A DNA stretch of 64,000 bases from Azorhizobium doebereinerae UFLA1-100 (lineage in GTDB: Bacteria; Pseudomonadota; Alphaproteobacteria; Rhizobiales; Xanthobacteraceae). The stretch lies in the NCBI RefSeq assembly GCF_000473085.1, contig NZ_AXBA01000001.1:186001-250000 (forward strand), in the 5' to 3' direction. Shown in pieces: positions 1 through 64,000 of this stretch. The notes below the pieces were generated by a model, which had not been told where the DNA came from, did no database searches, and saw nothing but the letters and a program-made list of their open reading frames with translations. Positions within the stretch are counted from its first letter, which is position 1, and the number at the start of each line of letters is the position of its first letter. Made by a program: the position numbers and the translations under genes.

Positions 1-468
1 ATCGTCGATGCCAACGAAGGCTGGACGCCGGAGACGGTGGCCGAACGCATGGCGGATTGCGCACGTGCCGGGGTCGAGCTCATCGAGCAGCCGCTGCCGG
101 CCGGAGCGGACGAAAGCCTCGCGCGCCTGCCGCGCCCGGTGCCCGTGTGCGCCGACGAGAGCGTGCATGACCGCGCCGGCCTTGCCGCCCTGCGCGACCG
201 CTATGACGCGGTCAACATCAAGCTGGACAAGACCGGGGGGCTGACCGAGGCGCTGGCGCTGGCGGACGAGGCGCGGGCCCACGGCTTCCGGATCATGGTC
301 GGCTGCATGCTGGCTTCATCCCTCGCCATGGCGCCGGCCCTGCTGCTGGCCCAGCAGGCCGAGGTGGTGGATTTGGACGGCCCGCTGCTTCTGGCGCGCG
401 ACCGCTCGCCGGGCATCCGCTATGACGGCGCCCTCGCCTACCCGCCCGAACCCGCCTTATGGGGCTGA
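1..468 (+). CDS. Dipeptide / N-acyl amino acid epimerase-racemase, enolase superfamily (3' part)
   Basis: The reading frame is open from base 1 and stops at 468, so about 155 C-terminal residues are present and the start lies outside the window. The fragment carries the barrel signatures of the L-Ala-D/L-Glu epimerase / DgcA subgroup of the enolase superfamily: the metal-ligand stretch CADESVHD, the catalytic-lysine strand NIKLDKTGG and the C-terminal GCMLASSLAMAPA segment. Family members epimerise Ala-Glu dipeptides from peptidoglycan turnover or racemise N-acetyl-glutamate; the exact substrate cannot be read from this piece. The last 31 bases overlap the 3' end of the convergent MFS gene. 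Confidence 0.85.
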   Translation: MVDANEGWTPETVAERMADCARAGVELIEQPLPAGADESLARLPRPVPVCADESVHDRAGLAALRDRYDAVNIKLDKTGGLTEALALADEARAHGFRIMVGCMLASSLAMAPALLLAQQAEVVDLDGPLLLARDRSPGIRYDGALAYPPEPALWG

Positions 469-1601
469 AGCCAGCCCGCCAGTAGCGCCATGGCGAGACC
501 CGCCAGGCCAAGCCCGGCGGACAGCAGGAAAGTGCCGGCACCGTAGGCTGCGAACAAAGGCCCCGACACGGCGCTCGACGCCGCCATGGCCAAGCTCACG
601 GTCCAGCCGGCGAGCGACTGTACCGTGGCCGCGCGATGCTCCGGCACGGCGCGCGCCACCAATTCCACCAGACCGAGATAGGTCGCGCCAAAGGTCGCCC
701 CATGCAGCAATTGCAGCGGCACCAGCAGCGGCAGGGGCGGATCCAGGCTGAGCAGCGCGAAGCGCACCAGGGCTGCCGCACCGCCGGCGGCCAGCAGCCC
801 CGCCGGGGGCAGGCGCCGCAGCACGCGGGTGCCGAAATTGAACAGCACGATCTCGGCGATGACGCCGGTGGCCCACAGTCCGCCGATGACGGTGAGCGAC
901 AGTCCCTGCGCTTGCCAGGTGACCGAGCCGAACGCATAGAGCGGCGCATGGCTGGCCTGCACCAGGGCCGCGGCTAGGATGCCGACAATCAGCGCCGCCC
1001 GCGCCCGCGGCAGCGCCAGATGAGGGGAGACGTCCCGCGCCGGGCGCGGCAATTCCGGCAGCAGCACGCAGGTGACGAGGAAAGCGGCGTGCCCGACGAG
1101 CATCAGCTCCACCGTGATGCCCTCCCCGGCCTGGGCGATCAGCGCACCGCCCGCGAGGTTGGCCAGCACGAAGGACGCCGATCCCCACAGGCGGCTGCGG
1201 CCATAGTCCACGCGCTTGGCCCGCGCCTGCCGGGTGGCATAGGCATCGAGCAATTGGAACGACGGGTTCCAGACCAAGGCGGCCAGCCCGAGGATACCGA
1301 AGATCATCCAGGACTGCCGCGCGAAGGCGAGGAGGCCGATCATCACCAGCGTGCCAGCGGCAAGGATCGCCAGGACCGCTTTGGGGCGCCCCAGGCGATC
1401 CGACAGGAGGCCGAGCAACGGCGTCGCCAGGAGACGCGTGACCAGAGGCACCGCGAGCGCGGTGCCGATGTGCGAGGCGTCCAGCCCCCGGGCCGCCAGC
1501 CACAGCGGAAAGAACGGCATGTAGATGCCGAGGGCGAAGAAGAGCGAGGCATAAGCGGTGCCGAGCGCGATCCGCACCGCCCCGTTGCCCTCGCCCGCCA
1601 T
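438..1601 (-). CDS. MFS transporter, HcaT / MFS_1-like family
   Basis: A 387-residue, strongly hydrophobic protein with about twelve predicted membrane segments. The cytoplasmic loop after segment 2 carries the MFS signature (LLGLLSDRLGRPKAV, around residues 62-76). The N-terminal half (FFALGIYMPFFPLWL) resembles the 3-phenylpropionate/nucleoside-proton symporter-like branch (HcaT, MFS_1_like). The substrate is unknown. It is convergent with the epimerase gene and its end overlaps that gene by 31 bp. It lies 56 bp upstream of tpiA's 3' end on the same strand, so the two could be co-transcribed. The ATG at 1601 is the first in the frame. Confidence 0.85.
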   Translation of the reverse strand: MAGEGNGAVRIALGTAYASLFFALGIYMPFFPLWLAARGLDASHIGTALAVPLVTRLLATPLLGLLSDRLGRPKAVLAILAAGTLVMIGLLAFARQSWMIFGILGLAALVWNPSFQLLDAYATRQARAKRVDYGRSRLWGSASFVLANLAGGALIAQAGEGITVELMLVGHAAFLVTCVLLPELPRPARDVSPHLALPRARAALIVGILAAALVQASHAPLYAFGSVTWQAQGLSLTVIGGLWATGVIAEIVLFNFGTRVLRRLPPAGLLAAGGAAALVRFALLSLDPPLPLLVPLQLLHGATFGATYLGLVELVARAVPEHRAATVQSLAGWTVSLAMAASSAVSGPLFAAYGAGTFLLSAGLGLAGLAMALLAGWLQPHKAGSGG

Positions 1602-1657
1602 ATCCGTCTCTTTCGGGTGGTTGTTCCGCGCGGCGCCGCGCAGGCACCGATGGCGGC

Positions 1658-2428
1658 TTAAAGGTAGGAGCGCGCGATGGCGAGGAAGTCGTCCGCCTTC
1701 AGGCTGGCCCCGCCCACCAGGGCGCCGTCCACGTCCGCCGCGCCGAGCAGCGCCTTAGCATTGTCCGGCTTCACCGAGCCGCCATAGAGGATGCGGATGC
1801 CCTGCGCGGCCTCACCGAAGCGCTGGGCGAGGACGGCGCGGATAGCGCCGTGCACCTCGGCCACATCCTCGGGGGTCGGAACGAGGCCGGTGCCGATGGC
1901 CCAGATCGGCTCGTAGGCCACCACGGTATTTTCCGGCGTGGCGTCGTCCGGCACCGAGCCGCGCACCTGCCGCGCCACCACCGCATGATGATGGCCGGCG
2001 GTGCGCTGTTCCTCGGTCTCGCCCACGCAGATGATCGCGGTGAGGCCGGCGCGCCAGGCCGCTTCGGCCTTCTGCCAGATCATCTCGTCGCTCTCGTGAT
2101 GGTCGGCGCGACGCTCGGAGTGACCGAGGATCACCGCCTTGGCGCCGGCGTCCGCGAGCATTTCGGCCGAAATGTCGCCGGTGTGCGCGCCGCAGGCCTT
2201 GGCGTGACAATCCTGCCCGCCGATGACGAGGGGGCTCTGCGCGACATCCGCAGCCGCCTTGCACACGAGCGTCGCGGGCGGGCAGACAAGGAGATCGATC
2301 CTGGCGGCGAGTGCGGCATCATAACCCTGGGCGACGGCCCCGATCTCCCCCGCGGACGCCTTCAGCCCGTTCATCTTCCAGTTGCCGGCGACGAGGGGGC
2401 GGCGTTCAGCGGGCATCGGCATCTCCAC
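1658..2428 (-). CDS. tpiA: Triosephosphate isomerase
   Basis: A cytosolic glycolysis/gluconeogenesis enzyme that interconverts dihydroxyacetone phosphate and glyceraldehyde-3-phosphate. The 256 residues match the usual length. The active-site elements are all present: AGNWKMNG with catalytic Asn/Lys near residues 14-21, GHSERR with catalytic His near residue 100, [11 protein letters not shown] with catalytic Glu near residue 170, and the phosphate-binding ILYGGSV near residue 215. Three nearby ATGs (M1, M3, M5) make the start uncertain by four codons; MPAERRP is the likeliest mature start. It is divergent from the ppiD gene, as in many Hyphomicrobiales. Confidence 0.97.
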
Positions 2429-2597
2429 AGGTAAGCTTGGCGGCTCGGGTTAGCAGAGCGGAACCAAAGCCGCAAACCTGCGGTCGTTCGCCCTGTTTGC
2501 AGGACCGCGCCTGCGCCGTTGCGGCGACGGTGCCCCCTCCCTATGATGCGCGCCTTCCGCGTCGGGCTCTCCGATGCACCTCGAACCAGACCGAACG

Positions 2598-4490
2598 ATG
2601 GTACTCCAGAATCTCCGCAAGGGCGCATCCGGCCTGATCGCCAAGGTCTTTCTCCTCGTGCTGACGGTCAGCTTCGTCCTCTGGGGCATCTCGGGCGTGT
2701 TCACCACCTATGGCGCCGGATCGGTCGCCACGGTGGGCGGCACGGCGATCTCCACTGACGCCTTCCGCCAGCAGTATCTCGACCAGATCCAGCGCGTCGG
2801 CCGTCAGGCCGGGCGGGGAATCACGCCGGAACAGGCGCGCGCGTTCGGCCTCGACCGGCAGGTCCTGAACCAGATGATCAGCGAGGCGACGCTGGACGAC
2901 ACCGCCGCGAGCCATGGCCTTGCCATGTCCGACGCGGAGATCGCCAAGGCGCTGCGCGAGAACCAGGCGCTGTGGCCGCAGGGGGCCAGCGCGTTCGATC
3001 CGGCTTATTTCCAGCAGCTGCTGCGGGCCAACAACCTCACCGAGCAGCGCTTCCTCGCCGCCGAGCGCAAGCGCGTGCTGCGCCAGCAGCTGGTCGAATC
3101 GCTGGGCGGCGGTGTGACGGCGCCGGCCGTGCTCAAGGCCGCGGTCCACCGCTTCGAGGACGAGCAGCGCACCGTGTCCTATGTGGACGTCACGTCCGGC
3201 GCGACCACCGCCGGCCCCGCGCCCACGGACGAGCAGCTCAAGGCCTATTACGACGGCCACAAGGTGGCGTTCCGGGCCCCCGAATACCGCAAGCTGAACC
3301 TGCTGGTCCTGACGCCCGCCACGCTGGCCCCCTGGGTCCAGGTGTCCGATGCGGACGCACGCGCCGCCTATGAGCGCAACGCCGCCCGCTTCGGCACGCC
3401 GGAGCAGCGCGAGTTGCAGCAGATCGTCTTCCCCAACGAGGCGGACGCCGCCGCCGCTCTCGACAAGCTGAAAAGCGGCGCGCCGTTCGCGGACGTGGCC
3501 GCCGCCCGCGGCCTCACCGCCAAGGACACCGACCTCGGCCTCGTGGCCAAGAGCGCGATCATCGACCCGAAGGTGGCCGACGCCGCCTTCGCCTTGCCGG
3601 CCGACGGCACCTCCCAGCCGGTGCAGGGTCGCTTCGGCTACACCCTGATTCATGTGGCCAAGATCGTGCCGGCGACGCAGAAGCCGTTCGAAGAAGTGGA
3701 AGCCGGCCTGCGTCGCGATCTTGCCCTGGAGCGCGCCCGGCGCGAGTTGCTGGACAAGCACGACGCCATCGAGGACGAGCGCAGTTCCGGCGCGACTCTG
3801 ACCGAGACCGCCCAGAAGCTCGGCCTCTCGCTGGAGGTGATCGACGACGTCGACCGCTCCGGCCGCGAGCCGTCCGGGGCCGAGATCACGTCGATCCCGG
3901 ATCGCACTGCGGTGCTGAACGGCGCCTTCGCCAGCCGCCCGGGCACCGACAACGAACCCGTGCAGCTGGCACAGAACGGCGGCTACATCTGGTACGACGT
4001 CGCCGAGGTGACACCGTCCCGGGAACGCCCGTTCGACGAAGTGCGCGAGCAGGTGGCGACGAGCTGGGCTGCGGACGAGGTCGTCAAGGCGGTGGAGGCC
4101 AAGGCCAAGGCGCTCCTGGCCGATCTGGAAGCAGGTAAGCCCATCGCCGACGTCGCCGCCGCCAACGGCCTTGAGGTCAAGACCGCGACCTTGAAGCGCG
4201 GACGCGCCGACGGCGATTTCACCACCGAGACGGTGGCCAAGGTATTCTCGCTGCCACAGGCCGGCTTCGGCATTGTCGCCGGCACCGCCACGGCCGAACA
4301 GTTGGTGTTCCAGGTGACGAAGATCGACACGCCGGAGACGCCGGCGGACAACCGGATCGACGCCCAGATCCAGCAGCAGATCGAAAGCGACCTGCTGACG
4401 CAGTATCTGTCGGCCGTGCAGGGGCAGATCGGGCTGAAGATCAACGACCGGGCGTTCCAGCAGGCCACCGGCGCCAGCGCTGTGAATTGA
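2598..4490 (+). CDS. ppiD: PpiD-type peptidyl-prolyl isomerase / periplasmic folding chaperone
   Basis: About 630 residues from ATG 2598. The N-terminus has a short cytoplasmic tail, then one membrane anchor (about residues 17-36, VFLLVLTVSFVLWGISGVF). It is followed by a SurA_N-like domain and a parvulin-type segment around residues 250-360 (the region with LQQIVFPNEADA and the later VQGRFGYTLIHV strand). This is the arrangement of PpiD/SurA-N_3 proteins, which sit in the inner membrane and help newly exported outer-membrane proteins. An ATG eight codons upstream (2574) exists, but 2598 puts the basic residues NLRKG just before the anchor, as expected. The stop is 11 bases before trpE. Confidence 0.9.
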   Translation: MVLQNLRKGASGLIAKVFLLVLTVSFVLWGISGVFTTYGAGSVATVGGTAISTDAFRQQYLDQIQRVGRQAGRGITPEQARAFGLDRQVLNQMISEATLDDTAASHGLAMSDAEIAKALRENQALWPQGASAFDPAYFQQLLRANNLTEQRFLAAERKRVLRQQLVESLGGGVTAPAVLKAAVHRFEDEQRTVSYVDVTSGATTAGPAPTDEQLKAYYDGHKVAFRAPEYRKLNLLVLTPATLAPWVQVSDADARAAYERNAARFGTPEQRELQQIVFPNEADAAAALDKLKSGAPFADVAAARGLTAKDTDLGLVAKSAIIDPKVADAAFALPADGTSQPVQGRFGYTLIHVAKIVPATQKPFEEVEAGLRRDLALERARRELLDKHDAIEDERSSGATLTETAQKLGLSLEVIDDVDRSGREPSGAEITSIPDRTAVLNGAFASRPGTDNEPVQLAQNGGYIWYDVAEVTPSRERPFDEVREQVATSWAADEVVKAVEAKAKALLADLEAGKPIADVAAANGLEVKTATLKRGRADGDFTTETVAKVFSLPQAGFGIVAGTATAEQLVFQVTKIDTPETPADNRIDAQIQQQIESDLLTQYLSAVQGQIGLKINDRAFQQATGASAVN

Positions 4491-4501
4491 GGGCGACCGC
4501 A

Positions 4502-6013
4502 ATGAGCGCACCGAGCCCCTTCGACGCCTTCGCCGCGCGCTACGCCCGCGGCGAGGCCCAGGTGGTGAGCACCACCCTGGTCGCCGATCTGGAAACCCCG
4601 GTTTCCGCTTTCCTGAAGATCGCCGGGGAGCGGCCCAACGCCTTCCTGCTCGAATCCGTCGAGGGTGGCGAGACGCGCGGGCGTTATTCCATGATCGGGC
4701 TCGATCCCGACGTGATCTGGCGCAGCAACGGGGCCAAGGCGGAGATCAACCGCCGGGCCCTGACCGACAAGGATAGCTTCGAGCCCTGCCCCGAGCCGCC
4801 GCTGGCCGCCCTGCGGGCGCTGCTGGCCGAATCCGCCATCGACCTGCCGGATGGTGCCCCGCCCATGGCGGCGGGCGTGTTCGGCTATCTGGGCTATGAC
4901 ATGGTGCGCCAGATGGAGCGCCTCGGCCCGGCCAAGGCCGATCCCATCGGGGTGCCGGAGGCCCTGCTCATCCGCCCCACCGTCATGGTGGTGTTCGATG
5001 CGGTGAAAGATGAGATCACGGCGGTGACGCCGGTGCGGCCGCGCCCCGGCATCACCGCCACCGCCGCGTTCGAAGCGGCTCTGGCCCGCCTCGACGGCAT
5101 TACGGCGGCGCTGGAGCAGCCCATCGCCCACCCTGCGCCCGACCCGTTCCACGGCTCGGTCACCGCCGCTTCCAACACCACGGACGCTGAATTCTGCGCC
5201 ATGGTGGACCGGGCGAAAGACTATATCCGCGCCGGCGACATCTTCCAGGTGGTGCTCTCCCAGCGCTTCGAGAGCCCCTTCACGCTGCCCCCGTTCGCGC
5301 TCTACCGGGCGCTGCGGCGGATCAATCCGGCGCCGTTCCTAGTCTATCTGAACTTCGACGGCTTCTCCGTGGTCTGCTCCAGCCCGGAGATCCTTGTGCG
5401 GCTGCGGCGCAACAAGGTCACCATCCGCCCCATCGCCGGCACCCGGCGCCGCGGCGCCAGCCCCACCGAGGACGACGCGCTCGCCGCCGAACTGCTGGCC
5501 GATCCCAAGGAGCGCGCGGAACACCTGATGCTGCTCGACCTCGGCCGCAACGATGCTGGCCGGGTGTCGCAGATCGGCAGCGTGAAGGTGACCGACAGCT
5601 TCTTCATCGAGCGCTACAGCCAGGTCATGCACATCGTCTCCAACGTGGAAGGCGATCTCGATCCGCGCTTCGACGCCCTCGATGTCCTGGCCGCGGGCTT
5701 TCCGGCCGGCACCGTGTCCGGCGCGCCGAAGGTGCGGGCCATGCAGATCATCGACGAGCTGGAGCGCGACAAGCGCGGCGTCTATGCCGGCGCCATCGGC
5801 TGTTTCGGCGCCAATGGCGAGATGGACACCTGCATCGTGCTGCGCACGGCCGTGGTCAAGGACGGCCGCATGTATGTGCAGGCCGGCGCAGGCCTAGTCT
5901 ATGACAGCGTGCCGGAAAGCGAGCAGCAGGAGTGCGTGAACAAGGCCAAGGCCCTGTTCCGTGCCGGCGAGGAGGCGGTGCGCTTCGCCGCCCGCGCGGG
6001 GCGCGGGCAATGA
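4502..6013 (+). CDS. trpE: Anthranilate synthase component I
   Basis: Converts chorismate plus ammonia to anthranilate, the first committed step of tryptophan synthesis. The 503 residues start at ATG 4502, preceded by GAGGG about 9 bases upstream. The N-terminal LLES (about residue 45) is the tryptophan feedback-binding motif, so allosteric inhibition is likely retained. The chorismate-binding domain carries PIAGTRRRG, LLDLGRNDAGRV, GTVSGAPKVRAM and the C-terminal AGAGLVYDSVPE block. It is a stand-alone TrpE, not a TrpEG fusion. Only 11 bases separate it from ppiD, leaving no room for a leader-peptide attenuator directly upstream. Confidence 0.97.
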   Translation: MSAPSPFDAFAARYARGEAQVVSTTLVADLETPVSAFLKIAGERPNAFLLESVEGGETRGRYSMIGLDPDVIWRSNGAKAEINRRALTDKDSFEPCPEPPLAALRALLAESAIDLPDGAPPMAAGVFGYLGYDMVRQMERLGPAKADPIGVPEALLIRPTVMVVFDAVKDEITAVTPVRPRPGITATAAFEAALARLDGITAALEQPIAHPAPDPFHGSVTAASNTTDAEFCAMVDRAKDYIRAGDIFQVVLSQRFESPFTLPPFALYRALRRINPAPFLVYLNFDGFSVVCSSPEILVRLRRNKVTIRPIAGTRRRGASPTEDDALAAELLADPKERAEHLMLLDLGRNDAGRVSQIGSVKVTDSFFIERYSQVMHIVSNVEGDLDPRFDALDVLAAGFPAGTVSGAPKVRAMQIIDELERDKRGVYAGAIGCFGANGEMDTCIVLRTAVVKDGRMYVQAGAGLVYDSVPESEQQECVNKAKALFRAGEEAVRFAARAGRGQ

Positions 6014-6151
6014 GACGCGCGGGGCTCCCGATCCAGGACGGGCGATGGCGTGGCGCTTGACGCTCTGATCGCCGCCACGCTTTAAACCCGAAGGCGCCGC
6101 TGGTTGTGGCCGGCGCGCCGTCTGCCCGGACCGCCGGGCGCTGGAGCCTTC

Positions 6152-6754
6152 ATGACCGCCGTCACGCTGATCGATAATTACGACAGCTTCACCTACAACC
6201 TCTGGCACTACCTGGGCGAGCTCGGGGCCACCGTCACCGTGCATCGCAACGATGCCAAGGACGTGGAGGCCATCCTCGGCGAGCGGCCCGACGCCATCGT
6301 CCTCTCCCCCGGCCCCTGCACCCCCAACGAGGCCGGCATCTGCTGCGAACTGATCGCCGCGGCCAGCGAAACCGTGCCGATGTTCGGCGTCTGCCTCGGT
6401 CACCAGGCCATCGGCCAGGTGTTCGGCGGCGAGGTGGTGCGCGCGCCGGTGCCTATGCACGGAAAGCTCTCCGAGATCCTGCATGAGGGGCGCTCGGTCT
6501 TCCGCGGGCTGAACCACTCGTTCCAGGCCACGCGCTATCATTCGCTCATCGTCGCGCGGGACAGCCTGCCGGCGGAGCTTGAAATGACCGCCCACACCGC
6601 CGACGGCCTCATCATGGGCCTCGCGCACCGCACCCGCCCCGTGCATGGCGTGCAGTTCCATCCCGAGAGCATCGCCTCGGAGAACGGTCACGCGCTGCTG
6701 CGCAACTTCCTCGACATCGCAACGGCCTTCAACGCCGGCCGCGCCAAGGATTGA
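6152..6754 (+). CDS. trpG: Anthranilate synthase component II (glutamine amidotransferase)
   Basis: Class I glutamine amidotransferase that supplies ammonia to TrpE. About 200 residues from ATG 6152, which has GGAG a few bases upstream and places the conserved TLIDNYDSFTYNL at residue 4. An in-frame ATG 16 codons earlier gives a poor, Pro/Arg-rich extension and was rejected. The nucleophile elbow GVCLGHQ (Cys near residue 83) and the His-Glu partner in FHPESI (near residue 175) complete the triad. It lies 138 bp after trpE and 6 bp before trpD. Confidence 0.96.
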   Translation: MTAVTLIDNYDSFTYNLWHYLGELGATVTVHRNDAKDVEAILGERPDAIVLSPGPCTPNEAGICCELIAAASETVPMFGVCLGHQAIGQVFGGEVVRAPVPMHGKLSEILHEGRSVFRGLNHSFQATRYHSLIVARDSLPAELEMTAHTADGLIMGLAHRTRPVHGVQFHPESIASENGHALLRNFLDIATAFNAGRAKD

Positions 6755-6760
6755 GGCACC

Positions 6761-7795
6761 ATGGAACGGTTTCGACCCCTGCTGAACAAGGTGGCCACGG
6801 GCGCGGTGCTGACCCGCGACGAGGCGGCCTATGCCTTCGACAAGATGATGTCCGGCGAGACCACGCCCTCGCAGATGGGCGCCCTGCTCATGGGCCTGCG
6901 GGTGCGCGGGGAAACGGTGGACGAGATCGTCGGTGCCGTCTCGGTGATGCGCGCCAAGATGCTGCCGGTCACGGCGCCGGAGGCCTCCGTTGACGTGGTG
7001 GGCACCGGCGGCGACGCTTCCGGCTCCTACAACATCTCCACCTGCGCCTCCTTCATCGTCGCCGGCGCGGGCGTGCCGGTGGCCAAGCACGGCAACCGCG
7101 CCCTGTCCTCCAAGTCCGGCGCGGCGGACGTGCTGGCCGCGCTCGGCATCCGGATCGACCTCCAGCCGGCGGCCATCTCGCGCTGCATCGCCGAGACCGG
7201 CATCGGCTTCATGTTCGCGCCCTCGCACCATCCGGCGATGAAGAACGTGGGTCCGACCCGCGTGGAGCTGGGCACGCGCACGATCTTCAACCTCATCGGC
7301 CCGCTCTCCAATCCTGCCGGCGTGCGCCGGCAGATGGTCGGCGTGTTCGCCAAGGGCTGGATCGCGCCGCTGGCGGAAGTGCTCAAGGCGCTCGGCTCGG
7401 CGCGGGCCTGGGTGGTCCATGGCTCCGACGGCCTCGACGAGATCACCATTTCCGGAACCACGGACGTGGCGAGCCTGGAGGATGGGCGGGTCCACACCTT
7501 CGAGATTTCGCCCGAGGACGTCGGGCTCTCGCGCGCGGCGCCGGAAGCGCTGCGCGGCGGCGATGCCCAGCACAATGCCCGTGCCCTGCGGGCGGTGCTG
7601 GAAGGTCACCCGGGTGCCTATCGCGACGTCGCCTTGATGAATGCGGGCGCGGCTCTGCTCATCGCCGGGCATGCCCGTTCGCTCCAGGAGGGCGTCGAGA
7701 TGGCGCGCGCCAGCGTCGACACCGGCGCGGCCCTCGCCCGCCTCGACCATCTGGCCCGCGTCTCCGAAACCCTTGCCCCGCAGGTGGACGCATGA
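6761..7795 (+). CDS. trpD: Anthranilate phosphoribosyltransferase
   Basis: Transfers the phosphoribosyl group of PRPP to anthranilate (second step of tryptophan synthesis). The 344-residue protein has the usual length. The PRPP-binding [14 protein letters not shown] loop is near residues 81-94, followed by [17 protein letters not shown] and the Met/His region [15 protein letters not shown] around residue 150. It overlaps the following trpC start by four bases (ATGA at 7792-7795), pointing to translational coupling. Confidence 0.97.
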
Positions 7796-8583
7796 GCGAC
7801 ATTCTCAGCCGCATCGAGGTCTACAAGCGCGCGGAGATCGCCGCCGCCAAGGCCGCCCTCCCGCTGGCCGAGGTGGACGTCGCCGCCCGCGCCGCCAGTC
7901 CCGTGCGGCCCTTCGCCGCCGCGCTGGAGGCCAAGATCGCCGCCGGCGGCACCGCGCTGATCGCAGAGATCAAGAAGGCGAGCCCCTCCAAGGGCTTGAT
8001 CCGGCCCGATTTCGACCCGCCGGCCCTGGCCCGCGCCTATGAGGCGGGCGGGGCCACCTGCCTGTCCATCCTCACCGACACGCCGTCTTTCCAGGGCGCT
8101 CCGGAATTCCTCGTCGCCGCCCGCGCCGAGGTGAGCCTGCCGGTGCTGCGCAAGGACTTCATGTACGACACCTACCAGGTGGCCGAGGCCCGCGCCTGGG
8201 GCGCGGACTGCATCCTGGTGATCCTGGCCGGCGTGGACGACGCCTGCGCCCACGACCTCATCGCGGCGGCCAAGGACTACGGCATGGACGCCATCCTGGA
8301 AGTCCATGACGACGCGGAGCTGGAGCGCGCCCTGGCGCTGCCGTCCCGTCTCATCGGCATCAACAACCGCAACCTGCGCACCTTCGAGACCACGCTGGCC
8401 ACCAGCGGCCGGCTGGCGCCGCGTGTGCCGAAGGACCGCATCGCTATCGGCGAGAGCGGCATCTTCACCCATTCGGACGTGCAGCAGCTCGCCCGCGTCG
8501 GCATTTCCAGCATCCTGGTGGGCGAAAGCCTGATGCGCCAGGAGGATGTGGCCGCCGCCACCCGCGCCCTGCTGCTCGGCTGA
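7792..8583 (+). CDS. trpC: Indole-3-glycerol phosphate synthase
   Basis: Closes the ring of carboxyphenylamino-deoxyribulose phosphate to make indole-3-glycerol phosphate. The 263-residue TIM barrel shows the signature [12 protein letters not shown] (catalytic Lys, near residues 58-69), then [21 protein letters not shown] and the phosphate-binding end ILVGESLMR. It is a single-function protein without a fused TrpF. It is coupled to trpD by a 4-bp overlap, and a terminator follows 37 bp after its stop. trpF, trpB and trpA are not in the window. Confidence 0.97.
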
Positions 8584-8619
8584 CTTCCAGCCGAGGGGGC
8601 ACCTGGGCCATACTGGGGC

Positions 8620-8646
8620 AAGGCCGCCGGCAGATGCGGCCTTTTT
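8620..8646 (+). terminator. Rho-independent terminator ending the trp genes
   Basis: A perfect 8-bp stem (AAGGCCGC / GCGGCCTT) with an 8-base loop runs directly into five T. It lies 37 bp after the trpC stop and 14 bp before the DUF2147 start codon. It should separate trp transcription from the moaC-moeA side, although read-through is possible. Confidence 0.8.
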
Positions 8647-8659
8647 GGGAGGTGCAGAC

Positions 8660-9100
8660 ATGATTTTCGGATCCACCCTTTTCAGGCGCCTTGCGGCTTC
8701 TGCCGCGCTTTCCCTGGTCGCTGTGGCGGGACCGGCCCTGGCGGCGGACGTCACCGGCCTGTGGGCCACCCAGACCCGTGGCGGCCAGGTGGAGATCACC
8801 AAGTGCGGCGCCTCGGTCTGCGGGCGCATCGTCACGTCCGAGGGCATCAAGGCCGATCCCGGCCTCAAGGACACCAAGAACTCCGACGCCTCCAAGCGCG
8901 ACCGGGTGCTGAAGGGCCTGCAGATCCTCGGCGGCTTTTCCGGCGGGCCCAGCGAATGGACCGGCGGGCAGATCTACAATGCCGAGGACGGCAAGACCTA
9001 TAACGCCTCGCTGACGCTCGAAGGCGACGACAAGCTCAAGGTGCGCGGCTGCATCTTCGTGCCCTTGTGCCAGACGCAGACCTGGACCAGGGTCCGCTGA
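8660..9100 (+). CDS. DUF2147 domain-containing exported protein
   Basis: About 146 residues from ATG 8660, which has a good GGGAGG Shine-Dalgarno. A Sec signal peptide is evident ([23 protein letters not shown], likely cut after AxA near residue 26). The mature part reads [13 protein letters not shown]...[15 protein letters not shown] and ends [15 protein letters not shown], the DUF2147 lipocalin-like pattern with paired cysteines. The function of the family is unknown; the protein should be periplasmic. Its TGA stop shares a base with the moaC ATG (TGATG), so the two are probably translated together, although nothing links the families functionally. Confidence 0.85.
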
Positions 9101-9582
9101 TGACCGGCCTGACCCACCTCGATTCCGAAGGCGCCGCCCGCATGGTGGACGTCTCCGAGAAGCCCTCCACCACCCGCGAGGCGCTGGCGGAGGGGCAGGT
9201 GGTGATGGCGCAGGCGACACTGGACCTCATTTTGTCCGGCAATGCGAAGAAGGGCGACGTCCTCGGCGTCGCCCGCATCGCCGGCATCATGGCTGCCAAG
9301 CGCACGCACGAATTGATCCCGCTCTGCCACCCGCTGATGCTCAGCAAGGTGGAAGTGGAGGTGACGCCCGATCCGGCGCTGCCCGGCCTGCACGTTGTCG
9401 CCCGGGTGAAGACCGCCGGCCAGACGGGCGTGGAGATGGAGGCGCTGACCGCCGTCTCCCTCGCCTGCCTCACCATCTATGACATGGCCAAGGCGGCCGA
9501 CCGGGGCATGCGGATCGAGAATGTCCGCCTCCTGGAGAAGGCCGGTGGCCGATCGGGCCATTGGCGGGCGGAGACCGTGTGA
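9100..9582 (+). CDS. moaC: Cyclic pyranopterin monophosphate synthase MoaC
   Basis: Converts the 8-cyclo-GTP product of MoaA to cyclic pyranopterin monophosphate in molybdenum cofactor synthesis. About 160 residues from ATG 9100, which overlaps the preceding stop. The family signatures are complete: [14 protein letters not shown] at the N-terminus, [15 protein letters not shown] near residue 65, and the C-terminal [16 protein letters not shown] and KAGGRSGHW blocks with the catalytic Lys/Asp. It lies one base upstream of moeA. moaA and moaB are not seen nearby. Confidence 0.96.
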
Positions 9583-9583
9583 C

Positions 9584-10816
9584 ATGAGTGCAGGCGTGCC
9601 GGGCAAGCCGGCCTTGATGCCGGTAGCGGATGCCCTGGATCTGGTGACCTCCGGCCTATCGACCCTTCCCGCCGAGAGCATTCCGGTGGCCGACGCCGTG
9701 GGCCGCGTGCTCGCGGAACCCGTCCAAGCGCGACGCAGCCAGCCGCCGGCCGACATGTCCGCCATGGACGGCTATGCCTTCGCGTTTCCCACCACGCTGG
9801 ACATCCCCGCCGAACTGAATCTGATCGGGGAATCCGCGGCGGGCCGCCCGTTCGAGGGCGCCGTCGGGCCAGGCGAGACGGTGCGCATATTCACCGGCGC
9901 GGTGGTGCCGCCAGGGGCGGATACGGTGGTCATCCAGGAGAACACCGCGCGCTCCGGCGCGCGCGTGACCATCACCATTCCGGTCGCCCGCGGCCGCAAC
10001 ATCCGCAAGGCCGGCTTCGATTTCCAGGCCGGGGCGGCGCTTCTGCCTGCCGGCACGCGGCTCACCGCGCGCGACGTGATGCTCGCCGCCGCCGCCAACC
10101 ACCCCACGCTGGCCGTGGCCCGCCGGCCGCGCGTCGGCATCATCCAGACCGGCGACGAACTGGTCTATCCCGGCACCGCCACGGGTGCGCCGTCCGAAGT
10201 GGTGGTGTCGAACGTCTATGGCCTCGCCGCGCTCGCCCGCGGCGTGGGGGCGGAGGTGATCGACCTCGGCCTCGTGCGGGACAGCATGGAAGAGACCCGG
10301 GCCGCCATCCGCCGCGCGGCCGGACAGGGCGTGGACGTGCTGGTGTCGTCCGGCGGCGCATCGGTGGGCGAGCATGACCTGATGGCCCCCGCGCTCACGG
10401 CGGAGGGTGTCACGCTCTCCGTGCACAAGATCGCGCTCCGCCCCGGCAAGCCGCTGATGTACGGCACCGGGACGCTGCGGGCGCTCGGCCTGCCCGGCAA
10501 TCCGGTCTCGGCCTATGTGTGCGCCATCCTGTTCCTGCTGCCCATCCTGCGGCGCCTGCAGGGCGAGAATGCCCCGCTCATGCCGACCCGCCCGGCCCGG
10601 CTCGGCACGTCCATGCCGGCGAACGACAGCCGCATGGATTTCGTGCGCGCTCGCCTGTCCCTGGCCGAGGGCCTGCCTGTGGCGACACCGCTCCCGGCCC
10701 AGGACAGCAGCATGCTCTCGGCCCTCGCTTTGGCCGATTGCCTGCTGATTCGCCCGTCTTTCGCCCCGGCGGCGGAGCCCGGCGCGCCATGCGAGATCAT
10801 CCCGCTCAACGGGTGA
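9584..10816 (+). CDS. moeA: Molybdopterin molybdenumtransferase MoeA
   Basis: Inserts molybdate into adenylated molybdopterin. The 410 residues start at ATG 9584, one base after the moaC stop; an in-frame ATG 35 codons upstream lies inside moaC and gives a non-family sequence. Motifs in order are [10 protein letters not shown] (domain II/III hinge), [43 protein letters not shown] (MoCF/MogA-like fold) and [11 protein letters not shown], with the C-terminal domain IV barrel complete. It forms a coupled pair with moaC. Confidence 0.96.
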
Positions 10817-10846
10817 CGGCGCGTTTACCTCATGTTGAGGCTTGTG

Positions 10847-10887
10847 GAACAAAAAAGAAACAGCTACACCATGTTCTTGATTTGTTT
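10847..10887 (+). promoter_or_regulatory. Two candidate SOS (LexA) boxes upstream of lexA
   Basis: The alphaproteobacterial LexA box is GTTC-N7-GTTC, or its complement GAAC-N7-GAAC. Here GAAC-N7-AAAC occupies 10847-10861 and GTTC-N7-GTTT occupies 10873-10887. Each has one mismatch in eight, and they lie 78 and 52 bases before the lexA ATG. The position fits autoregulation of lexA by its own product. Confidence 0.5.
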
Positions 10888-10938
10888 CGCAGCCGGCGGG
10901 CAGATCGGGACCCGGGACGGCATGGGGCGGAACCACGC

Positions 10939-11649
10939 ATGCTCACGCGCAAACAATATGATCTTCTGCGCTTCATCCACGAGCGGCTGAAGGAGACGGG
11001 CGTTCCGCCCTCCTTCGACGAGATGAAGGAGGCGCTGGATCTGCGCTCCAAGTCGGGCATCCACCGGCTGATCACCGCCCTGGAGGAGCGCGGCTTCATC
11101 CGCCGCCTGCCCAACCGGGCGCGCGCGCTGGAAGTGGTGCGCCTGCCGGACAGCGCGGCGCCCGGTCTGGCCGCTGCGCGCAGCTCGGCCCGCGGCTTCT
11201 CGCCGAGCGTCATCGAAGGCAGCCTCGGCCGGGTGCGCCCGGTAATCGACGACGAGGAGGCTGCGACGATGGTGGCGGTCCCGGTCATGGGCCGCATCGC
11301 CGCCGGATCGCCCATCTCCGCCATCCAGAGCCGCAGCCACACGCTGAACCTGCCGCCCGAGATGCTGGGCGCGGGCGAGCATTTCGCGCTCGAAGTGCGC
11401 GGCGACAGCATGATCGAGGCCGGCATTCTGGACGGCGATACGGTGCTGATCCGCAAGACCGAATCCGCCGAGACCGGCGACATCATCGTGGCGCTGGTGG
11501 ACGACGAGGAAGCCACCCTGAAGCGGCTGCGCCGCAAGGGCGCCTCCATCGCGCTCGAGGCCGCCAATCCGGCCTATGAGACCCGCATCTTCGGCCCCGA
11601 TCGGGTGCGCGTGCAGGGACGCCTTGTCGGCCTCATCCGCCGCTATTGA
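10939..11649 (+). CDS. lexA: SOS-response repressor LexA
   Basis: Represses DNA-damage genes and is inactivated by RecA-stimulated self-cleavage. The 236 residues start at ATG 10939 ([12 protein letters not shown]) with GGGGCGG upstream; the same frame is open far upstream inside moeA, but that part is a shadow. The N-terminal winged helix (residues 1-65) contains the [21 protein letters not shown] recognition region. The C-terminal peptidase has the Ala-Gly cleavage site in GRIAAGSP (near residue 120), nucleophile Ser in GDSMIEAGI and the general-base Lys near ATLKRL. A longer linker between the domains is common in alphaproteobacteria. Confidence 0.96.
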
Positions 11650-11694
11650 GGCCTGTCCGTAAGGGCCGGCGTTCACGTCGGCGCCGGGCTTGCC

Positions 11695-12610
11695 TCAATC
11701 AGGGGCACTGCGGGCATCATCTTCCGCCCGCGGGACATCAGGGCCCTCGTCCGGCGCGGCAAGGGCGGGCAGCACCGGCATCCAGGGCCGTTGCACGCCC
11801 GGCACACGCGTCGGCACCTCGCGCCAGCGGGCTGCATAGGCCTGGGAAGATAGCTGCACAGCGCCTGGGGGTGGTGCGGACGGCCTGGACGGAGGCCGCG
11901 CCACGAGATCCCTGCCCACGATCGGACCTGTCCCGCTCGCCCCGCCGGACGTATGTCCTTCCCTCTGACCTGGAGCGGAGCTGGAGACGGACGGGCCCAG
12001 GGGGCGCGGCGACGCGGGCCCTGCGGAGACAGTTGCCGGCGGATCGGCACGCGTAGCGGCGACCGACGGCATGGTGAGGCGCAGTTCGCCCTGCTCCGCC
12101 CGGCTGGCTCCCTCTCCACTCAAGCTCGATCCGGCCGCCGCTGCCCCTCCGGCCATACCCGTCCCCTCCGCACCAACGCCCCTCCCGCCTTGCCTGTCCG
12201 CATCCGCTCCACCGGAGCCCGGCCCGCCGGCTTGCGAAGGCATGTTCATGTTGCGCGCGATCGCCTGGGCACGTGCCGCGGCGCGGTCCGCCTGGAACTG
12301 CCGACGCAGGGACGCCCGGTGATCCGCCGCCATGCGGCGCGGCCGTGGCGGACCGGCGATCCCGGCGGACGCGCCCTCGGGTCCGGCTAGGTTCGAAGGG
12401 GCAAGGCCAGGCTCGTCGCCCTCCGGCAGGCCGGCAAGAGCCACCAGCGGGGCCGCATCTCGCCCGGCGTCCACTCCAGGCCCCGGGCCGGACACGGCCG
12501 GGACCGCAGCGGCGCCCATGCGGCGCGCCTGCCCGGCGGGTCCGGACGGGCTGGCCGCGTCCGGTGCGGCGGTTCCCGCGTCAACCGGGGCCGCCGCCGT
12601 CCGCCCAGCC
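11695..12610 (-). other. Out-of-frame Pro/Gly/Ala-rich continuation of comEC (possible frameshifted 3' end)
   Basis: Downstream of the ComEC competence domain a different minus-strand frame stays open to a stop at 11695. It encodes about 300 low-complexity residues, including LRRQFQADRAAARAQAIARN. It ends in RWREVPTRVPGVQRPWMP, which resembles the normal ComEC tail, where an R-P-W motif closes the chain. The annotated comEC frame over the same DNA reads as an Arg/Pro-rich shadow. One extra G in the GGGG at about 12611-12614 would join the two into one protein of roughly 1,010 residues. Sequencing error, a true frameshift mutation and a chance open frame are all possible. Confidence 0.45.
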
Positions 12611-14741
12611 CCTCCTTGCGAAACAGGGCCACAGTGCCGGTGCGGGCCAGCGCGCCGGGCGAGAAGACGCGGGCGCCGCAATCCTTCGGCGCGGGCACCG
12701 GCGTGACCAGGATCGTCACCTCCCGGCACGCCGCCGCGAGCCCCTCCGGCCGGCGCGAGACGGCTAGCACGCCCCCACCCGGCAGAGGCGCGCGGCAGGC
12801 GTCCGCATCGCAGCTGAAGCCCGCCGCCAGATCTTTGGTCTCCGACGTCCGGGGATCGGCCTCCCGCGAGAGCCACTGCTCCACCGCGAGCCGGCTGCTC
12901 CTGGCGCCGGTCACGCTGAGCCTCCCGTCCGAGCCCCGCACTGCTACGGTCTGCCCGTTGGGCGCAATGAGCACGTCGGGGCGCAGCGCCGGCCCGAGCA
13001 GCAGGACGGCCGCCACGGCCGGCGGGATGGCGAGCGCCGCCAGCCAGCCGCGCAGCAGGCAGAGACACAGCAGGGCAATAGTGGCTGCGCCCGCCGCGCC
13101 CGGCCCAACCCAGTCGGTGCGGGTATCGGCGCCGGGCAGCGCGGCGACCATGTCCGATACCCGCACCATGATGTCGAGGCCCCACCCCATGACCGGCCAG
13201 GCGATGAAATCCCAGCCGAAAGGCATCAGCAGCACGCCCATCAGGCCGAAAGGCATGACCAGGAATTCCACCGCCGGCATGGCGCAGAGATTGGCCAGGA
13301 GGCCGAACACGCCGACCCGCTGGAAATGCAGCGCCGCATAGGGTGCGGTGGCGGCGCCGGCCACGATCGAGGTGAGCGAGAGCGCGGCGAGGAACAGGCC
13401 GGCGCGCGCCGCCAACTGCCAAACGAGCGCCCCCTTCGCCGGCCGGGCGCGCAGGCCGCTCCAATGCTCGTACGCCGCCACCAGGGCGAGGGTCGCGGCG
13501 AACGACATCTGCGTGCCCGCCTCAAGGATCGCCTGCGGCCCCAGCGCCAGCACCAGCATGGCCGCCACCGCCACGGTGCGCAGCGTCAGGGCGGAGCGGC
13601 CCGCCATCACCCCAATGAGGACGATGCCGAGCATGAAGAAGGAGCGCTGCGCCGGCCAGTCGTTGCCCGAGAGCAGGAGATAGATGCCGCTGCCGCCGAG
13701 GGCCACGAGCGCCGCGGCGGTCTTGATGGGGAAGCCCAGCGCCAGCGGCGGAATGGCGGCGAGCAGGCCGCGCACCAGGAAGAACAGCGTGCCCGCCACC
13801 ATCGCCATGTGCAGGCCGGAGATGGACAGGACATGGGTGAGGCCCGACACCCGCATGCTTTCTTCAACCTCCGGCGCCACTGACGCGCGGTCGCCCACCA
13901 CCAGCGCCACGGCAATGTCGGCGGCGGTGCCGCTCAAGGATTGGCGGATCCGGGTCCCCACCGTCCGCCGCACGTCCTCGATCAGGGAGCCGAGCCGGAC
14001 GCTGAACGGTGGATCCCCCGGCGGGGAGATGATCCTGGGCCGGCCGAGCCCGAAGCCCACCGCATCGATGCCCCGGAACCAGATAGCCCGGCCGAAATCA
14101 TGCCCCCCTGGCACCACCGCCTCCACCGGCGGCAGAAGGCGGGCCAGGACCGACACCGGCGTTCCCGTGGGCGGCGCGGTGCCGCGGCCGAGCGAGAGGC
14201 GCACCAGCGCCGGCCGCTCCGAAAGCCCGCGCCCCTCCGCCGCGGTGACGCGCAGCAGCACCCGGTCCGCCTTGGGCCTGCGCTCCACCTGCTCGATGAA
14301 GCCGGTCAGCCGCACCGGCCCCGGCGGCGGTGGCAGGACCGGATGGGAGATCCGCGCCGTCTGAAGCGTCGCCAGGGCGAATCCCGCCGAGATCGCGGCG
14401 GCACCGAGCAAGAGCGCGAAGGTGACGGGACGCGTCCGCGCCACGAACGCCGCCAGCGTCAGCGCGCCGGCAAGTCCCATAGCGGCGGGAAGCGAGGGTT
14501 CCTGCGCCGCGCCGAAATAGATCAGGATGCCGCAGCCAAACAGCACCGGCAGCCACAGGATCAGCCGTCCGGAGGCCGCCTCCGCTCGTGCATCGGCCAG
14601 GATGCGGTCGCGCAGCCGGCCCAGCAGGGCGCCGGGCCAGAACGGGGCGGGCACGAAGACCGGCCGCGCCACGGCGCCGCCGAGCACGCCGGCGATGGCG
14701 CCGAGCGGCCGCTGCCCGCCCCTGTCCCGACCGCGCTCCAT
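12387..14741 (-). CDS. comEC: ComEC/Rec2 family DNA-uptake channel protein
   Basis: Inner-membrane channel that carries single-stranded DNA into the cytoplasm during transformation. The 784-residue frame has N-terminal membrane segments, a DUF4131 / OB-like periplasmic domain (about residues 140-270), then the Competence domain starting near residue 290. That domain carries the hallmark [18 protein letters not shown] and many transmembrane helices to about residue 600. A soluble C-terminal part ([14 protein letters not shown]) follows, the remnant beta-lactamase-like region seen in alphaproteobacteria; metal ligands are not apparent. After about residue 710 the sequence becomes Arg/Pro-rich, and the real tail may be in another frame. 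It is divergent from gltX, the usual neighbour. Confidence 0.9.
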
Positions 14742-14878
14742 CGGCCGTGTTCCTTCATCCCCCCGCCTATGCTACACGGGCGCCGCTCGTGCGCCACGCT
14801 GGCGTGTCCATCGGCCTCTTGCGGGCCGCGCACGGCCACCGCATCGCGCGCTCCACCTCCCACCCCCGGCCTTGTCAG

Positions 14879-16294
14879 ATGTCGCAGATCGTCACCCGCT
14901 TTGCTCCCTCCCCCACGGGCTTTCTGCATATTGGCGGCGCCCGCACCGCGCTGTTCAACTGGCTCTATTCCAAGGCCAAGGGCGGGAAGATGCTGCTGCG
15001 CATCGAGGATACCGACCGCCAGCGCTCCACCAAGGAAGCCATCGACGCCATCATCGAGGGCCTGACATGGCTCGGCATCGATTGGGACGGGGAGGTGATC
15101 TACCAGTTCGCCCGCGCCGAGCGGCACCGTGCGGCGGTGGAGGAGATGCTGGCGCGCGGCAACGCCTATCCCTGCTATGCGACGCCGGCCGAGTTGGACG
15201 AGATGCGCGAACTGGCCCGCAAGGAGGGCCGTCCGCCGCGCTATGACGGCCGCTGGCGCGACCGCCCGGCCTCCGAGCGTCCCACGGACCGGCAGCCGGT
15301 GATCCGCCTGCGCGCGCCGCAGGAGGGCGTGACCGTGATCGAGGATCAGGTGCAGGGCACCGTGACCTTCCCGAACAAGGATCTGGACGACCTCGTGCTG
15401 CTGCGCTCGGACGGCACGCCCACCTACATGCTGGCGGTGGTGGTGGACGACCACGACATGGGCATCACCAACATCATCCGCGGCGACGACCATCTCACCA
15501 ACGCCGCCCGGCAGACGCAGATCTACAATGCGCTGGGCTGGGACGTGCCGCGCATGGCGCACATTCCGCTGATCCACGGCCCGGACGGCGCCAAGCTCTC
15601 CAAGCGTCACGGCGCCCTGGGGGTGGATGCCTATCGCGACATGGGCTACCTGCCCGCAGCGCTGCGCAACTATCTGGTGCGCCTCGGCTGGAGCCATGGC
15701 GACCAGGAGATCTTCTCCACGCAGGAGATGGTCGAGCACTTCGATCTTGACCATGTGGGCCGCTCTGCGGCGCGCTTCGATTTCCAGAAGCTGGAGAACA
15801 TCAACGGCCATTACATGCGCGCCACGCCCGACCAGGAGCTGTTCGACGCGCTGATGGGCCTCGTTCCGCACCTGCCGGATGCCGAGCGCCGGCTGGCCCG
15901 GCTGACGCCGGAGCGCCGGACGCAGTTGCTCACGGCTCTGCCCGGCCTCAAGGAGCGGGCGAAGACGCTCACGGAACTGCTCGACAATGCGGAGTTCATC
16001 TTCGCCGAGCGACCGCTGCCGCTGGAAGAGAAGGCCGCGGCCATCCTCACCGCCGAGGCGCGCACACACATCGCGGCCCTGCTGCCGCAGTTGGAGGCGG
16101 CGGACTGGAGCGCGGCGGCCACCGAGGGCGTGGTACGCGGCTATGCGGAGACGGCGGGCGTCAAGCTCGGCGCCGTGGCCCAGCCGTTGCGCGCGGCCCT
16201 TACCGGGCGCACCACCTCGCCGCCGGTGTTCGACGTCTTCGTCGTCCTCGGACGCACGGAAAGCCTTGCCCGCCTGAAAGACCAGGCAGCGTGA
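14879..16294 (+). CDS. gltX: Glutamyl-tRNA synthetase
   Basis: Class I aminoacyl-tRNA synthetase that charges tRNA-Glu (and, in bacteria lacking GlnRS, tRNA-Gln). The 471 residues start at ATG 14879 ([14 protein letters not shown]). The HIGH-type motif [13 protein letters not shown] is near residues 14-26 and the KMSKS-type loop KLSKRHG near residue 240. The anticodon-binding domain follows. The frame is open upstream to 14588, but that part is low-complexity and opposite comEC's start. No strong Shine-Dalgarno is seen. Hyphomicrobiales often have two GluRS copies; this one lies in the conserved comEC-gltX position. Confidence 0.96.
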
Positions 16295-16307
16295 CGGGAG
16301 TTCGCAG

Positions 16308-16607
16308 ATGAAGGCGGCAGCAGCTATTTTGGCCGGCATGACCTCGAATCGCCGGGCTCCGGTAGCCGACCCAGCCACGGGCGAACTGCACTTGGACCTC
16401 AAGGGTCTCAAATGCCCCATGCCGGCCCTGCGCACCCGCAAGGCGCTGGCCACGGCGATGCCCGGCACCCGCCTCGTGGTGGAATGCACGGACCCCATGT
16501 CGGTGATCGACATTCCCCACCTCGCCGCCGAGACAGGAAACACGTTCGAGGGCCGGACGCTGGAAGACGGCGTCATCACCTTCCGGCTGCGCAAGACCAA
16601 CGCCTGA
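16308..16607 (+). CDS. TusA/SirA-like sulfurtransferase family protein
   Basis: A 99-residue protein with the TusA-family CPMP signature (LKGLKCPMPALRTRKAL, catalytic-type Cys near residue 36) and the downstream ECTDPMSVIDIPHLA strand-helix. TusA-like proteins relay persulfide sulfur in tRNA thiolation, molybdenum cofactor and other sulfur pathways; the paralogue cannot be resolved here. ATG 16308 has GGGAG upstream; MTSNRR at residue 11 is an alternative start. It follows gltX by 13 bp and is probably co-transcribed. The usual gltA neighbour of gltX is absent. Confidence 0.88.
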   Translation: MKAAAAILAGMTSNRRAPVADPATGELHLDLKGLKCPMPALRTRKALATAMPGTRLVVECTDPMSVIDIPHLAAETGNTFEGRTLEDGVITFRLRKTNA

Positions 16608-16612
16608 ACACC

Positions 16613-16638
16613 AACGCCTGACCATCGGGTCAGGCGTT
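16613..16638. terminator. Hairpin between convergent genes, likely bidirectional terminator
   Basis: A perfect 11-bp stem (AACGCCTGACC / GGTCAGGCGTT) with an ATCG tetraloop sits in the 42-bp space between the TusA-like gene and the convergent amidohydrolase. There is no long T run on either side, so termination efficiency is uncertain, but position and stem strength fit. Confidence 0.6.
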
Positions 16639-16649
16639 CTCGTAACCCT

Positions 16650-17816
16650 TCAGAGCGGCATGGCCGTTTCCACGAGGCGCACCCAATAGGACGTGCCGAA
16701 CGGAATGGCCTCGTCGTTGAAATTGTAGCGCGGGTTGTGCAGCCCCGCGCTCGGGCCATTGCCGACGAAGATGAAGGCGCCTGGACGGGCCTCCAGCATG
16801 AAGGAGAAATCCTCCGCGCCCATCATGGGCGGCACGTTGGTGTCCACCTTGTCGGTGCCCGCCACCTCCGCCGCGATGCGGGCCGCGAATGCCGCCTGCT
16901 CGGCATGGTTCACGGTGACCGGATAGCCATCCACCCAATTCAGCTTGGCTGTGGCGCCGTAAGCGGCGGCGATGCCCTCCACGATGGCCGGCAGGCGGGC
17001 CTGGAGCATCTTGCGCACCTCGGGCTTCAGCGTGCGCGCCGTGCCGGTGAGCTGGGCGGTCTGCGGGATCACATTCTCCACCGCGCCGGCATGGAACATG
17101 GTGATGGAGACCACCGCCGATTCCAGCGGATCGACGTTGCGCGCCACCACCTGCTGGAGGCCCATGACGATGGCCGAGCCGACGAGCACCGGGTCCACGC
17201 CCTGGTGCGGCTTGGCGGCATGGGCGCCGCGCCCGTCGATGAAAATCTCCAGCCGGTCGGTGGAGGCCATGATGGCGCCGGGCCGCAGCGCGAACTGGCC
17301 GAGCGGAATGCCCGGCTGATTGTGCATGCCGTAGATCTCCTGCGGCGCGAAGCGCTCCAGGAGGCCATCCTCGATCATCGCGCGGGCACCGCCCTCGCCT
17401 TCCTCGGCGGGCTGGAAGATCAGGATGGCGGTGCCGGCGAAGGCACGGGTCTCGGCCAGGTGCCGGGCGGCGCCGAGCAGCATGGCGGTGTGGCCGTCAT
17501 GGCCGCAGGCATGCATCTGGCCGGCATTCTGCGAGGCATAAGGCAGGCCGGTCTCTTCCAGGATGGGCAGCGCATCCATGTCGGCGCGCAGGCCGATCAC
17601 CTGCCCCTTGCCCGGCGAGCGCCCGCGGATCACCGCCACGACGCCGCTGCGGCCGATGCCCGTCACCACCTCGTCGCAGCCGAAGGAGCGGAGCTTGTCC
17701 GCCACGAAGCCGGAGGTGCGCGGCAGGTCGAACATGAGCTCGGGAAACTGATGCAGATCGCGCCGCCACGCGGCGATCTCGGCGGCGGTGTCGGCGATGC
17801 GGTTGAGAACGGGCAT
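16650..17816 (-). CDS. M20 family metallo-amidohydrolase (hippurate-hydrolase / HipO-like)
   Basis: A 388-residue cytosolic enzyme that hydrolyses N-acyl or amide bonds of amino acids. Di-metal site motifs of the M20D subfamily are present: MHACGHDGHTAMLLGAA (about residue 90), PAEEGEGGARAM (about 125), MHNQPG (about 152) and MMGAEDFSFM near the C-terminus. The dimerisation lid domain lies between about 175 and 290. The start at 17816 has AGGAG 8 bases upstream and gives MPVLNRIADTAAEIAAWRRDLH, the typical N-terminus; the frame is open further upstream but the sequence there is unlike the family. The natural substrate is not deducible. Confidence 0.9.
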   Translation of the reverse strand: MPVLNRIADTAAEIAAWRRDLHQFPELMFDLPRTSGFVADKLRSFGCDEVVTGIGRSGVVAVIRGRSPGKGQVIGLRADMDALPILEETGLPYASQNAGQMHACGHDGHTAMLLGAARHLAETRAFAGTAILIFQPAEEGEGGARAMIEDGLLERFAPQEIYGMHNQPGIPLGQFALRPGAIMASTDRLEIFIDGRGAHAAKPHQGVDPVLVGSAIVMGLQQVVARNVDPLESAVVSITMFHAGAVENVIPQTAQLTGTARTLKPEVRKMLQARLPAIVEGIAAAYGATAKLNWVDGYPVTVNHAEQAAFAARIAAEVAGTDKVDTNVPPMMGAEDFSFMLEARPGAFIFVGNGPSAGLHNPRYNFNDEAIPFGTSYWVRLVETAMPL

Positions 17817-17973
17817 GGATCGGCTCCTGTCGGCATGGACAGGTTGGAACCGGCGCCGAGAGGGGTCAAGGGCCATGCTGCGGCGCACACCATACGGTCG
17901 GAAAGACGGCCGGCCCGACCGCTCGCTCGACACGGCGGCGGCAGGGAGGTGGCGGGGACATGGGATTAGGAAG

Positions 17974-18049
17974 TGGTGAGCCCGTCGGGATTCGAACCCG
18001 AGACCCCATGATTAAAAGTCACGTGCTCTACCGGCTGAGCTACGGGCTC
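17974..18049 (-). tRNA. tRNA-Lys(TTT)
   Basis: The minus strand folds as a complete cloverleaf of 76 nt including an encoded CCA. The acceptor stem is GAGCCCG / CGGGCTC with discriminator A, and the T arm carries GGTTCGAATCC. The seven-base anticodon loop CTTTTAA gives anticodon TTT, reading AAA/AAG. No integrated element is seen next to this copy. Confidence 0.97.
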
Positions 18050-18192
18050 ACTGAAGGTGCGTGGTAGGCTGCGGCGCGCGCAGGGTCAAGGGACCCCGGC
18101 CACGGAGGTGTGCGCCGCCCACGGGCGGGCCCGGCAAAAACGCAAACGGGGCCCGCGCGGGACCCCGTCGACGATACACGGCCCCGGGTGCC

Positions 18193-18444
18193 TCAGCCGC
18201 CCATGGCCTTTTCCGCCGCTTCCATGGCCTTGGCCTTGGGATTGGCGGTGCAGTAGGCCTTCATCTTGGTGTCCATGTCGGCGGCCATCTTGTCGGTGGC
18301 GGCGTCGCCGGTCTTGGGCGTCGGGCCTGCGGCGGCGGCGAGCTTGAGATAGTCCGCGCAGCTCATGTTCGGGTCGGAGACCTGGGCCAGGGAGGGCGTG
18401 GCACCGAGGGCGGCCGCGAGGAGGAGGATCGAAGAAATACGCAC
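18193..18444 (-). CDS. HdeA/HdeB-like small periplasmic protein
   Basis: An 83-residue protein with a clear signal peptide (MRISSILLLAAALGATPSLA, cut near residue 20). The mature part MSCADYLKLAAAAG...MKAYCTANPKAKAMEAAEKA has one Cys at each end of a small helical core, the pattern of HdeA/HdeB acid-stress chaperones, which form a single disulfide and protect periplasmic proteins at low pH. Alphaproteobacterial versions are diverged and their role in acid stress is not proven. It stands alone and is divergent from the aldo/keto reductase across about 250 bp in which only promoters are expected. Confidence 0.7.
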   Translation of the reverse strand: MRISSILLLAAALGATPSLAQVSDPNMSCADYLKLAAAAGPTPKTGDAATDKMAADMDTKMKAYCTANPKAKAMEAAEKAMGG

Positions 18445-18695
18445 GATGTTTCCTTATACCTAGAGCGGTACGGATATACGCACGATTCGCATGACGGCAA
18501 AGCGAACATTCGGACCGCGACCAATAAAGAGCCGGCCGGTTCCCACTCCGTTTCGAAGAACAGACCAGACGAGCTTCCGCAACGTCGCCCCGAAAGGACG
18601 GCGGGACTCACATATTTGGCGCCCTGCACCTCTCGGCGCGAGACATGGCGGGTGATAGCTCTGTCATCCGCCTTTTTCCAATCTGGAGATTTTCC

Positions 18696-19676
18696 ATGGA
18701 TTACGTGAAGCTCGGCCGCACCGGCCTTGAGGTCTCGCGCCTGTGCCTCGGTTGCATGAGCTACGGCGCCCCCGACCGCGGCACGCATCCCTGGTCGCTG
18801 CCCGAAGACGAAAGCCGCCCCTTCATCCGCAAGGCACTGGACAGCGGCATCACCTTCTTCGACACCGCGAACGTCTATTCTGACGGCACCAGCGAGGAAT
18901 TCCTCGGCCGCGCGATCAAGGATTTCGCCCGCCGCGACGACCTCGTCATCGCCACCAAGGTGTTCAACCGCATGCGCCCCGGCCCGAACGGCGCCGGCCT
19001 GTCGCGCAAGGCGATCCTCAACGAGATCGACAACAGCCTGCGGCGGCTGGGCACCGATTACGTGGACCTCTACCAGATCCACCGCTGGGACTATGGGACG
19101 CCCATCGAGGAGACGCTGGAGGCGCTCGATACGGTGGTTCGCACCGGCAAGGCCCGCTATATCGGCGCCTCCTCCATGCATGCGTGGCAGTTCGCCAAGG
19201 CGCTGGCGTTGCAGGAGCGCCACGGGTGGGCACGCTTCGTCAGCATGCAGAACTACGTGAACCTGCTCTATCGCGAGGAGGAGCGGGACATGCTGCCGCT
19301 GTGCGCCGATGCCGGCATCGGTGTCATTCCGTGGAGCCCGCTGGCGCGCGGCCGCCTCACCCGGCCCTGGAGCGAGGGCAGCGCCCGCTCGGAGACCGAC
19401 GAATTCGGCAAGACGCTCTATGCCGCCACCGCCGACGCCGACCGCCAGGTGGTGGAGCAGGTCGCGGCCATCGCCGCCGCGCGCGGTGTGCCGGCGGCCC
19501 AGGTGGCCCTGGCCTGGGTGCTGCAGAAGTCCGAGATCACCGCCCCCATCGTCGGCGCCACCAAGCCAGTCCATCTCGACGATGCCGTGGCGGCGCTCTC
19601 CCTCAAGCTGGAGCCGGCGGAGATCGCCGCCCTGGAAGCCCCTTACGTCCCCCACGCCGTGGTCGGCTTCAAATAG
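18696..19676 (+). CDS. Aldo/keto reductase (YajO/Tas-like)
   Basis: A 326-residue NADPH-dependent oxidoreductase of the AKR barrel family. The start ATG 18696 gives MDYVKLGRTGLEVSRLCLGCM, the standard N-terminal strand; a frame extension upstream lacks homology character. The catalytic tetrad is visible: Asp and Tyr in FFDTANVYSDG (about residues 53-62), Lys in IATKVF (about 87) and His in YQIHRWD (about 127). The cofactor-binding IGVIPWSPLARGRLT and C-terminal GATKPVHLDDAV follow. Length and motifs resemble the YajO/Tas subgroup; the aldehyde substrate is unknown. Confidence 0.92.
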   Translation: MDYVKLGRTGLEVSRLCLGCMSYGAPDRGTHPWSLPEDESRPFIRKALDSGITFFDTANVYSDGTSEEFLGRAIKDFARRDDLVIATKVFNRMRPGPNGAGLSRKAILNEIDNSLRRLGTDYVDLYQIHRWDYGTPIEETLEALDTVVRTGKARYIGASSMHAWQFAKALALQERHGWARFVSMQNYVNLLYREEERDMLPLCADAGIGVIPWSPLARGRLTRPWSEGSARSETDEFGKTLYAATADADRQVVEQVAAIAAARGVPAAQVALAWVLQKSEITAPIVGATKPVHLDDAVAALSLKLEPAEIAALEAPYVPHAVVGFK

Positions 19677-19808
19677 CCGGCCCCTTGGCGGCCGTGTCAT
19701 CCACGACGCGGCCGCCGAGGGAAACGGAGCCAGGGCCGCAAGCTCGCTTGCTTCTCGCCACGTGGTGACCTAAGCGACTGTTCGGTGGGACGTTCCCCGG
19801 GGGTTCGC

Positions 19809-20174
19809 ATGGCGATGGTTTGGTCTTTCACGGGTGGCGCCACCAGGGGCGGCGTGGCCCTGTGGGCGCTCGGCGCCGCGATCCTCCTGGCGCCGGTCCC
19901 GGTCGCGCTGGCCCAGAGCAGCGGCACGATCCCGCATATCGAGATCCATCCGCGCAAGCCGAACGTGATCCAGCTGCCCGTGATCCCGCAGGGCAATTAT
20001 CTGGATCCGGGGCCGGGGCCCGCCATCAAGCCGGACGTGTCGATCGGCGACGACCGCAACGAGGATTATGTTTTCCCGCCGAATCTCGGCGGTTTCGACG
20101 GTGGCTCCCCGCCCGGCGATCCCACCAGCGGTGGCGGCTGGAGCCCCCTACCCGGCGACACGCCGAGCTTCTGA
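19809..20174 (+). CDS. Uncharacterised exported Pro/Gly-rich protein
   Basis: About 121 residues from ATG 19809, which has a GGGGG stretch a few bases upstream; a GTG at 19785 would add eight residues. A signal peptide is present (LWALGAAILLAPVPVALAQS, cut after ALA). The mature part is about 75 residues, acidic and rich in Pro, Gly and Asp (IEIHPRKPNVIQLPVIPQGNY, then GPGPAIKPDVSIGDDRNEDYVFPP), with no cysteines and probably little fixed structure. I do not recognise a family. A strong terminator follows directly, which supports it being a real transcription unit. Confidence 0.65.
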   Translation: MAMVWSFTGGATRGGVALWALGAAILLAPVPVALAQSSGTIPHIEIHPRKPNVIQLPVIPQGNYLDPGPGPAIKPDVSIGDDRNEDYVFPPNLGGFDGGSPPGDPTSGGGWSPLPGDTPSF

Positions 20175-20194
20175 GGCTCGCGGAGGAAGACACG

Positions 20195-20230
20195 AAAAGG
20201 CCGGCCGCCCGTGGGGTGGCCGGCCTTTTT
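20195..20230. terminator. Strong bidirectional rho-independent terminator
   Basis: A 12-bp stem (AAAAGGCCGGCC / GGCCGGCCTTTT) with an 11-base loop is flanked by A on the left and T on the right. It can therefore end both the exported-protein gene on the plus strand and the convergent phosphatase-like gene on the minus strand. Confidence 0.85.
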
Positions 20231-20244
20231 CGTTCAGCGCGCGC

Positions 20245-20976
20245 TCAGTCCGCGCAATCGGTCTCGGCGGGATCAAGCCCGTCGGGCTGGCCCCAGTCGT
20301 TCTGCGGCAACTGGGCGAACGGCCCGGTGAAGACCTGCTTCTCCATCCGGAAGGACGTGGGAACGGGCGAGCCCGGTGCGTAATCGACGATCCAGAAATA
20401 ATCGTAGGTCTGGTCCGGCCAGGTCTCCGGCACGCCGGGCAGCCGGTCGAGATTGAGCGCGTAGCGCAGCGTCAACGCCCGCCGTTCCGGCGGCAGGGAG
20501 GCATCGGCGATATGGTCGTGCTCCCACACCACGATCACCGTCTTGCCGTCGAAGCGCGGATCGGTGAGCAGCGTCTCCGCCGCCTGCTTGGTGCGCTTGG
20601 CAAGATCGCTGTCGAACAGCCGGGGCTCCTTGCCAGCAGGAATCACCGAATAGAAGACTAGCGGCAGGTCCCAGGAATTGGCCAGCGGCGAAGCCGTCTC
20701 AATGGTGTGGATGGAGATGGTGTAGACCGCCTCGGGCGCCGTCCCGGGCGCGAACAGGCTGTTTGCGGCCTCCTTGCCGAGATACTGCTTCACAAGCGCC
20801 CGCGCCCGCTGCCGCCCGGTCTCGCACAGCCGGTAGGCGTCGGCCTTCTCGCCATGGCGCAGGATGATGAGCCGCGCCGGCGTGGCGGCGGCTGCCGAGA
20901 CCCCGGCCGCCAGCGCTGCCACGGACAGGGTCGCGGCCATCAAGGCCGCCGTGATGCTTCCAAGCCGCCTGCCCAT
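20245..20976 (-). CDS. Exported histidine-phosphatase-superfamily protein
   Basis: A 243-residue protein starting at 20976 (GGAGGG upstream) with a signal peptide of about 33 residues (LMAATLSVAALAAGVSAAAA). The mature N-terminus LIILRHGEKAD carries the RHG catalytic motif of the histidine phosphatase (phosphoglycerate-mutase-like) superfamily, and VVWEHDHIAD about 120 residues later supplies the second His. It is likely a periplasmic phosphatase of unknown substrate. The first 28 residues of the longer open frame lack signal-peptide character and were dropped. Confidence 0.75.
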   Translation of the reverse strand: MGRRLGSITAALMAATLSVAALAAGVSAAAATPARLIILRHGEKADAYRLCETGRQRARALVKQYLGKEAANSLFAPGTAPEAVYTISIHTIETASPLANSWDLPLVFYSVIPAGKEPRLFDSDLAKRTKQAAETLLTDPRFDGKTVIVVWEHDHIADASLPPERRALTLRYALNLDRLPGVPETWPDQTYDYFWIVDYAPGSPVPTSFRMEKQVFTGPFAQLPQNDWGQPDGLDPAETDCAD

Positions 20977-21058
20977 ATCCCGCCCTCCGCTGTCGGCGAG
21001 AGCAAAGCATGCTGCGTCGCCGCCCGCTACCCTGATGCCACAACAGGCGTACGGGCAC

Positions 21059-21088
21059 AAAAAAACGGCGGGGCATGGCCCCGCCGTT
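21059..21088 (-). terminator. Rho-independent terminator of rplM-rpsI
   Basis: Read on the minus strand, a perfect 11-bp GC-rich stem (AACGGCGGGGC / GCCCCGCCGTT) with a 3-base loop is followed by seven T, 25 bp after the rpsI stop. Confidence 0.9.
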
Positions 21089-21112
21089 CTTCCAACAGGT
21101 CTCGTCGACCGA

Positions 21113-21580
21113 TCAGCGCTTCGAGAACTGGAAGCTGCGGCGGGCCTTGGCCTTGCCGTACTTCTTGCGCTCGACCACGCGGCTGTCGCGGGTCAGGAAG
21201 CCACCCTTCTTCAGGGGGCTGCGCAGCTCGGGCTCATAATAGGTGAGCGCGCGGGAGATGCCGTGGCGCAGCGCGCCGGCCTGGCCGGAGAGGCCGCCGC
21301 CGGACACCGTGCACACCACGTCATACGCACCCTCGCGGGCCGCAGCAGCGAACGGCTGGTTGATGATGAGACGCAGCACCGGGCGGGCGAAATACACCTC
21401 AACAGCGCGGTCGTTCACCGTGATCTTGCCGGTGCCGGGGCGAACCCACACGCGGGCCACGGCGTCCTTGCGCTTGCCGGTGGCATAGGCACGGCCGAAC
21501 TTGTCCAGCTTCTGGACATGAACGGGCGCATCCTCGCCCTGGGTGGACAGCGCGTCGAGGGACTGGAGAACCTCGGCCAT
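21113..21580 (-). CDS. rpsI: 30S ribosomal protein S9
   Basis: A 155-residue small-subunit ribosomal protein; its C-terminal tail contacts P-site tRNA. The N-terminal extension of about 25 residues ([14 protein letters not shown]) is usual in alphaproteobacteria. Family signatures are [41 protein letters not shown] and the basic end [21 protein letters not shown]...FSKR. It is two bases downstream of rplM on the same strand, the conserved rplM-rpsI operon, and is closed by a strong terminator. Confidence 0.98.
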
Positions 21581-21582
21581 GG

Positions 21583-22044
21583 TCAGATCCTCACGTTCTT
21601 GCTGTTGAGGCTCGCCACGTCGAGCACCGTCGGCTGCTGCGCCTCATGCGGATGGGTCGAGCCCTTGTAGACGCGCAGGTTGCCCATGATCTTGCGACCG
21701 AGGGGACCGCGCGCGAGCATGCGCTCCACCGCCTTTTCGATCACGCGCTCCGGGAAACGGCCTTCGAGCAGGAACTTCGCAGTCCGCTCCTTGATGCCGC
21801 CCGGGAAGCCGGTGTGGTGATAATAGACCTTCTGGTCGCGCTTGCGGCCGGTCAGCACCACCTTCTCCGCATTGATCACCACGACGTTGTCGCCGGTGTC
21901 CACGTGGGGGGTGAAGATGGCGCGATGCTTGCCGCGCAGGCGCATGGCGATGACGGTCGCGAGACGGCCAACGACGAGGCCGGTCGCATCGATCACCACC
22001 CACTTCTTTTCGATTTCGGCAGGCTTGGCCGAATACGTCTTCAT
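21583..22044 (-). CDS. rplM: 50S ribosomal protein L13
   Basis: An early-assembly large-subunit protein of 153 residues. The start at 22044 ([19 protein letters not shown]) matches the family; the frame is open 32 codons further upstream, but that part is not L13-like. Motifs are [45 protein letters not shown] and [20 protein letters not shown]. It is the first gene of the rplM-rpsI operon. Confidence 0.98.
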
Positions 22045-22187
22045 GGGGTTCGATTCCAAATGAGAAGGCCGAGCCGCGCACGCATCCGGGCTCCGCTCGA
22101 CGATGAGAGGGCTTCTAGCGGAGGCGGCTTTTACGGTCAACGTCGCGTCGAGCTATAATATCAAGCAAATTCAATGGCTTATAAAAA

Positions 22188-22203
22188 TGGTGTTATAGCA
22201 CCA
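22188..22203. promoter_or_regulatory. Near-perfect 16-bp palindrome in the AT-rich region upstream of rplM
   Basis: TGGTG and CACCA arms flank an AT-rich centre (TTATAG), about 145 bp upstream of the rplM start, within a locally AT-rich stretch at 22140-22225 that probably holds the rplM promoter. It could be an operator or a weak hairpin; no known regulator motif was matched. Confidence 0.25.
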
Positions 22204-22240
22204 TGAAATAAAGCCTGTTTTTGCGGGAATTTGCGGGGCC

Positions 22241-22828
22241 TCACGCGCCCCGCTCGCCCAGTTGGCGCATCTTGAGCAGCCAGTGCTGCCGCTCGGCGAG
22301 GCTCGCCGCGTCCACGCGGCCGAAATAGGTGTGGCGCACCGGGCTCATGCCGGAAAAGCCGAGGATGCCTTCATCGACGCTGCGCACCCCGGGCGCGAAG
22401 AAGAAGCAGCGATAGATGAAGGCCGGCGTGCCCATGGTGACGACGAGGCGGGCCGAACGGCCGGTGAGCAGCGCGCGCGGAAACGAATGCTCGCCCGGCA
22501 GGAAGGCGATGCCCGGGCGCATGAGCTGCTCCAGGAAGGCCTTCAGCACCGCCGGAAGCGTGCCCAGCCACAGGGGAAACAGCAGCACCACATGGTCGGC
22601 GGCGATCAGCGCGTCGCGCACGCCGTTGAGCCCCTCCGGCAAGGCGTCCATCTCGAAGGCGGCCTGGGACCGCAGCAGCGGGAAATCGAGCCGCCCCACA
22701 TCCACGCGCATGACCCGGTGCCCCGCCGATTCCGCCCCCGCCGCATAGGCGTCGGCAAGACCGTGGCACAGATGTCCCCCGGCTCCGTCCGGATGCCCCT
22801 GAATGATGAGGATGGACTTCTGTCCCAT
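22241..22828 (-). CDS. NAD(P)H dehydrogenase (quinone) family flavoprotein
   Basis: A 195-residue flavodoxin-fold protein of the NQO/KefF type. The N-terminal ILIIQGHPDGAGGHLCHGLAD is the FMN/FAD phosphate-binding loop, and VVLLFPLWLGTLPAVLKAFLEQ (about residues 78-100) is the flavin/quinone-site helix with the conserved P-L-W. VVTMGTPAFIYRCFF near residue 130 corresponds to the TxG segment. Such enzymes carry out two-electron reduction of quinones using NAD(P)H. Most family members have P-x-W-W-x-G-x-P-A; here the second W is L. No co-transcribed partner is evident. Confidence 0.82.
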   Translation of the reverse strand: MGQKSILIIQGHPDGAGGHLCHGLADAYAAGAESAGHRVMRVDVGRLDFPLLRSQAAFEMDALPEGLNGVRDALIAADHVVLLFPLWLGTLPAVLKAFLEQLMRPGIAFLPGEHSFPRALLTGRSARLVVTMGTPAFIYRCFFFAPGVRSVDEGILGFSGMSPVRHTYFGRVDAASLAERQHWLLKMRQLGERGA

Positions 22829-22899
22829 CGCACGCGTTCCCCCGTCTTGCGCCAGGGTGGAAGCGCGCGATGCGAAGCGCCTTGATCGAGGTCAGCCGC

Positions 22900-23337
22900 T
22901 CAGCGGCTGGGAATGGAATAGGTGGCGACGCAATGGGCCACAAGTTCGTGGCTCTTGGACGTGCGCAGGCCGATCTCGCCCACCGCCAGCCGCCGCCCCA
23001 CCTTGATCAGATGGGCGTCGGCGATGACCGCGCCCGGCTCGGGCTTGCGCAGGAAATTGATGTTGAGGTTGGTGGTCACCGCCAGCGTCACCGGGCCCAG
23101 TTCGGCCAGGAGCGCCACATACATGGTGACGTCGGCCAGCGCCATCAGCGCCGGACCGGACACGGTTCCCCCCGGACGCAGGTGTTCGTTGCCCGCCTCA
23201 AGGCGCACCGTTGCGGCGCCCGGAGCGATCGCTTCGATGCGGTGGGGACGGCCAGGCCCAAAGGATTGGGGATATTCCCGCGAGAGGAATTCCTCCATAT
23301 CGCTCACCGACATTGCGGCGCCACGAACCGACAGCAT
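22900..23337 (-). CDS. PaaI-type hotdog thioesterase
   Basis: A protein of about 145 residues with the 4HBT hotdog fold. The central helix region GNEHLRPGGTVSGPALMALADVTMYVAL contains the conserved G-G-x-x-x-x-P-A-L-M-x-x-A-D pattern where the catalytic Asp/Glu sits. The later strands TTNLNINFLRKPEPG and ADAHLIKVGRRLAVGEI match PaaI/YdiI-like acyl-CoA thioesterases. AGGGAG lies 10 bases before the ATG at 23337; ATGs at 23346 and 23313 are alternatives. It is divergent from the enoyl-CoA hydratase-like gene 101 bp away, so the pair may share regulation in acyl-CoA metabolism. Confidence 0.85.
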   Translation of the reverse strand: MLSVRGAAMSVSDMEEFLSREYPQSFGPGRPHRIEAIAPGAATVRLEAGNEHLRPGGTVSGPALMALADVTMYVALLAELGPVTLAVTTNLNINFLRKPEPGAVIADAHLIKVGRRLAVGEIGLRTSKSHELVAHCVATYSIPSR

Positions 23338-23438
23338 CGCTCTCATTCTCCCTGTGTGGCGTACATATGACATGACCAAGCTTGTTTGAAACTGCATAAG
23401 ACGAAGTCAACGTCCGTGCATAAGGCGGGAGGACAACC

Positions 23439-24263
23439 GTGACCGAGGCCCATCTGGCGCACCCAGCCGCGCCCGAACCCTTTACCCGCATGGATCGGCA
23501 TGGCGGCGTCGCCGTCCTGACCCTCACCCGCCCCTCCAGCCGCAACAGCCTCTCCGAAGGCATGATGTCAGCCTTGACAGACTGCCTTGACGGACTCGCG
23601 ACGGACCCGGAGGTGCGCGCCATCGTCCTCGCCGCCGAGGGCCCGGCCTTTTCCGCCGGCCACGACCTGAAGGAAATCCAGGCCCGCCGCACCGATCCGG
23701 ATCGCGGCCGCGCCTATTTCGAAGGCGTGCTCAAGCGGTGCGCGAGCCTGATGCTGCGCATCGTCCGCCAGCCGCAGCCGTTGATCGCGGCGGTGGAGGG
23801 CATGGCCACCGCCGCCGGGTGCCAGCTTGTGGCGAGCTGCGACCTCGCGGTGGCGGGCGCGGGCGCCCGATTCTGCACGCCGGGGGTCAATATCGGCCTG
23901 TTCTGCCATACGCCCATGGTCGCTCTGTCCCGCTCGGTCGCGCGCAAGCACGCCATGGAAATGCTGCTGCTGGGCGAATGGGTGCCGGCCGAAGAGGCGC
24001 ATCGCCTCGGTCTGGTCAACCGCGTGGTGGCGTCCGGCCAGGCCCTTGAGGCGGCCCTCGGCCTCGCCGGCCAGATCGCCGCGAAGTCCCGCGTTCCGGT
24101 CAAGCTTGGCAAGGCCGCCTTCTACGCCCAGGCGGAGATGGGTCTCGACGACGCCTATGACTATGCCTCCCAGGTGATGGCCGAGAACATGCTCGCCCGG
24201 GACGCGGACGAAGGCATCTCGGCCATGATCGGCAAGCGCCCCCCGCACTGGGAGGACCGCTGA
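23439..24263 (+). CDS. Enoyl-CoA hydratase/isomerase family protein, ECHDC3-like
   Basis: A 274-residue crotonase-fold protein with a GTG start and GGGAGGA upstream. The first oxyanion-hole element FSAGHDLKEI (residues 71-80) and the second TAAGCQLVASCD (about 124-135) are present. The two glutamates that catalyse hydration in classical enoyl-CoA hydratase are replaced: Gln129 stands for the first and Gly149 for the second. The stretch NIGLFCHTPMVALSRSVARKHAMEMLL resembles the ECHDC3 branch, whose activity is poorly defined. A typical hydratase reaction is therefore unlikely. It is divergent from the PaaI-type thioesterase. Confidence 0.85.
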   Translation: MTEAHLAHPAAPEPFTRMDRHGGVAVLTLTRPSSRNSLSEGMMSALTDCLDGLATDPEVRAIVLAAEGPAFSAGHDLKEIQARRTDPDRGRAYFEGVLKRCASLMLRIVRQPQPLIAAVEGMATAAGCQLVASCDLAVAGAGARFCTPGVNIGLFCHTPMVALSRSVARKHAMEMLLLGEWVPAEEAHRLGLVNRVVASGQALEAALGLAGQIAAKSRVPVKLGKAAFYAQAEMGLDDAYDYASQVMAENMLARDADEGISAMIGKRPPHWEDR

Positions 24264-24387
24264 GATGGAAACCGCTGGAATGCTTGCAGGTACCCCCGTC
24301 TCAACCTTTACGATCTATCAACCATAAGGGCCCACCCTTTCGCCGGGATGTCCTGCGCGGTGCAGGCGCACGCGGAAGGGCCGAGCG

Positions 24388-25830
24388 ATGTCGCAGGCAT
24401 TCGCCTACGAAGCAGAGATGGACGGTGACCGTGCGCGCCCCTCGCCGCTGGCGCGCCGTGGGCTGACGCTGGCCTGGACGCTGTTCGCCCTTCTCGTGCT
24501 CTCCCTGCTGTTTCCCTTCCGCTACACCTCGCATGCCGAGCTCAGCTTCGATGTCGCCGCCCAGCCGACCCCCTCGGTGGTGCGCGGCGCGATCCAATTG
24601 CTGTCGTCGCGGGAGATGGCGTTCGATGTGGTGCGCGCCCTCGGGCCGGCGGACGCCGCCGCCCTCGCCGCCCAGGCCGGCTCCCGGCTCTCCAGCCTCT
24701 GGCGCCGGCCGGATACGGACGAATCAGCCGTGCAGGCCCGCGCTGCCCGCACCCTCGCGCAAGCGCTGCGGGTCAGCGCCCAGCAGGGCGGGCGGGCGTT
24801 GGACATCGCCGTGTCGCTGCCCGACGCCAGCCGTGCGGCGCGCGTGGCGGACGCCTATGCCGGCGCCCTGCTGACGCTCGACGCCAGCGTGCGTACCACC
24901 GCCGAGGAGGCGCGCGAGCCCTCGCCGCCGCTGCGCCTCGCAGGGGCGGCGACCGCCGTCCGTCTCCCCGACGCGCCGTCGGCCGGCGTCCTGGTCCTGC
25001 TCGGGCTCGCCATCGGCCTGCTCGCCACCCTCACCGTCCACCTGCGCCAACGCCCCGGCCGGCCGACGGGCGTGGTGGCGGACGGCGTGCTGCCGCGCGA
25101 AATCCCCAGCGACCGCCGGGTGTCCTGGCTGCGCTCCGCCGGCGGCGCGAGCCTCGGGCCGGAGGCCGCCGTGGATCGCCTCATCGATACCGTGGGGTCA
25201 GCCGCGCGCTGCGACCTCGTGGTCCTGACCTCCAGCGACCTGCCGGAAGAAGCCGCCGCCTGCAGCCTCGCGCTTGCCCGGCGCCTCGCGGAAAGCGAGG
25301 ATCAGGTGGTGCTGGTGGCGCTCGACGGCGATGCCGCCGCCTTCACCCACCTGCTGGCGGATCCTCGCGCGCCGGGCGTGGCCGAGCTGTTGTTCGGCGT
25401 GGCCGGATTCAGCGAGGCGATCCACCGCGACGGCGCCTCGCGCGCCCATCTCATCCCGCCCGGGCGCGACAGCCGGGGCGGACCGAGCGTGGTCGGCGCC
25501 GAGCGGCTGACGCTGATCTTGCAGTCCCTGCGCCAGACCTACAGCCGGGTGATCGTGTCCGCGCCGAGCCTTGCCGGCACGCCGGGGGCCGAGCGTCTCG
25601 CCGCCTTGGCGCCGCTGCTCATCGCCCTGCACGAGGACGACGCCTCGACCCCGGCGGCGGTGGAGACCTATGACGCGCTGGCGGCCAAGGGCTTCACCAA
25701 CGTGGCCATGCTGCCGCTGGCGTTCGAGGACGCCGCCTCTGCCGCGCACGAGACGCCGGACGACACGCCGCCGGCGCTGCCCGTGCCGACCCTGATGGCC
25801 GTGGCGCAGCCTATCTCGTTCGCGGCCTGA
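24388..25830 (+). CDS. Wzz/Wzc-like polysaccharide co-polymerase with degenerate tyrosine-kinase domain
   Basis: A 480-residue protein from ATG 24388 (GGAAGGG upstream). It has two membrane segments (about residues 26-43 and 199-217) around a 150-residue periplasmic loop, then a cytoplasmic domain with the Rossmann pattern of BY-kinases (DLVVLTSSDLPEEAAACSLA, VVLVALDGDAAAF, RVIVSAPSLAG). This is the chain-length regulator plus Wzc arrangement used in exopolysaccharide export. The Walker A glycine-lysine loop is missing (TSSDLPEEAA occupies its position) and no C-terminal tyrosine cluster is seen, so kinase activity is improbable. It stands alone here; the polysaccharide genes at 60-64 kb are far away. 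Confidence 0.65.
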   Translation: MSQAFAYEAEMDGDRARPSPLARRGLTLAWTLFALLVLSLLFPFRYTSHAELSFDVAAQPTPSVVRGAIQLLSSREMAFDVVRALGPADAAALAAQAGSRLSSLWRRPDTDESAVQARAARTLAQALRVSAQQGGRALDIAVSLPDASRAARVADAYAGALLTLDASVRTTAEEAREPSPPLRLAGAATAVRLPDAPSAGVLVLLGLAIGLLATLTVHLRQRPGRPTGVVADGVLPREIPSDRRVSWLRSAGGASLGPEAAVDRLIDTVGSAARCDLVVLTSSDLPEEAAACSLALARRLAESEDQVVLVALDGDAAAFTHLLADPRAPGVAELLFGVAGFSEAIHRDGASRAHLIPPGRDSRGGPSVVGAERLTLILQSLRQTYSRVIVSAPSLAGTPGAERLAALAPLLIALHEDDASTPAAVETYDALAAKGFTNVAMLPLAFEDAASAAHETPDDTPPALPVPTLMAVAQPISFAA

Positions 25831-25834
25831 GCCG

Positions 25835-26047
25835 TCAGGCCCGGCGGTCCGGCTTCTCCATCCAGCGGATCAGCAGCGCGGCCGGGATCACCCACAGGAT
25901 GCCCAGCAGCACGTAGCTCACCGTCTGCCACCCCGCCGGCAGGTCCGTGACCCGGCCCTGGGCCAGCGCCATGGCGCCAATCGCCCATACAACCACAAGC
26001 ACCAGCAGCAGCACCGTGCCGATCAGCTTGCGCACGCGCTGGCGCAT
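25835..26047 (-). CDS. DUF2842 small membrane protein
   Basis: A 70-residue protein with two transmembrane helices (LIGTVLLLVLVVVWAIGAMALA and SYVLLGILWVIPAALLIRWM) joined by a short Pro/Gly loop. It starts MRQRVRKLIGT and ends with a basic EKPDRRA. This is the DUF2842 pattern, found in alphaproteobacteria and of unknown function. It is convergent with the co-polymerase gene, 4 bp apart, and divergent from ctaA, next to which DUF2842 genes are commonly found. Confidence 0.85.
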   Translation of the reverse strand: MRQRVRKLIGTVLLLVLVVVWAIGAMALAQGRVTDLPAGWQTVSYVLLGILWVIPAALLIRWMEKPDRRA

Positions 26048-26269
26048 GCTCGCCTCCCATCTTGAATCAAGGTGTTAAGTTTTCTATTTTATGATTAATT
26101 ATCAGTTGTTTACTTGAATATTTTCATCCAATAAATCACCTCAAGCGCACCGTCCTGCTCGCCCTTGTTGAAGGCCGGCTTCCCGCCAGCGACCACCGGA
26201 CGCCTTGCGCCGCCTCGCCCCGCTCTATAACGGATCGCTCCGGGCGGGCATATGCGGGAGCAGGAAGTG

Positions 26270-27370
26270 ATGTCGCAGGTCCAGGGCATCGCCGTCGCGG
26301 ATGCAGCCGCCAGCCCGGCGACCGCAGGGTCTCGCGCCGTGCGCATGTGGCTCTATGTCGTGGCGGCCCTCATCGTCGCCATGGTGGTGGTGGGCGGCGC
26401 CACGCGCCTCACCGAATCCGGCCTGTCCATCACCGAATGGAAGCCGGTGACCGGCGCCCTGCCCCCGCTGTCGGACGCCGACTGGCAGGCCGAGTTCGAC
26501 AAGTACAAGACCATCCCGCAATACGAGATCCTCAACAAGGGCATGGGCCTGGAGGACTTCAAGCGGATCTTCTGGTGGGAATGGGCTCATCGCCTGCTGG
26601 GCCGGGTGATCGGCCTCGCCTTCTTCCTGCCCTTCGTCTATTTCGCGGCGCGCGGCATGTTGCGCGGCGCCCTGCTCGCCCGCTGCCTCGCTTTGTTCCT
26701 GCTGGGCGGCCTGCAAGGGGCGGTCGGCTGGTGGATGGTGGCCTCCGGCCTCACCGCGCGGACCTCCGTCAGCCAGTATCGCCTCGCCATCCACCTGACG
26801 CTGGCGTGCGTCATCCTCGCCGCCGTGGTCGCCGTGGCGCGCGGGCTCACCGCGCGGGGCACGCAGGCCGTTCCCCGCCGCCTGCGCGCGACCGCTTATG
26901 GGCTGGTCGGCCTCGTGCTGGTGCAGATCTTCGCCGGCGGGCTGGTCGCCGGCCTGGACGCGGGCCTGACGTTCAACACCTGGCCATTGATGGACGGGCG
27001 GCTCATTCCCGCCGCCGCCCAGCTCGGCGCCATGGAGCCGGCGTGGCGCAACCTGTTCGAGAATGTGATGACGGTGCAGTTCGTGCACCGGATGATCGCC
27101 TACACGCTGTTCGCCGTGGCGATCCTGCACGCCCTCGACGCATCCCGCACCGGCGGGCGGGCGGCACGCGGCGCGCTGCTGCTGCTGGCACTGGTGAGCG
27201 TGCAGGCGACCCTCGGCATCCTGACCCTGGTGCACATGGTGCCGCTGGACCTCGCGCTCGCCCATCAGTTGGGCGCAACGCTGGTGCTTGTTGCGGCCAC
27301 GGTGCATGCCAGCGACCTTGCCCGCTCCCGCGCGCCGGCCGCCGGGCCGGCCTTGTTGCGCGCCGGCTGA
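26270..27370 (+). CDS. ctaA: Heme A synthase
   Basis: Membrane enzyme that oxidises the C8 methyl group of heme O to give heme A for aa3-type cytochrome oxidase. About 366 residues from ATG 26270, which has GGAGCAGGAAG upstream. Eight transmembrane segments are evident. Conserved heme-ligand regions are [18 protein letters not shown] (near residue 44), [12 protein letters not shown] (His near 110), RLAIHLTLA (His near 175), [11 protein letters not shown] (His near 270) and [11 protein letters not shown] (His near 330). Type 2 CtaA proteins of alphaproteobacteria have this length and lack the paired N-terminal cysteines of Bacillus CtaA. Confidence 0.95.
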
Positions 27371-27403
27371 GGCCGGTGCCAGCTCAGCCCAGGCGTCCCG
27401 GGC

Positions 27404-28105
27404 TCAGCCCATGAACAGGGCCACCAGCGGCGCCATCATCAGGTTGAAGCAGCCGGCGAGGATCATCACCAATCCGGCGATGGAACCTTCCTCCGCGCCG
27501 ATCTGGCGGGCCTTGGCGACGCCCGCGCCGTGGGCGCCCATGCCGAGGAAGGCGCCGCGCGCCAAGGACGAGCGCAGCGGCATGAAGCGCAGCATGAACT
27601 CGCCCAGCGCCGCGCCGGTCACGCCGGTGATGATGACGAACACCGCCGTCAGTTCCGGCATGCCGCCCAGGTCGCTCGACACCGCCATGGCGAAGGGCGT
27701 GCTGGTGGAACGCGGCAGCAGGCTGGTGCGCAGCGCGGTGGGCAGGTCCAGCCAGGAGGCCAGGGCGAAGGCGGTGCCGATGGCCGTGGCGCTGCCGATG
27801 GCGACGCCCGCCAGCAGTATGGGCCAATGCCGCTTGATGGTCTCGCGATGCTCGTAGAGCGGGATGGCGAAGGCCACCGTGGCCGGCCCCATCATCAAGG
27901 CGATCCAGTGGGTGCCGCGGATGTAGGAGGCATAGCCGGTATGCATCAGCACGACGATGATGCCCACCGAGATCGGCGCCAGGAGCAGCGGGGAGGACCA
28001 CCAGGCCTGCCAGCGCGCGTTGATCATGCGCGCCACCACGTAGCAGCCGATGGTCACCACGGACCAGAACAGCGCGGTGAGGAGGCCCTGCAAGGCGTCA
28101 GGCAT
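27404..28105 (-). CDS. lrgB: LrgB/CidB family membrane protein
   Basis: A 233-residue, multi-pass protein with the LrgB pattern: LLAPISVGIIVVL near the N-terminus, ALMMGPATVAFAIPLYEHRETIKRHW (about residues 70-95), SLLPRSTSTPFAMAVS (about 128-143) and the C-terminal GMGAHGAGVAKARQIG. LrgAB/CidAB proteins are linked to murein hydrolase control, to pyruvate or glycolate transport in some lineages, and to overflow metabolism. It overlaps the lrgA-like gene by 8 bp, so the two are a coupled operon. Confidence 0.92.
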   Translation of the reverse strand: MPDALQGLLTALFWSVVTIGCYVVARMINARWQAWWSSPLLLAPISVGIIVVLMHTGYASYIRGTHWIALMMGPATVAFAIPLYEHRETIKRHWPILLAGVAIGSATAIGTAFALASWLDLPTALRTSLLPRSTSTPFAMAVSSDLGGMPELTAVFVIITGVTGAALGEFMLRFMPLRSSLARGAFLGMGAHGAGVAKARQIGAEEGSIAGLVMILAGCFNLMMAPLVALFMG

Positions 28106-28493
28106 GACGGGCCTGCCAGCGGTAGCACAGGTCCACGGTCATGGCGGTGGCGCCCATCACCAGCACCGTGCCGACCACGATCACCGCGGCGATCTTCAGC
28201 CCCACCGCGCCCATGAACTCCTGGTGGTCCAGGACGGCGAGCACCGAGGGCACGAAGAACAGCAGCATTTCCGCCAGCAGCCAGCGGGCGCCGCCGCTGA
28301 CGCTGTGGACCTTGAGCAGGCCGGTGCCGAACAGCGCCAGCAGGGCCAGCATGCCGATGACCCCGCCCGGCACCGGCAGGCCGGCGGCGCGGGTGGCCGT
28401 GTCGCTGACAAACCAGACGCCTGCCAGGGCAACGACCTGGGCAAAACGTGTGCGGCGCAACATAATCAGATGACGGAGCTGGGGGCGGTTCAT
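28098..28493 (-). CDS. lrgA: CidA/LrgA family holin-like protein
   Basis: A 131-residue protein with four predicted membrane helices. The family core is the first helix QVVALAGVWFVSDTATRAAGLPVPGGVIGM, with the conserved L-P-x-P-G-x-x-x-G-M, and the RWLLAEMLLFFVPSVLAVLDH segment. It is the first gene of a two-gene unit with lrgB and is divergent from a LysR regulator, the usual control arrangement (CidR/LrgR-like). Confidence 0.92.
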   Translation of the reverse strand: MNRPQLRHLIMLRRTRFAQVVALAGVWFVSDTATRAAGLPVPGGVIGMLALLALFGTGLLKVHSVSGGARWLLAEMLLFFVPSVLAVLDHQEFMGAVGLKIAAVIVVGTVLVMGATAMTVDLCYRWQARHA

Positions 28494-28575
28494 GGCAATG
28501 CTTTGATAAGGCTGGAAGGCGTCGGTGGTCCCGACTTGCCGAGCAGCCTACGCTGCGATGCACTATGCGTAAAAT

Positions 28576-28590
28576 GAATTGGTGGAATTC
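28576..28590. promoter_or_regulatory. 15-bp palindrome between lrgA and its divergent LysR gene
   Basis: GAATT-N5-AATTC is a perfect inverted repeat 25 bp upstream of the LysR start and 83 bp from the lrgA start. LysR regulators commonly bind interrupted palindromes of about this size in such divergent regions, though the strict T-N11-A signature is not met at this centre. Confidence 0.3.
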
Positions 28591-28614
28591 AGACAAGTCG
28601 CATATGGAATAGAG

Positions 28615-29523
28615 ATGGAATTGAGAACGCTGCGGGCCTTCGTGGAAGTGGTGCGCCAGGGCGGGTTTTCGCAAGCCGCCAAGGCGGTGTTCGCCACCCA
28701 GAGCACCGTCAGCAAGGCCGTGCGCCAGCTGGAGGACGAGCTCGGCGTGCCGCTGCTCGACCGCGTCGCCCATCGCAGCCGCCTGACCGCCGCCGGGGAG
28801 ATCGTCTACCGGCGCGCCATCACCATGCTGGCGGAGCGCGACGACCTGGTGGCCGAGCTCGGCGAATTGCGCGGCCTCAAGCGCGGCAGCCTGCGCCTCG
28901 GCCTGCCGCCGCTCGGCAGCGACACGCTGTTCGCGCCCCTGTTCGCGCTCTACCGCAGCCGCTATCCCGGCATCGAGATCCATCTCAGCGAGCATGGCAG
29001 CGCCCGCCTGGAGGAGATGGTGCTGGCCGGCGACATGGACCTCGCCGGCTCGCTCCTGCCCATCTCGGACGATTTCGAATGGCAGTCGGTGCATGAGGAG
29101 CCGCTGATGGCGCTGCTGCCCGCGGCCCATCCGCTGGCCGGCGCATCGTCCTGCGATCTCAAGGCCTTGGCCGAATCGCCTTTCCTGCTGTTCGAGGACG
29201 GCTTCGCCCTCAACAAGGTGCTGCGCGAGGCCTGGCAGCGGCGCGGCGTGACCCCGACCATCGCCGCCCGCTCCGGGCAGATCGACTTCCTGGTGGGGCT
29301 GGTGGCGGCCGGGCTCGGCGTCGCCTTCCTGCCGCGGATGATCGCCGAGCAGCGCGCCCATCCCGGCGTCGCGACGGTGCTGCTGGACGAGCCCGGCACC
29401 GCCTGGCACATGGCGCTGGTCTGGCGGCGCGGCGGCTACCTGTCCCACGCGGCCCGCGCCTGGCTGGCGCTGAGCCGCGAGGTCCATGGCGAACGGAGCG
29501 ATCAGACCTTGGCGAGCGCCTGA
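28615..29523 (+). CDS. LysR family regulator, probable regulator of lrgAB
   Basis: About 302 residues from ATG 28615 (MELRTLRAFVEVV). The helix-turn-helix lies at residues 17-36 (FSQAAKAVFATQSTVSKAVR), followed by the linker and an effector-binding domain with PLGSDTLFAPLFALYRSRYPGIEI and the C-terminal VGLVAAGLGVAFLPR. Twelve extra upstream codons (start 28579) are possible but unusual for the family. Its divergent position makes lrgAB the probable target; related CidR proteins respond to overflow metabolites such as acetate. The 3' end overlaps metY by 22 bp tail-to-tail. Confidence 0.9.
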   Translation: MELRTLRAFVEVVRQGGFSQAAKAVFATQSTVSKAVRQLEDELGVPLLDRVAHRSRLTAAGEIVYRRAITMLAERDDLVAELGELRGLKRGSLRLGLPPLGSDTLFAPLFALYRSRYPGIEIHLSEHGSARLEEMVLAGDMDLAGSLLPISDDFEWQSVHEEPLMALLPAAHPLAGASSCDLKALAESPFLLFEDGFALNKVLREAWQRRGVTPTIAARSGQIDFLVGLVAAGLGVAFLPRMIAEQRAHPGVATVLLDEPGTAWHMALVWRRGGYLSHAARAWLALSREVHGERSDQTLASA

Positions 29524-30785
29524 TCGAGGTCGGCGATGATGTCCGCCACGTCCTCGATGCCCACCGAGAGGCGCACCACCTCCGGCCCCGCCCCGGCCAG
29601 CGTCTTCTGCTCGTCGGAGAGCTGGCGGTGGGTGGTGGAGGCCGGGTGGATGATGAGCGAGCGGGTGTCGCCGATATTGGCCAGATGCGAGAAGAGCTCG
29701 ACGTTCGAGACCAGGTTCACGCCCGCCTCGTAGCCGCCCTTCAGGCGGAAGGTGAACACCGCCCCCGCGCCCTTCGGCAGGTAGGTTTCGGCCAGGGCAT
29801 GGTAGCGATCGCCGGGCAGGCCGGCATAGCTCACGCCGGCCACTGCCGGATGGTGGGCGAGGAAGCGGGCGACGGCGAGCGCGTTCTCGCTGTGCCGCTG
29901 CACGCGCAGGCCCAGGGTCTCGATGCCAGTGAGGATCAGGAAGGCGTTGAACGGCGACAGCGCCGGCCCGAGGTCGCGCAGGCCGAGCACGCGGCAGGCG
30001 ATGGCGAAGGCAAAATTGCCGAAGGTCTCGTGCAGCACGATGCCCTGGTATTCCGGCCGCGGCTGGGTGAGGAAGGGGTAGCGCCCGCTTGCCGTCCAGT
30101 CGAAGGTGCCGGCGTCCACGATCACGCCGCCGATGGAATTGCCGTGTCCGCCCAGGAACTTGGTGGCGGAATGGATGACGATGTCGGCGCCGTGCTCGAT
30201 CGGGCGCCAGAGGTAGGGCGTCGCCAGCGTGTTGTCGACGATCAGCGGCACGCCCGCCTTCTTGGCCACCGCCGAAATGGCCTTGAGGTCGGTGACGATG
30301 CCGCCAGGATTGGCGATGCTCTCGACGAAGATCGCCTTGGTCTTGGGCGTAATGGCGCGCTCGAAGCTGGAGATGTCGTCGGGATCGGCCCACGCCACCT
30401 CCCAGCCATAGCTCTTGAAGGCGTGGTTGAACTGGTTGATCGAGCCGCCGTAAAGCTTTCTGGACGCGACGAATTCATCGCCCGGCGTCAGCAGGGTGTG
30501 GAACACCAGATGCTGCGCCGCATGGCCGGAGGCCACCGCCAGCGCCGCCGTCCCGCCCTCCAGCGCCGCCACCCGCTCCTCCAGCACCGCGTTCGTGGGG
30601 TTGCCGATGCGGGTGTAGATGTTGCCGAAGGTCTGCAAACCGAACAGCGCCGCCGCATGGTCCACGTCGTCGAAGACGAAGGAGGTGGTCTGGTAGATCG
30701 GCGTCGCCCGGGCGCCGGTGGTGGGGTCGGGCTGGGCGCCGGCATGGATGGCCAGGGTGGAAAAGCCGGGGATGCGGTCGGTCAT
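29502..30785 (-). CDS. metY: O-acetylhomoserine sulfhydrylase (aminocarboxypropyltransferase)
   Basis: A 427-residue PLP enzyme of the Cys/Met metabolism family that makes homocysteine from O-acetylhomoserine and sulfide. Hallmarks are GFSTLAIHAGAQPDPTTGARATPIYQT at the N-terminus, YTRIGNPTN, the PLP-ring contact GHAAQHLVF, IVDNTLATPYLW, and the Schiff-base lysine in HSATKFLGGHGNSIGG (about residue 208). The C-terminal VRLSVGIEDVADI is also standard. The 420-430 residue length separates it from the shorter cystathionine synthase and lyase members. I looked for a SAM-II riboswitch in the 228 bp upstream and did not see one. Confidence 0.93.
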   Translation of the reverse strand: MTDRIPGFSTLAIHAGAQPDPTTGARATPIYQTTSFVFDDVDHAAALFGLQTFGNIYTRIGNPTNAVLEERVAALEGGTAALAVASGHAAQHLVFHTLLTPGDEFVASRKLYGGSINQFNHAFKSYGWEVAWADPDDISSFERAITPKTKAIFVESIANPGGIVTDLKAISAVAKKAGVPLIVDNTLATPYLWRPIEHGADIVIHSATKFLGGHGNSIGGVIVDAGTFDWTASGRYPFLTQPRPEYQGIVLHETFGNFAFAIACRVLGLRDLGPALSPFNAFLILTGIETLGLRVQRHSENALAVARFLAHHPAVAGVSYAGLPGDRYHALAETYLPKGAGAVFTFRLKGGYEAGVNLVSNVELFSHLANIGDTRSLIIHPASTTHRQLSDEQKTLAGAGPEVVRLSVGIEDVADIIADLDQALAKV

Positions 30786-30935
30786 GGACGTGTCTCTCTC
30801 CTAGGCCAGGTTGTCCTGGGCGCGACGCCGTCGGTTTGGCCGCGGCATCGCTTCGGCACGCATCATGCGTCGAGCCCGGGTGTAATTCCAGACAACCCAG
30901 CATTTTTTTGTTGTTTATGCGCCATTCACCGCGTC

Positions 30936-30954
30936 GCGCGGCGCTTCGCCGCGC
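30936..30954. other. Strong GC hairpin between the CoA-binding protein gene and metY
   Basis: A perfect 8-bp stem (GCGCGGCG / CGCCGCGC) with a CTT loop lies 60 bp after the minus-strand stop of the CoA-binding gene and 150 bp upstream of metY. It has no T run; it may end the upstream gene or lie in the metY leader. A second small hairpin (CCAGG-TTGT-CCTGG, 30806-30819) and a palindrome (ACGCA-TCA-TGCGT, 30858-30870) are in the same spacer. Confidence 0.35.
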
Positions 30955-31013
30955 ACTTCCCCATTTGCGACACCGTGTCTTAGGACATCATTCCGTGCCC
31001 GGCGGCGGCGCCC

Positions 31014-31553
31014 TCAGGTCCGCGTGGGGCCCGGCCGGTCGATGGACAGGCGCTGCACCCCCTGCCCCAGCCGCTGCGGCCGGCGGGCGGAGATGGTCCG
31101 GCTGTTGACCCCGGTCCAGCCGATCTCACCGGAGAGGCGGGCATATTCGATCTTCGGGCAGCGGTTCATCACCACCTGCACCCCCGCCGCCTCCGCCGTG
31201 GCGGCCGCCGCGTCGTTGCGCACCCCGAGCTGGGTCCAGATCACCTTGGGCAGCGGCGTGAGGGCGAGGGCCTCCTCCACCACCTGCGGCACGTGCTCGG
31301 AGGCGCGGAACACGTCCACCATGTCGATGGGCTCGGGGACGTCGGCCAGCGTCGCATAGGCCGGCAGGCCGGCGACCAGCTTGCCCGCCTGCCCGGGGTT
31401 GACTGGGAACACCCGGTAGCCGCGCTCGGCCAGATACTTGGTCACGAAGAAGGAGGGCCTGGCCGGATTGGCGCTCGCCCCGACGATGGCGACGGTCTTC
31501 ACCCCGGAGAGGATGGCGCGGATATAGGCGTCCGGATACTGGTCGTGATTCAT
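31014..31553 (-). CDS. CoA-binding domain protein (YccU-like)
   Basis: A 179-residue protein consisting mostly of one Rossmann-type CoA-binding domain. The N-terminal VKTVAIVGASANPARPSFFVTKYL is the nucleotide loop, then YRVFPVNPGQAGKLVAG, DMVDVFRASEHVPQVVEEAL, IWTQLGVRNDAAAATAEAAG and NRCPKIEYARL, the standard YccU/succinyl-CoA-synthetase-like order. The biochemical role is not established. The last 35 residues (SRTISARRPQRLGQGVQRL) are a basic tail beyond the usual domain. It lies upstream of metY on the same strand; orthologues are often found next to O-acetylhomoserine sulfhydrylase. Confidence 0.88.
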   Translation of the reverse strand: MNHDQYPDAYIRAILSGVKTVAIVGASANPARPSFFVTKYLAERGYRVFPVNPGQAGKLVAGLPAYATLADVPEPIDMVDVFRASEHVPQVVEEALALTPLPKVIWTQLGVRNDAAAATAEAAGVQVVMNRCPKIEYARLSGEIGWTGVNSRTISARRPQRLGQGVQRLSIDRPGPTRT

Positions 31554-31613
31554 GCGCCGCCTCTCCTGCCGTTTCCGTGTCTCACGGCATTGGCTGCCGG
31601 TTGAGGCCCGCGC

Positions 31614-32393
31614 TCAGGTGCGGGCCGCCTTTGAGAACAGCCTATAAAAATTCTCAGTGGTGCGCGCCGCGATCTCCTCCAGGCTCACGCCCAACGTTTC
31701 TCCCAGCACGGTCGCCGTGTTGCGCACGAAGGCGGGCTCGTTGCGCTTGCCGCGATGCGGGGTGGGGGCGAGGAAGGGCGCGTCGGTCTCCACCAGCAGC
31801 CGCTCCACCGGCAAGGCGGCGGCGAGCGCCCGCAGCTCCTCGCTCTTCTTGAAGGTGATGACGCCGGAGAAGGAGACGTAGCCGCCCAGCGCCACCGCCC
31901 GGTGGGCGAGGTCGGCGCCGCCGGTGTAGCAGTGCAGCAGGAAGGGGAAGGCGCCCTTGGCGCTCTCCGCCTCCAGGATGGCGGCTACGTCGTCGTCGGC
32001 CTCGCGGGCATGGATCACCAGCGGCAGGCCGGTCTCGCGCGCGGCGGCGATGTGGGTGTGGAAGCCGTGCGCCTGCGCCTCGCGCGGGCTGGTGTCGTAA
32101 TGATAGTCGAGCCCGACCTCGCCGATGGCCACCACCTTGGGATGGGCGGACAGCCGCACCAGATCGGCGGTGGTGACGTCCAGCTCCTCCGCCGCCTGGT
32201 GCGGATGGGTGCCGACCGAGCAGCTCACCAGATCGAAGCGCTCGGCGATGGCCAGGATCTCCGGAAAGCGCTTCACCCGGGTCGAGATGGTGACGAGGTG
32301 AGACACCCCGGCGGCGGCGGCGCGGGCCACCACCTCCGGCAGTTCGGGGGCGAAATCGGGGAAGTCGAGATGGCAGTGGCTGTCGACGAGCAT
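31614..32393 (-). CDS. tatD: TatD family metal-dependent DNase
   Basis: A 259-residue TIM-barrel hydrolase. Metal ligands are in the expected order: DSHCHLDFPDF (residues 3-13), IGEVGLDYHYD (about 93-103), VIHAREADDD (about 128-137), LLHCYTGG (about 152-159) and ETDAPFLAP (about 204-212). The family has 3'-5' exonuclease/DNase activity and a role in DNA repair and quality control. It belongs to the conserved tmk-holB-metG-tatD group, although here bioY and a TctC-type gene on the other strand separate it from metG. Confidence 0.94.
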   Translation of the reverse strand: MLVDSHCHLDFPDFAPELPEVVARAAAAGVSHLVTISTRVKRFPEILAIAERFDLVSCSVGTHPHQAAEELDVTTADLVRLSAHPKVVAIGEVGLDYHYDTSPREAQAHGFHTHIAAARETGLPLVIHAREADDDVAAILEAESAKGAFPFLLHCYTGGADLAHRAVALGGYVSFSGVITFKKSEELRALAAALPVERLLVETDAPFLAPTPHRGKRNEPAFVRNTATVLGETLGVSLEEIAARTTENFYRLFSKAART

Positions 32394-32592
32394 GATGGAA
32401 GAACGGCACCTTCGGCCAGGAGCGGATGTTCGGCCTCACATAGGCGCTGACGGCCCGTCCGTCGAGGCGCGGCGTCGTCCGACCCCGCCGTGCCCCGTCG
32501 TGCGTGCCCGTCTTGCCGTGCCCGTCCTGCGTGCCCTTGCGTCGCCGCACCGAAGGCCCGATAGGAGATCGCCGCTTCCGGAGATTGCGCTG

Positions 32593-33168
32593 ATGATGCC
32601 GCACACCCCCGCCCCGCCGCTCGCCCGCCTCGCCACCCGCTCGCTGGCCTGGCGCCTCGCCCTGGTGGCGCTGGGCGCGGCGGTGATGGCGGCCGGCGCC
32701 CAGGCCAGCGTGCCCATGGTGCCGGTGCCCATGACCTTGCAGAGCTACGCCCTGGTGACGCTGGCGGCGCTGGCCGGCTGGCGGCTCGCCGGGGAGATCG
32801 TCGGCGTCTATCTCGTCGCCGGCTTGCTGGGCGCGCCGGTCTTCTCCGGCGCCAAGAGCGGCCTTGCGGTGCTGATGGGGCCGACGGGGGGCTATCTGGT
32901 CGGCTTCCTCGTCGCGGCGCTGGTGGTCGGCTGGCTGGCGGAGCGCAATTGGCACCGCTCGGTGGCGCAGTGGACCGCGCTGATGACGCTCGGCCACGTG
33001 GTGCTGCTGGCGTTCGGCGTCGGCTGGCTGGCGGTGAAGATCGGCACGCCGCTGGCCGTCGAGAAGGGCCTCGTGCCCTTCCTGCCCGGCTCCGTGGTCA
33101 AGATCCTGCTGGCGACCGCGACGCTGCTGCTGGCCGAGCGGATGGTCGCGGAGCGCCCCCGCCGCTAA
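32593..33168 (+). CDS. bioY: Biotin transporter BioY (ECF substrate-binding component)
   Basis: A 191-residue, six-helix membrane protein. The signature VPMVPVPMTLQSYALVTLAALAGWRLAG (about residues 38-65) and the glycine-rich GPTGGYLVGFLVAAL (about 97-111) are diagnostic of BioY, which binds biotin with or without the BioMN energising module. bioM and bioN are not in the window. Tandem ATGs (32593, 32596) give the likely start; the frame runs upstream to 32392, but that Arg/Pro-rich part is not BioY. No BioR-type operator was recognised upstream. Confidence 0.92.
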   Translation: MMPHTPAPPLARLATRSLAWRLALVALGAAVMAAGAQASVPMVPVPMTLQSYALVTLAALAGWRLAGEIVGVYLVAGLLGAPVFSGAKSGLAVLMGPTGGYLVGFLVAALVVGWLAERNWHRSVAQWTALMTLGHVVLLAFGVGWLAVKIGTPLAVEKGLVPFLPGSVVKILLATATLLLAERMVAERPRR

Positions 33169-33234
33169 CGCCGCACCCAAGCCCCCTTCTTCCGCTGCGT
33201 CATGTCCTCTAACGTGCCGCGCGGAGGAATGCTG

Positions 33235-34230
33235 ATGACTCGCCTGATTTCGATCTTTGCCCTTTCCCTTTCCCTTGCCCTCACCCTTGCCCTCGCCCCG
33301 GTCGCCGGCCCGGCCCAGGCGCAGGAGGATTATCCCACCCGCCCCATCCGCCTCATCGTGCCGTTCGCGGCCGGCGGCTCCACCGACATCGTCGCCCGCA
33401 TCATCGCCGCCAAGATGAGCGAGATCCTGAAGCAGCAGGTGATCGTGGACAATCGCGGCGGCGCCGGCGGCAACCTCGGCGCGGCGGCCGTCGCCAAGGC
33501 GGCGCCCGACGGCTACACGGTGCTGATGGGCACGGTGGCCACCCACGCCATCAACCCGGCCCTCTACGCCAAGATGCCCTATGACCCGGTGAAGGACTTC
33601 GCCCCGGTCTCGCTGCTGGTGAACGTGCCGAACGTGGTCATCGTCCACCCCTCACTCAACGTGAAGACCACCGCCGAGCTGATCGCCCTGCTGAAGGCCA
33701 ATCCCGGCAAGTATGAATACGCCTCCTCCGGCGTCGGCACGCCGCTGCATCTCTCAGGCGCGCTGTTCGAGAGCATGGCGGGCGTGAAGATGGTGCACGT
33801 GCCCTACAAGGGCGCCGGCCCCGCCATGCTCGACCTCGTGGGCGGGCAGGTGAAGATCATGTTCGACAACCTGCCCTCGGCCATCGGCCATATCCGCAAG
33901 GGCTCCGTGGTCGGCCTAGCCGTCACCACCAAGGAGCGCTCGCCCGCCGCCCCGGACCTGCCCACCGTCTCCGAATCCGGCCTGCCGGGATATGAGACCT
34001 ATAGCTGGAACGCCATCTTCGCCCCGGCGGGCACGCCCATGGCCATCATCGACAAGCTGGCCAAGGCCGGCGCCCAGGCGGTGGCCGACCCGGACGTGAA
34101 GGCCAAGCTGGCCGACCTCAGCGCCGTGTCCGTCGGCAGCACGCCGGACGCGCTGGCCGCGCATGTGAAGGCGGAACTCGCCAAGTGGGGGCCGGTGGTG
34201 AAGGCCTCCGGCGCCTCCATCAACGAGTGA
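33235..34230 (+). CDS. Tripartite tricarboxylate transporter substrate-binding protein (TctC/Bug family)
   Basis: About 331 residues from ATG 33235, chosen because GGAGG lies 7 bases upstream. The signal peptide (ISIFALSLSLALTLALAPVAGPAQAQ) is cut near residue 28. The mature chain starts DYPTRPIRLIVPFAAGGSTDIVAR, the Bug-family opening that forms the carboxylate-binding lid, and has DNRGGAGGNLGAAAVAKAAPDGYT, VHVPYKGAGPAMLDLVGGQV and APAGTP further on. TctA/TctB membrane partners are not adjacent; orphan Bug proteins are common in this group. The ligand is unknown. A terminator follows. Confidence 0.93.
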   Translation: MTRLISIFALSLSLALTLALAPVAGPAQAQEDYPTRPIRLIVPFAAGGSTDIVARIIAAKMSEILKQQVIVDNRGGAGGNLGAAAVAKAAPDGYTVLMGTVATHAINPALYAKMPYDPVKDFAPVSLLVNVPNVVIVHPSLNVKTTAELIALLKANPGKYEYASSGVGTPLHLSGALFESMAGVKMVHVPYKGAGPAMLDLVGGQVKIMFDNLPSAIGHIRKGSVVGLAVTTKERSPAAPDLPTVSESGLPGYETYSWNAIFAPAGTPMAIIDKLAKAGAQAVADPDVKAKLADLSAVSVGSTPDALAAHVKAELAKWGPVVKASGASINE

Positions 34231-34261
34231 GGCGGCGCGCCCATCTCTCACTCCAAACACG

Positions 34262-34291
34262 AAGGCCCGGCGCGATGCGCCGGGCCTTTTT
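34262..34291. terminator. Rho-independent terminator after the TctC-like gene
   Basis: A perfect 12-bp stem (AAGGCCCGGCGC / GCGCCGGGCCTT) with a 3-base loop ends in five T on the plus strand. It lies 31 bp after the substrate-binding protein and 36 bp after the 3' end of convergent metG. Confidence 0.88.
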
Positions 34292-34327
34292 CGTGTCGGG
34301 TGCGCCCCGGCGGGCGCGGGCACCAGC

Positions 34328-35890
34328 TCAGCCGGCTGCGGGCGCCTCAGGCTCCACATAGCGCGGGAACACGCCGGTGGGCGCCGGGATCACCGTGCCG
34401 CCGGGCAGGCGGAAGCCGCCACCCAGCCGGTCGAAGCCGCGCTCGGCCTCCGGCACCAGGATGAGGTCCAGCATCTTGCCGGCGCTCGCGGGCATCACCG
34501 GCTGGGCCAGGATCGCCACCTGCCGGATCACTTCCGCCGTGGTCCACAGCACGGTTTCCATGCGCTTGGGATCGGTCTTGCGCAGCGCCCAGGGCGCGGC
34601 GGCGGCGAAATAGCGGTTGGCCTCCGCCACCACCGCCCAGACGGCGGCCAGATACTGGTGGATGGCCTGGCTCTCGATCGCCTCGCGCGCCTTGCCGATC
34701 ATGCCGTCCGCCAAGGCGAGGATGGCCTCGTCCTCGGCCGAGAGCGGGCCGGGCTCCGGCACCACGCCGTCGAGATTCTTGGCGATCATCGACAGCGAGC
34801 GCTGGGCGAGGTTGCCCAGGTCGTTGGCGAGGTCCGCATTCATGCGGTTGACGATGGACTCATGGCTGTAGGAGCCGTCCTGCCCGAACGACACCTCGCG
34901 CAGGAAGAAATAGCGCACCGCATCCACGCCATAGGTGTCCACGAGGCCGAACGGATCGACCACGTTGCCCACGGACTTGGACATCTTCTCCCCGCGGTTG
35001 AACAGGAAGCCGTGGCCGAACACCCTTTTGGGCACCTCCAGCCCCGCCGACCACAGGAAGGCGGGCCAGTAGACCGCGTGGAAGCGGATGATGTCCTTGC
35101 CGATCACATGCACGTCCGCCGGCCAGAACCGCTTGAACAGGTCGGCCTCGGTGTCGGGATAGCCGAGCGCGGTGATGTAATTGGTCAGCGCGTCCACCCA
35201 CACATACATGATGTGCGCCGGGTCGCCGGGCACCGGGATGCCCCAGTCGAACGTGGTGCGGGAGATGGACAGGTCCTGGAGCCCGCCGGACACGAAGCTC
35301 ACCACCTCGTTGCGCCGCGCTTCCGGCATGATGAAGCCGGGGTTGGCGGCGTAATGGTCCAGCAGCTTCTGCTGATAGGCGGAGAGGCGGAAGAAATAGC
35401 TCTCCTCCTCCACCCATTCCACCGGCGTGCCCTGGGGGCCGAGCCGCACATGCTGCTCGTTCACGGTGGTCTCTTCTTCGGCGTAATAGGCCTCGTCCCG
35501 CACCGAATACCAGCCGGAATAGGTGGACTTGTAGATGTCGCCGCGCGCGGCCATGCGCTCCCAGATCGCCTGCGAGGCTTTCTTGTGGCGCTCCTCCGTG
35601 GTGCGGATGAAGTCGTCGTTGGAGAGGTTGAAGGCCTCCCCCATGGCCTGGAAGCGCGGCACGTTGCGCTCCAGCAGCTGGCGCGGCGTCAGCCCCGCCT
35701 TCTGCGCGGTCTGGAGCATCTTGATGCCGTGCTCGTCCGTGCCGGTGAGGAAGCGCACGTCATAGCCGTCCAGCCGCTTGAACCGCGCGATGCAGTCGGT
35801 GGCGATCGCCTCATAGGCGTGGCCCATGTGCGGCACGCCGTTGGGGTAGGCAATGGCGGTGGTGATATAGAAGGACGGCTTCGAAGGCAT
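34328..35890 (-). CDS. metG: Methionyl-tRNA synthetase
   Basis: A 520-residue class I synthetase. The start at 35890 ([29 protein letters not shown]) puts the HIGH-type motif (HMGH) near residue 21; 50 further upstream codons are Arg-rich and overlap holB territory. The KMSKS loop [11 protein letters not shown] is near residue 305. There is no zinc-knuckle of the E. coli type (no Cys cluster in the connective peptide) and no C-terminal dimerisation domain, matching the short MetG1-like form in alphaproteobacteria. It is downstream of holB in the dacC-tmk-holB-metG operon. Confidence 0.96.
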
Positions 35891-35931
35891 GTGAGGTCCG
35901 AACCAAAAACCGGGGACGCCGGACGGTCGGC

Positions 35932-36996
35932 TCAGATGCGCGACGCCTCCGCGAGCTCGGTGAAAATGCGAAAAACCAGCGCCTTGCGGTCGAGATTGTA
36001 GGTGTCGGCCTCGGCGCCGCTGCAGCGTACCTTCTCCCACACCTCGCCCAGGCGGACAAGGCGGTGCCGCCCCGCCGCCCCGCCGGTGGCCTCCGCCGCG
36101 ATCCAGTCGCTGACCGCCTCAAGGAACAGCGCGAGGCCGTCGCCCCGGTCGCCCTGGAGGCGGGCGCCCAGCGCGTGCAGTTCCTCCATGCGCGGCTGGG
36201 GCAGTTGCTCCAGGGCGCGCAGCGTCGCCCCGCGCACCTCCATGCCCTCCCCGCGCGCCAGCACGATGGCCCGCCGCACGCTGCCGCCGCTGGCCGCGGC
36301 CGCCGCCGGCAGCGCCGCCCCGTCCAGCTCCAGCGCCGGCGCCAGATGGTCGAGCGCCGCCAGCACTTCAGCGCCGCCCAGCGGCTTCAGCCGCACCATG
36401 CGGGTGCGCGAGCGGATGGTGGGCAGCACCCGGCCCGGCGCATGGCAGACCAGCAGGAACAGCGCGCGCGCCGGCGGCTCCTCCAGCGTCTTCAGCAGCG
36501 CGTTGGCGCCGAAGGCGTTCAGATCGTCCACCGCGTCCACGATGCACACCCGCCAGCCGCCGCCGCCCGCCGTTGCGCCGAAGAAGCTGCGCACCTTGCG
36601 CACCATGTCGGCGGGGATGACGGTGGGGATCTTGTCCTCCCCCGCCTCCGGCACCCGGCGCAGCACCAGCAGATCGGGATGGGACAGCGCCGCCACCTGC
36701 CGCCAGATGGGATGGGTCTCCGGCACGTCGAAGGCGTGCTGGTTCGGCGAGACCGGCCCGCCCGCCAGCACGAAGCGGGCGATGCGATAGGCCAGCGTCG
36801 CCTTGCCGATGCCCTCGGGTCCGCCGATCAGCAGCGCGTGCGGCAGCCGGCCCGCCCGCCATTCGGCGATCAGGTCCGCTTCCACCTCCGCATGGCCGAA
36901 CAGCCGGTCCTGGCGGCGTGGGTGCGGCGCACCCGGCAGCACATCGCCTTCCGCGCCCTCGCCGGTGGCATCCTTGTCAGCAGCAGATCGCGCCAA
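35932..36996 (-). CDS. holB: DNA polymerase III subunit delta'
   Basis: A 354-residue clamp-loader AAA+ subunit. P-loop-like [20 protein letters not shown] is at about residues 57-76, the Walker B region [26 protein letters not shown] at about 148-173, followed by [11 protein letters not shown] (sensor 1/SRC region). The cysteine-rich zinc module of E. coli delta' is absent, as usual in alphaproteobacteria, where the spacer instead carries [22 protein letters not shown]. It lies between tmk and metG in the conserved operon. Confidence 0.94.
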
Positions 36997-37093
36997 GCAG
37001 CTTATTCCCTCAGTTCGGTCGCGTTTTCCGGGCCGGCGTCACCGGCGCGATGTCTCCGGCTCCGGCGCGATGTCTCCGGCCCGGCGGCGGTCC

Positions 37094-37789
37094 TCAGCGC
37101 GGCTTCGTCCCGCGCCGCTTGGCGGCCTGCCGCTTCGGGGCCGGGCGCCACATGCGCGCCGCCACCACGTCCCAGATCCGCGCCGCCACCTCGTCCGGCG
37201 TGCCGGCGGCATCGATCACCGCGCAGCGCTCCGGCTCGGCCTTCGCCAAGGCGAGGAAGGCATCCCGCACCTTCCCATGGAAGGCAAGCCCCTCGCTCTC
37301 GAAACGGTCGGCCTCCTCCCCGCGTTCCTCCCCCCGCGCGGCGGCGCGGGCGAGGCCCACCTGCGGCGGAACATCCAGCACCAGCGTCAGGTCGGGGCGC
37401 GCGGCAGCGGCGGCGACCTGCTCCAGGTCGTCCAGCAGCGCGGCGTCGAGGCCGCCGAGCACGCCCTGATAGACCCGCGTCGAATCGATGAAGCGGTCGC
37501 AGACCACCCATGTGCCGGCGTCGAGCGCCGGGCGGATCAGGCTGTCCACATGGTCGGCCCGCGCGGCGGCGAACAGCAGCGCCTCGGCGGCGGGGCCGAA
37601 ATCCTTGGCGGCGCCGGACAGGATCACCTGCCGGAGCGCCTCCGCCCCCACCGAGCCGCCGGGCTCGCGGGTGATGGCGACCGCATAGCCGCGCGCCTCC
37701 AGCGCCGCCGCGAGGCGCCGCGCCTGGGTGGACTTGCCGGTGCCTTCGCCGCCCTCCAGGGTGATGAAGCGCCCGCGCGCCGCGCTCAT
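37094..37789 (-). CDS. tmk: Thymidylate kinase
   Basis: A 231-residue kinase that converts dTMP to dTDP. P-loop [16 protein letters not shown] is at residues 11-26, the dTMP-site TREPGGS near 44-50, and the [12 protein letters not shown] motif near 98-109. The LID region [20 protein letters not shown] is Arg-poor before the Gly-rich part and Glu-rich. A basic tail ([20 protein letters not shown]) extends the chain slightly. The ATG at 37789 overlaps the upstream carboxypeptidase-like stop by four bases (ATGA), so translation is coupled. Confidence 0.95.
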
Positions 37790-39090
37790 TTCTTCAGCTT
37801 CGCCATCACCTGGGCGCTCAGGTCGCGGAAGGCGTCGCCGGCCAGCGTCCCGGCCCCGTCCATGGCCCGCTGCCAGATCGTGCCCACCGCCACGTCGGCG
37901 GTGGTGTAGACCGGCACTTCGAGCACCTTCATCTGGCCGCGCGTCAGCTCCAGCCGGCCGACCTCGGTGCCCTTGGCGACGGGGGCCCGCAGGGGGGTCT
38001 TGTAATTCACCCGCGCCACCAGCTTCTCCTGGCTGTTGCGCGGCAGCAGCAGCGACAGCGGCACCTGGGCGCTGAGGCCCACCGAGCCGGTCTCCCCGCC
38101 CCAGATGCTGGCCCGGCCGATCTCCGCGTCGGCGGCGAACAGCAGGCGATACTGGAAGGAGTGGAAGCCCCATTCCAGCAGCTTGCGGGTCTCCTCCAGC
38201 CGCTCCTTCTCGGACTTGGCGCCCATCACCACCGCCACCAGGCGCTGGTCGCCCTGCACGGCGGAGCCGACCAGGTGATAGCCTACCTCGCGCACCCAGG
38301 AGGCGTGCAGGCCGTCGGCGCCGACGCCCGCGTCCAGCAGCGCGTTGCGGTTGCGCTGCTTGATCTTGTTCCAGTCGATGCCGGGGATGGCGAAGATCTT
38401 GTAGAGGTCCGGGTCGGTGCGGATGATGGAGCGCGCCAGCAGCGCCATGTCGCGCGCGGTGGTGTATTGCTCGGGATCGGCGAAGCCGGTGGCGTTGCGG
38501 AACTGCGAGCCGGTGAGGCCGATCTCGGCGGCCTTGGCGTTCATGCGGTTGGCGAACTCGATCTCGGTGCCGCTCACGCCTTCCGCCAGCGCGATGGCGG
38601 CGTCATTGCCGGACACCACCAGCGCGCCCTGGAGCAGGTCGCCCACCCGCACCTGGCTCTTGACCGCCGCGAACATGGCCGCGCCGCCGGACGGCCCGCC
38701 GCCCCGCCGCCACGCATTCTCGCTGACATAGAACGGGGTATCGAGGGTGATCTTGCCGGTGTGGATCTGGTCGAACACCACGGCGGCGGTCATGATCTTG
38801 ACGATGCCGCCGGGCGCCATGCGGCTTTCCGCATTCTTCTCGAACAGGATGGTGCCGCTGGCGAAATCCACCAGCGTGGCGCTGGGCACCGGGGTCTGGA
38901 AGGCGGTCTGGGCCTGCGCCAGCGCGACCGGCGCCAGGCTGAGCGCCAGCGCGGCGGCAAGGCGCGGCAGCGCGTGCCGCGCGGACGAACCCGCCGACAA
39001 AAACGCCGCCAGACCGTAGGGCCGGCGGCGCGCGCTTGGCAAAGAGGGCCGGCCCGAATTGGACACGGCGCCCCGCATGTTCATACCCAT
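37786..39090 (-). CDS. DacF/DacC-type D-Ala-D-Ala carboxypeptidase homologue with degenerate active site
   Basis: A 434-residue protein with an N-terminal export segment ([21 protein letters not shown], about residues 41-61), an S11 peptidase domain (about 63-320) and the beta-rich PBP5 C-terminal domain. Normal enzymes need S-x-x-K, S-x-N and K-T-G. Here S-x-x-K is GIVK (Gly95 in place of the nucleophile Ser, Lys98 kept), S-x-N is intact (SGN, 160-162) and K-T-G is HAS (262-264). It should not cleave the D-Ala-D-Ala bond or bind penicillin covalently. The frame is intact and the rest well conserved, so a binding or structural role is likely. It precedes and overlaps tmk, the normal place for dacF in Hyphomicrobiales. 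Confidence 0.88.
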
Positions 39091-39121
39091 GGACGCCCCC
39101 CCGGAACCCCCGTTCCGCAGA

Positions 39122-40144
39122 TCAGCGTCCCGAACTGGTCGAGACGCCCGTAAAGCTCAAGCCGCTGACCGGCGCCGCGCCGACCGACCATCCGGCCGGG
39201 CCGGGCGCGGCGGCATGGATCGCCGCCGTGGCGTTGGGCGCGCTGGACACGGACGAGGACTGAGACGAAGACGCCACCGTCACCGGCCGCGCGGCCGGCC
39301 TGGACGCCACCTGCGGCGCCTCCACCGGATGGACGGCGGCGGCGCGCATCGGCGCCGGGGCGGGCGTGGCGTCCGCCACCTGCTCGCCGGCCTCGGCATG
39401 GCCGAGGTCGAACGGGCGCTGCAGCGGAACCGGGATCTCGCCCGGCGCGCTCTGCGGCATCACCATGGGCAGGCTGGGCACGAAGGGGGCGGCGGAGGCC
39501 ACCTGCACGGCGGAATTGGCCGGCACTTCGGCCGGGCCGCCGTCCTGGCGGAGCGAAGCCACCAGCTTGCGGTCGTCAGAGCCGTCGAGCGGGGCGCGGC
39601 TCACGAAGTCCACGCGCACCTTGGCGACGCCCTTGGACGAGAAGCCCAGCAGGTCGGCGGTGCGATGCGAGACGTCGATCACCCGGTTCTGGTGATACGG
39701 CCCGCGGTCGTTGACGCGCACGATGATGGAGCGGCCGTTGTTGAGATTGGTCACCCGCACGTAGGACGGCATGGGCAGGGTGGGATGGGCGGCCGAGATG
39801 GAGGTGCGGTCGAACACCTCGCCATTGGCCGTCAGCCGGCCGTGGAAGTCGTCGCCATACCAGGAGGCGATGCCTTCGGCGGTGTAATTGGGATTTTCCT
39901 GCGGCACATAGGTGCGGCCGGCGATCACATAGGGCTTGCCGACGCGGTAGGCGCCGCCGCCCTTGGGCACCGGCTGGCCGTCGGCCACCACCTTGGGGCT
40001 GGCCGACACGCCGTATTTGGGATCGATCTGGCCGGCCAGCTTGCCCGCCGAACCGCACGCCGCCAGCGACAGGCAGAGCGCGGCGACGCCGAGGCTGCCG
40101 CGCGAGGCGCGTACGAGGGAGACGATCTGCTGTTCTCGCGTCAT
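39122..40144 (-). CDS. rlpA: RlpA-like septal ring lytic transglycosylase lipoprotein
   Basis: About 340 residues from ATG 40144, which has AAGGA upstream and leads into a lipoprotein signal (LGVAALCLSLAACGS; lipid-attached Cys near residue 30). The double-psi beta-barrel is complete: GIASWYGDDFHGRLTANGEVFD (about 92-113), SYVRVTNLNNGRSIIVRVNDRGPY and RVIDVSHRTADLLGF. RlpA cleaves denuded glycan strands at the septum. The C-terminal 150 residues are low-complexity (Ala/Pro/Ser), and no SPOR domain is recognisable, unlike E. coli RlpA. Longer starts (40312, 40195) would add an implausible basic leader. It heads the cell-wall part of the dacC-tmk-holB-metG row. Confidence 0.9.
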   Translation of the reverse strand: MTREQQIVSLVRASRGSLGVAALCLSLAACGSAGKLAGQIDPKYGVSASPKVVADGQPVPKGGGAYRVGKPYVIAGRTYVPQENPNYTAEGIASWYGDDFHGRLTANGEVFDRTSISAAHPTLPMPSYVRVTNLNNGRSIIVRVNDRGPYHQNRVIDVSHRTADLLGFSSKGVAKVRVDFVSRAPLDGSDDRKLVASLRQDGGPAEVPANSAVQVASAAPFVPSLPMVMPQSAPGEIPVPLQRPFDLGHAEAGEQVADATPAPAPMRAAAVHPVEAPQVASRPAARPVTVASSSQSSSVSSAPNATAAIHAAAPGPAGWSVGAAPVSGLSFTGVSTSSGR

Positions 40145-40482
40145 GAGCGTCCTTGCCACCAGCGTGCCCGTCACCGTCGTCCTTGCCGTCGTCATCACCG
40201 AAACCCGGGCCGCGTGCGCGTCTGCGGACTTCCGTGAGGCAAGCAGACTGTGACATGCCTGCGTGGAATTTGACACAAGAGGTGCGGAAAACGAGGCGGA
40301 AATGCGGCACACCTGTGGTTAAGGTAAACGAGCTGTAATGTTCCGCAAGGCGGCGTTAGCTTTGCGCCGTTCCGGCCCACCGCCGCCGGGCCTTCGGCCC
40401 TGGTGACGCGGCACGATGGCATGGCAAGCTTGCCCCTCCCTGTCCTCGCCGGCCGCGAATCGCGCAACGGCAGGCGGGCGGA

Positions 40483-40502
40483 CAGGCAGGCAGGCAGGCA
40501 GG
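40483..40502. repeat. Short tandem repeat (CAGG)5
   Basis: Five perfect tandem copies of CAGG lie in the roughly 460-bp gene-free stretch between rlpA and tRNA-Ser. The rest of that spacer is GC-rich with no convincing gene. Confidence 0.8.
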
Positions 40503-40607
40503 GTGGACCGGGGAGCAAGGCGGGGGACAGGCAAGGGGGCGTCTCTCGACGGCGGGTCCCTGGCTCGCTAGAAGACCCCGCGCCGCCGCCAGCGGACGGC
40601 GCATGCG

Positions 40608-40697
40608 GGAAGGGTGGCCGAGTGGTTTAAGGCAGCGGTCTTGAAAACCGCCGTGGGTGCAAGCCCACCGTGGGTTCGAATCCCACCCCTTCCGCCA
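40608..40697 (+). tRNA. tRNA-Ser(TGA)
   Basis: A 90-nt class II tRNA including the encoded CCA. Acceptor GGAAGGG / CCCTTCC with discriminator G, anticodon stem GCGGT / ACCGC around loop CTTGAAA (anticodon TGA, reading UCA), a long variable arm (GTGGG / CCCAC) and the T arm GGTTCGAATCC. Its last 17 bases are part of the left attachment repeat of the genomic island, so the gene stays intact after integration. Confidence 0.97.
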
Positions 40698-40699
40698 TA
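40681..40699. repeat. attL: left 19-bp direct repeat of the genomic island
   Basis: The 19 bases tcccaccccttccgccata cover the 3' end of tRNA-Ser plus two bases and recur exactly at 55228-55246. The bases on either side differ between the copies. This is the footprint of a tyrosine-recombinase integration into a tRNA 3' end. Confidence 0.93.
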
Positions 40700-40743
40700 T
40701 CTAAGTTATTGATTTTATTGCATCTAACGCCTCTGGAAGTCGC

Positions 40744-40769
40744 CCCTGTTGTCACACCCTGTTGTCACA
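40744..40769. repeat. Two tandem 13-bp repeats before the integrase (probable arm-type sites)
   Basis: The 13-mer ccctgttgtcaca occurs twice back to back, ending 10 bp before the integrase ATG and starting 44 bp inside attL. An inverted copy with one mismatch lies at 55155-55167, 60 bp inside attR. Repeats of this kind at both ends are expected for integrase arm-binding sites. Confidence 0.6.
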
Positions 40770-40779
40770 GGCGGCGGCG

Positions 40780-42423
40780 ATGGCGACGACCCACATTTTT
40801 CGACGCGGCGGGACATGGTGGTTTGTTCGCGGCATGCCCCGCGACCTTCACGCAAGGTTCGGCAGCTCTCATGTCCGGCGATCCCTGCGGACCGCCGACC
40901 ACAGGCTGGCGAGACGTCGGGCAGCGCGCATGACGGTGGCGATGGACGATTGGGCGGAAGCCGTGCGTAAGGCGATTGAGGACGATCCGGAACAGCCGGA
41001 TCGCGCCCTTCTGCTGCGCCTGCTCGGCGAAGCGATGGAACGCGCCGAAAGCGAGGCGCCCCTCGGTCGGCTACGGCAGGAGGCTTCTGAACTTCGCTCA
41101 GCAACCGCAGAACTGGTCGCTTCCCGGGAAATGGCGAGGAGCACCGGGGAGGTCATCGGGCGGGTGACGCCGATCATCGGAAACTACAAGGAGAAAGCAG
41201 TTCGGTTGCGCGAATTGGAGGCGAAGCGCGCGCCATCCGACGAGATCGCGGCACTTCGCAGAGAGATGACAGAACAGATGCTGTCAATGCGATCCCTGGT
41301 CATCAACGCCCACAAGGAACGTTGGTCCGAGAGCCGGCTGTCGGAGTTGCTTCCAGCCTATCTCGAGGCCAAGGCGAAGACACTCAAGAACTCCAAGCAC
41401 CTCTCTACCCTTGGACCACGCATCGAGCTCTTCATTCAGACCGTCGGCGACAAGCCGGTCCGCGACTACGAGCGTGCCGACATCGAGACCTTCCGTGACC
41501 TCCTCGACCAGACCCCGAGCCGCTGGGAAGCGCGGTTTAGAACAAAGGTCATCTCTGAGGCCGTTGCCGCCAACGCCAAGCGGTTGCGTCCTCATCCAGC
41601 GATGGAACCAAAAACCATCGACGACGGCTATCTGTCGCACATCAAGAATTGCTTCTCGTGGCTCGAGACGACACGAAAGATCGAGAGAAATCCAGGGACC
41701 GGCGTGGTGTCCGGCCGCACCGATCCGCAGCAGCGTCCGGACGAAGGACGGTTGCCCTTCTCACCTGCCGCCCTTTCGAAATACTTGGCCTACGCTGCCC
41801 AATCTCGGTCGCGGGTATCACCGGATTATTGGCTTCCGCTGCTCGCGCTCTATACCGGCGCCCGCCTGAACGAACTGTGCCAGATCGAACCACAGCGCAT
41901 CGTCGAGCGTGATGGCATATGGTTGATCGACCTGCTCACGATCTATGATCGAAACGAGATCGACCGCTTACCCGAGGCCGAACGCCTCAAATTGAAGTCG
42001 GCTGCGGCGAGGCGGGAAATCCCACTTCATGACAACGTCGTGTCGGCTGGGTTCCTCGATTTCGTGCATGCCGGCCGAGAGCGCGGAGGGCGGCTCTTCC
42101 CAAAGCTGAAGGCCGATGAGTTCGGCTACTTCTCAGCCGCCATATCCAAGCGACTAAACCTCGACATCGAACGTGCCGGCGCAAAATCGGCTCGCGTCTC
42201 TTTTTACAGCCTGCGTCACAACTTCCGGGATGCGCTCACCAACGCAAGCGTCCCCGATCGCACCGCTGACCGTGTGATGGGACACGTCATTCAAGGGGCG
42301 CAGGCGAACTACGGCTCTCCACTCCTCGAGGTCGCAGAAATCGAGGCCATCCGGCGCATCGCATTCCCACAGGTTGATATTGCGCCATATCTTTCACGCG
42401 CCAGGGGGGGGGCTGCGGCTTAA
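40780..42423 (+). CDS. Tyrosine recombinase / site-specific integrase
   Basis: About 547 residues from ATG 40780; a TTG six codons upstream is possible. The N-terminus (HIFRRGGTWWFVRGMPRDL) is the short beta-sheet arm-binding-like domain (DUF6538 type) common in tRNA-integrating alphaproteobacterial integrases. A coiled region (about 100-180) and a SAM-like core-binding domain (about 185-300) follow. The catalytic domain shows Arg in YTGARLNEL, His-x-x-Arg in SLRHNFRD, His in MGHVIQG and the nucleophile Tyr in ANYGS. All essential residues are present. A G9 tract (42404-42412) near the stop affects only the last few residues. Confidence 0.93.
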   Translation: MATTHIFRRGGTWWFVRGMPRDLHARFGSSHVRRSLRTADHRLARRRAARMTVAMDDWAEAVRKAIEDDPEQPDRALLLRLLGEAMERAESEAPLGRLRQEASELRSATAELVASREMARSTGEVIGRVTPIIGNYKEKAVRLRELEAKRAPSDEIAALRREMTEQMLSMRSLVINAHKERWSESRLSELLPAYLEAKAKTLKNSKHLSTLGPRIELFIQTVGDKPVRDYERADIETFRDLLDQTPSRWEARFRTKVISEAVAANAKRLRPHPAMEPKTIDDGYLSHIKNCFSWLETTRKIERNPGTGVVSGRTDPQQRPDEGRLPFSPAALSKYLAYAAQSRSRVSPDYWLPLLALYTGARLNELCQIEPQRIVERDGIWLIDLLTIYDRNEIDRLPEAERLKLKSAAARREIPLHDNVVSAGFLDFVHAGRERGGRLFPKLKADEFGYFSAAISKRLNLDIERAGAKSARVSFYSLRHNFRDALTNASVPDRTADRVMGHVIQGAQANYGSPLLEVAEIEAIRRIAFPQVDIAPYLSRARGGAAA

Positions 42424-42676
42424 CCGGCTCGGACCCACGTTGAAGGACGTTCGGCGTAACCGCGGAACTCCCTCGAGGTCGCAGGCGCGCTGCCCGGCGA
42501 TCCAAGATGCACTCTATCGGCCTAAGGGATCCACTTGCCGACTGGGCTTGACCCGTGCGCCGCCGAACCACAGCCTTGAAATCAGTACCCCCTCGGTCAT
42601 CGCGCTGGCAGGCGCTCGCGAGGGGGTGTGTGAACGAGGTCAAGGATGAACACCGGCATCGCACGCGTCAAACCTG

Positions 42677-42693
42677 CCCGTCGCTCTGACGGG
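42677..42693 (+). promoter_or_regulatory. Hairpin covering the start codon of the replication gene
   Basis: CCCGTC-GCTCT-GACGGG forms a perfect 6-bp stem whose last base is the G of the GTG at 42693. It would mask translation initiation at that codon. Just upstream a longer inverted repeat (ACCCCCTCG ... CGAGGGGGT, about 42590-42630) is also present. Together they occupy most of the 269-bp spacer after the integrase. Confidence 0.4.
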
Positions 42694-44120
42694 TGACCGC
42701 CCGGCTCGGATCCACTCCGAGCCAATCGACACCCTTCTTTGATCCCAACCGTCAACAGATTTTGCCTCCGCCGGACGGTCCCGTCCGAGCCTTCGAGACT
42801 CGCTGGGCCGAAGAGCGCTGGCTGCGCGACGCCATGTCCGATTGGCCGTCACCGAAGAGCGGCAAGGTCACGCCCGAGAACCAAGTGTTCATTGAGCGAG
42901 CCGTCACGCGGCGGGAACTAATTCACCGGCGGCTCGCCGAGGGCTTCGCATTCCATGGCGGCACTATTGGCGGACGATGGCGCGAGGCATTCTCGGAGAG
43001 GGGCCTGCGATCCGACGCCAGCCACGTCTTACGCCGCATCGTGCAGCTCACCCCACGCCAGAGCGCCATGCAGGTCGGCCGCTCGAAAGATGTCATGTTC
43101 AGCACCGACGCCAAAATTCTTGGGTTGGATGAACCATGGCTCGTGCTGAACAGCGAGGTTCGCGGCGCCTTCCGGATCGATTTGGACCACGTCTTCCCCT
43201 CATGGGCGGCCCTACGATATGAATTCGAGCAGCTTCGGCTTCCGTGCCTGCCGCACGTCGTCGTCGGCTTTGAAGACGAGAATGGGAGGATTGAGCGGCC
43301 CCATGCCATCTATCTCCTTCCCTACAACGAGGGTGTGTGGTTCTCAGATGACGTCCGGTGCCGGAAGGATGTGATGGCCTTCTGGCGTGGTGTCCATGCC
43401 GGCATCACAAAGTCGCTACTCCCCCTTGGGGCAGACCCCGGCGCTCTGTCCAATGCCATGCGCACGAAGAACCCACTAAGCCCTTTCTGGTCCATTGCGA
43501 TCTGGAACGAAACGACCTTTCCCAACCTCTCAGAATGGGAGGACTGGGTGGATACCCGGACCGATCGAAGGAAGATGATCCGGGAGAGCGCAGCGACACT
43601 CGCCACTGCCGACCGCAAAGCGAGCAACGTGCTTTTCACCACGTTCCAGGCGTGGGCCTACGAGATCCTGGCCGCACTCCATCGGGCCGGTGACACCGCC
43701 TACCTCGAGGCGATCCGCACCGGCGACAGGGACGCGCTGGCCAAGCTGCTGTTCTATGCGCTGGTTCCGCGAGCCAGCCAGAGCGCAGATCATCCCCGGC
43801 AAGCCCAAGCGATTCTGTACCGGGTCGTCGACTACGCCTCCGTACGTTGGGATCCCGATCGCTGTAAGCCGGATCAGACGAAGGACCGCGGGGCCTGCGC
43901 GAACGAGGTCGCAGCCATTCGGGACGTCAGTGCCCGGCAGGCGGTGGGGGCGTATTACGCCCACGGCCTCCGTCGATCCCGATCGGCGAACATGGTCCAA
44001 GAGGCCATCGAGGCGGTGCAGGCGGCCGGAGAGGTTGCCACCGTCACGAGCATCGCCAGGCGCACGGGCCTGTCCCGCGTGACGGTCCGTACGAATTGGC
44101 CCGGACATACGATGAGGTAA
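42693..44120 (+). CDS. Plasmid-type replication initiation protein (Replicase / RepA-like)
   Basis: A 475-residue protein. The central part (HAIYLLPYNEGVWFSDDVRCR, then a helix and LGADPGALSNAMRTKNPLSPFWS) matches the pattern of the PF03090 Replicase family of ColE2-like and related plasmids, which combine an archaeo-eukaryotic-type primase core with origin binding. The C-terminus (VTSIARRTGLSRVTVRTNW) is a helix-turn-helix like the primase C-terminal module. GTG 42693 is the first start in frame; GTG is partly hidden in a hairpin, and ATG 42834 (MSDWPS) is a possible later start. It suggests the island descends from, or can act as, a small replicon. Confidence 0.7.
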   Translation: MTARLGSTPSQSTPFFDPNRQQILPPPDGPVRAFETRWAEERWLRDAMSDWPSPKSGKVTPENQVFIERAVTRRELIHRRLAEGFAFHGGTIGGRWREAFSERGLRSDASHVLRRIVQLTPRQSAMQVGRSKDVMFSTDAKILGLDEPWLVLNSEVRGAFRIDLDHVFPSWAALRYEFEQLRLPCLPHVVVGFEDENGRIERPHAIYLLPYNEGVWFSDDVRCRKDVMAFWRGVHAGITKSLLPLGADPGALSNAMRTKNPLSPFWSIAIWNETTFPNLSEWEDWVDTRTDRRKMIRESAATLATADRKASNVLFTTFQAWAYEILAALHRAGDTAYLEAIRTGDRDALAKLLFYALVPRASQSADHPRQAQAILYRVVDYASVRWDPDRCKPDQTKDRGACANEVAAIRDVSARQAVGAYYAHGLRRSRSANMVQEAIEAVQAAGEVATVTSIARRTGLSRVTVRTNWPGHTMR

Positions 44121-44139
44121 CGTCCGGTGTCACCGGTCG

Positions 44140-44162
44140 AAACTCCCAAACATTGGGAGTTT
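44140..44162. terminator. 10-bp perfect hairpin after the replication gene
   Basis: AAACTCCCAA / TTGGGAGTTT with a 3-base loop, enclosed by a second imperfectly spaced pair GGTCGA (44135-44140) and TCGACC (44171-44176), starts 20 bp after the replication gene stop. It ends in TTT only, so it could be a terminator, an attenuator for the next gene, or a binding site. Confidence 0.5.
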
Positions 44163-44191
44163 GAGAACCTTCGACCGTTATCCAGGGGACT

Positions 44192-44965
44192 GTGCCTCGC
44201 TGGATCCCGGGAATGACAAGAAACTCGCCAAGCAACGAGCCAGCGACATCCGGCGTGATCGTCGGATTTGACTACAGCCAGATACCCGCCGAGCATCGAA
44301 AAGCTCTGCGGGCCGACGCCGTGGCGATCCGCAAGAGCTTGGTCGACGCCGCGGGTGCGCTCATGGACATCGGCGAGCGGCTTGACCGGTGGCGCGATGC
44401 GCTCCCGCACGGGGCATGGCTGCCGTGGGTCCTGACGGAGACCGGCATGTCAGGCCAATGGGCGCGGGATGCCATCAACGTCTACCGGCGCTTCCGGGAC
44501 AGATGGACCTCGCTGGAAAATCTTGCGCTTCCTCAGACAGCCCTTGTCCGCCTATCCACCGCCCCAGAAGCGGCGCTTGAGGACGTCCTAGACCTCATGG
44601 GAGAGGGCGTGATGCTGCGCGTGGCGGATGTCGATGCCATCGTGAAGAGGCATCGAAAGAGGGTACAGGAAGAAGAGCATAGGGCCGCAGCAATGGCCAA
44701 AGGCGGCCGGCGACTCCCACGGCTGGGGAGGTGCTCCGGGTCATGGCTGACCATGCCCGGGACGAACTGGTGCCACGGGTCGTCGAACGCATGCTGGTCG
44801 TACTCGGTATCCTCGAGGATGCCGAGGCGAAATTGGCTTCGGGCGGGAAGTACAGCCTGGGCAAGCTCGAGGGCGAGCTGCGTGTTCATGCGCAATGGCT
44901 CACGGATGCTATCGAACAGGTCACTCAAAGGCGGGCAACCACGGCCTCTAGATCCGTCCACGTGA
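44192..44965 (+). CDS. DUF3102-like plasmid protein, 5' part (frame-disrupted)
   Basis: The first about 170 residues look genuine: FDYSQIPAEHRKALRADAVAIRKSLVDAAGALMDIGERL followed by HGAWLPWVLTETGMSGQWARDAINVYRRF is the DUF3102 pattern seen in plasmid and phage proteins. It ends in a charged helix KRHRKRVQEEEHRAAAMAKGG. After about 44,710 this frame turns into a Ser/Arg/Trp-rich shadow, while the coding signal continues in the frame of the next entry. GTG 44192 has AGGGG close upstream; ATG 44213 is an alternative. A -1 shift between 44683 and 44731 would join the two into one protein of about 330 residues. Confidence 0.6.
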   Translation: MPRWIPGMTRNSPSNEPATSGVIVGFDYSQIPAEHRKALRADAVAIRKSLVDAAGALMDIGERLDRWRDALPHGAWLPWVLTETGMSGQWARDAINVYRRFRDRWTSLENLALPQTALVRLSTAPEAALEDVLDLMGEGVMLRVADVDAIVKRHRKRVQEEEHRAAAMAKGGRRLPRLGRCSGSWLTMPGTNWCHGSSNACWSYSVSSRMPRRNWLRAGSTAWASSRASCVFMRNGSRMLSNRSLKGGQPRPLDPST

Positions 44966-45189
44966 CGCTCCTCAATCGAGCTGAACACCTTCCCGGCCCG
45001 TGGGCGGACGTTACGGCCTGCCTGCGTGACATCGCGCACTCGAGCTCGTGGGAAGCTATAAAATCGGCGGACGTGCCAGCGCTGCTCCGTAGAGGCAAAG
45101 CCACATTGCACGGCGTTCTTTCTCCGGAAGAACGCGAGGCGGCGGCTGCTATTCGAGCTGGGATGCGGCTGGCCTTTGGCAGCCCTTGA
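44731..45189 (+). CDS. Continuation of the DUF3102-like protein in another frame
   Basis: About 152 residues of normal-looking, charged helical protein (VMADHARDELVPRVVERMLVVLGILEDAEAKLASGG...). The frame is already open from 44683, where it reads QRRPATPTAGEVLRVMADH, and no start codon other than the GTG at 44731 precedes it. It is therefore better explained as the 3' part of the preceding gene than as a separate one. The function is unknown. Confidence 0.55.
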   Translation: MLRVMADHARDELVPRVVERMLVVLGILEDAEAKLASGGKYSLGKLEGELRVHAQWLTDAIEQVTQRRATTASRSVHVTLLNRAEHLPGPWADVTACLRDIAHSSSWEAIKSADVPALLRRGKATLHGVLSPEEREAAAAIRAGMRLAFGSP

Positions 45190-45482
45190 CGCTCGGCTAT
45201 CCCGCGTCGCGGGTGCGTATCTGCCGGTGCTCACCGGTCCACGCCCGGTGCCAATGAAGCAGGGGTGGTCAATATGGTGTATAGTAAAAAAGAAGGTCCC
45301 GACTACGGCCCCCTCAATCAGCATGGATGTGATCCGCTTATCATCATCTGGACGGTTCTCATGTTCGAGGCCAACCGCCTAAGTTCACTCTCGGTGAGCG
45401 GCGCCAAACTTCCGGCTCCACACGGATAGTGCCGAACCCCTCCGCCGAGAAGCCCGGCCATGACGCCTGCCAGACCGGGGCG
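45190..45482. other. Gene-free spacer between convergent island genes
   Basis: No credible coding frame. It holds two perfect palindromes close together (CCCGCG-T-CGCGGG at 45201-45213 and CCGGTG-CT-CACCGG at 45224-45237), then an AT-richer stretch. They are suitable as transcription stops for the two convergent genes but lack T runs. Confidence 0.5.
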
Positions 45483-48400
45483 TCACGCCACACGCCGAAG
45501 CGAAAATGAGGTGCCGTCCGCGGAGGCTACCTGCCCCATTCGGAACATGGCTAAGAGCACGTCGGCCACGGCCGCTCGTACCTTCGGCGCAGGCTTGAAG
45601 GTGGCGGCAATGGCGGCGGCGTCCAGGGGGCCTGTGGCCTGCATCAGCACGCCCATGACGGCGATGGTCTGCTCTCGGTCGGTCTTGGGAAAGGCGGGGC
45701 GGCCGCCGGCCACCGGCTCGGGGGCATCGTCGCCGAGATCGGCTTCCAATTGCTTGGCCTTCTCCTTCTCGGAGCCGAAGCGGGGGATCTGGTAGTCCGG
45801 CCGCAGCCAGCGCACCAGGCCGCGCTTTTCCTCCGCCGCCCGTGCCTTGTTGAGGGCGACGAGGCGGGCGAGCACCTCCTCATCGGGCAGATCGGCGGGC
45901 CAGCCATAGGCCTCGGCCACCGCGGCATCGATCTTCTCGTGCAGTTCCTTCAGGATCAGCACCAGCCCGTCATCGAAGATGCGGCGGGCCTTGGGGTCGA
46001 GATCGGCGGGCGCGACGCCGGATTTCAGAAGCTCCAGCACATTATAGAGGCCGGTGAGGGTGAGATTCTCATGGGCCGCCAGCACCCGCTTGCGGTGGGC
46101 GTCCAATTCTTCGGCGAGGTCGCCGATGACCGCCTTCTGCGCCTCAGTGGCGGCTGGGAAGGGGAAGGGATCGAAACACACCGACTTAGAATATCGCGGA
46201 CGGTCCTCCAATGTCCCACCCTGAGCGAGAGCCCAAATGACATGATGTTGCGCTGAAAGAACCCCCAAGAAATAGGATCGAAATTCAGCGATTGCGACAA
46301 TCATATTATCGGGAATGATATCTGCATTCAGAAACTGGAAAACACGATGCTTGGTCGTCTCGACTGTCGCAATATAACGGGGCAGTCCTGATAGCGCTGG
46401 GCGCAAATTCTGGCGTGGCTTCCCAAAAACCCACCATTGGGCCAAGTACGCTTCTGCATCTTTTGTCGGTGAGCGCTGGAATTGGGCATCCCGCTCCGGC
46501 TTCACCGTCCGCAGGAGATATTGATAGACTTCCGGGTAGCGCGCCCGCACCTCGTCGGCCTCCAGGCCGAACAGGTCGATGACCATCACCCCGCGCGCCC
46601 GCGCCGCCAGATCGCGGCCGTTGCGATAGGCGCGAATGTGCCGCTCAAGTCCTGGCCGGCGCCCCAGCCCCAGTTCGGCAGCCTGCTCCGGCGTGACGAT
46701 GAAACCTGAGCCGTGCAGTTTCACGCCGGGCGACGACAGCCCTTCATTGGCCAGCAGCGGCACCGCCGTGGTCACATCCACCCCCACCGTCAGGTCCGAA
46801 TGGATCTTGCCCATCCGCTCCTGAAACCCGATCACCGGCGCGTCGGTGTCGATGCCCTCCTCGCTGGTCACGTCCCGCAGTAGGCCGTCGCGGGCGCCAT
46901 TCGCGGCCACCGTCATGGCGATGCGCACCGCCGCGCTGTCGCGGGCTGCCTTGGTCCAGGAATGGTCGGGAATGGCCATCACCAGCGACAGCGGCTTCTT
47001 GGCGTTGAGATAGCGCTCCATCACCCGGCGCTGGAACACCTGGCTGATGGAATTGGTGGTGACGAAGCCGAAGCGACGCAGCACCGTGCCCTTGCGCAGC
47101 AGCAGATCGGCGGCGCGATCCCACCAATACATGACGAAATCCGCGCTCTCATTCATGTGCGGATGCGCCGCCCACAGCGCCTCGGTGCGGGCATCCCCGA
47201 GCCGCGCCCGCAGATCCTTGCCGCCGATGAACGGCGGATTGCCGACGATGAATTCCGCCTTCGGCCACTCCGGCAGGCGCGCATTGGGATAGGCCTCGGC
47301 GCCGTCCACGAACTGGGGCACCGGGTAGCCGTCCCAGGTCAGCACCGCATCGCGGGCCTGGATGTTCTTGAAGGCGCGCAGGATCGGCTCGCTGGGCTGG
47401 CCGCCACGGGTGCGCACATGCCATTGCAAATGGCCGATCCATAGCACCAGTTCGGCGATTGCCGCCGCGCGCGGGTTCAGCTCCATGCCCAGGAACTGGT
47501 GCGGGTCCACGGAATGGCCCTCCAGGCCCACCAGCGCCTCCTGGCCGCCGAGATCGGCCAGCGCTTCCAGCACCTCGCCTTCCAGGCGCTTCATCAGCTC
47601 CAGCGCCACATAGAGGAAGTTGCCGGTGCCGCAGGCGGGATCGAGCACCCGCGTCTCGCACAATTTGTCGTGGAACGCCTTCACGGTGGCGGCGGCATCC
47701 TTGCCCCGCCCGGCGGTCTTCTGCCGCTCGGCGGTGGAGAGCACCTGCGCCCAATCGGAGCGCAGCGGATCGAGGATGGTGGCGATGACGAGGCGCTCCA
47801 CCGTGTCCAGCGCCTGCTCCAGCAGGGTGCCGAAGATGGCCGGCTCGACATCGCGCCAATCAAACTCCGCCGCCGCCCGCAATTCGCCGATGGCCGCCTT
47901 GTCCAAAGGCAAGGCGCGGCGGTTCTTGAAGAATTCGCCATTGAAGCGGCGCACCTTCTGCTGGAGCGCGGCGGTGAAGCCGCCCTCGTCCATGGCCCGC
48001 CACAGATCCTCCAGCATGCCGGGGAAGATGGCGGGCTTGGCCTCGCAATCGCGCAGCAGGGTCTTGAAGCTGTTGGGCGGCAGCAGGTCCACATCCTCGG
48101 CGAACATGGTGAACAGCAGGCGCATGAGGAACATGGCCACACCCTCGGCGGGCTGGCCCGCCTCCTCCAGGGCTTTCGAGACCTTGGCGAGACGCTCGGC
48201 AATCTCCCGCGTCACCCGCGCCGCGTGGCGGGAGGGGTCGAGCGCCATGGGCGCGGTCCAGATGGCCGCGAGGCGGGCGCGCACATCCGGATCGCGCAGA
48301 TCCTCCAGATAGATGCGGAAGGAGTTGCGATCTGGGAACTGGTCATAGGCCTTCCCGTCGCGGCGGAAGTTGGCATAGACCTCGATGCAGTGGCCCACGT

Positions 48401-48842
48401 CGCACACCAGCACGAAGGGCGGCGGCTCATGGGCGGCCGGCAGCAGGCGCACATAGTCTTCCGCCTGGCGGCGGGCATTCATCATCAGCACGTCCCAGGC
48501 CCGGTCGGCGCCGCGCCGGCCACGGGTCTTGGATGCGCTCTCGGTGGGGGCGTCCGCCAGTTTCTTGGCGCCGGAAAAGCGCGACTGCTTGGCCTCCAGG
48601 ATGAAGCAGTCGCGCTTGTAGAGATCGATGCGCTTGGATGAGACGGTGCCGTCGCGAGCGGTCTCCTTCACCGCCCGCTCGAACACATAGTCGTTCGATT
48701 CGGTGGAGGCATTGGCCGGGTCCGGTCGCGGCAGGTCCAGCACCGCGCACAGTTCCGGCAGGAACAGCGCGTAGTTCGCCCGCTCCTGCCCGCCTTCACG
48801 CCCCTGCCAGCGCGCGATGAACGCATCGACTGCCGCACTCAT
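45483..48842 (-). CDS. MmeI-like (type IIL) fused restriction endonuclease-DNA methyltransferase
   Basis: About 1,119 residues from ATG 48842 (GGGAG upstream). The N-terminal endonuclease domain has Asp73, then nine residues, then Glu83-Ala-Lys85 (RIDLYKRDCFILEAK): the D-X9-ExK site known in MmeI. A helical spacer (about 200-345) leads to the adenine-methyltransferase with motif I DPACGTGNF (401-409) and motif IV NPPF (535-538). A target-recognition domain and C-terminal helices follow. One chain would both cut and protect DNA. Odd: where related enzymes have a roughly 18-residue piece with the motif X GAHYTP just before VERLVIATIL, this protein passes from LEQALD straight to TVERLV (about 343-350), so AdoMet binding may be impaired. 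It stands alone, without BREX or DISARM partner genes. Confidence 0.8.
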   Translation of the reverse strand: MSAAVDAFIARWQGREGGQERANYALFLPELCAVLDLPRPDPANASTESNDYVFERAVKETARDGTVSSKRIDLYKRDCFILEAKQSRFSGAKKLADAPTESASKTRGRRGADRAWDVLMMNARRQAEDYVRLLPAAHEPPPFVLVCDVGHCIEVYANFRRDGKAYDQFPDRNSFRIYLEDLRDPDVRARLAAIWTAPMALDPSRHAARVTREIAERLAKVSKALEEAGQPAEGVAMFLMRLLFTMFAEDVDLLPPNSFKTLLRDCEAKPAIFPGMLEDLWRAMDEGGFTAALQQKVRRFNGEFFKNRRALPLDKAAIGELRAAAEFDWRDVEPAIFGTLLEQALDTVERLVIATILDPLRSDWAQVLSTAERQKTAGRGKDAAATVKAFHDKLCETRVLDPACGTGNFLYVALELMKRLEGEVLEALADLGGQEALVGLEGHSVDPHQFLGMELNPRAAAIAELVLWIGHLQWHVRTRGGQPSEPILRAFKNIQARDAVLTWDGYPVPQFVDGAEAYPNARLPEWPKAEFIVGNPPFIGGKDLRARLGDARTEALWAAHPHMNESADFVMYWWDRAADLLLRKGTVLRRFGFVTTNSISQVFQRRVMERYLNAKKPLSLVMAIPDHSWTKAARDSAAVRIAMTVAANGARDGLLRDVTSEEGIDTDAPVIGFQERMGKIHSDLTVGVDVTTAVPLLANEGLSSPGVKLHGSGFIVTPEQAAELGLGRRPGLERHIRAYRNGRDLAARARGVMVIDLFGLEADEVRARYPEVYQYLLRTVKPERDAQFQRSPTKDAEAYLAQWWVFGKPRQNLRPALSGLPRYIATVETTKHRVFQFLNADIIPDNMIVAIAEFRSYFLGVLSAQHHVIWALAQGGTLEDRPRYSKSVCFDPFPFPAATEAQKAVIGDLAEELDAHRKRVLAAHENLTLTGLYNVLELLKSGVAPADLDPKARRIFDDGLVLILKELHEKIDAAVAEAYGWPADLPDEEVLARLVALNKARAAEEKRGLVRWLRPDYQIPRFGSEKEKAKQLEADLGDDAPEPVAGGRPAFPKTDREQTIAVMGVLMQATGPLDAAAIAATFKPAPKVRAAVADVLLAMFRMGQVASADGTSFSLRRVA

Positions 48843-48917
48843 GCCCGACTCCCCCAGCGGCCGTGACAGTAGGGGAAGTCGCCGGCGAACGGCAAATCGG
48901 TGCCCGTGAGAGGCAGG

Positions 48918-49072
48918 TGTCCCCGGGACAATCCCATGGTCGGCCAAAAGGACCGCTCTCCAACGGCTTGTCGCTATCCCGCCGGCGATCGACCGTAGGT
49001 GAGCCAGGCATGACCGATATCCGCGCACTCCGTGCGCTCCATCGGTCACCTGGCCAGGGGGCTTCCGCCCCC
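48918..49072. other. Candidate origin of transfer (oriT) upstream of the mobilization genes
   Basis: The 256-bp divergent spacer holds a cluster of inverted repeats. TGTCCC-C-GGGACA is at 48918-48930. A two-tier hairpin TGACCGAT...ATCGGTCA enclosing GCGCAC-TCC-GTGCGC is at 49011-49048. GGGGGC-TTCC-GCCCCC is at 49057-49072. The sequence TATCCCGC (48975-48982) differs by one base from the IncP-type nick core TATCCTGC. Position directly before mobC and the relaxase fits oriT; the nick assignment is a guess. Confidence 0.45.
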
Positions 49073-49098
49073 GTGCACCCCCGCAGCAGGAGACGACC

Positions 49099-49362
49099 AT
49101 GCGTGACCAGATCAAAGCCAGGCTTGAGGAGATTATGGCGGGCGAGGCGGCGCCAGACAGGATGGTCGGCTCGACGACCGTGCGCATCGCCGTCGGCCTC
49201 ATCTTGGACGAGCTCGATGCGACGAATCCGACGATGGCTTTGACCCCCGCGGAGGCTCTTCTCTGGCTCGACGACGTGCAGCGTCGCGCCATTACGGAGT
49301 TCCGCGAATACGGCCCACGCTGGGCTCAAATGAAGCGCGCGGCCCAGGCTCAGAGGGCCTGA
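49099..49362 (+). CDS. Small conserved-looking protein upstream of mobC
   Basis: An 87-residue protein with a good AGGAG before ATG 49099. It is mostly helical and mildly acidic in the middle (TVRIAVGLILDELDATNPTMALTPAEALLWLDDVQRRA). I do not recognise a family. Its stop overlaps the mobC ATG (TGATG at 49360-49364), so it is the first gene of the mob operon and may be a relaxosome accessory or regulator. Confidence 0.6.
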   Translation: MRDQIKARLEEIMAGEAAPDRMVGSTTVRIAVGLILDELDATNPTMALTPAEALLWLDDVQRRAITEFREYGPRWAQMKRAAQAQRA

Positions 49363-49769
49363 TGAGACGGCGCGGCAGCGAGACCCGAGCGATGTCCGGC
49401 CAAGTGCTCGTGCGCCTGTCGCCGGCGCTCGCCGCTGCCGTGTCCGCCGCAGCCCTGTCGGCCGACCTCTCGGCCGGGGCGTGGCTCCGCCACCTCGCCG
49501 CTGAGGGCGTGGGACAGCCTGATCAAGCCCGGCCGACGAAGCCTGTCGATGCGGCGCCCGATCCGCTGGTCGCGGAGCTTGGGCTCGTCGCTAGGAACGT
49601 CGGCCGCATGAATGGCGCCTTGGTCCAGCTCGCGAAGACCATGCGCGAGACGCTGCACCCAGACCACGCGGCCTCCGAGCAGGTGCTCGCACGCCTGCGG
49701 GCCGCGCAGCGCGAGCTCATCGATCTCGTTCAGGAGGTGCGCCGTGATCGCGGGCGCCACGAGGGGTAA
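49362..49769 (+). CDS. mobC: MobC-like plasmid mobilization relaxosome protein
   Basis: A 135-residue protein with an N-terminal ribbon-helix-helix-like part (GQVLVRLSPALAAAVSAAALSADLSAGAWLRHLAAEG) and the C-terminal MobC motif region LVAELGLVARNVGRMNGALVQLAKTMRE. MobC proteins bind oriT and help strand opening for the relaxase. Translation start overlaps the previous stop; MSGQVL (49392) is an alternative start. The 3' end overlaps the relaxase start by 26 bp. Confidence 0.8.
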   Translation: MRRRGSETRAMSGQVLVRLSPALAAAVSAAALSADLSAGAWLRHLAAEGVGQPDQARPTKPVDAAPDPLVAELGLVARNVGRMNGALVQLAKTMRETLHPDHAASEQVLARLRAAQRELIDLVQEVRRDRGRHEG

Positions 49770-52104
49770 GGGCGGCAACGCGCTCGCCCGGCATCTGACG
49801 TCACGGGCGAAGGGGCAGCGGTCGGAGCTCATCGATGTGCGCCACCTCGGCGCGACGACGACGGCCGAGGCGCTGGACAGCCTCGTCGCCGGCTCGGCGC
49901 ATGGGCGGACGGACCGCCCGGTGCACCATCTGCACGTCGATCCCCCACATGGCTGGGATCGCGCCAAGATCCGCGACGCCTTCCTTCACCGATACGAGGA
50001 GGAATTCGGCCTGACGGCCCTGCCACGTTTCATCCAGGAGCATGAGAAAGAGGGCCGCGTGCACTGGCATGTGGTCTACAGCCTCGTCCGGGACGACGGC
50101 CGATGCGTGAGCCTGTCCCATGACATGGCACGGCGCGAAAAGGTCTGCCGGATCACCGAGTTTGAGACCGGCATGCCCCTCGTGAAGGGGGCGCACACGA
50201 AGGCCGTCGTCGCCGCCCTGGTGCGTGACGGGCGCGAGGACGTCGCTCGCTCGATCATCCGAGCTGGTCACCTTCGGGGGCCTCGTGCCGTCGCTGTAAC
50301 GCCCATGCAGCGGCATCAGGCGGATCGGACGGCCATGGACCCCAAGACGGTCCAGACGGCGGCCTTGGCGGCTTGGAAGGCGTCGGACAGCGGCGCGGCC
50401 ATGGAAGCCGCCCTCGCCGCCGCCGATCTGCGTCTCGCCGCCGGCGACAAAGGCCCCGTACTCGTCGATCGCGCCGGCGGAGCTCACTCCCTGGTGCGGA
50501 TCCTCGGAGCGGCCTCCCGCGCCGCCGGGGATCGAATCCCTGCCGCCGTGGTGAAGGCCCGCGTCGGTGGGCTTCACCTGCCCGTCCTTCAGGGGGTTCA
50601 GCATGCCCTCGCAGACACCCGCCGCCACCCCGTCGAAGCCCCAGCAGAAGGCCCACCCAGCCGAAGCGATCCTGCGCGAGGCGCAGGGAGCGCACGCAGT
50701 CAGCCGAAGCCTTCTGCCGCTTCTGAACCTCCTCCAGGAGCCAGAGGCCTCCGGGAGCCTCAACGAGATCAAGGCGCTTCTGAAAGCCATCGTCATGATC
50801 TTAGGTCAGCAGTCAGAGATGCTGCGCGAGATCAAGGCCAGCGTTCCCGTTGGACCGAATCCGATCGGGCAGCGGTAGCCGCTTTGGGTCGGATCAATGT
50901 GACCGGCATCCGCGGTGATGCCGAGGCCATTCGGCTGCGCCCGATGCGCCGTGCTGTCCGCGAACATGCCGCCGCACTGGCCCTGTCCCGGATCGACATC
51001 GGGACCCTGGCTGGCGACGCCCAGCGGATTCTCGTACCGGCTACCGCCGGCAGCATTTTCCCACATCCTGAATCTCAGCCACAAAAGGATTCAACGATGG
51101 CAGTCAAGGGGTTCGGGTCGATCGGCCGCAGGCAGGATTACAAGACAAGGTTGCTCGAGGGAGCGGTCCCCGATTTCGACGCGAGCGCATGGGTTGATGA
51201 TCTGCATCTGGTGAAGGCTGGCGGCCCCTCAACGCCGACCCGCATCCTCATGTGCGATCGCGGCTGGGTGGAGATCGATCGGAAGTCAGGCATCGTCAGA
51301 ACCTGGGGGCCAATCGGTCGGGCTGAGCCGTTGGCGAAAGCACTGGCTGCCGCTGGCGGCTGGGACATTGAGCGCCTCGTACCGTCTGGCGAGGCCCGCC
51401 GGGTTGGTGTCACAACGCCACGCCCGACCTTCGTTTCACCGCACGTGACGGAAAGTCTGATCACTTGGTGGCGCGAACGCGGATACGATGCGACACCGAC
51501 ACCCGATGGCGCATGGGTCGACGCTGGAGGTGCTCATCTCCACGACACTGGCGACCATGTCGAACTCCACGGCCGCCTGACGTCTGAAGCGGCCCGCGCC
51601 CTCGTGCTCAAGGCCCTCGAAGCCTGGGACGGTGGCGCCGAGCTTTCGGGTCCTTGGAGCCAAGTTGACCAGGATACCCTATGGCTGGAGGCTCAGCGAA
51701 CTGGTGTTGAGTTGCACCGATGCCAGCCTTCGGACGCGGCATGTCGCGCATGGGAGGCTGAGGTCCAAAAGGCTCAGCAGCACGAGACCACTGTCGGACT
51801 TGTTAGTACCAGCAGCCGGGAAGCGGAGACCTTACGCTCCGCCGCCGCAGGAGACATCGCAGCGCTCGGAAGGCTGAACCCAGGACTAAGGGCATTCGTG
51901 GGCTCATACCTTGACGATGACCAGCGCGCGGAACTCGCCGAAGCCGAACCGGTAGACCTCATCCCAGAACTTCGCCGCTTTCGCTCGCTTGGTGCCGAGG
52001 AACTCAAGATGCGACGCCGCCAGTGCGATCCCGAGCAGGTTTCCCAAGCCGCGGAGGACAAGCCGGAAGGGGACGATCCCGGCAGCCCCAATCTGGCGAT
52101 GTGA
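49744..52104 (+). CDS. Relaxase/mobilization nuclease with C-terminal LPD7-like repeats
   Basis: About 786 residues from GTG 49744 (MIAGATRGKGGNALARHL), a start inside mobC as usual for such pairs; the frame is open from 49612. The N-terminal nuclease has VHHLHVDPPHGWD and the histidine cluster HEKEGRVHWHVVYS (about residue 100), the metal-binding motif III of Mob-type relaxases. Pro/Arg-rich linkers follow (about 280-420). The C-terminal part has two repeats resembling polyvalent-protein LPD7 domains (LAKALAAAGGWDIERL..., LVLKALEAWDGGAELSG...LEAQRTGVELHRCQP). An in-frame ATG at 51097 with AAAGGA 8 bases upstream could yield the C-terminal part separately. Confidence 0.8.
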   Translation: MIAGATRGKGGNALARHLTSRAKGQRSELIDVRHLGATTTAEALDSLVAGSAHGRTDRPVHHLHVDPPHGWDRAKIRDAFLHRYEEEFGLTALPRFIQEHEKEGRVHWHVVYSLVRDDGRCVSLSHDMARREKVCRITEFETGMPLVKGAHTKAVVAALVRDGREDVARSIIRAGHLRGPRAVAVTPMQRHQADRTAMDPKTVQTAALAAWKASDSGAAMEAALAAADLRLAAGDKGPVLVDRAGGAHSLVRILGAASRAAGDRIPAAVVKARVGGLHLPVLQGVQHALADTRRHPVEAPAEGPPSRSDPARGAGSARSQPKPSAASEPPPGARGLREPQRDQGASESHRHDLRSAVRDAARDQGQRSRWTESDRAAVAALGRINVTGIRGDAEAIRLRPMRRAVREHAAALALSRIDIGTLAGDAQRILVPATAGSIFPHPESQPQKDSTMAVKGFGSIGRRQDYKTRLLEGAVPDFDASAWVDDLHLVKAGGPSTPTRILMCDRGWVEIDRKSGIVRTWGPIGRAEPLAKALAAAGGWDIERLVPSGEARRVGVTTPRPTFVSPHVTESLITWWRERGYDATPTPDGAWVDAGGAHLHDTGDHVELHGRLTSEAARALVLKALEAWDGGAELSGPWSQVDQDTLWLEAQRTGVELHRCQPSDAACRAWEAEVQKAQQHETTVGLVSTSSREAETLRSAAAGDIAALGRLNPGLRAFVGSYLDDDQRAELAEAEPVDLIPELRRFRSLGAEELKMRRRQCDPEQVSQAAEDKPEGDDPGSPNLAM
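50603..50878 (+). CDS. Nested MobB-like small protein inside the relaxase gene
   Basis: A 91-residue frame entirely inside the relaxase gene, in another reading frame. ATG 50603 has a strong AGGGGG 8 bases upstream. The product looks like a real protein, with heptad-like hydrophobics (SLLPLLNLLQEPEASGSLNEIKALLKAIVMILGQQSEML), whereas the relaxase frame over the same DNA is low-complexity (Pro/Arg/Ser/Ala). In the IncQ plasmid RSF1010, mobB lies inside mobA in the same way. Homology to MobB itself was not shown; the name rests on position and character. Confidence 0.55.
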   Translation: MPSQTPAATPSKPQQKAHPAEAILREAQGAHAVSRSLLPLLNLLQEPEASGSLNEIKALLKAIVMILGQQSEMLREIKASVPVGPNPIGQR

Positions 52105-52106
52105 CG

Positions 52107-52550
52107 ATGCGCGATCGCGATGCATCCCGTCTTCGTCGATACGTCATCCGGCGGGCCACTGGTGATGCCCATCACGAATATGTCCGTTACGATGGTGACC
52201 TTGGCGGCGGGCTACTGTGCGACGAACGAACAGCCAGAAGTCATGATCAATGGCGGCGCATTCGGCTTCCAGGACAGCCGTGGTGCCCGGCCTTGGGGCG
52301 AGACGTCACGATCGCTGGGGACACGGCGCTCCAGGCATTCTTCGAAACGGCTTTCGCCGATGGATGGCGTCGCCTCGAGATTGAAGTTCGTCGATACCCA
52401 GCACGCTGCCTGCGGGAATGGCACGAGAAGGGACAGCGTCTAATTCAGGCGGCACAGGCGGCAGCCGAAGGACGACGCCTGCCGGGCAAGCTTACGGGAT
52501 GGCCTTCTAGGCGTGGCACCGGCGCCCGCTCCTTGCTACCCCTGCGCTGA
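52107..52550 (+). CDS. Hypothetical island protein downstream of the relaxase
   Basis: About 147 residues from ATG 52107, two bases after the relaxase stop. It is basic and Trp/Arg-rich (SRLRRYVIRRATGDAHHEYVRYDGD, TALQAFFETAFADGWRRLEIEVRRYPARCLREWHEKG). No family is recognised. The close spacing suggests it is the last gene of the mob operon; it may be a small accessory factor. The C-terminal 25 residues are low-complexity. Confidence 0.5.
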   Translation: MRDRDASRLRRYVIRRATGDAHHEYVRYDGDLGGGLLCDERTARSHDQWRRIRLPGQPWCPALGRDVTIAGDTALQAFFETAFADGWRRLEIEVRRYPARCLREWHEKGQRLIQAAQAAAEGRRLPGKLTGWPSRRGTGARSLLPLR

Positions 52551-52691
52551 ACGCACCAATTCGCGATGAAGGAACATTCACGCGTAGTCAAAAGATGCGC
52601 AGAATTGGCTCGCACAGGAGCATCGGCACATGGCGATCAGAGAATAAGTGCTGTGGAGCGCTGTCCCCAACACCCCCACCCGCCAGGGTTT

Positions 52692-55028
52692 TCAACGACA
52701 GATGCTGGTGAGCGCCTTCAGGTGTTTCGCATCCACCTGACCCATCAGAGCGAGCAGAGCTGCATTCGCCCCTTTTATCTCTTCAAGCGTCATCGAGGAA
52801 AATGAGAGCAAGTCGTCCAAATTATCAGAATGGGACTCGACCTGCCTCAATCGCTCCACGGCTGTGAAGCGAACACGATCAAGGTCAGGGTAGCCGGTGA
52901 ACAATTTGTTCATTTGCGAGACGATTCCACCACCCACAGGCGCCTTGAATGCCAGAAATATATCGAGCACCCTCCTCAATACATTAGGCATCATGTAACC
53001 ATGATCGTAATGCTCATCGGGGGCGCCCGAGAATTTAATCACGTGACTGAACAGGTAGTGATATTCAGAATCGTATTCACGCAACAACTTTGACATCTCC
53101 ACCAAATGAGATGTTCTACGCGACGTATTTTTGGGCAATCGAACGTCGATGAAAAATAGGGCAGCTTGTGGATCGTGGCCCTCCTTACCTTCCTCGCGCC
53201 TTGTCTTATTTTTCCACGCCTTCTTGAACTCATTCATGCATTGCTGGTTATGGGTCAGGATGAAAACCTGGCACGCCTTCTCAAGTCGGCTTTTTACCAG
53301 AGAGCAGGCATAATTGAGTGCTTTTGTATCCAAACTTGAGATTGGATCGTCAACGACGACGATCAGATCTTTCAGCTTCCGTCCGTCAGCCTCGAGTGAC
53401 GATAAGAAGTAGGCGATCGCGATTGCGGTCTTCTCTCCTTCACTGGGGAAACCCTTGATTTCTTGCCCGTGCCGATGCAGGGCGTACCCCGTTTCCAAAG
53501 GTTGAATAGTCAGCTCCTGGTGCCCGAGATAGGAGGCTACCAGACTGTTGATCGCAGTGGCCGCCGGGCCATGAGTGCGGATCCGGCGACGGAGCTCTTC
53601 GGCCTTTTTGCCGATATCCTCCAACTCCTTCTGCGCGGCATCTCGGGCGGTGATTGCCTTTGTCACAGCGTTTGCAGAAGCATCGAAGTCGCCTTTTAAT
53701 TTGGCAACGAAATGCTTGCGGATTAATTCTTCCGCGCCTGATTTGACGGCGGAAAACGCCTCAACTTTCTGATTATGATCGCCAATCACGCCATTCACGT
53801 TAGCGATCTCGGAAGCCAGAGACCCTGCAACCTGCACGACCACATCCAGGGACGGAAGCCTTCCGACGTCCACTGGGGAGGCAGGCTTCTTCAACTTTTC
53901 CTCAACCAACGGCTTTAAGGGCTCCAGATGCGCCCGTGCCGTTCGAACAGCCTCTGCGAATTTCCCTCTGCGAGCCTTATAATCCTCGCGCAGCATTGCC
54001 ACCAAATCGTCGTCTTGCGGGGCTGCATGGTCGAGACCGGTAAGTTCGCCAAGCACCTCTTCAAGACGCGCTCCTGCCTTTTGTAGCCGCGACATAAACT
54101 CATCGATCCGGTCGTCCAATGCCGATGCGAGCAGCCTCAACCGCTCATCCGGGAACGGACTCCCGCACATAAGGCAGACATCCAGCGACTCGTTCTTATG
54201 AAACTCGAATCCTTCCTTTAGCCAGATCAGCATGTCTGGGTGCTGTTGCGCTTCGGCAAGCGCGGTGGTGCTGAATGATTGCTCACACATGCTTCGAATG
54301 AACTCGAACGCCTTTTTGACCGTCTGCGCGTCGAACGTCAAAGGGGCAATCGCCGGTGGCGGAGTATCGAGCTTGCAGATATCTTCCTGAACCGCCAACT
54401 GCTCATCGGTAAGAGTGGTGTCGCGCAGGCCCGCCCAGGCATCGTGATCCTTCACGAGAGCGGGCGCCTCATACTTTCTGTTGCCCAAATGCAACCTGCT
54501 GGCCACCGTTTTAGCGGTGGTGCGCTTGTATGCCGTGAAGGCTTTCTCCGCGGCGGTTAGAGAGCCTTCCGCCTTGCTCTTCCGTGATGTGATACTTGGT
54601 ATTCTAGCTTCGGCTGCCGACAGCTCTGCCGCAGCCTCTGCCTGATCCGCGCCGATGAAAAAGACCGGATTAGCCCGCCCTTGAGCCCACTGGAAATTCC
54701 GTTCCACGTAGTCGGCATTAAAGACGAGAACACGACGCTCCAGCCCCGCAAGGGCGGCCGGGCAACTGAGCTTCGCACCGCTGTCCATTTCGATCTCAAA
54801 GGAGCACTCTTCTGGCAGCCTTTCGTGCCGCTCACCCGTTTCCAGACTCGCGAACAGGCGAGAGAGGGTGCTCTTCCCTGAACCGTTAAACCCGTAGATC
54901 AGGTTGTATCGCCGGAACGGCAACTTTGGACTCGACTTGGAATAATCCGCAAGAATCCCCATGCCCCGCATAGAGCTGATCGTCGAGACGATGTCAGTCA
55001 AAAGCCCCCCCCCCCCAAGGACACCCAT
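52692..55028 (-). CDS. AAA_13-type ATPase with zinc hook, RloC/PrrC-like (probable anti-phage anticodon-nuclease family)
   Basis: About 778 residues. Walker A GFNGSGKST is at about 46-54; a long coiled-coil interrupted by a zinc-hook CLMCG (Cys near 285 and 288) follows. The ABC signature-like GFPSEGEKTAIAIAYFL, Walker B LIVVVDDPISSLD and the H-loop LTHN come late, then an all-helical C-terminal domain of about 200 residues. A Rad50-like ATPase with Zn hook plus a C-terminal domain is the RloC plan; RloC/PrrC cleave tRNA anticodons when phages disable restriction. I could not identify the catalytic Arg-Glu-His set, so nuclease activity is unproven. Start choice: the family N-terminal strand (DIVSTIS...GILADY) needs a start upstream of 54985, either ATG 55028 (with a G12 run inside the coding region) or TTG 55001. 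It is more AT-rich than the chromosome. Confidence 0.65.
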   Translation of the reverse strand: MGVLGGGGLLTDIVSTISSMRGMGILADYSKSSPKLPFRRYNLIYGFNGSGKSTLSRLFASLETGERHERLPEECSFEIEMDSGAKLSCPAALAGLERRVLVFNADYVERNFQWAQGRANPVFFIGADQAEAAAELSAAEARIPSITSRKSKAEGSLTAAEKAFTAYKRTTAKTVASRLHLGNRKYEAPALVKDHDAWAGLRDTTLTDEQLAVQEDICKLDTPPPAIAPLTFDAQTVKKAFEFIRSMCEQSFSTTALAEAQQHPDMLIWLKEGFEFHKNESLDVCLMCGSPFPDERLRLLASALDDRIDEFMSRLQKAGARLEEVLGELTGLDHAAPQDDDLVAMLREDYKARRGKFAEAVRTARAHLEPLKPLVEEKLKKPASPVDVGRLPSLDVVVQVAGSLASEIANVNGVIGDHNQKVEAFSAVKSGAEELIRKHFVAKLKGDFDASANAVTKAITARDAAQKELEDIGKKAEELRRRIRTHGPAATAINSLVASYLGHQELTIQPLETGYALHRHGQEIKGFPSEGEKTAIAIAYFLSSLEADGRKLKDLIVVVDDPISSLDTKALNYACSLVKSRLEKACQVFILTHNQQCMNEFKKAWKNKTRREEGKEGHDPQAALFFIDVRLPKNTSRRTSHLVEMSKLLREYDSEYHYLFSHVIKFSGAPDEHYDHGYMMPNVLRRVLDIFLAFKAPVGGGIVSQMNKLFTGYPDLDRVRFTAVERLRQVESHSDNLDDLLSFSSMTLEEIKGANAALLALMGQVDAKHLKALTSICR
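55005..55016 (-). repeat. Homopolymer run of 12 G at the 5' end of the AAA ATPase gene
   Basis: Twelve consecutive C on the plus strand (G on the coding strand), nine codons or fewer from either candidate start. Runs of this length are prone to slippage during replication. Confidence 0.95.
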
Positions 55029-55154
55029 TAACAACCGCGCTCATACTGAGGCGAAGCAGTGCCGTCAGCAACCTACGGTCGCGTCAGCGTTAGGCCTAGC
55101 CGCTGGGAAGAGGCAAATTGTTGACAGAAACGCCCCTCCGTTGCTACATCGTGC

Positions 55155-55167
55155 TGTGACAACAGCG
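55155..55167. repeat. Inverted copy of the integrase-proximal 13-bp repeat near attR
   Basis: tgtgacaacagcg matches the reverse complement of ccctgttgtcaca at 12 of 13 positions and ends 60 bp inside attR. Confidence 0.55.
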
Positions 55168-55227
55168 CGGCTTAGATCGCTTGATTCATACGAAAAATCA
55201 ATGACTTACGCGGATTTTGGGAACAGC

Positions 55228-55246
55228 TCCCACCCCTTCCGCCATA
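55228..55246. repeat. attR: right 19-bp direct repeat of the genomic island
   Basis: An exact second copy of the 19 bases at the tRNA-Ser 3' end. No tRNA body precedes it, so this is the island's own copy of the attachment core. The 205 bp that follow, up to the Sel1 gene, contain no gene. Confidence 0.93.
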
Positions 55247-55451
55247 ACATTCTGATAATACTTTCATATTTCTGATTCTAAAAGCACCACAACTCCGGCA
55301 AAGAACGAGAACAAATCGGATCTATTTGGCGCTGAAACGCACATTTGGGTGCAGAAAGTCCCGAAAAGTCCCGAACTGCTTTCCCTGAGAACGCACGATT
55401 TTTAACGCCAGGCTTTTGCAGCGCGGCCCGGAAAATACAGCTGGGCCCGCA

Positions 55452-56204
55452 TCATTGTCCCAATCGCGCCAATGCCTTGGAGGCAGCCGCATTTCCGAGA
55501 TCGGCGGCCTGCCGGTAAAGAGCGATGGCCTTGTCCAGATCCCGCGGTACGCCTGCGCCTTTTTCATAGAGGCCCGCCATCCCGACGATGCCGTCCGAGG
55601 CGATGATGTCGCCGCGCGAGGCTGATTTTCGGTACCAGGCCATTGCCTCGGCATCGTCTTGCGGAACACCGCCTCCCGTTTCATAGGCGCGGCCCAAGGC
55701 ATACTGGCTGGTGATATCGCCGGCCTCAGCCGCCTTGCGGAACCATTGCGCCGCCGTGGCGTCGTCGCCTCGCTGCTCGGCGATCAGGCCCACATAGCGC
55801 CCGGCTTTCATGTCGCCCGCGGCGTCCGCCTTCTTGAAACAGGCGAGCGCCTTTTCCAGATCGGCGGTAACGCCCCAGCCGTTCATCCAGATCTGGCCGA
55901 GATAGAGATTGCCGCGGCCCTTGCCGGCGTCCGCCGCCTTTTGGGCCCATTCCATGGCGGCGGCATAGTTCTTTTCCACGCCGTTGCCGCCTTCGAGATA
56001 GATCATGGCGACATGTTCCAGCGCCGCGGCTTTTCCGTCCGCGGCAGCCTGCTTGAACAGTTTCAGCGATTGCGCGAAATCGCCCGCATCCATCGCCTTT
56101 TGCGCAGCGAAAAGCTCGGCATCGGATTGCATGTCCTCCCGCGCCAGCGTCGGGCAGGCGCACATCAGCAGGACGGCGAAGGTCAGGAGCATTGCACGGA
56201 TCAT
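55452..56204 (-). CDS. Sel1-repeat (TPR-like) exported protein
   Basis: A 250-residue protein with a signal peptide (MLLTFAVLLMCACPTLA, cut near residue 21; the Cys pattern is not a clean lipobox). Five to six Sel1 repeats follow at 36-residue spacing, e.g. ALEHVAMIYLEGGNGVEKNYAAAMEWAQKAADAG, SQYALGRAYETGGGVPQDDAEAMAWYRKSASRG and GMAGLYEKGAGVPRDLDKAIALYRQAADLG. Such proteins act as periplasmic scaffolds for protein-protein contact. It lies 22 bp downstream of the hydrolase gene on the same strand, so the two are probably co-transcribed. Confidence 0.88.
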   Translation of the reverse strand: MIRAMLLTFAVLLMCACPTLAREDMQSDAELFAAQKAMDAGDFAQSLKLFKQAAADGKAAALEHVAMIYLEGGNGVEKNYAAAMEWAQKAADAGKGRGNLYLGQIWMNGWGVTADLEKALACFKKADAAGDMKAGRYVGLIAEQRGDDATAAQWFRKAAEAGDITSQYALGRAYETGGGVPQDDAEAMAWYRKSASRGDIIASDGIVGMAGLYEKGAGVPRDLDKAIALYRQAADLGNAAASKALARLGQ

Positions 56205-56226
56205 GATTCAACCCATCGCCGGCGGC

Positions 56227-57690
56227 TCAGGCCTTGACCTGCCGTAACAGCCAATCGCGTGCCGCCTTGACGTAGAAGAACTTGCGCGCCGAAGCCATAT
56301 GGTCGACCCCCTCGAAGGTGAGAAAGGTGATGTTGCCTCCCTCGTCGAGATAGCGGTTGACTTGCCCGGTGAGTACTTTCTGGTCGTCCACGGGGAAGAT
56401 CAGGGCCGGGTCCAGCGTCTCTTCAGGACGCGTGACCTTCGCCCCGGCCTTGCGCCAGACAGGCACGCATTTCTCGTTCCAGGGCGTCGCCTTTCCATCC
56501 GCTGTCCCGGTGATGATCAGCACGTTCTGGCCGGCGAGCGTCGCCACGTCGGCCGGGCGCTGCTGGCCGGCGATGATCAGGCCGCCGGCGAAGGTATCCG
56601 GATGCTTCGCCATCAGCCATAGCGAGGTCATGGCCCCCATCGACCAGCCGGTGCAATAGACGCGCTTCGGGTCGATCTTCAGCACCTTGTCGCGGCGGTC
56701 GTCGAGGTTGGGATTGCCGTAATTCCACGTGTTGGACATGAGGGACTGAATAAGCCGATAGGTGTTTTCCACGTCGTAGGTATGTTCCCAGTAATCGTTC
56801 ATCGTCGTGCGCTCATAGCGCGGTGTGATGACGACGCATTCATGCGCCTCCTGGACCTCGGGCATGCCCCAGATGCTGGCGATGCAAGTCTCCGTGAGGG
56901 TCTCCTTGCAGGTGCCGTTATAGCTCGTGCCGGAATGGGTCACGGCGAGCACAAGCGGATACGATTTCTCGTCACCGCCTTTCGCCAGGAAGGATTTGGG
57001 CAGATAGATGCTGTATTCCAGCCAGGTGGCGCGACTGTCATCCCACCACCAGTGATTTTGTTCCCAACCCTCCAGGCCGCGGATCGAAACGCTGTCGCCG
57101 CGCTGTCCGACATTGCTGTAATTCGTCGCGCTGGCGGCATAGACCTTGCCGTCGGTGGTGCGAACATCACGCAACTGGGTGAGCGATACCTTTTCGCTAT
57201 CGGTGGTCGGGATGCTGAGGTCGGGATCGTGCGCGAATTCGGCGACGACAAAGCGGCCGGGCACGCTTGCCCGGTCCATGCGGCGGGCCGGGGCGTCGTT
57301 GGTGTAGATCGCCTGAACAGCGCGGGGCTGAGGCGGTTGCGCCGTATCGTTCTTGTCGACGGCTTCGGGCATTCCGGGAGAATATCCCGTGGCGGCCGGC
57401 GTGACGGCTACGCTATAGCTATCCAGCGACAGCGAGGCAGGATTGATATTCACGTCGTATTCGACGGCGACGGCATAGACTTTCTCTCCGCCGCCCGTGA
57501 CTTCGCAAACGGCGGTGATGCCTTGCAAGCCCGGTTTCTTCGGAGCCGAGCCGGGTCCTTCGGGCCGGGAGGACGCGGCCATGAATCCGTTCGCGTTTCC
57601 TTGCGCAAACGCCGCCCTGGCCTCAAAGCCGACGACAGGCACCAGCGCGCCGCAAGCTGAGAGAAACGTCCGTCTGGAAAGACCTGTCAT
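56227..57690 (-). CDS. Tat-exported alpha/beta hydrolase (PHB-depolymerase/peptidase-like)
   Basis: A 487-residue protein with a twin-arginine signal (MTGLSRRTFLSACGALVPVVG). An N-terminal beta-rich domain (about 45-220) precedes the alpha/beta hydrolase domain. The nucleophile elbow GWSMGAM is near residue 350, an Asp-containing loop VLIITGTADGKATPW near 400, and the His region TFEGVDHMASARKFF near 465. Thus Ser, Asp and His candidates appear in canonical order. It resembles the predicted-peptidase/poly(3-hydroxybutyrate)-depolymerase-like group; the substrate is unknown. The leading position before the Sel1 gene suggests a joint periplasmic function. Confidence 0.82.
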   Translation of the reverse strand: MTGLSRRTFLSACGALVPVVGFEARAAFAQGNANGFMAASSRPEGPGSAPKKPGLQGITAVCEVTGGGEKVYAVAVEYDVNINPASLSLDSYSVAVTPAATGYSPGMPEAVDKNDTAQPPQPRAVQAIYTNDAPARRMDRASVPGRFVVAEFAHDPDLSIPTTDSEKVSLTQLRDVRTTDGKVYAASATNYSNVGQRGDSVSIRGLEGWEQNHWWWDDSRATWLEYSIYLPKSFLAKGGDEKSYPLVLAVTHSGTSYNGTCKETLTETCIASIWGMPEVQEAHECVVITPRYERTTMNDYWEHTYDVENTYRLIQSLMSNTWNYGNPNLDDRRDKVLKIDPKRVYCTGWSMGAMTSLWLMAKHPDTFAGGLIIAGQQRPADVATLAGQNVLIITGTADGKATPWNEKCVPVWRKAGAKVTRPEETLDPALIFPVDDQKVLTGQVNRYLDEGGNITFLTFEGVDHMASARKFFYVKAARDWLLRQVKA

Positions 57691-58127
57691 ATCAATGCCT
57701 ATTACGCTTCCGCACGTTCTGGCGCGAACCGACGAGGCCGGTCTCCGGCAGTGCGGTCATCCGGCGAATTGACGCTTCCAGACGCGCCGCTGGAATCGAT
57801 GGCGGACACACGCCGCGGTCCGGCTTCGAACGGTCTCCTTGGTAGCAGCATAGCCGCTTGGACGTCTCGGCGCCTAAAAGCCGACGGATCCGCAAGGCGT
57901 GTCATGGCGGGCAATGGAGCAGACACAGCTCTCATCGGCTTCCCGCAAGGCCCCCCACCAACCCTTTGGTGCGCAGGCGCAAAATCGGCTGGTGAGAAAA
58001 GCCGCAGGACGCCCACCTCGCGCGAGCGGCGCGTCCTGCCTGCGACAATAACGCGGGCGGAAAGTCCGTTGCAGGTGACCTGTGGCGCACGATGTGCCCG
58101 CCGGATCGCGAGGCCCCCCCACGCGCC
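57691..58127. other. 437-bp stretch without a recognisable gene
   Basis: Open frames exist here but are Arg/Pro/Ala-rich and match nothing I recognise. The stretch must contain the promoter of the hydrolase gene near 57.7 kb. A C7 run lies at about 58114-58120. I see no repeats or RNA structure of note. Confidence 0.5.
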
Positions 58128-59150
58128 TCATCCATCGACGGTGAGGACGATCTTGCCCTGGATGTGTCCCGCTTCGGCCCGTTCGTGCGCCCGGCGCGCG
58201 TGCGCCAGGGGATAGGTGCTGTCGATGACCACGCGGAGCGTGCCGTCGTCCAGCAGGCGCCCCGCTTGCTCTAGTTGCGCGCCGCTGGAGCGGACCTGGG
58301 TGGCCGACACGGTGACGCCCCGTGTCGCGGCCTCCTCGCCGCCGGAGAACCCCAGCGGGAAGATGGGGAACAGGGTGCCGCCGCGCTTCAGCGTCCGCAG
58401 GAAGCGCCCGGACGCCGCGCCACCCACGGCATCGACCACCAGATCGACCTCCCGCGCCACGTCCTCCGGCGCGTCCCTGGCATAGTCGATGAACGCGTCG
58501 GCGCCGAGCGCGCGCAGCATCGCCTCGTGCCGGCCCGAAGCCACGGCGAGGACGCGGGCGCCGCGCCATTTCGCCAGTTGCACCGCCAGGTGGCCCACGC
58601 CGCCGGCCGCGCCGTTCACCAGCACCGTCCGGCCCGCCAGCGGCACCGGCCGGTGCGGGTGCGGCTGAAGCGGGTTTTGCGCGTCATGCCCCAGATCGAT
58701 CAGGAACTGCCAGGCGGTCAGCAGCGACATCGGCGCCGCCGCCGCATGCGCATGGTCGATCCCGACGGGTTTGCGCGCGACTTCCGAGGCCGGCACGCTG
58801 ACATATTCGGCATAGGCCCGGCTGCCTCCCGCCAGGCCGCCGGGAAAGCGCACCATGGCATGGACCTCGTCACCGGCGCGGAAGTCCCCGACATCCTCGG
58901 CCACCGCCTCCACGACGCCGGAGATGTCCGTCCCCAGGATGACGGGAAACGTCACCTGCGGGCGCCATTCGGGGGGCAGCGCCTTGTAACCCTCGCGCAG
59001 GTACCAGTCGGGGGGATTGAGCCCCACCGCGCGGACGCGCACGAGCACCTCGCCCGCCGCCGGGCGGGGCTTCGGCGCGTCCTCGTAGACCAGCACCTCG
59101 GGGCCGCCGAATGCGTGCTGCCGAACCGCCTTCATCCTCTCGCTCATCAT
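58128..59150 (-). CDS. NAD(P)-dependent quinone oxidoreductase-like alcohol dehydrogenase (zinc-free MDR)
   Basis: A 340-residue medium-chain dehydrogenase/reductase. The N-terminal GroES-like domain starts [23 protein letters not shown] and holds [14 protein letters not shown] and [13 protein letters not shown]. The Rossmann domain has the dinucleotide loop [29 protein letters not shown] (about 170-198) and [12 protein letters not shown]. The catalytic zinc ligands (Cys/His) are absent, as in QOR-type enzymes. Tandem ATGs at 59150/59147 and ATG 59135 are all possible starts. It is divergent from a LysR gene, which probably controls it. Confidence 0.9.
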
Positions 59151-59233
59151 CCGCTCCGTCCGTCATGCCCGTCTCGGCCGCCATATGGCGCTCAGGTGCC
59201 AGATTGATAATCCAGCCGCTTTTCGCTTTAGTC

Positions 59234-59248
59234 GTTCCATGAAGGAAC
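59234..59248. promoter_or_regulatory. 15-bp palindrome over the LysR ribosome-binding site
   Basis: GTTCC-ATGAA-GGAAC is a perfect inverted repeat that ends 2 bases before the chosen LysR start and includes its AAGGA Shine-Dalgarno, about 85 bp from the divergent oxidoreductase start. A regulator bound here would block its own translation start region and could act on the divergent promoter. Confidence 0.4.
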
Positions 59249-59250
59249 AA

Positions 59251-60177
59251 ATGATGCTGGAGCGGCTGACCGGCCTGATCGCGTTCGCGCGCGCCGGATC
59301 GCTGGGGAGCTTCACCGCGGCGGCCCGCTCACTGGCGATCTCGCCCTCGGCGGTCAGCAAGAGCGTCCAGCGGCTCGAGCAGAACCTCGGGCTTTCGCTC
59401 TTCACGCGCACCACCCGCGCGCTGACGCTCACGCCGGAGGGCCGCGAGCTGCACGAGCGCGCGCTGCGGCTGCTGCGCGAGGCCGAGGAGATCGAGCAGG
59501 CGGCCATGACCGCACGGGCGGCCCCCTCGGGCACCCTGCGGATCGCCGCGTCGCTGCCGATCGGCATCCATGTCATCGCGCCCGCCCTGCCCGCCTTCCG
59601 CAGGCTTCACCCCAAGGTGCGGGTCGAGCTGCGCCTGAACGACCAGTTCGTGGACCTGATCGAGGAAGGCGCGGACCTGGCCGTGCGGATCGGCGAGCTT
59701 GCCGATTCCCGGCTGCTGTCACGCCGGCTGGCGCCGCACCGGCTCTGCTGCTTCGCCTCGCCCGCCTATCTGGCGGCGCGCGGTATTCCCGATCATCCCG
59801 ACGCGCTCGATGGGCATGAGACCGTCAGCCTGCGCTACCAGAGCACAGGGCAGACCTTCCGCTGGCCGTTTCGCGTCGGCGACCGCGAGATCGAGGTGGT
59901 GCCGCCGTCCGGCATCGTCGTGGATGCGAGCGAGGCGCTGATCGCGGCGCTGGTGGCCGGCGGGGGCATCGGCATGGGCGCGGACTTCATCGCCGCCCCC
60001 CATGTGGCGCGCGGCGAGCTGGTGCCGGTGCTGTCCGCATATGCGGTCGCGCGGCACAACATCACGGCGGTCTGGCCGGAGAGCCGCCGCACCAATCCCG
60101 CCGTGCGCGCCTTCCTCGCCCTGCTGCAAGAGCTGTTCCGGGCGCAGATGAAGACCACGGCCGGTGCCGCGACATAG
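59251..60177 (+). CDS. LysR family transcriptional regulator
   Basis: About 308 residues. The start at ATG 59251 ([16 protein letters not shown]) has AAGGA 5-9 bases upstream; ATG 59239 and longer starts are less likely. Helix-turn-helix at about residues 19-38 ([20 protein letters not shown]), then [25 protein letters not shown]. The effector domain has [43 protein letters not shown] and the C-terminal [14 protein letters not shown], the CrgA-like pattern. The likely target is the divergent quinone-oxidoreductase-like gene. Confidence 0.92.
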
Positions 60178-60404
60178 GCCGGATAGACATTCAGGCCCGC
60201 TGCCGCCCGCAACAGGGAGCGGTCATCCCCGATCCCGCTCGATACGCCACCTTTTCTGTTCGAGCCGTGAGACAGTGGCGGCGCGGAACGGCGCCCATCC
60301 CCCCTTCCGCCACGGGCGATCATCCGCCAAGAACGAAGCGGCGGGCTGGCCCGGCCGCCCTTCTGATTCCCCTTTTCGTCCCCGCTCAGGCCCGGCCATC
60401 GCGC

Positions 60405-61718
60405 ATGCAGGCAGACCCTCCCGGCTCCACAGGCACCACCCGGCCCACGGGCACGCGCGGGCGGGTGATGCTCTGCGCGATGAATTTCGCCCCCGAGCCA
60501 ACCGGCGCCGGGCGCTATGCCGGGGAACTGGCGCAGGGCCTCGCCGCGCGCGGCCACGAGGTGGAGGTCATCGCGGCGCCGCCGCATTATCCCGGCTGGC
60601 ACGTGCGCCCGCCCTATTCCGCCTGGCGCTACCGGCGGGAGCGGCACCAGGGCCTGCCCGTCACCCGCTGCCCGCTGCTGCTGCGCAATGCCGGCGCCGG
60701 CATCGGCCGGCTGCTTGCCCCGCTCAGCTTCGCCCTCTCCGCCGCCCCGGTGATGGCCTGGCGCATCCTGCGGTTCCGGCCGCGGACGGTGATCTGCGTC
60801 GAGCCGACCCTGCTGGCGGCGCCCGCCGCGCTCCTCGCCGCCCGGCTCGCGGGCGCGCGGACCGTGCTGCACGTGCAGGACCTGGAAGTGGACGCGGCCT
60901 TCGCGGTCGGCCATCTGCCGGCCGGCGGCCGGGTGGCGCGCCTCGCCGCCTGGTTCGACCGCGCCATGCTGACGCGGTTCGACCGGGTGGTGACCATCTC
61001 CGATCGCATGGCCGAGCGCCTGGAGCGGAAGGGCGTCGCCGCCGCCCGGATCGCGGTGGTGCGGAACTGGGTCGATACCACGCGCATCCATCCCCTGCCC
61101 GGCCCGAGCCCCTACCGCGCCGAACTCGGCTTCGCGGACGGCGATTTCGTCGTGCTGTATGCCGGCCAGATCGGCCCCAAGCAGGCGCTGCACCAGATCC
61201 TGGAGGCGGCCGAACGGCTGGCCCATGTGCCCGGCCTGCACTTCGTCATCGCCGGCGAGGGCCCCGCGAAGGCGGCGCTGGCGCAGCGCTTCGGCCACCT
61301 GCCCCAGGTCCGCTTCCTCGGCCTCCAGCCCGAGGCGCGGCTCAATGCCTTCCTCAACCTCGCCGATTGCCACGTGCTGCCGCAGGACCCCTCGGTGGAG
61401 GATTTCGTGCTGCCCTCCAAGCTCGGCGGCATGCTGGCGAGCGGCAGGCCGGTGCTGGCGGTGGCGCAGCCGGCGAGCGAGCTGGCCGCCTTCCTCGGCG
61501 GGGCGGCGCTGCTGGTCTCACCGGAGCGCCTCGCCGACATGGACGCCCACCTGGTCCGCCTCGCCGGCGACCCCGCCGCGCCCGAGCGCGGGGCCGAGGC
61601 GCGGGACCGGCGCCTTGCATTGGCAAGCCGTCTCGCCATTGATAGGAACATCGATGCGTTCGCCGCCCTCCTGGAGCTTCCCCGCAGCCCCAACGGAAGC
61701 GGATCGCGGCAGGCGTGA
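60405..61718 (+). CDS. Glycosyltransferase family 4 (WcaI-like)
   Basis: About 437 residues from ATG 60405; ATG 60468 (MLCAMNFAPEPTG), with GGGCGGG upstream, is an alternative but would cut the first beta-strand. The N-terminal donor-side loop MNFAPEPTGAGRYAGELAQGL and YPGWHVRPPYSAWR match WcaI-type enzymes of colanic-acid-like synthesis. The GT-B C-terminal domain has VVLYAGQIGPKQALHQILEAA, FVIAGEGPAK and the DPSVEDFVLPSKLGGMLASGRPVLAV donor site. It is cytosolic or peripheral and adds a sugar to a lipid-linked repeat unit. It is the first visible gene of the polysaccharide cluster; the preceding 227 bp hold no gene. Confidence 0.88.
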   Translation: MQADPPGSTGTTRPTGTRGRVMLCAMNFAPEPTGAGRYAGELAQGLAARGHEVEVIAAPPHYPGWHVRPPYSAWRYRRERHQGLPVTRCPLLLRNAGAGIGRLLAPLSFALSAAPVMAWRILRFRPRTVICVEPTLLAAPAALLAARLAGARTVLHVQDLEVDAAFAVGHLPAGGRVARLAAWFDRAMLTRFDRVVTISDRMAERLERKGVAAARIAVVRNWVDTTRIHPLPGPSPYRAELGFADGDFVVLYAGQIGPKQALHQILEAAERLAHVPGLHFVIAGEGPAKAALAQRFGHLPQVRFLGLQPEARLNAFLNLADCHVLPQDPSVEDFVLPSKLGGMLASGRPVLAVAQPASELAAFLGGAALLVSPERLADMDAHLVRLAGDPAAPERGAEARDRRLALASRLAIDRNIDAFAALLELPRSPNGSGSRQA

Positions 61719-61803
61719 GACCTGCCCATGATGGTCACGCCCGTGACGGCTGCTCCCACGGGCCGCCGCGCATGAGTGCCGCGCGCATGACAAGGGTCCG
61801 GGG

Positions 61804-63051
61804 ATGTACCGCAGGCTGTTGTTGAACATCGTCGGCGGTTTCTTCGCCCGCTCGGTCAACCTCGCCACCTCGCTGGTGCTGGTGCCCTTGACCGTGGGCG
61901 GCCTCGGCAGCGAGGCCTACGGCATCTTCGCCATGGCGCTGTCGGCGACGGCGGTGTTCGCCTATTCCGACCTCGGCCTCGGCCTCGCGGTGGTGAACCA
62001 GATCGCCGGCTCCAGCGCGGGCGGCGCCCGCGCGGCCATCACCCGCACCTGGGTGTTCCTGTGCGGCATCGCCTGCGGGCTGGCCGCCCTCGGCCTGCTC
62101 CTGCTGCTGGGCGGCGGCCTGCCCGGCCTGCCCTTCGGCGCCACCGGGCGGGCGCTGACGCTGGCGCTCATCGTCACCGCAATGGGCATCCCCTCGGCGC
62201 TCGCCACCCGCATCCTGTTCGCCCTCAACCGCAACTTCGAGGCCAATCTGTGGATCGCCGCCGGCAAGGTGGCGGCGGTGGCGGCGGTCGGCGCCTGCCG
62301 CTTTTTCGATGCCGGGCTCGACCTCTATCTCACCGCCCTCCTCGGCGCGCCGATCGCCGTCAACTGGCTGATGACGGCGGTGGTCTTCCTGCGCCAGCGG
62401 CCCGACCTCAGGCCCGCCCGCGCCGATCTGGAGATCCGGGCGCTGCCGGCGGACCTGCGGCGCGGGCTCGCCTTCACCGTGCTCCAGCTCGGCATCTTCG
62501 CGGAAACCGGCGTCGATAACCTGCTGGTCGGCGCCATCCGGGGCCATGACGCGGTCTATGCCTATGACCTGATGGCGCGGCTGTTCGGCTATATCGCCGC
62601 GCTGGTGTCCATCGGCGCCTTCCCGCTGTGGCCGGCGCTGCGCGAGATGCTGGCGGGCGGCGGCAACGCCAACGCCCGCCGGCTCTACCGGCTGGCGGTG
62701 GGCGCGGCCGCGCTCGGCGCCCTCGTCCTCGCCGTGGTCTTCGTGCGCTATCACGCGGCGATCATCACCCTGTGGTCGGGCCTCGCCTATGCGCCCGATA
62801 CGCCGCTCGCCGCCGCCATGGGGCTGTTCGCGGTGCTGACCTCGGTGGCGACGATCCAGAGCATGGCGCTCAACGCCAGCAATGCCATCGCCTATCAGGT
62901 GGCGATCCAACTCGCGGTCATCCCCGTCCTGTTCACGCTCAAGGCGCTGCTGCTGGCGAACGTGTCGGAGAGCGCCATGGTGCTGAGCGTCTGCGCGGTC
63001 TATCTCGTGCGCATCGCGCTGTTCCAGCGCCGGCTGGGGGGCCGGCCGTGA
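61804..63051 (+). CDS. Polysaccharide repeat-unit flippase (Wzx / oligosaccharide flippase family)
   Basis: A 415-residue membrane protein of the MATE-like polysaccharide-synthesis superfamily with about twelve helices. It starts YRRLLLNIVGGFFARSVNLATSLVLVPLTVGGLGSEAYG, the typical first-helix pattern in which a conserved Gly-x-x-x-Tyr-Gly closes the segment. It should move undecaprenyl-linked oligosaccharides across the inner membrane. Its stop overlaps the GTG of the next glycosyltransferase by four bases (GTGA), so the genes are coupled. No Wzy polymerase is seen before the window ends. Confidence 0.87.
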   Translation: MYRRLLLNIVGGFFARSVNLATSLVLVPLTVGGLGSEAYGIFAMALSATAVFAYSDLGLGLAVVNQIAGSSAGGARAAITRTWVFLCGIACGLAALGLLLLLGGGLPGLPFGATGRALTLALIVTAMGIPSALATRILFALNRNFEANLWIAAGKVAAVAAVGACRFFDAGLDLYLTALLGAPIAVNWLMTAVVFLRQRPDLRPARADLEIRALPADLRRGLAFTVLQLGIFAETGVDNLLVGAIRGHDAVYAYDLMARLFGYIAALVSIGAFPLWPALREMLAGGGNANARRLYRLAVGAAALGALVLAVVFVRYHAAIITLWSGLAYAPDTPLAAAMGLFAVLTSVATIQSMALNASNAIAYQVAIQLAVIPVLFTLKALLLANVSESAMVLSVCAVYLVRIALFQRRLGGRP

Positions 63052-64000
63052 GCGCCCGGCGCGGCGGCGCGCCGATCCGCGTGTTCGTGGACACGCCGCG
63101 CTGGTTCATCCGCCCGCGCAACACCGACTGGCGCTACATGAACGGCCTCGCGCGGCTGGAGGAGCATGTGCCGGTCCGCATGATCTACGGGGCGAGCCTC
63201 GCCGACGCCGCGCAGGAATCCCTCCATTACCTCGGCCGGCGCCTCGCGCCGGCGCGCCCGGCCGATAGCGCGGACTATGCCCGCTCCGGCGCCCCGGTCG
63301 CGGCGGCGGCCAGGGGCGCCGACCTCGTGCTGTCGCACCGGCGCTTTCCGCTCGGCCTGCCGCAGCCGGTGGTCTGGCACTATGCCGTGCTCGATCCGCA
63401 GATGCAGGGCGCGGCGGGCGTCTCCCCGCAGGAGGTGGAGGCGCAATATGCCGGCCAGGAGCCGCTCTATGCCCGCGCCGCGCGCGTGCAGGTGCCGACC
63501 CAGGCCGAGGCGGCGCGGCATGCGGCGCGCTTCCCGCATCTGGCCGCGCGCTTCGTGCCCTGCCCGTTCTTCCTGCCGCACATCACGCCGATCACCGACG
63601 ACGCGCTGCGCGCCAAGCACGGCGAGGACGCCCGCCTCGCGGTCTCGTTCGTCGGCCGCGCGGCCCGCCGCAAGGGGCTCGACCTGGTGCTGGAGGCCAT
63701 CGCCGCCCTGCCCGTGGCCGAACGCCGGCGTATCGATCTGTCCGTGGTCTCGCCCGAGCGGCCGGCGGCGCCCGGCGGCCTGACGCTCCGCCACATCCCG
63801 TCCGCCACGCCGCGCGAGGTGCAGGCGCTGATGGCGGCGAGCCACGTCTTCCTGATGCCCAGCCGGTTCGAATCCTTCGGCTTCACCCTGATCGAGGCCA
63901 TGGCCCAGGGCTGCGCCGTGATCGGCCCCGATGGCGAGGTGCAGCGCGAGATCCTGGCGGAGGGCGCCGCCGGCTGCCCCGTCGGCGCCGACGCCGGGGC
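63048..64000 (+). CDS. Glycosyltransferase family 4 (3' end outside the window)
   Basis: The GTG at 63048 overlaps the flippase stop, and the frame stays open to the last base, giving 317 residues of an incomplete protein. The N-terminal part (IRVFVDTPRWFIRPRNTDWRY) precedes a GT-B C-terminal domain with SFVGRAARRKGLDLVLEAI (about 200-218) and the donor-site E-x7-E region SRFESFGFTLIEAMAQGCAVIG (about 275-296). Retaining GT4 enzymes use nucleotide sugars. It belongs to the polysaccharide cluster together with the flippase. Confidence 0.85.
   Translation, partial: MSARRGGAPIRVFVDTPRWFIRPRNTDWRYMNGLARLEEHVPVRMIYGASLADAAQESLHYLGRRLAPARPADSADYARSGAPVAAAARGADLVLSHRRFPLGLPQPVVWHYAVLDPQMQGAAGVSPQEVEAQYAGQEPLYARAARVQVPTQAEAARHAARFPHLAARFVPCPFFLPHITPITDDALRAKHGEDARLAVSFVGRAARRKGLDLVLEAIAALPVAERRRIDLSVVSPERPAAPGGLTLRHIPSATPREVQALMAASHVFLMPSRFESFGFTLIEAMAQGCAVIGPDGEVQREILAEGAAGCPVGADAG

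Follow-up and report, generated by a model that had tools for sequence, protein, structure and literature searches.

A tRNA-Ser-associated genomic island of Azorhizobium doebereinerae with the traits of an integrative mobilizable element and probable defence cargo

The window analysed is a stretch of 64 kb (64,000 nucleotides) of the Azorhizobium doebereinerae UFLA1-100 genome (contig NZ_AXBA01000001.1, positions 186,001 to 250,000). It contains an intact tRNA-Ser(TGA) gene followed by a genomic island with the following features (coordinates in the window, strand, description):

40608..40697, +, tRNA-Ser(TGA), intact, the integration target
40681..40699, +, left att core, 19 bp
40780..42423, +, tyrosine recombinase with DUF6538 and Phage_integrase domains, by profile
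42693..44120, +, Rep, tied to Pfam Replicase through plasmid relatives
44192..45189, +, DUF3102-like gene with a broken reading frame
45483..48842, -, MmeI-type IIG restriction-modification enzyme, 1119 aa, full-length, by profile
49050..49082, +, probable oriT: inverted repeat GGGGGC/GCCCCC, then GTGCACCCCC
49099..49362, +, 87-aa ORF, no family in profile searches
49362..49769, +, MobC/TraJ-like relaxosome protein with weak profile matches, start maybe at 49392
49744..52104, +, relaxase, PF03432, 786 aa, with a GTG start that aligns with relatives
52107..52550, +, small ORF, no family; judged by eye, a similar counterpart lies directly 3' of the Aquabacter relaxase
52692..54971, -, AAA_13 zinc-hook ATPase, PADLOC PDC-S06; the ORF opens at 55034
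55228..55246, +, right att core, 19 bp

An earlier note made from the sequence alone had proposed that a 19-bp perfect repeat brackets the island from the 3' end of the intact tRNA-Ser gene, and the coordinates and the repeat count bear this out. The exact direct repeat comprises the final 17 bases of tRNA-Ser(TGA) plus TA, with copies at 40681-40699 and 55228-55246 that delimit a repeat-to-repeat unit of 14,547 bp. Only two exact 19-mer direct repeats occur in the 64 kb window, the non-island one being local (37042/37062). With up to three mismatches allowed, the 17-base tRNA part was found three times in the window versus 0.32 expected, was exact in the two element copies only, and gave no further degenerate att site. 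The profiles also support the tyrosine recombinase that had been placed inside the left end, as well as the relaxase, the restriction-methylase and the zinc-hook ATPase. MobC stands as the weakest of the genes named (best profile E about 5e-4, below cut-offs), and the replication protein stands with a Pfam Replicase link that passes only through distant plasmid relatives.

The GC content of the island is 62.9%. It reaches 69.6% to the left (20000-40600) and, from 57.8 kb onwards, 72.5% to the right. The 2.5 kb directly to the right of the island are likewise low in GC (61.3%), so that the right end is not marked by composition. This segment encodes a Sel1-repeat protein and an esterase. Matches to the esterase were detected in 9 of 61 genomes, own included, the other eight being short stretches (best E 4.7e-7), and this scarcity indicates that the island occupies a variable region.

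The integrase ORF opens at TTG 40762, ATG 40780 being the likelier start. The protein contains the motifs GARLNEL and HNFR, which we take to be located at the expected catalytic Arg and HxxR positions. Concerning Rep, profile searches retrieved neither a family of its own nor a Replicase (PF03090) match over the cut-off. Relatives of this protein were found on 8 plasmid records, and two of the three plasmid Reps scanned (Azospirillum and Acidiphilium, 27.9 and 26.7 bits) narrowly passed the Replicase cut-off of 26 bits; one of four Reps of the family gave a sub-threshold match. Residues D165, H204 and D248 are invariant in 16 aligned Reps and D163 is nearly so, a D163/D165, H204, D248 pattern that presumably corresponds to primase-type Rep motifs. 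The AlphaFold model (mean pLDDT 72, pTM 0.50) is confident at residues 151-240 (83-94) and matched no solved structure at E below 0.001; among PDB chains, most matches of the Rep profile were to HTH chains of TetR type. The plasmid relatives thus suggest, indirectly, that Rep belongs to the Replicase type. The DUF3102-like gene that follows is intact as a single ORF in the elements of Aquabacter and R. aquae (see below). Its broken frame in the island points to partial decay or to an error of the assembly.

The relaxase matches PF03432 with 32.6 bits (cut-off 24.6). In ten relaxases of this clade His17, His62, His100, His107 and His109 are invariant, and the first Tyr of the window protein is residue 84. 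Four of these ten, from Rhizobium, Neorhizobium and Chelativorans, have a Tyr near His17 and may use a Tyr nucleophile. The relaxase of the plasmid pTF4.1 has a His at the place equivalent to His17. The best solved matches of the relaxase model were MobA of R1162 (2ns6, E 2.8e-4) and 4ht4 (E 3.1e-3), with TM-scores that are low for both (0.32 by query length), suggesting an HUH-relaxase-like fold; a sequence search of PDB chains gave no match. The relaxase MobM uses a His (PMC5863519), and a His nucleophile may likewise operate in the island enzyme. As in MOBV1 MobM, a candidate His occurs instead of Tyr, a likeness at the sequence level, whereas the island relaxase is of the PF03432 type and matches no MOBV-type profile, hence it was not placed in MOBV.

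The candidate origin of transfer is a motif consisting of an inverted repeat followed by GTNNACCCCC. It is located 5' of mobC and the relaxase gene in 9 of the 18 loci compared below; these nine belong to the ten loci that encode a relaxase of the PF03432-type clade, Chelativorans being the exception. The regular expression had two further matches in the 755 kb searched, both at other positions and without the inverted repeat. A stricter pattern occurs in 4 of 397 genomes, all Rep-positive, while the reversed pattern has no match in the listed genomes and the pattern has none in IMG/VR. A search with the relaxase also retrieved six plasmid records. These include pTF4.1, which shows the motif 5' of its mobC, and a Methylobacterium plasmid with no clear copy of it. 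When the pTF4.1 stretch was compared with 72,556 plasmid records, only two other matches were obtained, both in Xanthomonas hortorum plasmids, at about 400 bp upstream of the relaxase gene; weak alone (E 0.09), they occur in plasmids that had also matched the relaxase. Based on this conservation, 49050-49082 is a probable oriT.

The cargo consists of two proteins. The IIG enzyme contains four MmeI Pfam domains over cut-off in one protein (N-terminal, spacer, methylase, TRD), scores 1476 bits against PADLOC IIG and shows the motifs DPACGTGNF, NPPF and D-x9-ExK-type; it thus shares its domain set and nuclease and methylase motifs with the MmeI family of type IIG enzymes. The AAA_13 protein displays a Walker A motif, a CLMC hook and a Walker B-like motif, with 490 bits to PADLOC PDC-S06, which is a candidate defence family. 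Its sequence matched no PDB chain, and its comparison with the anticodon nucleases RloC/PrrC is limited to the Walker A, the CxxC hook and the AAA_13 match. Judging from these families, both proteins probably restrict phage or rival DNA.

A genome-contig scan seeded with six Reps revealed 17 loci, distributed in Aquabacter cavernae (81%), Azorhizobium oxalatiphilum (66%), Aureimonas, Microvirga, Pannonibacter, Roseibium, Chelativorans, Neorhizobium, Rhizobium, Pleomorphomonas and a Rhodopila MAG. Within the order, 7 of 397 genomes are Rep-positive, own included. Eighteen loci were compared, namely the window, 16 of the 17 scan loci and G366; L101 (a weak MAG relative), L073/G195 (weak, with two stops) and L074 (a second Rep copy in G366) were left out. 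Ten of the 18 lie between exact repeats, 17-64 bp long, that copy the 3' end of a tRNA gene for Ser, Gln, Met or Glu. These elements, with their tRNA gene, repeat and restriction or related genes, are:

Window: Ser(TGA), 19 bp; IIG
Aquabacter (L085): Ser(GGA), 22 bp; IIG
A. oxalatiphilum: Gln(TTG), 17 bp; type III Mod, Res-type helicase, C5 methylase
M. roseola: Ser(GCT), 17 bp; C5 methylase, HATPase protein weakly resembling a restriction enzyme
Pannonibacter: Gln(CTG), 21 bp; 1635-aa restriction-methylase
R. aquae: Met, 49 bp; IIG, helicase, T5orf172
Rhizobium Leaf371: Ser(TGA), 34 bp with a further 21 bp; type IV enzyme, IIG-like gene, the helicase and T5orf172 clusters of R. aquae
R. laguerreae: Ser(TGA), 64 bp; no restriction gene recognised, HipA-like kinase and Sel1 protein only
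Pleomorphomonas: Ser(GGA), 22 bp; two C5 methylases, Vsr, distant AAA_13 relative
G366: Glu, 20 bp; IIG-like gene, C5 methylase, impB/UmuC-type gene

The other eight loci showed no tRNA-anchored repeat; several of these were read only to the contig end or over about 10-20 kb, thus a missing repeat there is no proof of absence. As controls, ten tRNA-Ser(TGA) sites of relatives without the element (L054, a short contig end, excluded) gave longest repeats of 8-14 bp over 14-39 kb downstream. Repeats of 14 bp appeared in three of them, two at the tRNA end, so this hotspot can also give rise to short anchored repeats; other islands may sit at some of these sites. An integrase-like ORF was found just inside one end in the nine other bracketed elements. 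Eight of the nine match Phage_integrase at E below 0.001, and four of these exceed the curated cut-off; the remaining one has only a DUF6538 match, below cut-off.

The element of Aquabacter cavernae, for which the literature search found no published description, shares with the window the order rep, DUF3102-like gene, IIG, oriT motif, mobC and relaxase, and differs in its tRNA gene and in having no AAA_13 match. Identity between the two falls from Rep (81%) and IIG (78%) to the relaxase (65%), MobC (33%) and the integrase (27%). Across seven integrases, all 21 pairs are 22.6-33.1% identical. The relaxase is of the PF03432 clade in seven of the ten bracketed elements and of MobA_MobL type in three, and restriction or related genes are present in nine of the ten (counted inside elements only, with no claim of enrichment). 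Comparison of the elements shows an exchange of the integrase, hence of the tRNA target, and of the cargo around a rep-mob core.

These cargo data also bear on the role of the IIG enzyme. It may be considered that this enzyme mainly retains the element in the cell by addiction, with defence as a secondary effect, in line with the suggestion in PMC5704250 that type II RM systems act as addiction devices in IMEs, and with the 78% identity at which IIG is kept in Aquabacter. On the other hand, the cargo differs among elements, with type III, type IV and helicase-containing sets, and the accompanying AAA_13 protein is a member of a candidate defence family, which makes addiction as the main role rather unlikely. 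Addiction and defence roles of IIG can coexist. Defence is the role preferred here for both cargo proteins.

In both Azorhizobium congeners (G001, G002) RlpA and tRNA-Ser(TGA) are kept and the island is missing. Neither of them offers a clean empty site for the island of the window, the DNA 3' of the tRNA being unrelated there to the right flank of the window. The tRNA-Gln(TTG) site of the A. oxalatiphilum element occurs in G000 and G001, and no right flank of that element was detected within about 3.5 kb there. For the R. laguerreae element, located in the same tRNA gene as the window island, 9 of 30 other matching genomes were fetched. DNA of the element was beside the tRNA in none of the nine. 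Part of its right flank lies no more than about 5 kb from the tRNA in seven (just 103 bases of it in one genome), and the closest copy is 0.45 kb away. As these junctions are inexact, they represent near-empty-site evidence for that relative and not for the window copy.

The island is very probably an integrative mobilizable element (IME), as the earlier note had read it, and this reading is supported by relatives that occupy other tRNA genes and are flanked by copies of the respective tRNA 3' end. It encodes its own integrase, has identical att ends at a specific site, and carries its own relaxase with a candidate oriT. No full conjugation apparatus was detected among the scanned island ORFs. 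The absence of secretion genes stated in that note also holds, with no secretion family among these ORFs (some small ORFs were outside the scan). Excision, transfer and defence are roles that we infer for the island. The tyrosine recombinase would insert a circle into the 3' end of tRNA-Ser(TGA), leaving the tRNA intact and placing another copy of the 19-bp core at the opposite end; for this step the ends are observed and the reaction is presumed. After excision, the Replicase-type Rep would perhaps replicate the circle for a time. The relaxase and MobC would nick oriT near 49.07 kb, a position suggested by conservation, perhaps via His17 and not Tyr. The strand could then leave through the secretion channel of another element, for example that of the repABC-trb contig C45, and the IIG and AAA_13 cargo would probably restrict phage or rival DNA in the cell.

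Regarding such helpers, profiles detected two VirB4-type matches in the host genome. Contig C45 encodes RepC, RepB and TrbI besides a VirB4-type match, and contig C41 encodes TrbI and a secretion ATPase. The remainder of both clusters was assigned by reading ORFs. These two Trb-type clusters, one of them beside repABC genes, are possible helpers for the island.

A former IME, now decayed and fixed in the chromosome, would account for the broken DUF3102-like gene and for the variable right flank with more low-GC DNA. Yet the att copies are still identical and long open frames persist for int, rep, the relaxase, IIG and AAA_13, and an immobile island is considered improbable. It is very improbable that the island is a phage satellite (PICI or P4-like), with int and Rep moved in phage capsids and incidental mob genes: satellites also typically carry an integrase, a Rep and defence cargo in tRNA genes, and the nearest PHROG of the window integrase is a phage integrase family, but a search of 50,697 phage records gave no match to Rep, PHROGs annotated as packaging or structural were matched by none of nine island proteins, and the relatives conserve the relaxase, which goes together with an oriT motif absent from IMG/VR. 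The island was also not assigned to the phage satellite class, as a relaxase is present and no packaging or capsid-hijacking genes were found among the proteins searched.

As an IME, the island can be compared with described systems. In PMC5704250, tRNA targets, plasmid Reps and restriction systems are already tabulated for IMEs, and going by the entries of that table each single trait of the island is known. These entries include BcenGI2 (tRNA-Ala, Rep_3), SGI1 (trmE, Rep_3), an IncP island (guaA, RepA) and MGIVchMoz6 (RM II), which have in common with the island a tyrosine integrase, a specific 3' end target, and a plasmid-type Rep or restriction genes. The island differs from these entries in a Rep linked to PF03090, which is not among the Rep types listed there, in its oriT and relaxase clade, and in the use of several tRNAs within one family. 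The importance of defence genes on hitch-hiking elements is stressed in passages of PMC11389934. The Acidithiobacillus ferrooxidans mobilizable plasmid pTF4.1 (MOBP by PLSDB) encodes a relaxase 34% identical to that of the island and shares with it MobC, the oriT-like motif upstream of mobC and the His at the same relaxase place; in contrast, it is a 4.1 kb plasmid with four genes recorded, none for an integrase or restriction. A listing-level, and therefore weak, search of the open-licence literature recognised no PF03090-type Rep IME and no report of the oriT of the island, the element family or the pTF4.1 oriT.

Altogether, we tentatively propose, as one joint reading, that these elements may constitute an unrecognised family of defence-carrying IMEs, mostly from Hyphomicrobiales, which is defined by a Replicase-type Rep, MobC, a relaxase and its own oriT, which retargets among tRNA genes by integrase swaps while rep and mob are kept, and in which a MobA/VirD2-type relaxase would have replaced Tyr by His as in pTF4.1. 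In this way Rep and the oriT motif together provide a practical signature that turns a single island into a recognisable family, so that mobilization and the choice of helper become testable. The comparison also shows that restriction and related genes are carried by small mobilizable elements across several bacterial families that live in soil or in association with plants. With this island family it can further be tested whether histidine serves for DNA cleavage in relaxases other than MOBV.

Within the island, the frame of a DUF3102-like gene (window 44192-45189) is broken, whereas its relatives carry a single intact ORF; the break may reflect either decay or an assembly error. Immediately to the right of attR, the stretch at 55247-57800 is low in GC and encodes a Sel1-repeat protein and an esterase. 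Since strong relatives of this esterase were not found among 60 related genomes, this stretch may be a further piece of acquired DNA. In the congener G001, which lacks the island at this site, ORFs located 3' of the same tRNA-Ser (locus L044, 10763-12536) resemble, as judged by eye, genes for the sheath and tube of a contractile phage tail.

The host genome encodes two trb-type secretion clusters, on contigs C45 (L138) and C41 (L139), one of which is adjoined by repB and repC genes. Both are possible helpers, that is, elements whose secretion channel could export the island DNA.

Relatives of the island replication protein (Rep) occur elsewhere. Plasmid pR24_2 of Microvirga terrae (L123, 14902-23157) encodes one that is 46% identical, and in the vicinity of this gene its record annotates a reverse transcriptase together with a TIR-domain gene. 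Genome G366 contains two Rep relatives on separate contigs (L071 and L074), so a single cell may harbour two elements of this kind.
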